From a virus: a DNA stretch of 31,632 nucleotides. The position numbers and the translations under genes are program-made. Position 1 is the first letter of the stretch, and every line of letters starts with the position of its first letter. Positions 1 through 31,632 of this stretch are shown in pieces. The stretch lies in IMG/VR virus record IMGVR_UViG_3300048584_000135, positions 1 through 31,632 of that record; one strand, given 5' to 3'. The notes under the pieces were generated by a model. That model had not been told where the DNA came from. It ran no database searches and saw only the letters and a list, made by a program, of their open reading frames with translations.

Positions 1-395
1 GGAGCAGACGGCTCTCAAGACCGGCACGTTCCTCGGCGATGGCGCGCGCCTGTGCGGCGGCTTCCTCGGCAGCGGCGCGCTGCTGTTCGGCCAACTCGGC
101 AGCGGCGCTGGCGGCGGCAGCGGCGGCGGCCTGTTCGTCTTCGAGCCGGAAGATGCGCTCCAGCACCTCGCGGTTCACCGCATTGAGGCCTTCGAGCTCC
201 CGGCGGCGCAGCTCGGCGGTGTCGCCCTGCAGCTGGAGCAGACGGCTCTCAAGACCGGCACGTTCCTCGGCGATGGCGCGCGCCTGTGCGGCGGCTTCCT
301 CGGCAGCGGCGCGCTGCTGTTCGGCCAACTCGGCAGCGGCGCTGGCGGCGGCAGCGGCGGCTGCCTGTTCGTCTTCCAGCCGGAAGACACGCTCC
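1..395 (-). repeat. In-frame 234-bp tandem repeat inside the tape measure gene
   Basis: Positions 1-161 and 235-395 are nearly identical. The first 127 bp are the same base for base, with about four substitutions in the rest. The period is 234 bp, exactly 78 codons, so the tape-measure frame is kept. The repeated protein is coiled coil, with blocks such as RLEDEQ, AELAEQQRAAAEEAA and AEERAGLESRLLQLQGD. The spacer between copies (162-234) also resembles the sequence following the second copy at protein level. The first copy touches the window edge, so more copies may exist outside. Near identity points to a recent duplication. Confidence 0.9.
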
Positions 396-3300
396 TGCAT
401 CCAGCGCACGCTTTCCGGCAGGGCTTCAAGCTCATTGGCGCGGCGCGCGGCGAGTGCGGCCGTCGGATCAATCAAGGCGAGGATCTGCAGTTCCAGACTG
501 CGCTTGGTGCGGCCCAGCGCCTCTGCCTCGCGCGCCGCAGCTGCTTCGGCCGCTGCCAGCTCGCGCTGGGCCACTGCCGCATCCTGCGCATCGAACACCT
601 GCTGCTTGATCGCTCGGTTGGTCGCATCGAGCGCGGCCAGCTGATCAGCCCGCTTTGCCGCCAGCGCTCCCTCGGCATCGCCCAGCGCATCCATCAGCTC
701 GATCTCGATCGCGCGCCGTTCCTTGGCGATCGCGGCGATATTCGAGGCGGTCGGCGCGGACGCGGCGGTGCCGTTCAATTCTTCAAGGTACTCGTTGACC
801 TTGGCAAAGGCCGGGGCCACCGCCAGCAGCTGAGCGAACAGTTCCTGCCCGGCCGAGGTGCTGAGATCGAGGCCCTGGACCAGCGCCTTGAACTCATCGT
901 TGGTGTCGACGCTGGCATAACCCAGCCGGGCCATCTCGGCCGCCACCGCCTCGATGACCGGCTGCATCCGTTCGGCTTCGCTGAGGAAGGCGTCTGAGAA
1001 GGCACTTACGGCATCCTGAAAGGCGTCTAAATCGCCGAACTGGCCGACCAGCGCTTCGCTGCCGGCGGCACGTTCATTGATGCCAAGGCCGGCAAAGGGA
1101 TCGGCCATGTTGATCGACCGCAGCGAGGTGGAGACCGTGCTCATGCTGCGCGTCAACCGGGCCAGCGTCTCGAACAGGCCTTCGCCTGCCTTCTGGAATT
1201 CAGTGATGTTGAAGCCCGCCGCCGTGAACGCCCCTTGTGTGATCGCATCGGCAACGCTGCCGAAATAGGCGATCAGAGCGCTCTCGATCTCCTCGCCCGA
1301 CATGCCGAGGAAGGACAGCTTGGCGCCGGGGATGACAATGCCGGCGAGGTATTGTTCAACATCGATACCCAGCTGCCGACCAAACGCCAGTACGCCATCG
1401 GTGACGTCCTCGATGATGAGGTCAAACTGGCGCAGGATCTCGTCGGGTGCGCCGCCTTTGGTGGTCTGGTAGCTGGTCTTGGTGCCGCCGCCGATGCCAA
1501 GGAAGCCGCTCTTCTTCTTCACCTGCTCGACGATGGTGTAGACCTGCGCATCGACGCCGCGCATCAGCAGATCACCCACCGTAGCCTGGAAGGTCTCGAG
1601 CCCCTGATCGTAGACGGTGCGGGTGGTGCTCGACCCGAACAGACCGAGGAAGCCCGAGCTGCCTGTCTGGCCAAGGTTGAAGGTCGAGGTGTCGAAGCTG
1701 CCGCCGGCGACGTTGATCTGCCGCGCCACCGCCGCGGTCAGCCCGCCGATGCCAGCCTCGATCGCGCGTAGGTACTGCACCGCCTCGTTCGAGAATTCGA
1801 GATCACGGTTGCTGTTCTCAGCCATGATGTCGAGCGCGCGGGTGATGCTTTCCGATTGCGCCGAGTTGTCGCCCAACACGGTGCCGGTGCCGATCGCGGC
1901 TTGGGTGTCCTCGGCGCTCGCGGGCACAGGGGCCGATCCGCCACCGCCTGACAGGCCCTTGACACCCAGCCCGGCCAGCAGCGCCACCATCGCGGCAACG
2001 ACGGGAAAGCCCCATGCGCCGAGCTGGCTGAAGATCTTCGACGCGCCGGACGCGCCATCGGCCGTAGCGCGGGTCGCGCTGTTGGCGACGGCACTCGCGG
2101 TCTGCTGGGTGTCGGACGTGATCGCCTGGATCGTGTTGAACAGCTGCAGAGCTGCGTGGGCTTTCTCGATCGCGCCCATAATCTTGTAGCCGGTTGAATG
2201 CTCCTTGAAGAGCGACTTGAACCCGCCAAGCATTGATGCCGTGTTCTTGGCTCGCAGCGACGCCAGCTCGTTTTCGGCAGATAGCTGGGTACGCGTACCG
2301 CGCTTGACCTGGTCGGCAAGGTCGGCCTGCGCGGCGTTGTAATCGGTCATCTGTGCCAGCGCATCGCCGATCACGCTGCCGATGCCGCCGAAGGCATTGG
2401 CGAAGATATCGCCGATGGTCGCGGCGCGGTCGGCGATCGCATCGAGATTGTCGAGCATCGCCTGGGTCGATTCCTGCTGCGCGAGCAAGGCATCCTCGTT
2501 GGCGGCAGCGCCGGTCTCGGCGGCATTGATCTCGTCGAGAACAGTGAGCAGGCGGCCATAGGCGGCGGCAAGTTCGGTAAGACCGTTCGCTTCAGCTTCG
2601 GCCTGCGCGACGGCGAGCTGCCCGCGCACTTCGGCTACGCCGCGAAGCCGGTCTTCCTCCTCAAGCTGGAGCAGCAGGGCCTCCCGCGCAGTCTCGGTCA
2701 ACCCAGAAAGCTCCAGCTCACGCTCGGCCAGCGCGAGCCGGGCGCGCAGCTTCTCGTTGAGCTTGTCGAACGCGTCCATCTGATCGACGACTGCGCTGAT
2801 GTCAGCGAAGGCATCGGCAAAGCTCTCGGCGGTTTCCTTGGCAGCAGTCTGCCCGGCGGCGCGCCCCATCGTCTCGCCAACCTTGTCGCCGGCCTTCTTT
2901 GCATTCTCCTGAAGCTGCCGCTTCTCGGCCGCACCGGTGATCGCTGCGCCGAACTCGCCAACATAGTCTTGTGAGAAGCTGGAACTGATGGCCTTGGCCC
3001 CGGCGGTGCCGAGCTTGCCCATCGCGCCTGCATAGGGATTGTTCAGCCGCTCGATGCCGCCCAACACCACGGCCGGAATGTCAGTGCCAAACACCGTATT
3101 AAAAGCGCCGGTCAGGCTGTTGAGCGGGGTGGCCGCCGCATCGAGTAGTGCGTTGAGGGCATCGATCGCAAGGTTGACGCCGCTGTAAAAGGCATCGCCG
3201 ATCGCCGGGCCGATCATGCCATAGGTTGCTGCGATGGTCCGGGGCACCACCACCACCGCGCCGATGATGAAGTTCGCCGCCTGCTTGCTCTTTTCAACGA

Positions 3301-4513
3301 TCCAGTCCCAGACCGCGCCAACATCCACACCCATCGCTTCGAAGGCTGCCGTCAGCTGGCTCTGCACCGCTGCGCTGATCACGTCATAGGCACCCAGCAG
3401 TACATTCTGCCAGCTGACAGAGACATCGGTGTTCTTGTTCACCTCGGCAGTCAGCAGCCCCACGCCGATCGCGACGGCCCCTAGCGCCGCGCCGGCGACG
3501 AGGCCGACAACGCCCAACCGCGCAAGGCTGGTGGTCTGGGCAGCGCCCGCCGCCGAGGATGCGGCCGCAGCCTCAGCCTGGGCAGTCGCCAGCGCAGCGG
3601 ATGCAGCCGTGGCCTCAGCCGAAGCCGTCGCCGCCGCGGAGGTCGCAAGCGCCAGGCGGGCCTGCGCAGCGGCGCTTTGCGATGCTGTGGCGGCGTTCTC
3701 CAGCGCGGCCCTGGCAAGGGCAACCTCCGCCCGGGCTGCAATGCCATCGGCTTCGGCGCGGGCCAGCGCCGCCGCGATGGCCGCCTGGTTGGCCGCGGCT
3801 GCGCGGGCGGCAGCATCCAGACTAGCATTGCCTGACACGCGGATGATGCCGGTCGCCACTGCGATTTCGCGTGCAAAGGCCCTGACACCGAGGCCCGCCT
3901 GTCCCATGACCCCGTAGATCTGGGAGCCCTGCTGCACCAGCGCGATCAACGGATTGCCGCCGGACGCCAATTGCACGCCGAGATCCTGCACCTGGAATGT
4001 GAGATTGAGCAGTTCGCTGGCTGAAAGCTTGCTGGACCCGGCCATGTCTTCGAGACCCGCGGCGGACTGTGCCGCGCCCGCATTGATGCCACCAAGCGAT
4101 CCGGACGCCGCGGCTGCCGCGGCGCCGATCGCGGTCAGGTTATCATTGGCCGGTCGCATGCCACGCTGTACCGCCTCGTTGTAAGCGGCGGTGGTCTTCT
4201 GGAGCGCGGTTACGTTGTTGCGATGCTCCGCCTCGACAAGGCTCAGCGCGGTCTTGGTCTCCAAGATCTCGCGGTTGTATTGTTCGAGGCTGATCTGCCC
4301 GGCGTTGAGGGCAGCCTTCGACTCGTTGATCTCGGCCGATGCCTCGGCCTGGATCTTCGCCAGCTTCCCGATCGAGGCATCGGCGCGCTGATAGGCAGCG
4401 GCCATTGCCGCAGCCTCGTCCTGCGCAGCCGACATGGCCCGGTCCGCATTCTCCAGCGCATCGACCGCGCCGCTTGAATCGCCAGTAATGACAAGGCCGG
4501 TGCGCAGCGTCAC
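1..4513 (-). CDS. Tail tape measure protein, 3' end outside window (lambda gpH / TMP_N type)
   Basis: A single open frame reads from a GTG at 4513 to the window edge, giving at least 1504 residues, so the protein is incomplete here. It sets tail length and is threaded inside the tail tube. Residues about 170-210 (LTFQVQDLGVQLASGG, then NPLIALVQQGSQIYGVMGQ) match the N-terminal tape-measure domain of lambda-like siphophages. An Ala/Gln/Glu-rich coiled coil follows (about 215-325), then a hydrophobic segment (about 333-354). A second hydrophobic stretch, GFPVVAAMVALLAGLG, lies in the middle, and long coiled coils continue to the window edge. The start is 10 nt after the stop of the GT frame, with GAGGG as a plausible ribosome site. 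The position after G/GT and the tail tube is the normal tape-measure place. Minus-strand coding in other frames was ignored. Confidence 0.93.
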   Translation of the reverse strand, partial: MTLRTGLVITGDSSGAVDALENADRAMSAAQDEAAAMAAAYQRADASIGKLAKIQAEASAEINESKAALNAGQISLEQYNREILETKTALSLVEAEHRNNVTALQKTTAAYNEAVQRGMRPANDNLTAIGAAAAAASGSLGGINAGAAQSAAGLEDMAGSSKLSASELLNLTFQVQDLGVQLASGGNPLIALVQQGSQIYGVMGQAGLGVRAFAREIAVATGIIRVSGNASLDAAARAAAANQAAIAAALARAEADGIAARAEVALARAALENAATASQSAAAQARLALATSAAATASAEATAASAALATAQAEAAAASSAAGAAQTTSLARLGVVGLVAGAALGAVAIGVGLLTAEVNKNTDVSVSWQNVLLGAYDVISAAVQSQLTAAFEAMGVDVGAVWDWIVEKSKQAANFIIGAVVVVPRTIAATYGMIGPAIGDAFYSGVNLAIDALNALLDAAATPLNSLTGAFNTVFGTDIPAVVLGGIERLNNPYAGAMGKLGTAGAKAISSSFSQDYVGEFGAAITGAAEKRQLQENAKKAGDKVGETMGRAAGQTAAKETAESFADAFADISAVVDQMDAFDKLNEKLRARLALAERELELSGLTETAREALLLQLEEEDRLRGVAEVRGQLAVAQAEAEANGLTELAAAYGRLLTVLDEINAAETGAAANEDALLAQQESTQAMLDNLDAIADRAATIGDIFANAFGGIGSVIGDALAQMTDYNAAQADLADQVKRGTRTQLSAENELASLRAKNTASMLGGFKSLFKEHSTGYKIMGAIEKAHAALQLFNTIQAITSDTQQTASAVANSATRATADGASGASKIFSQLGAWGFPVVAAMVALLAGLGVKGLSGGGGSAPVPASAEDTQAAIGTGTVLGDNSAQSESITRALDIMAENSNRDLEFSNEAVQYLRAIEAGIGGLTAAVARQINVAGGSFDTSTFNLGQTGSSGFLGLFGSSTTRTVYDQGLETFQATVGDLLMRGVDAQVYTIVEQVKKKSGFLGIGGGTKTSYQTTKGGAPDEILRQFDLIIEDVTDGVLAFGRQLGIDVEQYLAGIVIPGAKLSFLGMSGEEIESALIAYFGSVADAITQGAFTAAGFNITEFQKAGEGLFETLARLTRSMSTVSTSLRSINMADPFAGLGINERAAGSEALVGQFGDLDAFQDAVSAFSDAFLSEAERMQPVIEAVAAEMARLGYASVDTNDEFKALVQGLDLSTSAGQELFAQLLAVAPAFAKVNEYLEELNGTAASAPTASNIAAIAKERRAIEIELMDALGDAEGALAAKRADQLAALDATNRAIKQQVFDAQDAAVAQRELAAAEAAAAREAEALGRTKRSLELQILALIDPTAALAARRANELEALPESVRWMQERVFRLEDEQAAAAAAASAAAELAEQQRAAAEEAAAQARAIAEERAGLESRLLQLQGDTAELRRRELEGLNAVNREVLERIFRLEDEQAAAAAAASAAAELAEQQRAAAEEAAAQARAIAEERAGLESRLL

Positions 4514-4523
4514 GAGGCTGCCC

Positions 4524-4886
4524 TCAGCTGTTTGTCGAATTCAGCTCGGCGCGGGCGGCGACTTCCATGATCTGCAAGCCCTGCCAGGTTGCCTCGCTCA
4601 TGGCAGGAAACCGGGCGCGTACCGCCGCATAGTCCAGCCCCAGCCAATGCAGCCGCACGCTTGACATGGTTGCCATGCAGACGGCGTTCCATTGGGTGGC
4701 GACAGCCAGGAAAGCTACAACGATGTCCCAATTTTCCGGCCATACGATGAAGTCTTCCTCAACTGCCTCCTGACAGGCGGTCAGGATATCCTCAGACGCG
4801 CCCCAGAATTTCAGATCGTCGGCGAACTGATCATCCCCGACACTGGGCTGGCGCGCGCCAGCCCAGTGTCGGGCCGCCGCCTCTAG
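4524..4886 (-). CDS. T part of GT tail assembly chaperone (DUF1799-like), reached by -1 frameshift
   Basis: This frame has no usable start codon of its own. It is read only if ribosomes slip -1 at the end of the upstream G gene. It adds 120 residues after the slip, giving a GT fusion of about 232 residues. The block WPENWDIVVAFLAVATQW followed by LGLDYAAV is the signature of the DUF1799 family, which occupies the second chaperone position in Mu-like and lambda-like tails. The GT protein is expected to bind the tape measure and recruit tube subunits, as lambda gpGT does. The ATG at 4837 opens another frame that stops after seven codons, so it cannot start this protein. The tape measure starts 10 nt downstream. 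Confidence 0.88.
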   Translation of the reverse strand, partial: LEAAARHWAGARQPSVGDDQFADDLKFWGASEDILTACQEAVEEDFIVWPENWDIVVAFLAVATQWNAVCMATMSSVRLHWLGLDYAAVRARFPAMSEATWQGLQIMEVAARAELNSTNS

Positions 4887-4892
4887 TTTCCC
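4836..4892 (-). other. Programmed -1 frameshift signal: slippery GGGAAAC plus 38-nt perfect palindrome
   Basis: Read on the minus strand, the G gene ends G GGA AAC TAG, so the heptamer GGGAAAC (4886-4892) is in the X XXY YYZ phase needed for tandem -1 slippage, directly before the stop. Twelve nt downstream is a perfect inverted repeat at 4836-4873. Its arm on the plus strand is CCCGACACTGGGCTGGCGC, followed at once by its complement. In RNA this would form a stem of about 17 bp with a GCGC loop. The shifted frame is open for 120 codons and encodes a recognisable tail chaperone domain. Together these make a complete recoding cassette. A terminator role is unlikely because the tape measure must be transcribed through it and no U-run follows. 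Confidence 0.9.
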
Positions 4893-5221
4893 TTCCGGCC
4901 CCCTTTGCCGATGCTGTCGAAATAGGCGCGGATCAGCGCGATGCGCGCTGGCGGATCAAGGATCACCTGGTCGCGGACGTCGTCGTTATAGGCGATCGGG
5001 TTATTGCTATCGTCGACCAGCTCGAACAACTCCACGATCACGGCGCGCAAGAAGTCCGTGGTGCCTTCAGTCGCACTGAGGTTGTAGTTTTCCAGCTGGT
5101 CGGAGTTGAGCACGCGGAAGCGGGCCTTGAACCGCTCCTCGCGGGTGCCGCCGTCGACCGGCACATTGGCGGTGACCCGCGCCGTGAATTGGCGCTCGCT
5201 GTTCGATACCTTGAAACCCAT
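4883..5221 (-). CDS. Tail assembly chaperone G
   Basis: This encodes 112 residues starting ATG at 5221, with GGAG upstream. The sequence is acidic and charged (for example LRAVIVELFELVDDSNNPI and ILDPPARIALIRAYFDSIG) and ends GKGGRKGN. It lies between the tail tube and the tape measure, the conserved place of the lambda G / Mu gp41-type chaperone. The last codons form the slippery site, so most ribosomes should stop here to make G and a minority should continue as GT. I assign function mainly from position, the frameshift architecture and the DUF1799-like extension. The G portion alone has no motif I can name with certainty. Confidence 0.85.
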   Translation of the reverse strand: MGFKVSNSERQFTARVTANVPVDGGTREERFKARFRVLNSDQLENYNLSATEGTTDFLRAVIVELFELVDDSNNPIAYNDDVRDQVILDPPARIALIRAYFDSIGKGGRKGN

Positions 5222-5277
5222 CGCATTTACTCCGTGAGAATTGGGGGCGAGCCGCCCTGAGGCGAGCCCGGCCCGGA

Positions 5278-6204
5278 TTAGGAAAGTGTGATCTTGAAGC
5301 CGTCGTCGCCCTCATCGGGCAGCGGGTCGAAGGTCAGCGGCCATTCGATGATGTTCTGCTGATTGGCGTATCCGGGCCGGCGCTGCTTGGCCCGGTCGAT
5401 ATCGATCTTCACCCGCGTCGCGGCGCTGGTACCGTGGATCAACTGGATCGCCACCGGGGCACCTGCCGGCGCAGTGTAGGGGTTGTAGGTGGCCAGCGCG
5501 ACCGCCTCGACCTGACAGCTCACGCTCTCGACCGCGTCGACGATCTCGATGCCTTCATAGTTGACCATGAACCGGCGCTCGACCTGCGCGCCCCGGGTCA
5601 GTTCAAAGCTGCGCATACGCATCGGGGTTCCGCCGATGGTGAAGGTCGGCGTGTTTGCCTTAGTCACCGCCTGCGGCGTCTGGAAGGCGGTCAGATCGAC
5701 GGTCGGCAGAGCCGTTGACGTCGGCTGCACGAACAGGCCGGTGAAGGTGTAGCGCCACACCGGGATGCCTTGAGCGTTCATGGTGCCGACAAAGGTGCCG
5801 CGCACGCCCAGCAGCTTGTGCAGGGTGCCGTCGATGTTGATGTAGATCGTGCCCGATTCCAGCGCGCTGCTGATCGGATCGTACTCGACCGATGTGGTGG
5901 CCGTGATCGTCTCGGCCATGGCGCACATGCGGTGCAGCACGCCCCATGCCGGGGGAACGCCCAGTTCGCCCGAACCGACCATCTCGACGTCGAAGGTCAG
6001 CGTCGCATAGACGCCGACCACGATCATCTCCTGGCCGCCGAAATAAGGGCGTTCCAGATTGCGAGACAGGTCTTCGCCTTCCATCGGGTTGAGCGTGACG
6101 TTGGTCGCCTGGATCGCGTCGGCCGACCCGGTAGGGGTCGGATCGGTACCGTAGGTGGTCTCGATCTTGGCGAGGATCGCCTTCTTTTTCCAGTTCATGG
6201 CCAT
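5278..6204 (-). CDS. Tail tube (major tail) protein, Phage_tube_2-like
   Basis: This encodes 308 residues. It begins MAMNWKKKAILAKIETTYG, a typical opening of siphophage tube proteins with the pattern 'KxxxLAKxExTYGTDPTPT'. The middle is beta-rich, with repeated short hydrophobic strands. The C-terminus has EWPLTFDPLPDEGDDGFKITL, and the block GTYNPYTAP-like at about residue 240 is also common in this group. Two ATGs lie 6 nt apart (6204 and 6198); GGAG upstream could serve either. It would form the inner tube of a non-contractile tail. No sheath gene precedes it, unlike in phage Mu, where sheath L comes before tube M. Confidence 0.85.
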   Translation of the reverse strand: MAMNWKKKAILAKIETTYGTDPTPTGSADAIQATNVTLNPMEGEDLSRNLERPYFGGQEMIVVGVYATLTFDVEMVGSGELGVPPAWGVLHRMCAMAETITATTSVEYDPISSALESGTIYINIDGTLHKLLGVRGTFVGTMNAQGIPVWRYTFTGLFVQPTSTALPTVDLTAFQTPQAVTKANTPTFTIGGTPMRMRSFELTRGAQVERRFMVNYEGIEIVDAVESVSCQVEAVALATYNPYTAPAGAPVAIQLIHGTSAATRVKIDIDRAKQRRPGYANQQNIIEWPLTFDPLPDEGDDGFKITLS

Positions 6205-6207
6205 GGC

Positions 6208-6405
6208 TTACTTCTCCTGCTTGGCCGGCGCGGCCGCGGGCGCGGGTTCCGGGGTGATCGGGTCAGCGCCGGGCACCGCCAGCTGGTCGCCGATATCGGG
6301 CCCGTTGCTGGGCTTGGTGAATTCGGTGCGCTTCAGTGCGCCGCCGGGCTGGCGCACATAGCTGCCACCTTCGCGCGGGCGTGCGGTCTTTTGGTTCTTG
6401 CTCAT
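6208..6405 (-). CDS. Small proline/alanine-rich tail-region protein, unknown
   Basis: This encodes 65 residues, beginning MSKNQKTARPREGGSYVRQ and ending in a Pro/Ala-rich, probably disordered tail (PEPAPAAAPAKQEK). Its ATG overlaps the preceding stop by one base (TGATG). Small proteins of this build, with a basic start, a GSYVR-like core and a low-complexity end, often sit between the tail terminator and the tail tube genes of siphophages. Mu has a small gene (gp38) at about this place, but I see no convincing similarity to it. Function unknown; a virion or assembly accessory role is a guess from position. Confidence 0.7.
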   Translation of the reverse strand: MSKNQKTARPREGGSYVRQPGGALKRTEFTKPSNGPDIGDQLAVPGADPITPEPAPAAAPAKQEK

Positions 6406-6845
6406 CAGTTGATCCTCAGACGTTCGTTGAGTTGGAAGTTGATCTCGTAGACCGAGGCATGGCCAACGAAGCCGACGAAGCCGGCGCGGCCGAGCGTGAA
6501 GACGCCGCCGATCTCGCCGCCTGGGCTCCAGCCCAGCACGGCCTCCAGCACATCGGTCACCAGCGGGGTCAGTTTCTCGCCGGCCTTGTCGCCGCGGCGA
6601 TCATCGCCCGCCCGTTCGAACAGGACGACAGACACCGTCTCGCTGTAGTGCTGGGTGAAAAAACCGGTGCCGTAATCCGCTGCGCCGCCCACCACTTCGC
6701 CGAAGAGCACGAAGCCCGCCGGCGTCCGTTCGGGCGCCTTTCCGGCATCGGTCAGCCGTGCCAGCGCTGTGGCGCTTTCCATCCGGCCGGTCAGTGCAGG
6801 CACCGTGCCTTCGATCCGGGCAGAGACCTCTGCGGCATGGTTCAT
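6405..6845 (-). CDS. Tail terminator-like / gp37-position protein
   Basis: This encodes 146 residues starting at 6845. It has a soluble alpha/beta look, with strands such as FVLFGEVVGG, YSETVSVVLFERAGD and FVGFVGHASVYEINFQLNERL. Length and location, directly after the gp36-type connector gene and before the tube, fit tail terminator / neck proteins (lambda gpU, Mu gp37). The block FFTQHYSETVSVVLF resembles the central strand of phage gp37-type minor proteins. It overlaps neighbours on both sides (TGATG at both junctions), so it is co-translated with them. The name rests on position and general fold, not on a diagnostic motif. Confidence 0.72.
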   Translation of the reverse strand: MNHAAEVSARIEGTVPALTGRMESATALARLTDAGKAPERTPAGFVLFGEVVGGAADYGTGFFTQHYSETVSVVLFERAGDDRRGDKAGEKLTPLVTDVLEAVLGWSPGGEIGGVFTLGRAGFVGFVGHASVYEINFQLNERLRIN

Positions 6846-7276
6846 CAGATGAACCCCTTCAGATTGTCTTCGGTGAAGGGCCGGGCGCGATCATTGGTGC
6901 GGACACCCGATGCGCCCGAGCTTGCCGGTTCGACGCCAGCAGCGCCGGGCAGCCGGATGATGCCGCGCGCGATACGGTCTAGATCCGCGATCGCCGCCTT
7001 GTAATCGGCTTCGATCTTTTCCGGCGCCGAATAGACGTGCAGCTTGTAGATCGCGATGGAGATCGCCAGCGGTGCCAGCAACGCCGGCACTTCGACCAGC
7101 GGCAGCTTGTAACGGGCGGCCAGATAGCCATCGATCATGGCGTCGGTGTTCGCCAGTTCCTGCAGAACCACGCCTTCCTCGATCTCACCGGTAGGCGGAT
7201 CAGCGCGATCGGTCAGCTCGACGAGCATTGTCTCGCCGTGCTTGTCGATCATCTGCTGGAGGCTGGCGTAGGACAT
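6845..7276 (-). CDS. gp36-like protein, DUF1320 (head-tail connector)
   Basis: This encodes 143 residues. The N-terminus MSYASLQQMIDKHGETMLVELTD, then IDGYLAARYKLPL and a helix with ISIAIYKLHVYS, is the usual DUF1320 pattern: a short 'dLi..fG..el..Ltd' opening and a conserved 'idgyLa.RY.lPl' block. Mu gp36 belongs to this family. The fold is that of head-tail connector adaptors such as HK97 gp6, which bind under the portal. It ends with an overlap into the gp37-like gene and follows the gp35-like gene by 3 nt. Family call from the motif is strong; the exact structural role is from relatives. Confidence 0.88.
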   Translation of the reverse strand: MSYASLQQMIDKHGETMLVELTDRADPPTGEIEEGVVLQELANTDAMIDGYLAARYKLPLVEVPALLAPLAISIAIYKLHVYSAPEKIEADYKAAIADLDRIARGIIRLPGAAGVEPASSGASGVRTNDRARPFTEDNLKGFI

Positions 7277-7279
7277 GGC

Positions 7280-7717
7280 TCAGTATTCGCCGGTCAACTG
7301 CGCGATGGTGGCAACATGCACTTCGGCGAGTTGAGACTGGGGGATGCCCGCGACGACATTGTCGAGCACCTCGATCTCTTCGGTCGTGAACGGGCGGGCC
7401 GTGCCATCCAGCATCTGAAGCCGGACATCGAGCCGCGGTTCGCGGACGATGGAGAGCAGGCGGCGCGCGCCTTCGATATCGGCGCCGATATCCGCCGGGC
7501 CCAGCGTGCGCGGCGTGCTGCCGAACAGCAGTCCCGCGCGGCGGAAGCCAGCCTTCGGCCCCTTTACCACGATGGCCACGCCGCCCTTGGGCTCTGTGTC
7601 AGTGGCAGCGATTTCTGGCTCAGCAACTGGTGCCGGGGAGGTCGGCACCGCAGCGACGGGCGCGGCAGCGGCGGGCGCGGGCTTCGCAGTGCGGGGCTTA
7701 CGGGGCTTGCTATCCAT
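7280..7717 (-). CDS. gp35-like protein, FluMu N-terminal domain
   Basis: This encodes 145 residues. The first about 45 are Pro/Ala-rich and probably disordered. The middle carries IVVKGPKAGFRRAGLLFG, matching the 'fRRAG..f' signature of the Mu-like FluMu gp35 family, followed by an EGARRLLSIVREPRLDVR block also typical of it. In Mu and FluMu this gene follows the major capsid gene, as here. Its role is not well established; a head or head-tail connection part is likely. It is separated from the capsid gene by a strong hairpin terminator, so it may be expressed at a lower level than the capsid. Confidence 0.82.
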   Translation of the reverse strand: MDSKPRKPRTAKPAPAAAAPVAAVPTSPAPVAEPEIAATDTEPKGGVAIVVKGPKAGFRRAGLLFGSTPRTLGPADIGADIEGARRLLSIVREPRLDVRLQMLDGTARPFTTEEIEVLDNVVAGIPQSQLAEVHVATIAQLTGEY

Positions 7718-7741
7718 GATGAAATCCTCGGGAAAGTCAGG

Positions 7742-7770
7742 GAGGCCCGCCAGCCATGCCGGCGGGCCTC
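7742..7770 (-). terminator. Hairpin terminator after major capsid gene
   Basis: Perfect 10-bp inverted repeat: GAGGCCCGCC (7742-7751), 9-nt loop, GGCGGGCCTC (7761-7770). It lies 13 bp beyond the capsid stop, in the intergenic gap. On the minus strand it is followed by CCTGACTTTCC, a weak T-run. Partial termination would let the capsid be made in excess over tail genes. Its stem shares the core AGGCCCGCC with the hairpin at 10384-10406. Confidence 0.72.
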
Positions 7771-7783
7771 ATGATGCGGGTGA

Positions 7784-8683
7784 TCAGGCGAGCCAGGGCA
7801 CCACGAGCAGTTCGGCAGTACCCTTCCACTCGTTGGTCTCCCCGCCCGAGGCGAGCTCGCTGTTGAGCAGCTTCAGACCGGCGCTTTCGAGCGAGGGCGG
7901 GACGACCAGCAGGTTCGGCATGATGCCGAGCGGGCGGCCATAATCGCCCTTCATGCTCATCAGTGCAGCGCGAGCGGCGGCATAGTTGGTGGCGTTGAGG
8001 GTCTGCTTCGACCCCCAAGCCTGCTGCCAGAAGCCGTAACCAACGTTCAGCCGCGCATCGACGCCGTAGACGTACTCATTGCGGTCGAAGACATTGTCGT
8101 CGGTCGGCTTGTCCTTCGATACCAGCTGGCCGAAATCGCGGCGCACCTGGAGCATGATCGGCTTGATCACGCGGCTGACGTCGAGCAGGAACCACGGGGT
8201 GCCGGATCCGCCATCGGTGTTGGCGACCGACTGGGCCTCGCCGTCCTCGTCGAGCACCGGGTGATCCGTGTCGAAGAAGTTCTGCCCGTCATAGCAGGTG
8301 GTGGAAAAGCCCGCCTTGAGCAGATCCCAGATCAGCCGCTCGGGCTTGCTGATCGTGCTTTCGCCCATCTGCTCGAACAGCAAGCTGTAGTGACCGAGGT
8401 TGTCCGTCTCGATATCGTCGCGATCGACGCCGAGGGTCAGCTCCCACTTCTTCTCTTTGATCGCGTAATCGCTTTCGGAGATGTTCTGGACGACGCGCTC
8501 GCCGACCCATTCGCGCACGTCGGGCATCTTGCCCAGCCAGCCGTATTTCTGCTCCTTCTGGCTGGAGGGGACGCGGGTGGCGACGCGGGCCGATTGCGGC
8601 TTTGCAACCGACTGCTGGCCGCGCTGCATCGCCGCCGAATAGCCGGTGCGAAGCGAGGCCAGGTTTGCACTGTTGATGATCAT
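7784..8683 (-). CDS. T: Major capsid protein, Mu gpT-like
   Basis: This encodes 299 residues, close to Mu T (about 305). The opening MIINSANLASLRTGYSAA and the block QKYGWLGKMPDVREWVGER, with later KWELTLGVDRDDIETDNLG, are hallmarks of the Mu-type head subunit family. A further typical block is DGQNFFDTDHPV at about residue 135. It forms the icosahedral shell with the HK97 fold. The start at 8683 has AAGGAAAC upstream, a good ribosome site. It follows a decoration-like gene and the protease/scaffold, in the standard Mu order. I expect it to be the most abundant late protein, and a terminator hairpin follows it. Confidence 0.95.
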   Translation of the reverse strand: MIINSANLASLRTGYSAAMQRGQQSVAKPQSARVATRVPSSQKEQKYGWLGKMPDVREWVGERVVQNISESDYAIKEKKWELTLGVDRDDIETDNLGHYSLLFEQMGESTISKPERLIWDLLKAGFSTTCYDGQNFFDTDHPVLDEDGEAQSVANTDGGSGTPWFLLDVSRVIKPIMLQVRRDFGQLVSKDKPTDDNVFDRNEYVYGVDARLNVGYGFWQQAWGSKQTLNATNYAAARAALMSMKGDYGRPLGIMPNLLVVPPSLESAGLKLLNSELASGGETNEWKGTAELLVVPWLA

Positions 8684-8715
8684 TTGCCTGTTTCCTTGCT
8701 GGCGATGCGATGGGG

Positions 8716-9165
8716 TTAAACGGGGTTGGCCACGCCTTCGACGTAGACCCGGGTGAGGCCCTCATCGAAGCGGACCCACACGCCCTGGTCATCGACGTCG
8801 GCGACGATCCCGGCGGGCGATCGGGTGCCCGATCCGTTGGTCTTGGCCACCGTCTCGTCATCGACCACGAAGCAAACGTCGCCGATCTGTGCGATCGCGA
8901 TGGCATCGGTGCTGGCCGAATTCTTGAACAGGAAGGTGCCCGGGCGGAACTGGACAGACAGGTCACCGGCGCTGCCGGCGGCGTTGTCGCAGCGCTCTTC
9001 GGCGCGGCCGACGCCGACCGAACCGGTCGCGGTGGCGCCCTTGGTGATGTAGCCGGCGGCGTTGCGCATCACGAGCGCCCCGGCATAGATCAGGGCAGCG
9101 GCAGCAAGGCCGGACTGGATACCGGGCTGGCGCATCGGGGTGTTACGGTCTGTTGCAAGAGCCAT
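8716..9165 (-). CDS. Capsid decoration/cement-like protein
   Basis: This encodes 149 residues starting MALATDRNTPMRQPG at 9165, one base after the protease stop. A beta-rich body follows, with LIYAGALVMRNAAGYI near the start, VGVGRAEERCDN and a C-terminal VWVRFDEGLTRVYVEGVANPV. This arrangement (polar start, 'G.lV....G.....' repeats, barrel-like strands) resembles small capsid-cement proteins encoded just before phage capsid genes. In phage Mu a small gene also lies between I/Z and T. The role is assigned from position and composition, and no catalytic motif is visible. An in-frame upstream ATG at 9186 lies inside the protease gene and is less likely. Confidence 0.72.
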   Translation of the reverse strand: MALATDRNTPMRQPGIQSGLAAAALIYAGALVMRNAAGYITKGATATGSVGVGRAEERCDNAAGSAGDLSVQFRPGTFLFKNSASTDAIAIAQIGDVCFVVDDETVAKTNGSGTRSPAGIVADVDDQGVWVRFDEGLTRVYVEGVANPV

Positions 9166-9166
9166 C

Positions 9167-9775
9167 TCAGGCTGCCTCCTCTTCAATGCCGAGCTCAGCA
9201 GCGCGGGCTTTCTTGAACGCGGCAGGATCGATGCCCATCAGCGCGATGACTGCGCGGTCGGCTTCGTCCAGGTCGGTGGTGGTGCGGGCCGGCTGACGGC
9301 CATGAAGCGACACTGCTTCGCTGGCGACCGCCGGCATGGCGGCGATCAGCTCTTCAGTACCCTTCGGATCCTTCTGGTGCATGGCGATGTACCGATCGCG
9401 CATCGGCTTCACGCCCACGCGCCCTTCGGCAATCGCGCCGTCCACGAAGGTCTGGGCAGCCTGCAGCGAGATATTGGCCTGCAGCGCGTTAAGCTGCTTG
9501 GTGGTCGCGACCAGCTCGGACTGCAGCGCGGTGATCGCGGCGTTCTCGGTGCCGCCATCGGCGCGCAGCGCGCCGATCTGGCTGACGATCGCATCGCTCG
9601 TCACTTCGCCCTGCAGCGCCAATGCGGTGGCAATGGGCTGCAGGGCAGCGTTGATGGCGTCCTCCACCACATCTTCGCCGCCGCCGCTCATCTTCTTGAC
9701 CGCGGCAAGGATCGCCTCCTCGCTCGCATCCTCGCCAAGGCCGAGCGCCGCGGCGATTGCTTTCATGAAGTCCAT
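9167..9775 (-). CDS. Z: Internal-start scaffold protein, Mu gpZ-like
   Basis: Inside the protease frame, the ATG at 9775 (residue 159, MDFMKAIAAALGLGED) is preceded by AGAGGA with 7 nt spacing, a better ribosome site than that of the full-length GTG start. It would give a separate 202-residue scaffold lacking the protease, as gene Z within I does in Mu. The product is helical and acidic: EEAILAAVKKM, then a long helix around ALQSELVATTKQLNALQAN. Translation from here would supply excess scaffold for procapsid assembly. This is an inference from the site and the Mu precedent. Confidence 0.7.
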   Translation of the reverse strand: MDFMKAIAAALGLGEDASEEAILAAVKKMSGGGEDVVEDAINAALQPIATALALQGEVTSDAIVSQIGALRADGGTENAAITALQSELVATTKQLNALQANISLQAAQTFVDGAIAEGRVGVKPMRDRYIAMHQKDPKGTEELIAAMPAVASEAVSLHGRQPARTTTDLDEADRAVIALMGIDPAAFKKARAAELGIEEEAA

Positions 9776-10249
9776 GCCATTTTCCTCTGCATGCAGGGCC
9801 TCAAGCCCCTTCAGGTTGGGTTGATTGACCAGGCTCGCGCGCCGGATGGCGACGATCTGCTTGTTCTTGGTGTGGGCGATCACCGGGCTGATGCCGCGGT
9901 AAGCTTTGTCCTCGCGCAGCTGGCGTCCGGTGCCGGTCCATTCGACCAGTCCCCAGATCCCGTCCTGGCGAGCTTCGAGCGCCACGATCCAGCCGCGTGC
10001 CGGGGCAGGCTGGCCCAGTGGGGCGGCAAGATCGGTGGAGTGGCACTCGTCCAGCACCAATCGCTCGCCGTCGGTCAGGCTTGCTGCGGTCAGCGCATCA
10101 TAGTCCTCCACGGTGTAGGGGCCGCGACCGTCCACAGTCTCGACGCGGCCGCCACCAGGCAGAAGGTGCAGCCATTCACGCCCGTCTTCGGGCATGCTGG
10201 CAGGCAGCTGGGAGGCGTTGCAAAGGGCGAGGGCGATCGACTTGGTCAC
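9167..10249 (-). CDS. I: Prohead protease-scaffold, Mu gpI-like
   Basis: This encodes 360 residues with a GTG start at 10249. The N-terminal about 155 residues are the prohead serine protease: HLLPGGGRVETVDGRGPY, then LDECHSTDLAAP (probable catalytic His70), PARGWIVALEARQDGIWG, and YRGISPVI with probable nucleophile Ser122. Then comes IRRASLVNQPNLKGL, the typical end of this domain. The remaining about 200 residues are helical scaffold (coiled segments, Ala/Glu-rich). In Mu the protease cleaves the scaffold during head maturation. The gene starts 31 bp after a GC-rich repeat that may mark its promoter, and a terminator separates it from gp31. Confidence 0.93.
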   Translation of the reverse strand: MTKSIALALCNASQLPASMPEDGREWLHLLPGGGRVETVDGRGPYTVEDYDALTAASLTDGERLVLDECHSTDLAAPLGQPAPARGWIVALEARQDGIWGLVEWTGTGRQLREDKAYRGISPVIAHTKNKQIVAIRRASLVNQPNLKGLEALHAEENGMDFMKAIAAALGLGEDASEEAILAAVKKMSGGGEDVVEDAINAALQPIATALALQGEVTSDAIVSQIGALRADGGTENAAITALQSELVATTKQLNALQANISLQAAQTFVDGAIAEGRVGVKPMRDRYIAMHQKDPKGTEELIAAMPAVASEAVSLHGRQPARTTTDLDEADRAVIALMGIDPAAFKKARAAELGIEEEAA

Positions 10250-10280
10250 CCAGCCTTAATGGCAGCACGCAAAGGGTGCT

Positions 10281-10303
10281 GGCATGCCCGCGGCGGCGGG
10301 CGG
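10281..10303 (-). promoter_or_regulatory. Copy 2 of 23-bp GC-rich hairpin repeat, PI-like position
   Basis: This 23-bp stretch is identical to 19160-19182. It contains GCCCGC, a 4-nt spacer GGCG and GCGGGC, so it is an inverted repeat. It lies exactly 31 bp upstream of the protease GTG, as the other copy lies 31 bp upstream of the lysozyme ATG. Mu has activator-dependent late promoters PI and Plys at these two gene junctions. A binding site for the Mor/C-type activator is the favoured reading. A processing or termination hairpin is the alternative. Confidence 0.55.
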
Positions 10304-10383
10304 CGTCAGATCATTTGGGGGAAATTGGGAGCGGCGATTCGTGCCCGATGTGCTTTGCCTGCCAAACTTCGCCCGATATGGAA

Positions 10384-10406
10384 AGGCCCGCCGAACCGGC
10401 GGGCCT
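10384..10406 (-). terminator. Rho-independent-like terminator after gp31
   Basis: Perfect 10-bp stem with 3-nt loop: AGGCCCGCCG (10384-10393), AAC, CGGCGGGCCT (10397-10406). On the minus strand the stem is followed by TTTCC. It lies 39 bp past the gp31 stop and about 80 bp before the promoter-like repeat of the protease gene. It would therefore close the lysozyme-to-gp31 transcript before the protease-capsid transcript begins. The 196-bp gap 10250-10445 holds no gene. Confidence 0.78.
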
Positions 10407-10445
10407 CGCATCGATCAGCACTCTGGCATGCACCTGCAGCACAGA

Positions 10446-10949
10446 TCAGCCTTCCTCGCCCAGCTGCTGGCCCGCGAATTCGTCAGCGATCTCGATGATC
10501 GCTTCAGCATCGTCCTTCGAGATCCCCAGCCACGGCCGCGCCGGGATCGTGCCCCATGGGATCGGGCGGCCGCGGCCATCGCGTCCGAAGGCGCCCTTGG
10601 TGGCGCCGCTCTGCATCACGCCCGCATAGATCAGCGAGCTGCCGATCACGACGCTGTCGCGAGTGACGATCCGCTGGATCTCGCGCCGAAGCCTGCCGAT
10701 CAGGTACAGGGTCTTGGTCAGCGACTGCCCGCCGTATCCGCGCGCGCGGTAGCGATCGAGCGTCGATTGCTTCTTAGGCGCCCACGCTTTTCCGTCCGGC
10801 CCCACGCCCTGGATGAAGCGCTGGCGCGTCGCATCGACCATGTATTCGGCGATGTCCTCGTAAAGAGGCGTGGCATCCTCCATACCGGCGATCGCGCGCT
10901 GCAGTGCCGCTCTGGTCTCACCGGCGTTGAATTGGACGTTGAATGCCAT
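10446..10949 (-). CDS. Virion morphogenesis protein, Mu gp31 (gpG)-like
   Basis: This encodes 167 residues starting MAFNVQFNAGETRAAL at 10949, with GGGAGAAG as ribosome site. The block PLYEDIAEYMVDATRQRF, then GPDGKAWAPKKQSTLDRY and GRLRREIQR, is the signature of the phage virion morphogenesis family (Mu gpG / P2 gpS type). That family works in head completion or tail-completion/neck assembly. The C-terminus IPARPWLGISKDDAEAIIEIADEF is also family-typical. An upstream in-frame ATG at 10979 lacks a ribosome site. The gene is 84 bp downstream of gp30 and is followed by a terminator. Confidence 0.9.
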   Translation of the reverse strand: MAFNVQFNAGETRAALQRAIAGMEDATPLYEDIAEYMVDATRQRFIQGVGPDGKAWAPKKQSTLDRYRARGYGGQSLTKTLYLIGRLRREIQRIVTRDSVVIGSSLIYAGVMQSGATKGAFGRDGRGRPIPWGTIPARPWLGISKDDAEAIIEIADEFAGQQLGEEG

Positions 10950-11033
10950 TATGCTTCTCCCGTCGATGGTATCTGCCACCGGGTTTCTGCTTCGGGTCGT
11001 TTTGGACGTCGGGTAAAGGCCATCGACCCTCTC

Positions 11034-12296
11034 TCAGCCCCTGTTGGGCCGCTTTACGAAGAACGATTTGAGGTAGAGCGAGCGCCGGCCGCTGCGAACC
11101 TCCCAGATCGCCTCGTACAGCACTCCGCCGATCGCCTTTCGCATGATGACGCGCTGCAGGTTGCCTAGCTTGGAGGCCTTGCCCAGCTCGATGACGTCAG
11201 GATTGCTCGCGATCGCGGGCAGCAGCGCAAAGTCCGAAGGCTCGATCGGGAACGGGTCATTGCTGCGCTTTCCATGCCGGTTAAAGATATGGGTCGAAAG
11301 CTCGGTATCGATCACATAGTCGAACCCGCTCACGTCCAAGCCGTCCTTCAGGCTAGCCAAGCGCGCCGCCTGATCTGTCCGCACAAGCCCGAGCGTGCGC
11401 ACGGGCGGCAGCGGGCGCCGGTTCTCGTCGCCGGCAGCACTCCCTTCCTCGACCCGCTGCGCATAGCGGCGCAAATCGTCGGCCGTGCTGGGCAAGCGGC
11501 GATACGCATCCGCCAGCTCATCGGCGCGGCCGGGCGGCAGCGCGGCCATGAACGCCTTGCTCACCTGTTGGTCCCACAGCCGGACCTTCCCGGCGATTGC
11601 GCTCACCTCGCCTGACACGCTCGCGCCCGGCGCATAATCCCAGCCGCGGCCGATCCCTTCGGGCGCGCCGGTCTTGGGATCGATGCTGTCCCAGCCATCG
11701 GGCAGCTTCTTGTCAGGCTTGCCGCCCATGCGCCGGGCTGCAGCATTCGAATTGGCCCCGACGACGTAGCAGCTGCAGCCCCAGTCCGAAGGTGGATAGA
11801 ACTTGTCCCAAAAGGAATGATCGGGCGGCAACATCAGCCCGTCCCAGCTGAGATGCTGCGGCCGCGGTTCCTGGCTGCCGCCGTGGCGATAGATCCACCA
11901 CTTGAAATTGCTGGCCCTCAGCTGCGCCAGCCGCCCGGCCGCGTAGGAGGTGTAGGAATTGGTTCGCAGGATCGTCTTCACCCGCCACGCTTCGCCCTGG
12001 ACGGTTCCCTGCCCGGTCCAGCCGGTCCAGCCATGTCGGCGGACGATCGCGTCAAAGTCCCGGCGGAACTCCTCGATCCCGCGCCCCTCGGCGATCGCCT
12101 TGTCGACCGCGGCGGCAAGATCGGTCAGCAGATCGGCCTTGGCAGCGCCCGCCACCATGAAACCACGATCATGCTCTTCGCGCAGCATGTCATCCCAGAA
12201 CTCGGTCGGGACGAGGTTGCCCAGCTTGCGGCGGAAGAATGCCACCTGCTCTGTGAATGGGCGACCGAACACGCCTGATACCGGATCGTCAGACAC
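11034..12296 (-). CDS. F: Head morphogenesis protein gp30 (SPP1 gp7/Mu F family) with C-terminal nuclease-like domain
   Basis: This encodes 420 residues; GTG start at 12296 with GGGAG upstream. Residues about 60-185 form the Phage_Mu_F minor head domain: VKTILRTNSYTSYAAGRLAQ, QEPRPQHLSWDGLMLPPDH, FYPPSDWGCSCYVVGAN. The first about 50 residues (FFRRKLGNLVPTEFWDDM) match Mu gp30. Residues about 305-420 form a separate C-terminal domain with HIFNRHGK (His336, Arg340, His341), a FALLPAIASNPDVIELGK block and a strand-rich end. This is the pattern of the phage Barnase-EndoU-ColicinE5-RelE-like (PBECR) nuclease domains found fused to head proteins. It may be injected with the DNA. Nuclease activity is inferred. 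Confidence 0.9.
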   Translation of the reverse strand: MSDDPVSGVFGRPFTEQVAFFRRKLGNLVPTEFWDDMLREEHDRGFMVAGAAKADLLTDLAAAVDKAIAEGRGIEEFRRDFDAIVRRHGWTGWTGQGTVQGEAWRVKTILRTNSYTSYAAGRLAQLRASNFKWWIYRHGGSQEPRPQHLSWDGLMLPPDHSFWDKFYPPSDWGCSCYVVGANSNAAARRMGGKPDKKLPDGWDSIDPKTGAPEGIGRGWDYAPGASVSGEVSAIAGKVRLWDQQVSKAFMAALPPGRADELADAYRRLPSTADDLRRYAQRVEEGSAAGDENRRPLPPVRTLGLVRTDQAARLASLKDGLDVSGFDYVIDTELSTHIFNRHGKRSNDPFPIEPSDFALLPAIASNPDVIELGKASKLGNLQRVIMRKAIGGVLYEAIWEVRSGRRSLYLKSFFVKRPNRG

Positions 12297-12424
12297 AGCC
12301 TCGCTCCCGAATGCCCCTCAGCGGCGATTTAAGAGGCCCTAAGAGGCCCCTCAATCGGTTTTTGGCTACCAGTGGGCCATTAAACGCTCCAGCGGCCGTT
12401 TCCGGGCCTTGTACGGCGGGCATG
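12297..12424. other. Intergenic gap between portal and gp30 genes
   Basis: This is a 128-bp gap, the largest inside the head module apart from the gp31-protease gap. It contains two tandem copies of AAGAGGCCC-type sequence (TTAAGAGGCCCTAAGAGGCC, 12330-12349) and GGGCCATTAAACGC. TAAGAGGCCC occurs again at 18484-18493 within the Rz gene, and ATTAAACGC recurs inverted near 31260. I see no gene, no clear promoter and no strong hairpin here. Confidence 0.5.
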
Positions 12425-13996
12425 TCAGGCGGCCGTTTCGTCTGCGATATCGCTGCGCCCGGCAGCCGTTGCTGCGGCCAGCCCGCCAGCCAGTGCGGCG
12501 GCGAGGCCGCTGGCATCGATCTCGCCATAGGCATTAGCCAGCATCTCGCGCAGTTCGGCCAGATCGCTGGCCTTCTCCAGCATGACAGCGATCGTTGCCG
12601 TCATCTCCGCGACCGATGCCTCGGCTTGGCTTGCCATCGCGGCCGCGATCTGCGCTGCCGGCGCGGCCGGGCGGCGCTGCGCCTGCTGTGGCGCTTCGAT
12701 CGCGATCTCGCCCGGGTTGGTCGCAATCGGTGCCGGAGCGGCGCTGGGCGGACGCAGTATATCCTCGCCTTGCTCGGGATCGCTGAGGCCGAACTTGCCC
12801 CGCACTTCTGCCTGACTGACCCGGAAGCCCAGCGGTACGAGCTTGGCAAGGCTCTCCGACAGCATCGTGAGGTCTTCCTGTTCGGGCCGCGCGATGACGA
12901 TGCGGGGGTATGCCTTGCCTGGGCCGAATTCGAGATCGCACCAGGGGCGCACCAGATCCCGGTTGAGCGCGGCCGCCAGCGCCTTGCAGTCAGCGCGCTC
13001 GATATCCTCGCGCACGTCGTTGTGGACGTTGGCCTGCCCCGAGCCGAGGCCGCCCGCCTGCGCATCGGTGGTGTTGGTCTGGCCCAGCACCGCCTTCGAG
13101 ATCTGGCGATCGAGCCAGTCCGACCGTTTTTCGTAGAGGTCCGATCCAGCGGTGACGTTCTTCGACTCGATGAACTCGATCTCCATGCCATCCGGCACAA
13201 TCGCCGCGCAGTCGCCCGCGATATTGGCCACGGCTCGGTAGAGGGTCGCCTTGTCATCCTCGGTCGCGCTCGAGCTGTATTTGCCGATGCGAACGGGCTG
13301 GCCATAGGTTTGGGTAAAGATCGCCCAGTCGCGCTGGGTATAGGCCTTGAACATCCACGCCCAGCTGGCGAGCCGTGCGAGGCCCGATCGCACCGGCAGG
13401 CCGGACTTCGCCCGGATGCCAAGCTGGATGAACTTGAAGGCGGGCAGTCGCTCATCGATGCCATTGCCCTCCGGCCCGCCGCGCAAGAGCGGTGTGACGC
13501 CGTCCTGATCGAAGCGGAAGAAGCGCGGATCGCGCCATTCGAGCCGATTGGGCCGATACTGGCCCTCGCTCACTTCCCAGATGATCTCGGTGAACGACAC
13601 GCCCTTGCCGATAGCGTCGAGGATATTGAAGGTCTCGTCCGCCAGCTCGTCCCGGCCCAGCCAGTCGCGCACCATGTCGGCGCGGCGCACATCCTCGGTG
13701 CTGTCGCTTGCCGGCTCCACACTGACATCGACCTGGCTGACGGCACGCTTGCGGGTGCCCAGCACGCCGACATAGTGAAGGTCGCGCTCCTCGATCTGCT
13801 CGGCCAGCTCGAAATAGGACAGCGGTTCGCCCTGATCGGCATCGCGAAGCAGGCGCGCGAGCCGGATCGGGGTCAGCCCGTCAGCCGGATAGCCGGAAAT
13901 GGGCTGGCGCACGCCGGCCAGCGTCGGTCCCGCCACCTCTCGGGTCAGGACCGCTTTCTTCAGGGGTTGCCCCCACTGGTCCACCAAGGTGCTCAT
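12425..13996 (-). CDS. Portal protein, Mu gp29-like (DUF935)
   Basis: This encodes 523 residues, matching Mu gp29 (about 512). It begins MSTLVDQWGQPLKKAVLTRE and contains LTPIRLARLLRDADQGEP and FELAEQIEERDLHYVGVLGTRKRAV. It also has the GKGVSFTEIIWEVSEGQY and QTYGQPVRIGKYSSSATEDD blocks and LGQTNTTDAQAGGLGSGQ, all characteristic of DUF935 portals. The portal forms the dodecameric DNA gate that docks the terminase. The C-terminal about 120 residues are Ala-rich and helical. The start overlaps the preceding small Cys gene (ATGA). A 590-codon open frame on the opposite strand here is only the antisense of this gene. Confidence 0.94.
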   Translation of the reverse strand: MSTLVDQWGQPLKKAVLTREVAGPTLAGVRQPISGYPADGLTPIRLARLLRDADQGEPLSYFELAEQIEERDLHYVGVLGTRKRAVSQVDVSVEPASDSTEDVRRADMVRDWLGRDELADETFNILDAIGKGVSFTEIIWEVSEGQYRPNRLEWRDPRFFRFDQDGVTPLLRGGPEGNGIDERLPAFKFIQLGIRAKSGLPVRSGLARLASWAWMFKAYTQRDWAIFTQTYGQPVRIGKYSSSATEDDKATLYRAVANIAGDCAAIVPDGMEIEFIESKNVTAGSDLYEKRSDWLDRQISKAVLGQTNTTDAQAGGLGSGQANVHNDVREDIERADCKALAAALNRDLVRPWCDLEFGPGKAYPRIVIARPEQEDLTMLSESLAKLVPLGFRVSQAEVRGKFGLSDPEQGEDILRPPSAAPAPIATNPGEIAIEAPQQAQRRPAAPAAQIAAAMASQAEASVAEMTATIAVMLEKASDLAELREMLANAYGEIDASGLAAALAGGLAAATAAGRSDIADETAA

Positions 13997-14202
13997 TGTT
14001 CTGTCGCCTCCTCAAGGTGCGCTGCGTGATCGCCGCACCAGCTATCAGTCCAGACCAGCGGCCAGACTGCGCGCGGGCGGTTGTCGTCGCCGAAGAATAC
14101 GACAGGGGCATGCCGCCGGCATTGGCCGCCGCTGCGGGGCCGGGCCTGCGCGTCGCTGGGCTGCAGGAACACACAGGTGCTGCATTGCGCTTTGCCGATC
14201 AC
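13993..14202 (-). CDS. Small four-cysteine protein between terminase and portal, unknown
   Basis: This encodes 69 residues with a GTG start at 14202. Cysteines occur as CSTC near the N-terminus (Cys7, Cys10), one Cys in GGQCRRHAP (Cys28) and one in DSWCGDHAAH (Cys56). The spacing and the aromatic context (APVVFFG..., AVWPLVWTDSWCGDH) suggest a small metal-binding or iron-sulfur-like fold. It overlaps both the terminase stop (GTGA) and the portal ATG (ATGA), so it is embedded in the packaging operon and likely co-translated. Mu has no gene here. I do not know its function. Confidence 0.75.
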   Translation of the reverse strand: MIGKAQCSTCVFLQPSDAQARPRSGGQCRRHAPVVFFGDDNRPRAVWPLVWTDSWCGDHAAHLEEATEQ

Positions 14203-15860
14203 CAGGCGTCTCCCGAACGAAGCCGCGCGCCCAGCGGCGCGCGAAACGGATCGCGGGCCAGCGCGGGATCATCTCCATCCGGATCATCAAATGATGAGCG
14301 GGACTGGCTGACCGGGACGTAGCCGTATTCGATCGCCCCCTGGCGGGATGCATACCAAGCCAGCATGCCGGCGATCGCGGTGTCGCCGTGACGGTCGAAA
14401 CCATCGCTGCCCTTGTAGCGCATGTCGTCCGGCACCTTCACGACGCCGCCGTCATAGGCCAGCGCCTGATGATCGCGCACCACGTCTTCATCGGAAGCGA
14501 TCCGCACGCTGCGCTCGCCAAAGGCCTCGACGTAGGGTGTACCGTTTTCGCGGTACCACTCGCGGCTGAGCTTGATCTCGGAGATCCGCTCGCCATACCG
14601 TTGGGCCGCGACTTCGGCGAGATAGGCACCATTGCCGGTCGCATCGAGCGCACCGTGCCCCAGACGCGGCACGGCATCACAGACGTAGAACAGGATATCG
14701 CGCTGCGCCTCGAATGGCACGTTGCGCATCTCCACCACCAGCCGCCAGCGGCGGACCAAATCCTGCCCCAGTTGCTGGATGACCAGATCGGACGCATCGC
14801 CGCTGCGGGCGAAGTCATGCCCGAAATCATGGCGGCGCTTGGGATCGAGCCTGTCGAGCAGCGGGCGCAGGTGCATCCGGCACCAGTCGGCAATCTGCCG
14901 CTGGCGGGAGCCCTTGTCCGCTGCCTTGAAGCTGTCGGGCAAGTGCAGTCGCACCACATCAACGGACCGGTCGGTTACCTGCTCGATCACCACCCGGGCC
15001 AGCGCCGCGCCTTCGGCATCGGCGGGCACCACGTCGAGCTCCTGGCTCATCGCTGAGGTGCGCGCACCATAGGCGCCGCGGATGCGCTGCTCCCATTCGC
15101 GCTCCGCCTCTTCCGACCAAGTGAGCCCGCGCATCAGGCAGACGCGCCGGTAGAGACCATTGGCGACCGCCGCGCCGAACGGGATATGGTGGATCTTGAA
15201 GGGCACCTTCCCGGCGCGGGCCTCGCGGATCAGTTCGTTGAACGGGTTGAGCACGCCGTTGTGGGTGGAGATCACGCGGATCTTGCCGCCCCAGATCAGC
15301 AGCGCGTTCACCGCGTCCAAGACGGCTCTCACATCCTTGTGAAACGCCGCTTCGTCGATCACGACGATGCCCTGAAGGCCGCGGATGTTCTCCGGCCGGG
15401 AGCTCAGCGCCTCGACCCGGTACCCGCTGGCAAAGGTGATCCGGTAGGCCGAGATATCACGGCTGCTGCCGTCCTCGCGCTCATCCTTGAACAGGAACTC
15501 CTCGATGGGCGCCAATTCGCCGGCAACGATGCGCGCGAAGTGGGCGACATAGCCGATGAACTCGCGCCCCTTGTCCTTGGTGTCGCCGATGTAGAACACA
15601 TTGTCGCCGCCGGCCGAACGCGCGGCAGCAGCGATCAGCGTGTCGTCCAGCGCCTCGGCAAAGGTGATGCCGGTGCGGCGACCCTTCTCACAAACCTTCA
15701 GATCGCTCTTGTCCTCCAGCCACTCGATCTGGTGGCGCATGAGGATGCCATCGGCGAGCGGATCGAGCTCAGCCGGGATCTCCGCGCCGCGTGTCAGCTC
15801 GGCCGGAAGGCGTTCCTCTTCACGCGCAAGAACGGGGGCATTCGGCTCGGATGCCGTCAC
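14199..15860 (-). CDS. Terminase large subunit, Mu gp28-like
   Basis: This encodes 553 residues, with a GTG start at 15860 overlapping the gp27 stop. The N-terminal ATPase has HQIEWLEDKSDLKVCEKGRR (degenerate Walker A around residues 57-66, CEKGRRTGIT) and GIVVIDEAAF at 164-173 (Walker B, Asp169/Glu170). VISTHNG at 196-202 is the coupling motif. The C-terminal RNase H-like nuclease has GHDFARSGDASDL (Asp349) and LDATGNGAYL (Asp406). It pumps DNA into the prohead and cuts it at headful, including host DNA flanking the Mu-type genome. It pairs with the gp27-like small-subunit-position protein upstream. Confidence 0.95.
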   Translation of the reverse strand: MTASEPNAPVLAREEERLPAELTRGAEIPAELDPLADGILMRHQIEWLEDKSDLKVCEKGRRTGITFAEALDDTLIAAAARSAGGDNVFYIGDTKDKGREFIGYVAHFARIVAGELAPIEEFLFKDEREDGSSRDISAYRITFASGYRVEALSSRPENIRGLQGIVVIDEAAFHKDVRAVLDAVNALLIWGGKIRVISTHNGVLNPFNELIREARAGKVPFKIHHIPFGAAVANGLYRRVCLMRGLTWSEEAEREWEQRIRGAYGARTSAMSQELDVVPADAEGAALARVVIEQVTDRSVDVVRLHLPDSFKAADKGSRQRQIADWCRMHLRPLLDRLDPKRRHDFGHDFARSGDASDLVIQQLGQDLVRRWRLVVEMRNVPFEAQRDILFYVCDAVPRLGHGALDATGNGAYLAEVAAQRYGERISEIKLSREWYRENGTPYVEAFGERSVRIASDEDVVRDHQALAYDGGVVKVPDDMRYKGSDGFDRHGDTAIAGMLAWYASRQGAIEYGYVPVSQSRSSFDDPDGDDPALARDPFRAPLGARLRSGDAW

Positions 15861-16462
15861 GTCGCCAGCCCTAGGACGCCCTTGCGGATCGCCTCGATGC
15901 GGTCGGCACCAAGGCCAGCTTCGGTGGCGATCTTCTCGACTGTGCGAACGGCATCCTCGCGCTTGCGGCTTTCCTCGGCCTCGCGACGTTGGATTTCCTC
16001 GCGCTCGTCCTTGCGCTCGGCGGCGAGTGTCTGCTGTTCGCGCCGGGCGATCGTGCTGAGACGGTTGAGGCTCTTCGACACATAATCGATGTCCAGCTGC
16101 TTGGGATCCTCGGCCCCCATCACCAGCTCGACGATGCGGTTCTTCAGCAGCTCGACCGTGGCGATGGTGGTGGAGCTGCGATCGTTGAGGTTGAACTGGC
16201 CGATGATCGTGTTGGTGATCTGCTGGCTCGCGAGCGCCTTTCGCAGCTCGATCGCCTTCCTCACCGAATACCGGCTGAAGGAACCCTTGCTGATCGGCTT
16301 GCAGCCATGGTCCGCGATCCGCGCGTTGAACTCGCGCAGGATCTCGGTCTGCGGCATGCGCCGTTCGTTCAGCTCAGCATTGGCCCAGGCGATATGCTCG
16401 TCGCAAACCTCGGGCAGGAGCTCGATCGAGGAGAGTTTTCCACGTCCGCTGCGCTTGGCCAT
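15857..16462 (-). CDS. gp27-like protein, DUF3486 (small terminase position)
   Basis: This encodes 201 residues starting MAKRSGRGKLSSIELLPEV at 16462, one base after the previous stop. The opening plus ELNERRMPQTEILREFNARI and KPISKGSFSRYSVRKAIEL match the DUF3486 family, which includes Mu gp27. The N-terminal part looks like a helix-turn-helix that could bind DNA. The C-terminus is a long charged coiled coil (AAERKDEREEIQRREAEESR). It lies directly before TerL, the small-terminase place, and probably recognises the pac end. In-frame codons upstream of 16462 overlap the preceding gene and lack a ribosome site. Confidence 0.88.
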   Translation of the reverse strand: MAKRSGRGKLSSIELLPEVCDEHIAWANAELNERRMPQTEILREFNARIADHGCKPISKGSFSRYSVRKAIELRKALASQQITNTIIGQFNLNDRSSTTIATVELLKNRIVELVMGAEDPKQLDIDYVSKSLNRLSTIARREQQTLAAERKDEREEIQRREAEESRKREDAVRTVEKIATEAGLGADRIEAIRKGVLGLAT

Positions 16463-16463
16463 G

Positions 16464-16769
16464 TCACGCGTCCCTCGGGCGGGCGACGCCCTCGATGATG
16501 ATCCGACGCTCGACATGATCGCGGCCGGTCGAGGTCAGCTCCGCGACCAGCAGCTCACCCGCTTCGATCAGGCGCACCGCGTCCAGCTCGGCCAGCGCGC
16601 GGATCTGGGTGCGCACCCAGTCACGCGATCGCCGCACGCCGATTACGTCGAGGACGTGGGTCATGGCCTGGTCATTGAGCCGTCCGTCAACCTGCTTGGC
16701 CAGCTCGTTGAGAATGGCGAGGCGCGCGTCGCGTGCAATCGCCGCACTGAGATCGGTTGTGAGGCTCAC
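16464..16769 (-). CDS. gp26-position winged-helix-like phage protein
   Basis: This encodes 101 residues; the GTG start at 16769 forms a GTGA overlap with the DUF2730 stop. It has the build of a small winged helix: AIARDARLAILNELAKQVDG, VLDVIGVRRSRDWVRTQIRAL, then strands LIEAGELLVAELTSTGRDHV. Proteins of this kind are common between the DUF2730 gene and gp27 in Mu-like phages (Mu gp26 position). I would expect DNA or protein binding linked to packaging or late regulation. The longer open frame upstream of 16769 overlaps two neighbours and is not the gene. Confidence 0.8.
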   Translation of the reverse strand: MSLTTDLSAAIARDARLAILNELAKQVDGRLNDQAMTHVLDVIGVRRSRDWVRTQIRALAELDAVRLIEAGELLVAELTSTGRDHVERRIIIEGVARPRDA

Positions 16770-17182
16770 TTCTCCATCCCCTTCGGAACAACGACGGACA
16801 TCATCAAATTGACGTTGCGGTCGATGTGCTCGACCGCCTTGGCCGTGGCGGCAGAGATCGCGGCGTGCTCGCCTTGCTTGTCGGCCAGGGCGCGGTGGCG
16901 CGTTTCTCCGTCGGCTTGTGCCTTGGAGAGCTTTTCGATCGCCTTTTCCAGTCGCTTGATATCGGCGGGGCTGGCGGTGTCCTTCTCGATGTTCTCGACC
17001 CGTTCGATTATCTCGCCAACCTTGGTCTTGACCGCCTTCATCTCGCCCGAAAGCTCGCCAATCTTTTTGTCTAGCCCGCCGGTGCCGACGGGGTTGCGCG
17101 CGCCGCCGCGCCAAGCGGCGATAGAAATGCCGATTACGATGAAGGCGATGATCAGAAGTTCGATGATGTTGCCGGGACTCAT
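16766..17182 (-). CDS. Membrane-anchored coiled-coil protein, DUF2730-like (gp25 position)
   Basis: This encodes 138 residues. One N-terminal membrane span (NIIELLIIAFIVIGISIAAW, about residues 5-24) is followed by a long coiled coil rich in Lys/Glu (KIGELSGEMKAVKTKVGEI, IKRLEKAIEKLSKAQ). This is the layout of the DUF2730 family that follows the lysis genes in Mu-like phages (Mu gp25). Its start overlaps the holin stop (ATGA). The protein probably sits in the inner membrane with the coil in the cytoplasm. A lysis-accessory role is suggested by position only. Confidence 0.82.
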   Translation of the reverse strand: MSPGNIIELLIIAFIVIGISIAAWRGGARNPVGTGGLDKKIGELSGEMKAVKTKVGEIIERVENIEKDTASPADIKRLEKAIEKLSKAQADGETRHRALADKQGEHAAISAATAKAVEHIDRNVNLMMSVVVPKGMEK

Positions 17183-17676
17183 GGGCCGTCGGGTCCTTCA
17201 TTTGGGTGGGTCGCATCGTGGCCACCAGCGATGTCTCGCTGGGGATCGATGCTGGCAGGTCCACTGATAGTGCTGGTCGCCCCGGCGAATGCGCGGCGCA
17301 CGAAGTCCTTCACCTGCTCGCCAAACAGTTCGAGCAGGGAGAAACCGGAAAAGCCGAGACCAATGGCCACGACGAAAGCGAACAGCCACCCGGGGCGGCT
17401 TTCGATGATCCAGAGCTGGACGACGACGAGCATGATGAAGCTGACCAGCAGGCGCAGCTTCCAACCCAGATCAGCCTCGGTCCGGACGGTAAAGGGCCGC
17501 GCCGCGGCGATGCCGACCGCGCCGAGGATGCAGGTCACCACCGGGATCGGCAGGCCCGCCAGATCCAGAAGGAAGCGATCACCCAACGGGGTCTCCACAT
17601 CAGGCACCACCACCGCCACCGCGAGCGTCGGCAGCCAGACGGCGGCGAACTTGGTGAAGGATAAAGGCTCACCCAT
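17179..17676 (-). CDS. Holin-like protein, four membrane segments
   Basis: This encodes 165 residues starting MGEPLSFTKFAAVWLP at 17676, 2 nt after the DksA/TraR-type gene stop. Four hydrophobic segments are visible: about residues 8-22 (FAAVWLPTLAVAVVV), 38-58 (LPIPVVTCILGAVGIAAA), 75-92 (LRLLVSFIMLVVVQLWII) and 97-118 (WLFAFVVAIGLGFSGFSLL). The tail is polar. The lysozyme in the same operon has no signal sequence, so a holin is required and this is the best candidate. Holins are poorly conserved, so the assignment rests on topology and on the neighbouring lysozyme and spanins. Confidence 0.75.
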   Translation of the reverse strand: MGEPLSFTKFAAVWLPTLAVAVVVPDVETPLGDRFLLDLAGLPIPVVTCILGAVGIAAARPFTVRTEADLGWKLRLLVSFIMLVVVQLWIIESRPGWLFAFVVAIGLGFSGFSLLELFGEQVKDFVRRAFAGATSTISGPASIDPQRDIAGGHDATHPNEGPDGP

Positions 17677-17678
17677 GA

Positions 17679-17891
17679 TCACCGGCCGCGCTCGATCTTG
17701 GTCTGGCAATCGACGCACCGCGTGGCCGAAGGCAGAGCCATCCGGCGGGCCTCTTCGATCTTATCGCCGCAGCTGAGGCAGAACTCCTCACCCAGCCCGA
17801 CCAGGTTTTTGCGGATGCGCTGCACTGCGGCGTCGCGCTGGAGCCGTTCGAACTCTTCAGCCCGCTCGATCGACCTTTCACCCAGATCCAT
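17679..17891 (-). CDS. DksA/TraR-family zinc-finger protein
   Basis: This encodes 70 residues starting ATG at 17891, a TGATG overlap with the Rz stop. A helical N-terminus (RSIERAEEFERLQRDAAVQR) is followed by four cysteines, CLSC (38, 41) and CVDC (59, 62), the zinc-finger of DksA/TraR proteins. TraR-like proteins bind RNA polymerase through the secondary channel and alter promoter choice without ppGpp. Small versions are common in the lysis region of Mu- and P2-like phages. Whether this one binds polymerase cannot be told from the sequence. Confidence 0.87.
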   Translation of the reverse strand: MDLGERSIERAEEFERLQRDAAVQRIRKNLVGLGEEFCLSCGDKIEEARRMALPSATRCVDCQTKIERGR

Positions 17892-18553
17892 CACCGGTTC
17901 CCTTCGGGCGTAAAGCGGACGGCGGATTGGCCGAAGACCCAGTCGATCAGGCGGTTATGGAGGTGCGCGTCTTCGCTGGCTTTCTGAGCCTCGTCGACGG
18001 TCAGGCAGACCAGGCCGGGCGGGCAAAGCGGCTGCGCGGTCAGCTCTCGGGCGGCAGGAAGGTCAGAATTCGGGGCCGCAGCAGCAACTCGGCCGGGGGC
18101 GTTGCCGGCGCCGGGCAGTCCAGCTGGGTCGGCACGGCCGGGATCGGTTCGGGCGGCGTCTCTCGCCCGCAGGCGGTCAAAGCGAGCGCGCAGATTGGCA
18201 TTGTCCACGCGCAGATCAGCAAGCGTCGCATCGGTGATCCTTTCCTGTTCGGCTTCGACGCGCGCGACGTTGGCCTTGGCCTGGCGCTGGGCCTCGTCGC
18301 TGGCGTCGATGTAGTTTGTGATGGTGCCGAGGTGCGCCAGCTGGGTGTCGGTGAGCAGCTGCTCGGTCTCGGCCAGATCTTCGCGCAGATCGGGAATGAC
18401 GATGATCGCCGCCCAGAGAAATGCCGGAACGAAGGCAGAAAGCAGGACGTTGCGAACATCGCTGAGCACCCACTTAAGCGCCGCTAAGAGGCCCTTTAGA
18501 ACGGCCTCAAGCCCGCCCGCGGCGAGCAATTTGAAGGCTGCCCAGCTGATCAC
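17891..18553 (-). CDS. Rz-like inner-membrane spanin (i-spanin)
   Basis: This encodes 220 residues with a GTG start at 18553 overlapping the lysozyme stop (GTGA). An N-terminal amphipathic/hydrophobic stretch is followed by a membrane span at about residues 36-56 (VLLSAFVPAFLWAAIIVIP). A long charged coil comes next (LREDLAETEQLLTDTQLAHL, RQAKANVARVEAEQERI, LRVDNANLRARFDRLRAR). This is the topology of i-spanins, which link to an outer-membrane lipoprotein and fuse the two membranes at lysis. The Rz1-like partner is encoded entirely inside this gene in another frame, which strongly supports the call. At 220 residues it is longer than lambda Rz (153). Confidence 0.85.
   Translation of the reverse strand: MISWAAFKLLAAGGLEAVLKGLLAALKWVLSDVRNVLLSAFVPAFLWAAIIVIPDLREDLAETEQLLTDTQLAHLGTITNYIDASDEAQRQAKANVARVEAEQERITDATLADLRVDNANLRARFDRLRARDAARTDPGRADPAGLPGAGNAPGRVAAAAPNSDLPAARELTAQPLCPPGLVCLTVDEAQKASEDAHLHNRLIDWVFGQSAVRFTPEGNR
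18040..18231 (-). CDS. Rz1-like outer-membrane lipoprotein (o-spanin), embedded in Rz
   Basis: This encodes 63 residues, ATG at 18231, lying wholly within the Rz gene in a shifted frame. GGAAAGGATCACCG precedes the ATG, a good ribosome site. The sequence has a basic start MRRLL, a hydrophobic segment and lipobox LTAC with lipidated Cys21. The mature part of 43 residues is proline-rich (PPEPIPAVPTQLDCPAPATPP). This is the classical Rz1 layout. Lambda Rz1 is likewise embedded in Rz. The extra ORF upstream of 18231 in the same frame is not coding. The pair completes the lysis module with lysozyme and holin. Confidence 0.9.
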   Translation of the reverse strand: MRRLLICAWTMPICALALTACGRETPPEPIPAVPTQLDCPAPATPPAELLLRPRILTFLPPES

Positions 18554-19128
18554 GCGGCACCTGGCACATTGCGGGCAAGCGCGGCGCGAACCTCATCTTT
18601 GATGTCGATCTGGCGCGCGCTCGACCAGCGAGGTGTGCCATTCTGGCGGACTTCCTCGTAAATCAGGACAACACCGTCACCGCTCCAGCGCCCGTCGAAG
18701 AACAGCGCGCGCTCGGCCTTGCGGCGATCGATCACCTCACGAGGGCGGGAGTAGTTCATGAACTCGGACCAGGCGCGGTTGGGATTGCCGGCGAGCACGG
18801 ACTTCACCCAGTCGGCCCGGCCGATGGCACCGGTGTTCCAGTGGAAGCTCAGCGCGGCGGCAAGCTGCGCCTCGGTCAGCTCGCGGCCTCGGAAGGCGCG
18901 TTCAACCTCTGGCAGATATTTCGTGCGCAGCAGCCATTCGTAGACCTCGACCGCGCGCTCAATGGTCGAGCGGTTTTTGCGATAGCGGCCGACCGAATGC
19001 CCACTGGCGTCGGTTACGCCGAAGCCCCAAGTCCACACGCCAACACTGTCGCGGTAAGCCTCCAGTACGAGGCCTTCATGCTCGGCGATTTCAAGCAGGG
19101 TGCGTTCGGTGAGGAGAGTGTCGGCCAT
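18550..19128 (-). CDS. Endolysin, T4-type lysozyme (GH24)
   Basis: This encodes 192 residues starting MADTLLTERTLLEIAEHEGL at 19128. The catalytic triad is Glu18, Asp27 and Thr33, in the same spacing as T4 lysozyme (11, 20, 26): EHEGLVLEAYRDSVGVWTWG. It cuts the MurNAc-GlcNAc bond of peptidoglycan. Later motifs include LSFHWNTGAIGRADWVKSVL and NYSRPREVIDRRKAERALF, typical of phage lysozymes. No signal or SAR segment is present, so a holin must release it. It is the first late gene, 60 bp after the Mor-like gene, with a promoter-like repeat 31 bp upstream. An in-frame ATG at 19164 falls inside that repeat. Confidence 0.94.
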   Translation of the reverse strand: MADTLLTERTLLEIAEHEGLVLEAYRDSVGVWTWGFGVTDASGHSVGRYRKNRSTIERAVEVYEWLLRTKYLPEVERAFRGRELTEAQLAAALSFHWNTGAIGRADWVKSVLAGNPNRAWSEFMNYSRPREVIDRRKAERALFFDGRWSGDGVVLIYEEVRQNGTPRWSSARQIDIKDEVRAALARNVPGAA

Positions 19129-19159
19129 GCATCCGCTATGGGCTGCGGAGCGCTCCGGC

Positions 19160-19182
19160 GGCATGCCCGCGGCGGCGGGCGG
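19160..19182 (-). promoter_or_regulatory. Copy 1 of 23-bp GC-rich hairpin repeat, Plys-like position
   Basis: Identical to 10281-10303. The inner inverted repeat is GCCCGC / GCGGGC around GGCG. It lies 31 bp before the lysozyme ATG and 6 bp beyond the end of the Mor/C-like gene. After the repeat both copies share a weakly similar element at the same distance (CCATAGCGG here, CCATTAAGG in the other). The position corresponds to the Mu late promoter Plys. No ordinary -35 is evident, which fits an activator-dependent promoter. A terminator for the early transcript is the alternative. Confidence 0.55.
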
Positions 19183-19188
19183 ATGCGC

Positions 19189-19563
19189 TCAGAAGAGGTC
19201 TAGCTGCTTGCTGCTATGCGCCCGATTGGGGCGTTCTGACAAGCCGGGTTCCCGAGCGAAGAGTTTTTCCACACCGGTCTCACCAATGCCAAGACGGCGC
19301 GCGATCTGCCGGTTGGAAAGGCCGCGCTCGCGGTAGAACAGCGCCCGATCGCGGCGGGCCAGCGGCACGCGGATGGTGGCAGGCGCCAACGCGCGGCTAA
19401 GTTTCTCGGCGATTTCGCGGCCAAGTGTCTCGACCAGCTCGCTGTCGTCGGCGAGCTTGTAGGGGACGTAGAGGCGGGTGCCGCCGAAGCTCTGCGCGAG
19501 CTTCACGAATCCTTCTCGGCCGAGGATAGATCGCAGCTCGCGCGTGAGATCGCCGACGATCAT
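19189..19563 (-). CDS. mor: Mor/C-type middle-late transcription activator
   Basis: This encodes 124 residues starting MIVGDLTRELRSILGREGF at 19563 (TAATG overlap with the zinc-ribbon gene). The body GGTRLYVPYKLADDSELVETLG, then IAEKLSRALAP and a C-terminal helix-turn-helix (RGLSNRQIARRLGIGETGVEKLF, about residues 80-102), is the Mor/C family pattern. In Mu, Mor turns on C and C turns on the late promoters. Here only one such gene is seen, placed directly before the lysis-head transcripts, so it may do both jobs. The longer open frame up to 19671 overlaps the zinc-ribbon gene and is not used. Confidence 0.9.
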   Translation of the reverse strand: MIVGDLTRELRSILGREGFVKLAQSFGGTRLYVPYKLADDSELVETLGREIAEKLSRALAPATIRVPLARRDRALFYRERGLSNRQIARRLGIGETGVEKLFAREPGLSERPNRAHSSKQLDLF

Positions 19564-19760
19564 TAGTCTTCCTTCGGCTCCCAGACGGGATCGCCGGTGC
19601 CCGGTGACTGGGCGAGCGGGAGCGGTGCCTCGCAAGCGGCGCATTCGGCCGTGACGCGGCCGACGTTCCATGCCTTCCCCCCGCAGCAGGGGCAGCGGTT
19701 GGTCTCGCCCGGCCAGTAGAGTATCGGCGCAGGGCGCGCGAAGGTGGCGCGGGCGTTCAT
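19563..19760 (-). CDS. Small zinc-ribbon protein
   Basis: This encodes 65 residues. The core CPCCGGKAW and AECAACEAPLPL has two pairs of closely spaced cysteines, the layout of a zinc ribbon with knuckles about 14 residues apart. It is translationally coupled to the upstream 54-codon gene (ATGA) and to the Mor gene (TAATG). It may bind nucleic acid or RNA polymerase, but the partner is unknown. Similar short ribbons are frequent just before mor in alphaproteobacterial Mu-like phages, in my recollection. Confidence 0.78.
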   Translation of the reverse strand: MNARATFARPAPILYWPGETNRCPCCGGKAWNVGRVTAECAACEAPLPLAQSPGTGDPVWEPKED

Positions 19761-19921
19761 GCCAAAACGTCCTTCAGCAGCGCGATCTGGTCGGCGGACA
19801 GGGTGATCTCATGGAGCCCGGCCGGCTTGCTCTGGCGAATGACCAGTTTGCCGGAATCGAGCTTCGCCAGCGTCATCTGCGAGAACGCATTGCTGCCGAG
19901 GTTGTGGGTGCCGGTCTTCAT
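19757..19921 (-). CDS. 54-residue protein, unknown
   Basis: A small gene with ATG at 19921 and an ATGA overlap into the zinc-ribbon gene, and itself overlapping the stop of the gene upstream (ATGA). The product reads MKTGTHNLGSNAFSQMTLAK at the start, then SGKLVIRQSKPAGLHEITLS and a short helix at the end. Two strands and a helix look like a compact beta-alpha fold. No motif I recognise. The coupled overlaps on both sides and the absence of any other candidate in this stretch support it being real. Confidence 0.72.
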   Translation of the reverse strand: MKTGTHNLGSNAFSQMTLAKLDSGKLVIRQSKPAGLHEITLSADQIALLKDVLA

Positions 19922-20223
19922 GCTGGCACCTGCTCGGGCTGGTCGTTCATCGCGGCGATGATCTCGCGGTCGAACTCGTCAGGGTCCTGCGGATTGATCT
20001 TGATGAAGCGGCAAGCCAACCATGCTTCACCGGGCCATTCATCGAACACAAGATAGGTCTCATCTTCGAGTTCATCGAAGGCCACATCGTATTCCACTAA
20101 GACAACTAGATAGGATTCCCCCATTTGGGGCCCATGCCGCGAAAGGCTGCCGCCCTCCTCACACTCCCAAGCACCCGCATTTATGCACATCGCCAGATCG
20201 CCAGCTTGCCAATTCTCGCTCAT
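19918..20223 (-). CDS. 101-residue acidic protein, unknown (SH3-like opening)
   Basis: The start MSENWQAGDLAMCINAGAWE resembles short phage proteins with an SH3-like barrel that open 'W..GDlA.c'. A strand-rich middle (SYLVVLVEYDVAFDELEDET) and an acidic end (PDEFDREIIAAMNDQPEQ) follow. It overlaps the GemA-like gene upstream and the 54-codon gene downstream, both by ATGA. Function unknown. I would not assign a role beyond early/middle phage accessory. Confidence 0.72.
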   Translation of the reverse strand: MSENWQAGDLAMCINAGAWECEEGGSLSRHGPQMGESYLVVLVEYDVAFDELEDETYLVFDEWPGEAWLACRFIKINPQDPDEFDREIIAAMNDQPEQVPA

Positions 20224-20930
20224 GCCTCACCTCCCGCTGCGCGCAGCTTGTCGCCCAGCGCCTTGGCGAGGCGCTGGTAGGCTTCCGCATCCATCGGCCC
20301 TTCAGCGCCGGTTTTGATGCCGCACAGCCGGAAGGCGGCGTTGTCGATCGTCCAGTCGGCCGGGATCTCGCCCGCGCCCTTCAGCTTCCACAGGATCGCC
20401 CGGCACAGCCCTTCGTGCAGCGCGCGCGGCTGCAGGTTGTTACCGGCCTCGTCGGTCTGCGGCCAGCCATGGCGAACCGCCATCGCCTTCAGCGCCTCGA
20501 TCAGGCGGAACGCATCAGACTGCTTGGCCCAGACCAGGCGCTCGCACTTCAGCTGCCGCTTGGCGAAGGCTTCCAGCGCCTGTTCGGACGCGTTCTGCAC
20601 CGCATTGAGATGGTGGAGCGAGATCCACAGCGCCCGCGCCTTGCGCGCCATCGGATGCTGCGCCGGGCGGGTTGCAGGGTTGCTCGCCGGGTTCTTCGGC
20701 AGCGGCTTGAAACCCTGCGCCTCAAGCCGCTTCAGCGCGCGCTCCAGTTCGGCCTCGGTGCAATCGCCCGCGCTGCTGCGGCCGGTTTCTTCCAGCATGA
20801 TCTGCCGATAATCATCGTCGGCCAGGGCGAGCTGCTTCTTGGCGACGTGGATCTTCGCCAGCATCGCGCGGCGGCGGCGATCGGTGGGGTTGAACTGCGC
20901 GGGCGCGGCTTTGACAGCGGCAAGGGCCAT
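20220..20930 (-). CDS. gemA: GemA / gp16 family regulatory protein (DUF1018)
   Basis: This encodes 236 residues. The N-terminal RRRAMLAKIHVAKKQLALAD, DDYRQIMLEETGRSSAGDCT and LERALKRLEAQGFKP are the diagnostic GemA/gp16 pattern ('i.ia.k.lgldd..Yr..l....G..S...lt..El...l..L...Gf'). In Mu, GemA modulates host gene expression and DNA supercoiling. The C-terminal half (RKARALWISLHHLNAVQN, then ERLVWAKQSDAFRLIEALKA) extends the family domain. The gene starts at 20930 in TGATG overlap with a small membrane gene and lies in the usual place between B and mor. Confidence 0.92.
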   Translation of the reverse strand: MALAAVKAAPAQFNPTDRRRRAMLAKIHVAKKQLALADDDYRQIMLEETGRSSAGDCTEAELERALKRLEAQGFKPLPKNPASNPATRPAQHPMARKARALWISLHHLNAVQNASEQALEAFAKRQLKCERLVWAKQSDAFRLIEALKAMAVRHGWPQTDEAGNNLQPRALHEGLCRAILWKLKGAGEIPADWTIDNAAFRLCGIKTGAEGPMDAEAYQRLAKALGDKLRAAGGEA

Positions 20931-21088
20931 CAGGCGTCTCCTGTAATTGCGGCAAGGCCAACCGCGACGATCGCGGTGAGGACCATGATGATCACCATGC
21001 CGATCGCTTCGGATCGGGCGGTGCCGGGACCACGAACGGCATCAAGCTCGCGCGCGGCGTGGCGGTAGAGGTCGAGGAGGCGGATCAT
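20930..21088 (-). CDS. 52-residue single-span membrane protein
   Basis: ATG at 21088, overlapping the preceding gene's stop (ATGA) and coupled to gemA (TGATG). The N-terminus MIRLLDLYRHAARELDAV is amphipathic and basic. A hydrophobic segment, AIGMVIIMVLTAIVAVGLAA (about residues 28-47), follows. It would sit in the inner membrane with a very short far side. Small early membrane proteins of this kind are sometimes superinfection-exclusion or host-takeover factors, but nothing in the sequence shows which. Confidence 0.68.
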   Translation of the reverse strand: MIRLLDLYRHAARELDAVRGPGTARSEAIGMVIIMVLTAIVAVGLAAITGDA

Positions 21089-21342
21089 GGCGTTGCCCTC
21101 AGCGAGATCGAACGAAGCTCCTCGACCACGTCCTCGGCGCCCAACTCGTTGCCGAGGAGTTCGGTCTTGCCAGCCCCCCATTGCCCGGTTGGGCAGGCCG
21201 CAAGTGATGCGGTGTGAAAGTGACAGCGATCACGGGTTCCGGTGAGCAGCACCAACGATGCTGACCAGCCATTGCTGAAGTTGAAGCGCACGCGCGGTGC
21301 GCCGGTTTCCGGACAAAGGTCCGCTTCGAACGGCGCGCTCAT
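21085..21342 (-). CDS. 85-residue protein, unknown
   Basis: Starts MSAPFEADLCPETGAPRVRF at 21342. The middle holds SLVLLTGTRDRCHFHTASLA and GQWGAGKTELLGNELGAEDV. The GAGKT string looks like a Walker A fragment, but the protein is far too short and lacks a Walker B, so I treat it as chance. Three Cys and two His occur, and metal binding is possible but not convincing. Overlaps both neighbours by ATGA. The longer open frame upstream belongs to another gene's antisense/alternate frame. Confidence 0.68.
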   Translation of the reverse strand: MSAPFEADLCPETGAPRVRFNFSNGWSASLVLLTGTRDRCHFHTASLAACPTGQWGAGKTELLGNELGAEDVVEELRSISLRATP

Positions 21343-21563
21343 GCCCCCTCCTCCGCTTCCTTGGCTTCGACGGCGGAGATCGCTGCGTCGCGGGCCTCGC
21401 GGTAAGCCTGCGGATCGCGCCTGAGGTTCCGGTAGGTGTCGAACACCGCATGGTTGAGCGCCTTCGGAACCCGCCGCCAGTGCGCAAGGCACATCAGCTG
21501 GTTGGGCTTCGCATGAGCCGTGCAGCCCTTCACTGGGCAGGGTTTGCCCGTCACGCCGCTCAT
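21339..21563 (-). CDS. Small zinc-finger-like protein
   Basis: This encodes 74 residues starting MSGVTGKPCPVKGCTAHAKP at 21563, ATGA overlap with the MuB-like gene. Cys/His residues lie as CPVKGC, then CLAHW about 14 residues later, giving a C-x4-C ... C-x2-H knuckle. A helix follows with VPKALNHAVFDTYRNLRRDP and an acidic end. Short phage proteins with 'C....C...........MC..HW..vP..L...v...yr' are common in proteobacterial prophages. A nucleic-acid or protein-binding finger is likely; function otherwise unknown. Confidence 0.76.
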   Translation of the reverse strand: MSGVTGKPCPVKGCTAHAKPNQLMCLAHWRRVPKALNHAVFDTYRNLRRDPQAYREARDAAISAVEAKEAEEGA

Positions 21564-22534
21564 GCCCGGATCCACCGAGTAGCGCGGTACATCTGCGCTT
21601 CGCGCAGATCGCTCAGTGACAGGCCGCGGCTCTCATCATCGGCGGCGGCGAGCATCGATCCCGCCTCGATCAGCTGCTGGCATTCACCCAGCCCGCCCGA
21701 ATCCGGCGTCAATGCGATCTTTTCCAGATAGGCGCGGATATCGGGCTGGGTGATCTGCCAGCCATCGCAGAACTGCGCGACATCGGTGCGGGTCGGCAGG
21801 CGCTGGACATGGCGCATGGCGATCCGGCGGTTGAGGCGAGCAAACTGGTCGCGGTGCCGCCCGGTCTCGATCCGCGCCAGCAGCTCCTCATTGCCGAGGA
21901 AGCAGACGCCGACGCCGGTTTCATCGTGCCAGTTGCGGATCTCCTCGATCCCTTCGATGCCAAGGAAGTTGGCCTCGTCGATCACCAGCAGGCCTTTGCG
22001 GCCGCGCACCCGCTCAATAACGATGCGCGAGGCATCAGCAGTAGACAGGCGGCGGGGATCGAGCTTCAGCGCCTTGTGCACTTCAAGGATCATCGGCAGC
22101 AGGCGGTTGGTGCTGGGCTTCATGGTCGCAGTCCACACCATCCCTGCCCGCTCGGCATATTCGCGCACCGTCTTGGTCTTGCCGGTGCCGGGGCCGGTCG
22201 CACCGACCGTGATGCGGCCCATGTGCGCGATTTCGAGCAGCATCATAAGCCGCTGGCTGGTCTCGGTCTCGATGAAGCCGGGGTTGACGGGCAGGCTCTG
22301 CTGCCGCTTTTCCTTGGCCTCGACCGACTGCATAAACTGGAACAACCGGCGCGCGATGTTCTCGTTGTTGCCCTGGTAAGTGCCAGCGCAGAACGGCTGC
22401 AGCGTGCCTGCCGGGATCCCGGTCTCGCGCGAAAGCTGCGCCCAGGGAACCGGCGGATCGGTCATCTCGCGATGGCCGACTATCCAGAGCCGCATCTCCT
22501 CGACGTCAACCGGCAAGTCCTTAACGTTGATCAT
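21560..22534 (-). CDS. B: DNA transposition protein B, AAA+ ATPase (MuB-like)
   Basis: This encodes 324 residues starting MINVKDLPVDVEEMRLW at 22534, with GGAGGA upstream. An N-terminal helix-turn-helix (WAQLSRETGIPAGTLQPFCA, residues 31-50) is followed by Walker A GATGPGTGKT (111-120, Lys119) and Walker B GLLVIDEANF (181-190, Asp186/Glu187). An Arg-rich sensor region follows. MuB-type proteins form ATP filaments on target DNA, deliver it to the transposase and give target immunity. It lies 16 bp after the transposase gene, as A and B do in Mu. The in-frame ATG at 22579 overlaps the transposase end and has no ribosome site. Confidence 0.94.
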   Translation of the reverse strand: MINVKDLPVDVEEMRLWIVGHREMTDPPVPWAQLSRETGIPAGTLQPFCAGTYQGNNENIARRLFQFMQSVEAKEKRQQSLPVNPGFIETETSQRLMMLLEIAHMGRITVGATGPGTGKTKTVREYAERAGMVWTATMKPSTNRLLPMILEVHKALKLDPRRLSTADASRIVIERVRGRKGLLVIDEANFLGIEGIEEIRNWHDETGVGVCFLGNEELLARIETGRHRDQFARLNRRIAMRHVQRLPTRTDVAQFCDGWQITQPDIRAYLEKIALTPDSGGLGECQQLIEAGSMLAAADDESRGLSLSDLREAQMYRATRWIRA

Positions 22535-22550
22535 GGTCGAGTCTTCCTCC

Positions 22551-24518
22551 TCAAGTGTTGTTGGCGGTGAGCTTGGCAAAGCCGCGCATCATGCGGTCGA
22601 TCGGCAGCACGTCGGCGCTACCGGCATCGTCTCGATTGGTTGTGCCGGGTCCGCCGACAGCGCGGCCCGCCGGGCGCACCGGACGGACGGCCCCGGCCTT
22701 GGGCGTTGGTGCAGCGGCAACGCCGGCCTGCAGATCGGCGAGCTGGTCGGCGCTGATCAGATCGGCAGCCTCGGCGGTCGCCTTGACCTGCTTCTTGTAA
22801 CCGGCGAGCCGCTTGGCCGCTTCCTTGGCCCCGGCAGCTTCGGCAAAGCCGGTGTCCGCGATCAGCTCGGCCGCAGTGATGTAGCGGCCTTCCAGATCGT
22901 AGACGTGGATCTCGGAGTGCAGGTTGTCGGGATCGAACCGCACCGTCACCTTGTCACCGCGAAGCGATGACAGCTCAGCATGCCAGTAGCGGTTGCCATG
23001 CAGCTCGATTTCGCCGGTCTGGCGGTTCACAAGCTTCTGATCGGCGGCGAGCAGCGCCATGCGCAGCTGCTCGGGTGTGGCTTTGCCAATGGTGCTGGCG
23101 GCATAGCTTTCGAAGAACACATCGTCGAAGCTGCGGCCGTTGGCGATCTGGGTGCGGCGCCCGGTGCGGGCGTTGTGCGCCGCGATTTCCTCATCGACCA
23201 GCGCGACGAACCGGTCCCATTCGACCGCGCGGCTGCCATAATTCTCCGGCTTCGCCATCGGGCTGTTGCCGGTATAGGCACCTTCGCAGGCCGGGTGCTT
23301 GGCGATGCTGTCGCACAGATCGCGGAAGGCACGCTCGATCGGCTTGGACTGGCCGCGATAGGGCAGCGCCCAGTGGATGCGGACGCCGAGACCGGACAGC
23401 AGCCCGGTCGGCTCTTCGGGCCTGATCTTGAACCGGAAGCGGCTCTTCGCGCCACCGGTAATCCACTTCGATGCGAAGGCGCGACCGTTATCGAGCACAC
23501 AATTGGCCGGGATGCCGAAGTTGCGGAACAGATCGGCGAAAGTGAGCCGCGTCTGGATCGCGCTTTCCTCGCCGCCCAACCGCCACGCCACAACCTTGCG
23601 GCTGTAAATGTCCTGAATCGCCACCATGATCGGGCGGATCACCCTGCCATCCGGCGCCTTCACGAAGACGTCGAACTTGTGGCCGTCGATGTTCACCCAT
23701 TCGAGCGCGCGCAACTCCTCGACGCTGCGGCGCTGGGCCGGGATCGAACGGCGCAAGGCTTCCTCGCCCTCGCGCTTGAGGGTCAGGACGGAGGCAGGGT
23801 ATTCGCGCTCCAAGCGCCGCCTGAAGGTGCGCTCAGAGGCCATTGAGAGGCCGCGCTGCTCGGCCATGCGCGCGACGCGGCAATAACAGCTGGTCAGCGT
23901 CGGGGCGGAGGCACGCAGGTAATCGCTGACAAAAGCGATCCACAGGTCAGGGTGAATCTCGGCCTCAGCCCCCCCGCCTTGACGGCGCGGGGCAAGCGCG
24001 ACCAGCCAATCAGCCCGGTCGATCCCTTCGACCATCCGCATCCAGTTCCACAGGGTCGATCGGCCAACGCCGGAATCGTCCGAGGTGGCGGCAACCGCAG
24101 CGGTACGGGTTGCCCCGGCTTCGCACAGCAGCTCGATCGCATTGACGATACCGAGGCGGCGCTGCGCCTCGTCTTTCACCTTGCGGCTCTGCTTGTCGAA
24201 CCACGCCCATGCAGACTCTTGTCCGCTCCCAGCCTCTTGCGGCCGGGTACGGATAATGCCGCGGCGGGCCAGCTCGATCCGCGCCTCACCAGGCAGCAGA
24301 CTGGCATGGAACTCGACCCCGCCGCCGCGCCCGACGCGCTTGCGCACTAGCAGGCGGTTATTGGGCCCGAGCCGCGTGGCCCAGCGTTCGGTCTGCGCGC
24401 GGCGGTTGATCGAGCGCTTGTCGCTAGGCAGACCGGGCAGGCCCAGCTCCTCCAGCTCGCTGGCGGTGAACCACGCGTCATCTTCCAACGGGATCAGGTG
24501 TTGGGCGCACGTGGCCAT
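22551..24518 (-). CDS. A: Transposase A, DDE recombinase (MuA-like)
   Basis: This encodes 655 residues (Mu A is 663). The N-terminal winged helix (WFTASELEELGLPGLPSDKR, then INRRAQTERWATRL) would bind the enhancer/operator. Residues about 105-245 are the end-binding region. The catalytic core has Asp278 (VNIDGHKFDVFV), Asp343 (CVLDNGRAFASK) and Glu395 (SKPIERAFRDLC), in nearly the same places as MuA 269, 336 and 392. The C-terminal domain contacts B. It integrates and replicates the phage by transposition. TAATG overlap with the upstream gene. The presence of A and B defines this element as Mu-like. Confidence 0.96.
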   Translation of the reverse strand: MATCAQHLIPLEDDAWFTASELEELGLPGLPSDKRSINRRAQTERWATRLGPNNRLLVRKRVGRGGGVEFHASLLPGEARIELARRGIIRTRPQEAGSGQESAWAWFDKQSRKVKDEAQRRLGIVNAIELLCEAGATRTAAVAATSDDSGVGRSTLWNWMRMVEGIDRADWLVALAPRRQGGGAEAEIHPDLWIAFVSDYLRASAPTLTSCYCRVARMAEQRGLSMASERTFRRRLEREYPASVLTLKREGEEALRRSIPAQRRSVEELRALEWVNIDGHKFDVFVKAPDGRVIRPIMVAIQDIYSRKVVAWRLGGEESAIQTRLTFADLFRNFGIPANCVLDNGRAFASKWITGGAKSRFRFKIRPEEPTGLLSGLGVRIHWALPYRGQSKPIERAFRDLCDSIAKHPACEGAYTGNSPMAKPENYGSRAVEWDRFVALVDEEIAAHNARTGRRTQIANGRSFDDVFFESYAASTIGKATPEQLRMALLAADQKLVNRQTGEIELHGNRYWHAELSSLRGDKVTVRFDPDNLHSEIHVYDLEGRYITAAELIADTGFAEAAGAKEAAKRLAGYKKQVKATAEAADLISADQLADLQAGVAAAPTPKAGAVRPVRPAGRAVGGPGTTNRDDAGSADVLPIDRMMRGFAKLTANNT

Positions 24519-24973
24519 TAATCGTTACCTTCCCGGATTGTCGGAGCATCCACGCCCAGCGCCCGCATTTCGGACTGCGCCTGGCGGATCATCTGCTGGA
24601 GGTGGCCCATGCGCGCGGTCTTCACTTCTTCGCCCACCAGCAGCGCGGCGCCGATCTTGCGCATTATGGGATCGAGCAGATCCTGCCGATCGGTCACCAC
24701 CAGCAGGGCAAGCAGGCGTGATGCTGGAACCTTGTGATCGGGGCGCGCAGGGCTGGAATAGGCATCGAGCATCGCCTTGCTGACGGTGTCGTCGAGCAGG
24801 ACGCTCATCTCCGCAGCGATCACCTCGCGCGGGCGGCCGTCACTGGCCAGCACCGTGCCGACCAGAGCATTGATCTGCCGCTCAAGCCCCGCCAACTCCG
24901 CCACGCCCTTCGCAGGCGCCGGGGCGGCGAAGTCGAAGGGAAGCTGGTTCGGGTGTGCCTTAGCCTTTGGCAT
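24518..24973 (-). CDS. 151-residue protein upstream of transposase, unknown
   Basis: Starts MPKAKAHPNQLPFDFAAPAP at 24973. Its stop overlaps the transposase ATG (TAATG). The opening NQLPFDFAAP is followed by helices: LERQINALVGTVLASDGRPR, REVIAAEMSVLLDDTVSKAM, ASRLLALLVVTDRQDLLDPI, and GHLQQMIRQAQSEMRAL at the C-terminus. All-helical and fairly basic. Its tight coupling to A suggests a transposition or early-regulation helper. I know no family name for it. Confidence 0.8.
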   Translation of the reverse strand: MPKAKAHPNQLPFDFAAPAPAKGVAELAGLERQINALVGTVLASDGRPREVIAAEMSVLLDDTVSKAMLDAYSSPARPDHKVPASRLLALLVVTDRQDLLDPIMRKIGAALLVGEEVKTARMGHLQQMIRQAQSEMRALGVDAPTIREGND

Positions 24974-25235
24974 GGCCCTCACCTTCGTGGCCCCGGCGAT
25001 ATCGATCTGGTGCGAGGGTGTTCTCGTGCCTTTCCTTGGGCAAGATGGTGACGACGCGGTTTTCATCGAGCAGCACGCGCTGCCCGCCGCCAAGGCGGAC
25101 GTAACGGGCGCCGAAGGCGATGGCGGTTCGCACGGCGCGGCAATCAAGCGCCCGTCGGATTTCAACCAGAGGCACATCGGCCACCCGCTCGCGATAGCGC
25201 TGGATGGCATGCCCGGTTAGGAAGACCTCAGCCAT
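24960..25235 (-). CDS. 91-residue protein, unknown, YRERV motif
   Basis: Starts MAEVFLTGHAIQRYRERVAD at 25235. The block GHAIQRYRERV, then GARYVRLGGGQRVLLDENRV and VTILPKER, looks like a compact alpha-beta fold of the kind seen in small toxin-like or nuclease-like proteins (His, Arg and Glu in one helix, then strands). I cannot name a family. It overlaps the gene upstream by 8 bp and the gene downstream by 14 bp, typical of this operon. No antitoxin partner can be singled out. Confidence 0.75.
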   Translation of the reverse strand: MAEVFLTGHAIQRYRERVADVPLVEIRRALDCRAVRTAIAFGARYVRLGGGQRVLLDENRVVTILPKERHENTLAPDRYRRGHEGEGHAKG

Positions 25236-25500
25236 TGGCACCCTCCCGGAAGGGGAAGTGGACGTGCTCGGGGAACTTGAACTGCTGTGCCGCCTTGCTC
25301 GGGCCGAAGGTAGCACCGTGGCGGGCGAGGTAGGCGCGTACCTCTTGGCCCCACATCTTGCGACCCCAGACGGTACCCTGATGCGCCTCCCAACCCTTGC
25401 CCCAGAGCGCCTTACGACGTTGCTCTATCGTGGCATCGGCGGGTAGGCTGGCGGTCAGTTCGGCGATGCGCCGCTGCGCGCGGGCTCTCCAGACACTCAT
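25228..25500 (-). CDS. 90-residue basic protein, unknown
   Basis: Starts MSVWRARAQRRIAELTASLP at 25500. It has DATIEQRRKALWGKGWEAHQ, then GTVWGRKMWGQEVRAYLARH and an aromatic end (QFKFPEHVHFPF). The Trp-rich, Arg/Lys-rich helices suggest nucleic-acid binding. It overlaps both neighbours (ATGA upstream, 8 bp downstream). A longer open frame upstream in the same phase belongs to antisense or alternate frames of other genes. No family recognised. Confidence 0.74.
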   Translation of the reverse strand: MSVWRARAQRRIAELTASLPADATIEQRRKALWGKGWEAHQGTVWGRKMWGQEVRAYLARHGATFGPSKAAQQFKFPEHVHFPFREGANG

Positions 25501-25760
25501 GCCGCCGGCCCCTTCACATGAATGGAAAGGCTGCAGCTGGAGCTGGTGATGAAGCCGCGGGCGTTGAGATTGACCTGGGCGCGCCACCCGTCGGGATAGC
25601 GCAGCACAACGCGGCGCAGATTCCCTTGCCGGTCGTAAAAGCCGTCTATCATCGGCTCGCCTGCATCGGGCCGCTGCGGGATGAACATGACGTCCTCCAG
25701 CTCCGCGAGCGCCGCGGCGGTCGGCGTGACCGTGGCCTTGCTGAGTTTGCCGAGGCCCAC
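25497..25760 (-). CDS. 87-residue beta-rich protein, unknown
   Basis: GTG start at 25760, 3 bp after the preceding stop. The order is a helix TPTAAALAELEDVMFIPQRP, then strand-rich PMIDGFYDRQGNLRRVVLRY, PDGWRAQVNLNARGFITSSS and CSLSIHVKG. This reads as a small beta-sheet protein. ATGA overlap with the next gene. Function not recognised. Confidence 0.7.
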   Translation of the reverse strand: MGLGKLSKATVTPTAAALAELEDVMFIPQRPDAGEPMIDGFYDRQGNLRRVVLRYPDGWRAQVNLNARGFITSSSCSLSIHVKGPAA

Positions 25761-25763
25761 CGC

Positions 25764-26015
25764 TCAGTCCCTCATCATCCAACGGGCATCGAACTGGTCG
25801 AATGTCGCGGGCTGCGGCTGCTCGGGCCGCAGGCTGAGCGGTGGCAGGGCCGATTGCAGGCCCTTGCGCGCCATCCGGGCGCGGTGGCGTTCCCGCTCTT
25901 CCACTTCCTTCATCCGCCGCTCGGCCTCGATCGGCGTGCAGCGGAGCTCCAGCGCCAGCTCCATCACCTTGCGGTGGTGGCGGCAGTATTCGGCATGGCT
26001 GGCAAAACGCGGCAT
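25764..26015 (-). CDS. 83-residue charged helical protein, unknown
   Basis: ATG at 26015 overlapping the previous stop (TGATG). Sequence: MPRFASHAEYCRHHRKVMEL, then a highly charged helix EAERRMKEVEERERHRARMA and a proline-rich end LPPLSLRPEQPQPATFDQFD. The Cys-His-His cluster (EYCRHHRK) may be part of a metal site or simply basic DNA contact. No family recognised. Confidence 0.7.
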   Translation of the reverse strand: MPRFASHAEYCRHHRKVMELALELRCTPIEAERRMKEVEERERHRARMARKGLQSALPPLSLRPEQPQPATFDQFDARWMMRD

Positions 26016-26443
26016 CACGCATTCCCTTCCTGGCTATCGATGTCGAAAAGCATCACCTTGCGGACCAGCAGGCCGAAGCCGCTCACCGCGCATCCCATGT
26101 GCCGCTCCTTGCCGATCCACCCGACCAGCCCCATCGCGCGCAGCACGGGCGCGCTGGCACAATCGGCCACCCGCCACGTCCCGGCATAAGGCTGCTTGCT
26201 GCTGATCCACGCCTGCTTGAGCGTATCGGCTGCCTCGGGATCGGCGGTTTCCAAGGCGGCGGCGACGTCGCGGGGATCGGGCAGGCCAACCACCATCGCT
26301 TTCATCGCATCGCGACGCGCGAGCTCCAGCTCGCGGTTCGTGACCTTGCCCGGCCCGTCGGTCATGATGCGGCGAAGCTCGGCCTCGCTGCGCATGGCAG
26401 CGTCCAGCTCGTTCCATTCGTTGGTGGGGCTGTGGAAGGTCAC
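26015..26443 (-). CDS. 142-residue protein, unknown
   Basis: GTG start at 26443 with GTGA overlap to the winged-helix gene upstream. The N-terminal half is helical and charged (LDAAMRSEAELRRIMTDGPG, NRELELARRDAMKAMVVGLP). The C-terminal half has ISSKQPYAGTWRVADCASAP and LVGWIGKERHMGCAVSGFGL, then strand VRKVMLFDID. A helical domain followed by a small beta domain is plausible. No motif is decisive and I do not recognise the family. Confidence 0.72.
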   Translation of the reverse strand: MTFHSPTNEWNELDAAMRSEAELRRIMTDGPGKVTNRELELARRDAMKAMVVGLPDPRDVAAALETADPEAADTLKQAWISSKQPYAGTWRVADCASAPVLRAMGLVGWIGKERHMGCAVSGFGLLVRKVMLFDIDSQEGNA

Positions 26444-26727
26444 GCTGCGCCCTCTCCGATACGGACGAAGTAGAGAGGCTCGCCATCGGGCGCGCGCGGG
26501 ATCGGCAGCTGTTCCAGCACCTCGACTTTACGGGTGAGGAACGGCATCCGGCGGATTGCGCCACGCTTTTCCAGCGAGCGCATCGTGGAGCCGGCATCGA
26601 ACCCTGGTCGCGCGCAAACGACATTGGCCGCGCTGATCTCGCGCAGCGTCGGACCGATGCCGAGGCTCTCCCGAAAGCCGATTATGTAGCGCAGGACATC
26701 CTGCTGGCGCTGGGTGAGAGGCTTCAT
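26440..26727 (-). CDS. LexA N-terminal-like winged-helix protein, copy 1
   Basis: This encodes 95 residues. LTQRQQDVLRYIIGFRESLG, then GPTLREISAANVV, is the LexA DNA-binding pattern (LTxRQxxVLxxIxxFxxxxGxxPTxREI). No protease domain is attached. Instead it ends with a strand segment and PIPRAPDGEPLYFVRIGEGA. It is the likely paralogue of the gene just upstream, which shares that ending. A transcription factor acting on early phage or SOS-type operators is likely; the target is unknown. Confidence 0.85.
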   Translation of the reverse strand: MKPLTQRQQDVLRYIIGFRESLGIGPTLREISAANVVCARPGFDAGSTMRSLEKRGAIRRMPFLTRKVEVLEQLPIPRAPDGEPLYFVRIGEGAA

Positions 26728-27008
26728 ACTGCCCGCCCTCCGATGCGCACCAAGTGGAGTGGTTCGCCATCCGGCGCGCGGGGGATCGCGACCGGCTTGA
26801 GCACCTGGAGCTTGCGGCGGCGCGAATGTGGGGCGCGGCGGACCTTGCCTTCGATGATGAGTGCGCGGATCAGGTAATCCGCCAGCCCTTCATCGCCGTC
26901 GAACGCGGCATCCGCGACCTCGTTATTGCTCGGCCCGCGTCCGTGCTTCAGTTCGAAGCCGGTAATGAAGCGCAGGGCGTCAGCTTTTTGATCGGCGAGG
27001 CTGGTCAT
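26724..27008 (-). CDS. Winged-helix-like protein, copy 2 (paralogue)
   Basis: This encodes 94 residues starting MTSLADQKADALRFITGFEL at 27008. It keeps the layout of the neighbour: ALRFITGFELKHGRGPSNNE aligns with VLRYIIGFRESLGIGPTLRE. The C-terminal IPRAPDGEPLHLVRIGG is almost the same as IPRAPDGEPLYFVRIGE. The recognition-helix region differs, so the two may bind different sites. ATGA overlap with copy 1. The earlier part of the open frame (up to 27167) lies over the upstream genes and is not used. Confidence 0.82.
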   Translation of the reverse strand: MTSLADQKADALRFITGFELKHGRGPSNNEVADAAFDGDEGLADYLIRALIIEGKVRRAPHSRRRKLQVLKPVAIPRAPDGEPLHLVRIGGRAV

Positions 27009-27151
27009 CGCGTCAGCCCCCGGTTTCGCTGGCGCGATTGCTCGGCAATGATGGCGGCGCGCTGCTGGATGCGACGGATCGCTGGGAACCGGTCGAGGCC
27101 AGTTTCCTTCATCTCGCGCTCGATCGCCTCTTCGCCGGGAATACGGGACAT
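27005..27151 (-). CDS. 48-residue basic helical protein, unknown
   Basis: ATG at 27151, overlapping the methyltransferase stop by one base, and ATGA overlap with the winged-helix paralogue. Sequence: MSRIPGEEAIEREMKETGLD, then RFPAIRRIQQRAAIIAEQSR and a basic end. Two amphipathic helices, possibly a small DNA- or protein-binding unit. The coupling on both sides supports it as a gene despite its size. Confidence 0.68.
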   Translation of the reverse strand: MSRIPGEEAIEREMKETGLDRFPAIRRIQQRAAIIAEQSRQRNRGLTR

Positions 27152-27834
27152 CAGAGCACCCCCTCAAGCGACAGGATTTCGGAATTGCGGTCCAGCGGAG
27201 GCAGCCAGATAGTGCGCGTGTGCCCCGGCGCCGTCGGCCGCTTCACGTCCCACACGATCCAGCAGTAATCGGTCATCCCGCCGCTGAAGGCGCGCTTGCC
27301 CATTGCCGCGATCAGATCACCGGGCGGCATCGAGGGCCGCTGGCACAAGTGCAGCACCGCCTGCGGCGGATGATCGGTGAACAGCTGGTACCGGGCCTGA
27401 CTGGCGAGCCACTTGCTCGGCATCAGGATACAGACGCGACGCGAGGAGAGTGTCAGCGCATGCCGCGCGAAGGCCTCTGCGATGCCCTTCACATAGCTGT
27501 AAGGCGGGTTGCAGATAATGCTGCAAGGTGCAGGCGCCGCGGTCGTTTCGAGGAAGTTGCGCGGTACGAAAAGCATCGGCGCGCCCGAGCCAAAGTTGGC
27601 ATAGGCGACGTTCTCGACGAGGTCCGATCCGTATGTGACAAAACCGCGATCGTGGGCTGCAAGAAGGGTGTTGCCCATCCCGCAGCAGGGATCCCAAACC
27701 GCCAGCCCCTCAGCCTCTTCGATGAAGAAGTTGGAGTGAGCCAGCGCCAGCTGGTCGGCGCACCAAAACTCGTCGACATACCAATCGAGCGGGTGGCGCT
27801 TGGAGTGCCGACCGGAGGAAATTTCACCACGCAT
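27151..27834 (-). CDS. NPPY-type DNA methyltransferase (N6-adenine or N4-cytosine)
   Basis: This encodes 227 residues. Motif I is DPCCGMGN (48-55), binding S-adenosylmethionine. The acidic residue after beta-2 is in GSDLVENV (Asp71). The catalytic motif CNPPYSYVKG is at 108-117. Motif order is I then IV. No target-recognition domain of the restriction type is visible and no restriction enzyme is nearby, so it looks like a solitary phage methylase protecting DNA or altering regulation. Mu carries the unrelated mom modification instead, and this gene sits in the early region rather than at the far end. Confidence 0.88.
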   Translation of the reverse strand: MRGEISSGRHSKRHPLDWYVDEFWCADQLALAHSNFFIEEAEGLAVWDPCCGMGNTLLAAHDRGFVTYGSDLVENVAYANFGSGAPMLFVPRNFLETTAAPAPCSIICNPPYSYVKGIAEAFARHALTLSSRRVCILMPSKWLASQARYQLFTDHPPQAVLHLCQRPSMPPGDLIAAMGKRAFSGGMTDYCWIVWDVKRPTAPGHTRTIWLPPLDRNSEILSLEGVL

Positions 27835-27970
27835 CGCGGTGCTCCCGCTTCGCGATGGCGATCGTGATCATCCACGGCCCCCAGACCATGCTGATCTCGC
27901 GGCCCTCATATTCGTTGTCTTCGTCGCACGTCAGCACGCCGCCGGTTTCGAAGCGCGGAAGCCAGCTCAT
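27824..27970 (-). CDS. 48-residue protein, unknown
   Basis: ATG at 27970 with ATGA overlap to the ParB-like gene stop; it ends inside the start of the methyltransferase gene (11-bp overlap). Sequence: MSWLPRFETGGVLTCDEDNE, then YEGREISMVWGPWMITIAIA and a charged end. One short hydrophobic stretch (MVWGPWMITIAIA) is too short to be a certain membrane span. Without this gene there would be a 132-bp hole in an otherwise gap-free operon. Confidence 0.66.
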   Translation of the reverse strand: MSWLPRFETGGVLTCDEDNEYEGREISMVWGPWMITIAIAKREHRDAW

Positions 27971-28974
27971 TCGCCCAGCTCCTCATTGAGCTGGTCGCGC
28001 AACGCCCGCTTCATCTCAGGGGTGAGCATCGAAGCGAGCTTCGGCACGAACTGACGCTTTTGGTCGAGGCTGAGGCGCGACCACGCGCCCTCGATCGCGT
28101 TGTAGTGCTTCTGGTGCGCCACTGGCGTCGCCAGCGGCACCGCAACACCCGCGCCTGCCGCGATTTTGGCATCCTCGACGCCGATCTCCGGATCGGCGAG
28201 CAGCGCCTCGATCACCTTGCGGCGGACGCCCTCGTCCTTCAGCTGGGTCACCACCTTCAGCTGTGCACCGTTCTCGCCCACCACCGGATGCTTCGCGAGC
28301 TGCTCGGCCAGATCGGGAAAAGGCTCGATCACAAGGCGATAAAGCGCCAGATCATTGTGGATCGTGCGCCGGGACATGCCCAACGCCTCGCCCACTGATT
28401 CCTCCCAGCTGTATGCTTGTGCAATCTTTGCACAAGCATCCTCGGTCTCATCCCTGAGAACAGCCTCAGCGGTCTCTTCGAAGTGCTTCACGCGGTCCCA
28501 GCGAGCCTTTGCGCCGCGCTGATACTGGTCGAGATCGCCGTGCGCGCGCGCGATCCGCTCCTGCGCCGCCGTCACCAGCGCAGCGGTAAACTTCGCCCGT
28601 TCGATCGGCCCTAGCGGGCGCCGGTGCAGGTTCTCCGATGCCTCCAGATCAGCAAGGTCTTCGGGCCTGCCCTTCACCTCGATCGCGAAGACCGGGATGC
28701 ATTCATAGGTCGCACCCATCAGGCGATGCATACCTGTCACGAGCAGCCACGGCGTCGCGCCATCGGCAACCACATCGGCGATCTCGCGCTTAGGGAAGCG
28801 GCGCGTTACCTTGATTGGATCGCGCTGCCCGTCGATGGCCATCAGCCGACCGAGCGCCGCCGCCTTGTCCTCGTGAAGGAAGCCGATCCGCTCGGGGATC
28901 ATGACGTCCGTCGGAGACAGCTCCAGCACTTGCGCCTGCGCCAGCACTTGGCGCTTCTCAGCCTGAGCGTTCAT
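27967..28974 (-). CDS. ParB/Srx-like protein (ParB N-terminal domain)
   Basis: This encodes 335 residues starting MNAQAEKRQVLAQAQVLELS at 28974. It shows the ParB N-terminal fold: IPERIGFLHEDKAAALGRLM, DPIKVTRRF, LLVTGMHRLMGATYECIPVF (the G-x-H-R-x2-A box) and LEASENLHRRPLGPIERAKF (the E-N-x-R-x-L box). A helix-turn-helix with ESVGEALGMSRRTIHNDLAL follows. Such phage proteins act in partition, transcription control or as ParB-type CTPases/nucleases. Early position beside ner suggests regulation or DNA processing during replicative transposition. The last about 100 residues are a separate helical region. Confidence 0.88.
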   Translation of the reverse strand: MNAQAEKRQVLAQAQVLELSPTDVMIPERIGFLHEDKAAALGRLMAIDGQRDPIKVTRRFPKREIADVVADGATPWLLVTGMHRLMGATYECIPVFAIEVKGRPEDLADLEASENLHRRPLGPIERAKFTAALVTAAQERIARAHGDLDQYQRGAKARWDRVKHFEETAEAVLRDETEDACAKIAQAYSWEESVGEALGMSRRTIHNDLALYRLVIEPFPDLAEQLAKHPVVGENGAQLKVVTQLKDEGVRRKVIEALLADPEIGVEDAKIAAGAGVAVPLATPVAHQKHYNAIEGAWSRLSLDQKRQFVPKLASMLTPEMKRALRDQLNEELGE

Positions 28975-29387
28975 TTCGCACCCCCACATAGACGGTGCGG
29001 GGCCTGTTCGAGCCGGGTAGCCTCCTCATCACTTACACAGGAGAACAGCCCATGCCGAACGCCGACCTGAATCCGATCGAGCAGCTGCGCGACCAGCTTT
29101 ACGCCCTCCAGCAGCTCGTCCTCGCGCATTGCGTGGCGTTCGCCGCGGCTGATCGCATCGCTGGTGATCGCGCGCTGCAGATCGCGGGCGGTCAGGCCGA
29201 TGCCTTGCTCAGCCAGGGACGCCCCATCGCTGCGCAGCGGCTCGCGATGCTCGTTCAAGAGGTCCAGCAGTGCCTCGATTGATACCCGCGCTTCGCCGAC
29301 CGCGCTCTTCAGTGCGATCCGACGGATCAGCGGGCGGATCACGCTGCGGTCAGCGAAGCCGACATCGGCCAGTGCAAGCACGCTCAT
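28971..29387 (-). CDS. 138-residue protein between ner-like and ParB-like genes, unknown
   Basis: Starts MSVLALADVGFADRSVIRPL at 29387 and overlaps the ner-like stop (ATGA) and the ParB-like ATG (ATGA). Helical sequence with VGEARVSIEALLDLLNEHRE, LTARDLQRAITSDAISRGER and LLEGVKLVAQLLDRIQVG. No motif I recognise. The opposite strand here carries a 77-codon frame with a good ribosome site (ATG 29052), so the coding strand is less certain than for neighbours, but the overlaps at both ends favour this one. Confidence 0.66.
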   Translation of the reverse strand: MSVLALADVGFADRSVIRPLIRRIALKSAVGEARVSIEALLDLLNEHREPLRSDGASLAEQGIGLTARDLQRAITSDAISRGERHAMREDELLEGVKLVAQLLDRIQVGVRHGLFSCVSDEEATRLEQAPHRLCGGAK

Positions 29388-29632
29388 GCCGCCACCGCCT
29401 TGCCGCGGCCGGAAAGGCGTTTGGCATCGTCAGCATCGATCTTGTCGAGCTCACGATAAAGCGCCCCAATCGAATGCAGGTTCGCACCCGGTGGATTCGG
29501 GTTCCGTTCGGTCTTCTTCCAATTGTGGAAGGTGTCCTGGTGGATGCCCGCTCTGCGGCAGAGCTCGGCGATGGAAACGCGCGAAGCCTTGGCTCGCCGT
29601 GCGATGTCCTGAACGATGGTTTGCTGATCCAT
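29384..29632 (-). CDS. Ner-like helix-turn-helix regulator
   Basis: This encodes 82 residues. The helix-turn-helix spans about residues 16-40: VSIAELCRRAGIHQDTFHNW, with a second helix KKTERNPNPPGANLHSIGAL. It is the first early gene, divergent from the repressor across an 86-bp operator, exactly the arrangement of ner and c in Mu. In Mu, Ner shuts down early and repressor transcription. The gene begins at 29632, just outside the TCCGAA half-site array, so it may regulate its own promoter. The Cro/CI type fold is shared with many phage switches. Confidence 0.85.
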   Translation of the reverse strand: MDQQTIVQDIARRAKASRVSIAELCRRAGIHQDTFHNWKKTERNPNPPGANLHSIGALYRELDKIDADDAKRLSGRGKAVAA

Positions 29633-29633
29633 A

Positions 29634-29695
29634 TCCGAATTCGTATCCGAACTTATTCGGACTGTAAACCGGATTTATTCGGATACGGGTTCGGA
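29634..29695. promoter_or_regulatory. Operator array between repressor and ner-like genes
   Basis: Five half-sites of one motif: TCCGAA at 29634 and 29646, TTCGGA at 29656, 29678 and 29690. The 18-bp arm TCCGAATTCGTATCCGAA (29634-29651) reappears inverted at 29678-29695 with 16 of 18 matches. The 29646/29656 pair makes a tight palindrome TCCGAA-CTTA-TTCGGA. The array fills the 86-bp gap and is symmetric around about 29664. It is the natural operator for the repressor and the Ner-like protein, controlling both divergent promoters. I could not assign -35/-10 boxes with confidence. Confidence 0.82.
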
Positions 29696-29718
29696 CGGCA
29701 TTTTGTTAGCGCTTAGGC

Positions 29719-30402
29719 ATGTCAGGTGTAGGGAAAGACGCCGCGCTCATTAACGCGCTGGTCGATTACGCGGGTGCGACCCTCACCGAGGTGGCGCGCC
29801 GGGCGAAAGTCGATCCTGAGACGCTGCGAAAGCCGACAAAGGGCATCACAGATTATCGCCTCAGCCAAAGAACGCTCGAAAAGCTGCAGGCGGCGTATCC
29901 GAATTTCCCCGATTGGCCGAAGCCCGCCCACAACGACAGGCGGCCGGCATTCCATCACGACAACCCTTCGTCGACCGCCTGGGCCACTGAGGGCGACACC
30001 GTCGAGCTGGAGCAGATCGACCTGCGCTATGGCATGGGCGGCACTTTCGCCGATGGCCCAGTCGAGGTTGAGCGTCGCCCCTTCTCGCGCGAATGGTTGC
30101 GCTCGATCACCACGACCGCACCGCGCCACCTTTTCTGGGCGATCGGCGATGGGGACAGCATGGAGCCGACCATCCGCAGCGGCGAGATCATCCTGATCGA
30201 CCGCTCCCAGGACACCCCGCGCATGGACGACGGGATCTGGGCCGTTACCCATGGCGAGATCGGCATGATCAAGCGGCTGCGCCACCTGCCCGATGGCACT
30301 GTCGAGTTGCACAGCGATAACCAGTTCGTGCGCCCGCAGACCGCAGTCGATGGTGAGCTTCATGTGATTGGCAGGGTGATCGCGGTGGTTCGACGTCTCT
30401 GA
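29719..30402 (+). CDS. c: Phage repressor, helix-turn-helix with S24 peptidase domain
   Basis: This encodes 227 residues. N-terminal helix-turn-helix: LTEVARRAKVDPETLRKPTK (residues 22-41). The S24 domain has GDGDSMEPTIRSGEIILID with catalytic Ser147, and Lys185 in GMIKRLRHL. It represses lytic genes, including ner and the transposase operon. A canonical Ala-Gly or Cys-Gly cleavage site is not visible; the linker has RYGMGGTFADG instead, so self-cleavage on RecA activation is not assured. It reads away from the early operon and continues, after 11 bp, into two secreted-protein genes, which makes it the first gene of a lysogeny operon. Confidence 0.92.
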   Translation: MSGVGKDAALINALVDYAGATLTEVARRAKVDPETLRKPTKGITDYRLSQRTLEKLQAAYPNFPDWPKPAHNDRRPAFHHDNPSSTAWATEGDTVELEQIDLRYGMGGTFADGPVEVERRPFSREWLRSITTTAPRHLFWAIGDGDSMEPTIRSGEIILIDRSQDTPRMDDGIWAVTHGEIGMIKRLRHLPDGTVELHSDNQFVRPQTAVDGELHVIGRVIAVVRRL

Positions 30403-30413
30403 GGGAGGGAAGA

Positions 30414-30608
30414 ATGATTAGGTCGCTGCTGTTGGTACTGGCTTTGGCCGGGCTCACCCCGATCAGCTCAGCATCCCCACTATGCGCCGCGGACGCCGAA
30501 GGATATATGTGCTGCAAGCGCTGCAAGGCAGGAAAGCCATGCGGCGATAGCTGCATCGCTAAGACGTCCAATTGCACCAAGCCCAAGGGCTGCGCGTGCC
30601 AGGGCTAG
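30414..30608 (+). CDS. Small secreted cysteine-rich protein
   Basis: This encodes 64 residues, ATG at 30414 with GGGAGGGA upstream, 11 bp after the repressor stop. Signal peptide MIRSLLLVLALAGLTPISSA with cleavage likely after residue 20. The mature part has nine cysteines (24, 33, 34, 37, 43, 47, 54, 60, 62) in the string YMCCKRCKAGKPCGDSCI, then KPKGCACQG. The CCxxCxxGKxCGDSCI pattern is a recurring family of exported proteobacterial proteins of unknown role. Being transcribed with the repressor, it should be made in lysogens. Disulfides or metal binding in the periplasm are plausible. Confidence 0.82.
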   Translation: MIRSLLLVLALAGLTPISSASPLCAADAEGYMCCKRCKAGKPCGDSCIAKTSNCTKPKGCACQG

Positions 30609-30618
30609 AGAGGGAACC

Positions 30619-31098
30619 ATGAGGTCGAACCTATCTTTCTCGCTGCTGCTCGTAATGGCGTCGATCGCCCCAGCCGCTTCCGCTGAGGAACCCAGCTCCG
30701 AAGAGGTCGACGCGGCGGTTCGATCCATGCGCGAGACGGCCGACGAAACCTTTGCTAGTTCTTGGCGCAAGTACGGAGATCAAGCTGCACGCGACGGGGT
30801 TTCGCCGACCCAGATCCGCCAGTGGTCGCTCTGGATGATGATGGGCTACAGCCTCGGCGTCTGCCACCAGACTGTGCCCGGCACTCTGATGGCCGACTGG
30901 CTCGCCGCGATTGACACCCTGGGCTTCAGATCAAAGTTGATCGGCACCCCTAGCTATCGATTTGTCGAAGAAGGCAACAGGATCGTTGAACATGGGCGGT
31001 CCAACGCGCCTGAAGATCCTCCCGGGACGGCTGCCTACGATGACTTCTGCAAACCGGATGTCGCCGCAGTGCAACGGATCTTGACCAGCTCCTTCTGA
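30619..31098 (+). CDS. Secreted protein, unknown (possible conversion gene)
   Basis: This encodes 159 residues. Signal peptide MRSNLSFSLLLVMASIAPAASA, cleavage probably after Ala22. The mature protein is about 137 residues, helical: VRSMRETADETFASSWRKYG, SPTQIRQWSLWMMMGYSLG, with two Cys (about 82 and 144) that may pair. AGAGAGGGAACC is its ribosome site and it starts 10 bp after the Cys-rich gene, so the two are one operon with the repressor. No family I recognise. Both genes look like lysogenic-conversion cargo. Confidence 0.78.
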   Translation: MRSNLSFSLLLVMASIAPAASAEEPSSEEVDAAVRSMRETADETFASSWRKYGDQAARDGVSPTQIRQWSLWMMMGYSLGVCHQTVPGTLMADWLAAIDTLGFRSKLIGTPSYRFVEEGNRIVEHGRSNAPEDPPGTAAYDDFCKPDVAAVQRILTSSF

Positions 31099-31521
31099 AG
31101 AACGAGCCCGAAAAATTCGCGCCCATTTTCACGAATGTAAGTAAGCGATAGCTGGACCGCAAACTGGCGGAAATCCGCGTTTTTTGCGCTGTCGCCACCG
31201 CAAATCGTCAATGCCCCGGTTGTGTCCCAGTTCGCAGCACGTTCAGATGGTACTCAGAGGCGTTTAATGTGCCCGTTATAGGCCCATAAATGGCGGATTT
31301 CCGGGCCTGAGAGGCCTTAAGGCGCTGACATCATCAGAACGGACGAGTCCAGCCGATCGTGGCAATTGATCGTCTAAATTGACCACGACTCTAGACACAG
31401 AGCCGAAACGCCAATTTTTTGGGCCATGGACGGCAAAGCCGCGCAAAACCGCCATTTTCTCACTGCGAGAGGCCGGACCTCCCCGCATTTCCCCGCATGT
31501 CCCCGACTCCAGAACCTCTTG
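31099..31521. other. Non-coding region with candidate phage end
   Basis: No convincing gene in these 423 bp. It holds four TGGCG-core sites: TGGCGGAAATCCG (31165) and TGGCGGATTTCCG (31291) on the plus strand, and AATGGCGGTTTTGC (about 31459) and ATTGGCGTTTCGG (about 31415) on the minus strand. Also present are GGGCCTGAGAGGCC near 31303 and a CCCCGCAT repeat of 10-bp period (31481-31505). Only short antisense or overlapping frames exist. It lies between the lysogeny operon and the edge of the phage. Confidence 0.55.
31405..31462 (-). mobile_element. Candidate left terminus of the Mu-like element
   Basis: Read on the minus strand from 31462 the sequence begins TGAGAAAATGGCGGTTTTGC. Mu-type ends begin TG, and the first transposase-binding site starts about 5 bp inside, as here. 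A second related site (ATTGGCGTTTCGG) lies about 40 bp further in, same orientation, with two more in the other orientation deeper in. The terminal dinucleotide, repeats and location behind the repressor operon agree, but other TG-starting positions nearby cannot be excluded. The matching right end is outside the window. Confidence 0.35.
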
Positions 31522-31632
31522 TCACCTAACAACCGGCCCCGCGCGAAAGCGCTGGACCGCGGCATCGAACTCAGCGCGGGTCATGGGGCGGGTCATAGGG
31601 CGGGCGGTTTGCGGCGGCATGGCACGGACAGG
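31522..31632 (-). CDS. 3' end of a possible flanking-host gene
   Basis: An open frame on the minus strand continues to the window edge and stops at 31522. From the first ATG (31620) it gives 32 residues: MPPQTARPMTRPMTRAEFDA, then AVQRFRAGPVVR. The TRAEFDAAVQRFRAGP segment looks like a real helical C-terminus. No stop is seen upstream before the edge, so the start is unknown. If the phage end is at 31462, this is host DNA. Weak support because of its small size. Confidence 0.35.
   Translation of the reverse strand, partial: PVRAMPPQTARPMTRPMTRAEFDAAVQRFRAGPVVR

Follow-up and report, generated by a model that had tools for sequence, protein, structure and literature searches.

The DNA analysed here (the window, taken at its full length of 31.6 kb) is an IMG/VR virus record from a Mu-like phage; it encodes a Mu-type transposase (PF02914), and a Mu-like gpT head protein and Mu gp36 were also matched in it. 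Among cellular sequences, its nearest relative is a prophage in Erythrobacter ramosus JCM 10282, with a T protein that is 94% identical. The genes for the tail tube, G, T and the tape measure follow one another in this order (Table 1), which is the usual one for G/G-T chaperones. The reading frame at the end of the series begins with a GTG located 10 nt past the T stop, and its length, composition and position point to a tape measure protein. Within this gene, at the end of the contig (positions 1-406), there is a 172-nt direct repeat, 95% identical and with a spacing of 234 nt; as this repeat is located where the contig ends, assembly may have broken the contig there. Elsewhere in the window, a 27-nt imperfect inverted repeat with an 8-nt gap (29634-29695) lies just upstream of a plus-strand repressor-like ORF at 29719, and could possibly be an operator.

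Table 1. Features of the G/T region and of the flanking tail genes; positions are those of the window.
Feature	Position	Strand	Description
Tail tube protein (Phage_tube_2)	5278..6204	-	Upstream of G; PF18906 3.8e-13
G, putative short tail assembly chaperone	4883..5221	-	112 aa, ATG to TAG; PHROG 569 (tail) 5.9e-9
Putative slippery heptamer G_GGA_AAC	4886..4892	-	Last two sense codons of G; in the 0-frame register for tandem -1 slippage
0-frame stop TAG	4883..4885	-	Directly 3' of the heptamer; forms the first 3 nt of the spacer; shares bases with the T-frame Leu codon CTA
12-nt spacer TAGAGGCGGCGG	4874..4885	-	Between heptamer and palindrome
T domain, -1 frame	4524..4886	-	120 codons + TGA; DUF1799; PHROG 680, 8.4e-14
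Perfect 38-nt palindrome	4836..4873	-	Predicted RNA hairpin; also encodes part of T just past the junction
Candidate outer-helix 3' strand TCGCCG	4820..4825	-	Would pair with spacer 4874-4879 (CGGCGG); minimum-free-energy fold alone
Putative tape measure protein	2..4513	-	1504 aa or more; cut off by the contig end

The 3' end of G reads ...AAG GGA AAC TAG, and thus holds in the 0 frame a heptamer of the form X_XXY_YYZ, close to the end of a gene beyond which the -1 frame stays open. GGGAAAC is present once in the window, where around 2.6 copies would be expected, so that the heptamer by itself is not significant. The T frame is open from 4955 down to the TGA at 4524-4526, and its first ATG, GTG or TTG is codon 72 counted from the heptamer, which already lies within the conserved domain. 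This domain matches Pfam PF08809 (DUF1799) with 33.6 bits (E 4.7e-8), above the curated cut-off of 26 bits. An earlier sequence-only reading of the locus had described an in-phase GGGAAAC with a TAG immediately behind it, a 12-nt spacer leading to a perfect 38-nt palindrome, and a 120-codon -1 frame of the DUF1799 type with no start codon of its own, all of which proved correct to the base. Coding constraint is observed in both frames. Relatives of G show 81% and 77% identity, and when G was compared with two close relatives, 31 of 54 and 36 of 63 differences were at third positions of the 0 frame, the corresponding values for T in the -1 frame being 26 of 42 and 18 of 22. Since the differences are mostly at third codon positions, the 0 frame of G and the -1 frame of T both look translated. 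T is very probably produced solely as a G-T fusion, with a predicted junction ...RKGN-LEAAAR...

No other perfect palindrome in the 31.6-kb window exceeds 18 nt; the expected number for the one of 38 nt is 5.8e-7. The description of its arms as 19 bp with zero loop holds for the DNA, while the RNA would form 17 bp and a 4-nt loop. The 100-nt junction segment has a folding energy of -52.4 kcal/mol (z -3.99), equalled by none of 200 shuffles, and is more stable than 100 out of 100 recodings that preserve the protein (z -3.4), which places the structure just 3' of the heptamer beyond chance; a search of Rfam gave no family at the gathering score. Within the 65 non-redundant relatives, no junction folds at a lower energy than that of the window, which also has the strongest hairpin, although hairpins of this length are limited to a small clade of sphingomonad phages. 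The distance between heptamer and perfect hairpin is 12 nt, but formation of the predicted outer helix would leave 6 nt between heptamer and structure, a possibility suggested by the minimum-free-energy fold; the pairing columns of this helix are nearly invariant.

Relatives were collected in two ways. Searches with the T profile, together with phage records, gave 101 loci with a recognised site, of which 65 non-redundant relatives were left when redundancy among T proteins was removed at 90% and above. An in-register heptamer was found in 65 of 65 (AAAAAAC in 43, GGGAAAC in 21 and GGGAAAT in one), and the G stop directly adjoined it in all but one (TAG in 25, TAA in 22, TGA in 17). Five further loci, outside the 101, had been missed by the site-finding script and were checked by eye: four have the heptamer, with an adjacent stop in L086 and L102 and a stop one codon further in L099 and L101, while L073 is truncated. 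To remove the bias introduced by our own query, a second set was built with the Pfam DUF1799 model in 399 Pseudomonadota genomes. Its 30 loci, which include a few near-duplicates and share E. ramosus with the first set, all carry in-register heptamers (20 AAAAAAC, nine GGGAAAC and one AAAAAAG), followed by an adjacent stop in 25. The heptamer is therefore kept in every intact relative. In some DUF1799-type loci (L118, L168, L140, L156, L158 and L167) the 0-frame stop is located 9-105 nt away; these natural exceptions could be useful for asking whether an adjacent stop matters.

The conservation of the heptamer that the sequence-only reading had anticipated among homologues is thus present, mostly as GGGAAAC or AAAAAAC, and the stop is conserved in nearly all of them as well. 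That reading had also regarded a stop codon inside the spacer as a mark of unusual strength, which does not stand: an adjacent stop is the norm. Given that the mechanism is known and that a prediction of GGGAAAC followed by a stop already existed for KL1, a phage of Burkholderia, a stop adjoining the heptamer is, as far as sequence comparison goes, a rule for the DUF1799 family and not a peculiarity of this phage.

Selection on the elements of the junction can be seen in codon usage. The Leu codon at the junction is CTA in 47 of the 65 relatives, against 40 of 704 Leu codons elsewhere in T (Fisher 4e-36, uncorrected for relatedness). The bias is maintained in the GC-rich members, with CTA in 14 of 31 junctions versus 5 of 322 Leu codons elsewhere, and where these members use CTG at the junction it is followed by A in 15 of 15 cases, creating a TGA. 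The final C of the heptamer also appears to be favoured by selection, since the CTA:TTA ratio is 47:0 at the junction and 40:38 in the rest of T. Codon choice at the junction thus shows, in these alignments, that both the stop and the final C of the heptamer are selected. With respect to structure, folding of the junction relative to synonymous recoding had a mean z of -1.22 in the first set, compared to about -0.35 elsewhere in T, and the independent set gave -0.93 versus -0.31 (p = 0.005).

The structures themselves differ between groups. Alphaproteobacterial relatives have a 13-bp hairpin that begins 5 nt past the heptamer, one of whose pairs is C-G in four sequences and G-C in four, a covariation score reached by 3 of 500 shuffles. 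In the clade of the window the hairpin begins at 12 nt, one pair is A-U in the window and G-C in relatives, and the 3' arm of two relatives is three bases shorter, with the outer and inner pairing retained; given that only four sequences with one double change are available and that the score is not above column shuffles, covariation in this clade is suggestive but does not amount to proof. The expectation that homologues would have paired arms thus finds support from one pair in the alphaproteobacterial group, and thin support in the clade of the window, and the 12-nt spacer, whose length was correctly given, is longer than the 5 nt preceding the hairpins of those relatives. With RNAalifold, the 44 AAAAAAC relatives yielded just a weak short stem. 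A single conserved structure for the whole family is unsupported, with that stem being weak and the hairpins differing by clade.

These comparative data support the interpretation of the locus as a frameshift cassette, and we consider it highly likely that it encodes a lambda-type G/G-T pair of tail assembly chaperones expressed through -1 ribosomal slippage. We infer that slippage takes place at a rate leaving the fusion in the minority: most ribosomes would translate G and terminate at the TAG right after G_GGA_AAC, while a few, delayed by the RNA hairpin ahead of them and perhaps also by the stop codon, would slip back one base on G_GGA_AAC, to GGG_AAA; for these the TAG would be out of frame, and reading would go on with CTA GAG GCG ... 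through DUF1799 to give G-T. By analogy with lambda, the tape measure protein would be covered by many copies of G and few of G-T, tail tube subunits would be recruited by the T part, and both proteins would leave the finished tail. AlphaFold models of G and T (pLDDT 83) had no match in the PDB with E <= 0.001, and profile searches of PDB sequences returned ribosomal protein bL20 and other chance-level matches for T (E 0.008 and above) and nothing below 0.3 for G. Since the models match no solved structure, gene order and family are the grounds for the proposed chaperone role.

Some further observations count against this explanation. The perfect hairpin starts 12 nt past the heptamer, beyond the 5-9 nt that are usually studied, although spacers of 11-14 nt are known elsewhere (PMC5009743). 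In addition, A_AAA_AAC is far less shift-prone than A_AAA_AAG in Escherichia coli (PMC5009743), and yet it is the commonest heptamer in the DUF1799 family. It is conceivable, though we hold it to be rather unlikely, that the adjacent stop is a functional element of the signal in this family, as a -1 'shifty stop': slippage would take place at least in part while the stop codon occupies the A site and tRNA-Asn, on AAC, the P site, the supply of release factor then tuning the G:G-T ratio. If this were true, the tail ratio of the phage would be sensitive to the termination capacity of the host.

Other explanations of the locus were weighed. T could be an independent gene that has a start codon of its own or relies on reinitiation behind the G stop, with the heptamer being incidental. 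Annotators have in fact listed T separately in RC1, PS-1, vB_ThpS-P1 and VarioGold (PMC9658991), and 15 of the 65 relatives have some ATG, GTG or TTG in the T frame upstream of the heptamer; however, the other 50 have none, T of RC1 is annotated from a CTG, the window offers no such codon before codon 72, and an incidental heptamer is at odds with its retention in every intact relative. The sequence-only reading had counted homologues with a T start of their own as evidence against it; we found no consistent pattern of this kind, and T of RC1, PS-1 and vB_ThpS-P1 lies in each case behind GGGAAAC and a stop. A separate T is for these reasons very improbable. A change of frame caused by RNA polymerase slipping on a run of A, instead of by the ribosome, would fit the six A of the A_AAA_AAC present at the site in most relatives, but the window and a third of the non-redundant relatives have GGGAAAC, with at most three identical bases running, which is too short for polymerase slippage. 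Selection on the adjacent stop and on the downstream structure is also contrary to this explanation, to which we give almost no credence.

The palindrome could still be mainly an element of DNA or transcription (a protein binding site, a terminator or a cruciform) that lies behind a slippery site by chance, as its perfect 38-bp dyad symmetry and its single copy in the contig might suggest. No terminator-like site was found at the palindrome, though, and relatives keep the RNA pairing through a compensatory change; the 3-nt deletion in one arm breaks the symmetry of the DNA but spares the outer and inner pairs, and in other relatives this place is taken by a different hairpin. This makes such a DNA element unlikely, if somewhat less so than a separate T gene. 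We therefore retain ribosomal slippage: on this sequence evidence, a -1 shift very probably gives the phage its tail chaperone in two versions, one long and one short.

The kind of system is well known, being of the lambda G/GT type, and Xu et al. 2004 is reportedly the key survey, in which members of DUF1799 may already be included. What the present comparison contributes is heptamer plus adjacent stop as a rule for DUF1799, with evidence of selection at the codon level, and the observation that the T half is commonly annotated as a stand-alone protein: the records examined list DUF1799 as a stand-alone hypothetical or as a 'tape measure' protein. Since 30 of 30 unselected DUF1799 loci lie behind an in-register slippery heptamer, this 'phage related hypothetical protein' can be read anew as the T portion of a tail chaperone made by frameshifting, and a simple annotation rule follows. 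In RC1 (L103 2827-3171), for example, the RefSeq T is annotated from a CTG directly after GGGAAA, and should, judging from its junction, extend the gene before it through a -1 frameshift. PHROG 569 and 680 are both labelled 'tail length tape measure protein', a label also seen in RefSeq records, probably through wrong transfer from the neighbouring gene. The conserved stop directly behind a heptamer ending in C, a heptamer that in its A-rich form shifts poorly in E. coli, also raises the question of how these sites function in their own hosts.

With respect to known systems, the open literature searched names DUF1799 in one paper, as a separate gene (PMC9658991), and PF08809 in none. Among the cases closest to the window are Rhodobacter phage RC1, Rhodovulum phage RS1 and Thiobacimonas phage vB_ThpS-P1, with homologous T and G by tblastn, and Pseudomonas phage PS-1, with a homologous T and G not among the matches. 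In RC1, vB_ThpS-P1 and PS-1, GGGAAAC and an adjacent stop precede the separately annotated T; identities with the window in this group of phages are 36-39% for G and 31-33% for T, and the frameshift is unannotated in their records. GGGAAAC immediately before a stop has been predicted in KL1 (PMC3483164), where gp18/gp19 differ in having an intervening gene before the tape measure, and are likened to the window by the junction and not by DUF1799 homology. For Caulobacter phages, AAAAAAC has been predicted in phiCbK and GGGAAAC in Colossus, in chaperones preceding the tape measure (PMC3556154); these are, unlike the window, large lytic siphophages. G_GGA_AAC and A_AAA_AAC have been predicted in haloarchaeal viruses (PMC5009743), and 6-7% frameshifting was measured by Antonov et al. 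for HK97-like chaperone genes (PMC3711429). In lambda, for which both the mechanism of G/G-T and the low ratio of its products have been established, G binds the tape measure protein, T binds the tube protein and both are absent from virions (PMC5009743). Lambda and the window share the location between major tail protein and tape measure, the heptamer near the end of G and T in the -1 frame, and are likened by this arrangement and not by sequence similarity; the lambda heptamer, G_GGA_AAG, ends in G and its 0-frame stop is 15 nt past it, whereas that of the window ends in C with the stop adjacent. Mu, with which the window shares Mu-like head genes and the transposase, has gp41/gp42 in the same tail-assembly role, but reached through a -2 frameshift (PMC5009743).

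Follow-up and report, generated by a model that had tools for sequence, protein, structure and literature searches.

A 23-bp repeat that occurs twice in the window (the whole stretch of 31,632 nucleotides of viral DNA analysed here) is best explained, with a probability that we put at about 0.88, as an operator shared by two late promoters under activator control, Plys and PI, predicted to give leaderless lys and I mRNAs. We infer that the Mor/C-like protein, encoded immediately upstream of Plys, binds GCCCG-N6-CGGGC as a dimer some 44 bp ahead of the point where transcription begins, and that it brings in the host RNA polymerase at a promoter that is poor and has a -10-like element only, TG-extended at PI. 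Transcription would then begin at, or no more than about 3 nt from, the lys and I start codons, and both late mRNAs would be translated without a Shine-Dalgarno (SD) sequence. The features on which this model is built are the following.

19189-19563, minus strand: gene of the Mor/C-like activator (124 aa), the protein predicted to bind the two sites; it matches phrog_836 (late transcriptional activator) with E 3.2e-19
19160-19182, minus strand: 23-bp repeat, lys copy, with its core dyad at 19165-19180; predicted activator site of Plys, from the exact repeat, the dyad geometry and relatives
19135-19140, minus strand: CATAGC, the -10-like hexamer of Plys, at 32-37 nt from the centre of the dyad; proposed from the sequence and the A at offset 33
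18550-19128, minus strand: lys, endolysin with a Phage_lysozyme match; predicted to open the Plys transcript, with its ATG at the expected start
10383-10407, minus strand: terminator-like hairpin (-24.7 kcal/mol, z -3.4) in the stretch from gene G to PI, followed by just three U
10281-10303, minus strand: 23-bp repeat, I protease copy, with its core dyad at 10286-10301; predicted activator site of PI, from the exact repeat and relatives
10256-10261, minus strand: -10-like hexamer CATTAA of PI, with TGC just 5' of it (extended -10, 10262-10264); proposed from the sequence and relatives
9167-10249, minus strand: I, Mu-like head maturation protease; predicted to open the PI transcript, with its GTG at the expected start

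The exact 23-mer, GGCATGCCCGCGGCGGCGGGCGG (CCGCCCGCCGCCGCGGGCATGCC in the coding sense, on the minus strand), was found at these two places when the whole window was searched, and no third match with up to 3 mismatches exists in the 31,632 bases; shuffled sequences gave none in 100 trials. Each copy lies 31 nt before a start codon on the minus strand (the lys ATG at 19128 and the I GTG at 10249), and the centre of the 16-bp core dyad, GCCCG-N6-CGGGC, lies 44.5 nt 5' of both. The lys copy is separated from the end of the Mor/C-like gene by 7-8 nt. A sequence-only reading of this DNA had noted the unique pair, its 31-bp spacing, the identity of the two genes and a CCAT(A/T)NNGG element at the same distance behind each copy, and all of these hold; the last contains the hexamers CATAGC and CATTAA. 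That reading had also proposed a GC-rich site for the 19189-19563 protein, which is now favoured by the position of the repeat after the activator gene, its paired copies, the spacing to the -10-like element and the covariation of dyad and recognition helix described below. We regard it as very likely that the repeats are the activator operators of Plys and PI.

The named genes of the window follow one another on the minus strand in the order activator, lys, terminase, portal, F-like, G-like, I protease and major head gene; after the head genes come tail genes, which run on to a tape-measure frame left open by the end of the contig, and the window itself stops inside this frame. An activator protein identical to that of the window is present in Erythrobacter ramosus JCM 10282 (L175), which indicates the host and points to a Mu-like phage of Erythrobacter. 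The exact 23-mer is also present in two other IMG/VR contigs.

Assignment of the activator to the Mor/C family rests on sequence homology. In addition to the phrog_836 match, a profile of the activator family aligned to Mu Mor with E 6.2e-7 (probability 92) and to Mu C with E 5.5e-5 (probability 66) in hhalign. A GG..YIP motif is common to the family, Mor and C, and a Q..LF tail is shared with C. The Pfam Mor model matched 35/47 family members at E <= 0.01, and the window protein itself scored 22.3, under the cut-off of 24.9. Solved Mor is an intertwined dimer. Our model of the activator is a monomer (pLDDT 81.8), for which both Foldseek and VIA-align list helix-turn-helix domains, with neither Mor nor C among the matches listed for this monomer query, and the sequence profile reaches the solved Mor, 1rr7, only at E 0.024. 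No second phrog_836 or Mor/C-like protein was found among the other window proteins scanned, which cover part of the ORFs; one activator may therefore do the work of both Mor and C, replacing the Mor-then-C cascade.

Relatives from many alphaproteobacterial hosts carry one dyad immediately downstream of the activator gene and another ahead of the capsid module, at a distance of 7.4-9.9 kb. Exact GCCCG-N6-CGGGC occurred within 90 nt of the stop codon of 37/52 distinct window-type activators, and among the other 15, several carry a variant in one arm or a different palindrome. A motif-free test, in which a perfect 5-N6-5 dyad after the activator had to recur as a perfect second copy 4.5-11.5 kb downstream and activators with less than 7 kb downstream were left out, was positive for 29/62 distinct activators compared with 17/680 random windows from the same loci. 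In 25 window-type records searched whole, GCCCGNNNNNNCGGGCAT was present at one place in 2, at two in 18 and at three in 5, and a reversed control pattern had no match in these records. In the nearest relatives the arms of the dyad are kept while its centre drifts, e.g., GCCCGACACCGCGGGC before lys in L086 and GCCCGACTTCGCGGGC before I in L088. Excluded from the analysis were L200-L205 (Actinobacteria, weak matches), L188 and the contig-cut locus L148.

For the geometry and LEADERLESSNESS, promoters were aligned on the dyad centre and offsets were counted downstream. Duplicates by activator or promoter sequence, sites less than 420 nt from a contig end and frames shorter than 100 codons were dropped before counting. 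The window-type sites for the geometry and SD counts were gathered with the dyad pattern itself, so that the presence of the dyad in them is not evidence and only its surroundings count. An A at offset 33 was found in 39/51 window-type first sites (those after the activator gene) and in 34/37 second sites, with one of the 37 (L141, 15989) still counted even though it looks like a chance coding match; in the CCGGA-type relatives described below, the A was found in 15/15 first and 6/12 second sites. Its position agrees with that of base two in a -10 hexamer spanning offsets 32-37; the last base of the hexamer is not T. TG stands at offsets 29-30, the extended -10 position, in 19/37 second sites. 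A search of the region 9000-20000 for sigma-70-like promoters returned none. Mor/C-dependent promoters have a -10 and no -35, and their dyad is centred about 43-47 bp ahead of the point where transcription starts; the distance from dyad to hexamer seen here agrees with this. From a -10-like element so placed, the transcript is predicted to start at an offset of about 44, which is the start codon.

The start codon lies 42-48 nt from the dyad centre at 36/37 window-type second sites and 15/15 CCGGA first sites, and at only 15/51 window-type first sites and 0/12 CCGGA second sites. An SD duplex of -5 or better was present at 3/66 of the starts 42-48 nt from the dyad centre, as opposed to 25/30 and 11/12 of the first ATGs lying further downstream of the same kinds of promoter, which suggests that a ribosome site is kept only where a leader can hold it. 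The window-type first sites with later starts and the CCGGA second sites thus look leadered. SD pairing is weak at lys (-3.3) and I (-2.7), as it is at 63/66 comparable starts; the control consisted of 24 internal window starts, hand-picked from the ORF list (Mann-Whitney p 1.5e-4). The 31-bp distance from repeat to start codon implies leaderless messages, and the SD contrast together with the placement of the -10-like element suggests that the lys and I late mRNAs are probably leaderless, in contrast to those of Mu.

In relatives with similar lysins and other head genes, the dyad before lys and before the second gene (an HK97-type capsid gene in the one case named, L156) is CCGGAAC..GTTCCGG or CCGGACA..TGTCCGG. 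Within this CCGGA clade the half-site AAC pairs with the recognition helix R-G-V-R-K-R and ACA with R-[TS]-[VI]-R-R-R in 16/16 phages, where the AAC label was assigned from a hand list that agrees with the printed sites; two helix residues thus differ between the CCGGAAC and CCGGACA phages. A second site is in view in 14/16 of these phages and is always of the same type as the first. One half is altered in three of the clade's sites (L158, L163 and L171). L159 (= L085) and L165 (= L081) have nearly identical N-terminal parts and differ in both helix and sites. A tree of the N-terminal parts contains 5 changes of site type with only 1 independent pair on well-supported branches, so the joint switch of helix and site is a strong pattern and not a formal test, and we claim no significance for it. 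In the window-type family, VNSLF, VNGLF, INSLF and VAKLF accompany G (or A) at the second arm base (L131, L133, L138 and L176), whereas VSKLF and VGKLL keep C there; a recognition code inside this family is therefore suggestive only and a looser link than in the CCGGA clade. The tabulation mispicked dyads or helices in this family (e.g., L095, L113, L117, L177 and L190), and for this reason no count of window-type helices is given.

These observations bear on three other explanations. The sites could be of Mor/C type and still serve ordinary leadered transcripts that start further upstream and make a short leader. In Mu itself, the Plys transcript carries a leader of about 23 nt and the site is of C type, TTAT-N11-ATAA, centred at about -47 (PMC4461284). 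We consider this arrangement improbable for the window phage: a start 20 nt higher would bring the dyad centre to about -24, within the polymerase footprint, the SD is missing exactly where the start codon is near, and the A at 33 nt from the centre is found in most sites of the leaderless sets and in half of the leadered CCGGA set.

It is very improbable that the repeats act as RNA hairpins, terminators or attenuators instead of protein sites. The core could form a 6-bp GC hairpin, and one copy does lie where read-through from the activator gene into lys would pass, but no T-run follows the repeat, the spacing from dyad to start is fixed and the dyad varies with the recognition helix. That last observation also counts against another phage DNA-binding protein as the reader of the sites, to which we give just as little weight. 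The candidate here was the ParB-like protein (27967-28989, phrog_3264), for which the repeats would have a parS-like role; ParB sites are palindromes, and the window does encode such a protein. The sites nevertheless sit at promoter positions, their covariation is with the Mor-like helix, and over half of the window-type dyad loci with MuA in view (22/41) lacked a tblastn match to the window ParB, a search that a divergent ParB could escape. ParB was for these reasons judged an unlikely binder, and a Mor/C-type activator working at leaderless promoters remains the preferred explanation.

The terminator that the sequence-only reading had placed upstream of the second copy is partly borne out. 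The hairpin at 10383-10407 precedes the I copy, which is second by transcription and first by coordinate, and none precedes the lys copy. It is absent from the list of the consensus scan and is kept before just 2/37 second sites in relatives, both of them closest kin, so that an intrinsic terminator was rejected as a conserved part of the arrangement.

The gene after the first site is a lysin of one of several unrelated families (phage lysozyme, GH108, chitinase-like or tail-lysozyme-like). L118 and L120 have identical promoters as far as the ATG, and from that codon onwards their genes differ; the gene after the L120 promoter is a GH108 lysin, and the L118 record carries a lys relative. L091 and L092 show the same pattern, with a shared promoter up to the ATG and different genes beyond it. 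The gene after the second site is the I protease in the window, and tblastn found an I relative in 6/20 further loci tested; in other window-type loci an open frame of mostly similar length follows.

The suggestion to look for a third copy before tail or baseplate genes was borne out in some relatives. In eight Rhizobium-type records a third dyad stands before a gene of one family, its ATG 44-46 nt from the dyad centre, and this gene is a baseplate wedge gene (phrog_180) in the two members scanned. Seven other records showed no match to the baseplate gene and, over the stretch examined, no third site. In two relatives of the window phage of 38-39 kb there are two sites only, and no third site like those of PP or mom.

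The arrangement resembles the Plys/PI and C system of Mu in that a Mor/C-family activator is encoded immediately ahead of lys, that lys and I are each preceded by a site, as at Mor/C-dependent promoters, and that the promoter is poor, with no good -35. It differs from the Mu late regulon, which has further sites before tail gene P and mom, in the absence of such copies from the two relatives just mentioned, in a GC-rich dyad of 16 bp (up to 22 bp) in place of TTAT-N11-ATAA, and in late mRNAs for which neither leader nor SD is predicted. The dyad centre lies 44.5 nt from the ATG in the window and 70 nt in Mu, as given by the oligonucleotides in PMC4461284. The spacing fits the Mu middle promoter Pm better than the Mu late promoters: the Mor site of Pm is likewise a 16-bp dyad, centred at -43.5 (PMC4287176), compared with -44.5 from the start codon in the window. 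Pm, however, is a middle promoter, and the window dyad is predicted to drive late genes.

Leaderless messages are known in other systems. The cI mRNA of phage lambda is leaderless, and Zymomonas belongs to the Sphingomonadales, the same order as Erythrobacter. In Zymomonas mobilis leaderless transcripts are fairly common, with 119 mapped leaderless pairs of transcription start site and gene (PMC7566282). As predicted for the window, these alphaproteobacterial mRNAs and that of cI start at the start codon and have no SD. Unlike them, the messages predicted here would belong to activator-driven structural and lysis genes, would extend across a phage family and would have leadered versions as an internal control. 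In the openly readable literature searched, we found no description of such sites or of leaderless late mRNAs in Mu-like phages.

The repeat and its predicted activator amount to an alphaproteobacterial, GC-rich counterpart of the well-known late switch of Mu. We see an even chance that, in alphaproteobacterial transposable phages at large, a single activator matched to its operators through the recognition helix runs lysis, capsid and sometimes baseplate genes, with leaderless cassettes beginning at the ATG that can be exchanged. If this is true, the helix residues G and K, or T/S and R, would choose between CCGGAAC and CCGGACA and give each lineage a private late switch, and fusion of the transcript start to the start codon would allow lysin and capsid genes to be swapped as cassettes that start exactly at the ATG. 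The CCGGA phages provide a natural experiment in which activators that are almost the same outside the recognition helix face two matching operators in each genome, and the Mor/C DNA-reading code could therefore be tested with two substitutions. The predicted leaderless late mRNAs, together with their leadered controls, bear on the high-output translation of leaderless messages late in infection.

The ORF at 4883-5221, which encodes a tape-measure-like protein (phrog_569), ends in a TAG stop codon immediately preceded by the slippery-type heptamer G GGA AAC, and a perfect 38-bp palindrome lies 3' of the heptamer. The -1 frame is open past this stop codon. The hairpin is retained with a paired change in the related phage L218 and is present in a partly shortened form in L219. 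The heptamer and palindrome together look like a tail-assembly-chaperone frameshift signal. The following features were located in the window:

4836-4900, - strand: slippery-type heptamer and palindrome
1-172 and 235-406: 172-nt repeat pair within the open tape-measure frame at the contig end
11037-12296, - strand: Mu F-like minor head protein with a PBECR3 nuclease-like domain (PF18812) at its C-terminal end, spanning residues 318-417
20472-20496 and 25107-25131: 25-nt inverted repeat inside early genes, copies 96% alike

The 172-nt copies are 95% alike and are possibly real repeats or possibly a product of assembly.

In eight Rhizobium-type phages, a third copy of the dyad, the predicted activator site, lies upstream of a baseplate wedge gene, whose ATG is 44-46 nt from the dyad centre. 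Positions, oriented along the genes, are:

L210: 12294
L211: 13568
L212: 11906
L213: 12320
L214: 12716
L215: 12420
L216: 11937
L217: 12407

Other palindromes (CCTGAATTA.TTCAGG; ACCGGAACCGAGTTCCGGT) were found downstream of more distant activators, following the activator stop codon in L147, L149 and L151 and located after 11532 in L207 (Rhizobium phage RR1-B). These sequences suggest that the activator-then-palindrome arrangement may reach other branches of the Mor/C proteins.
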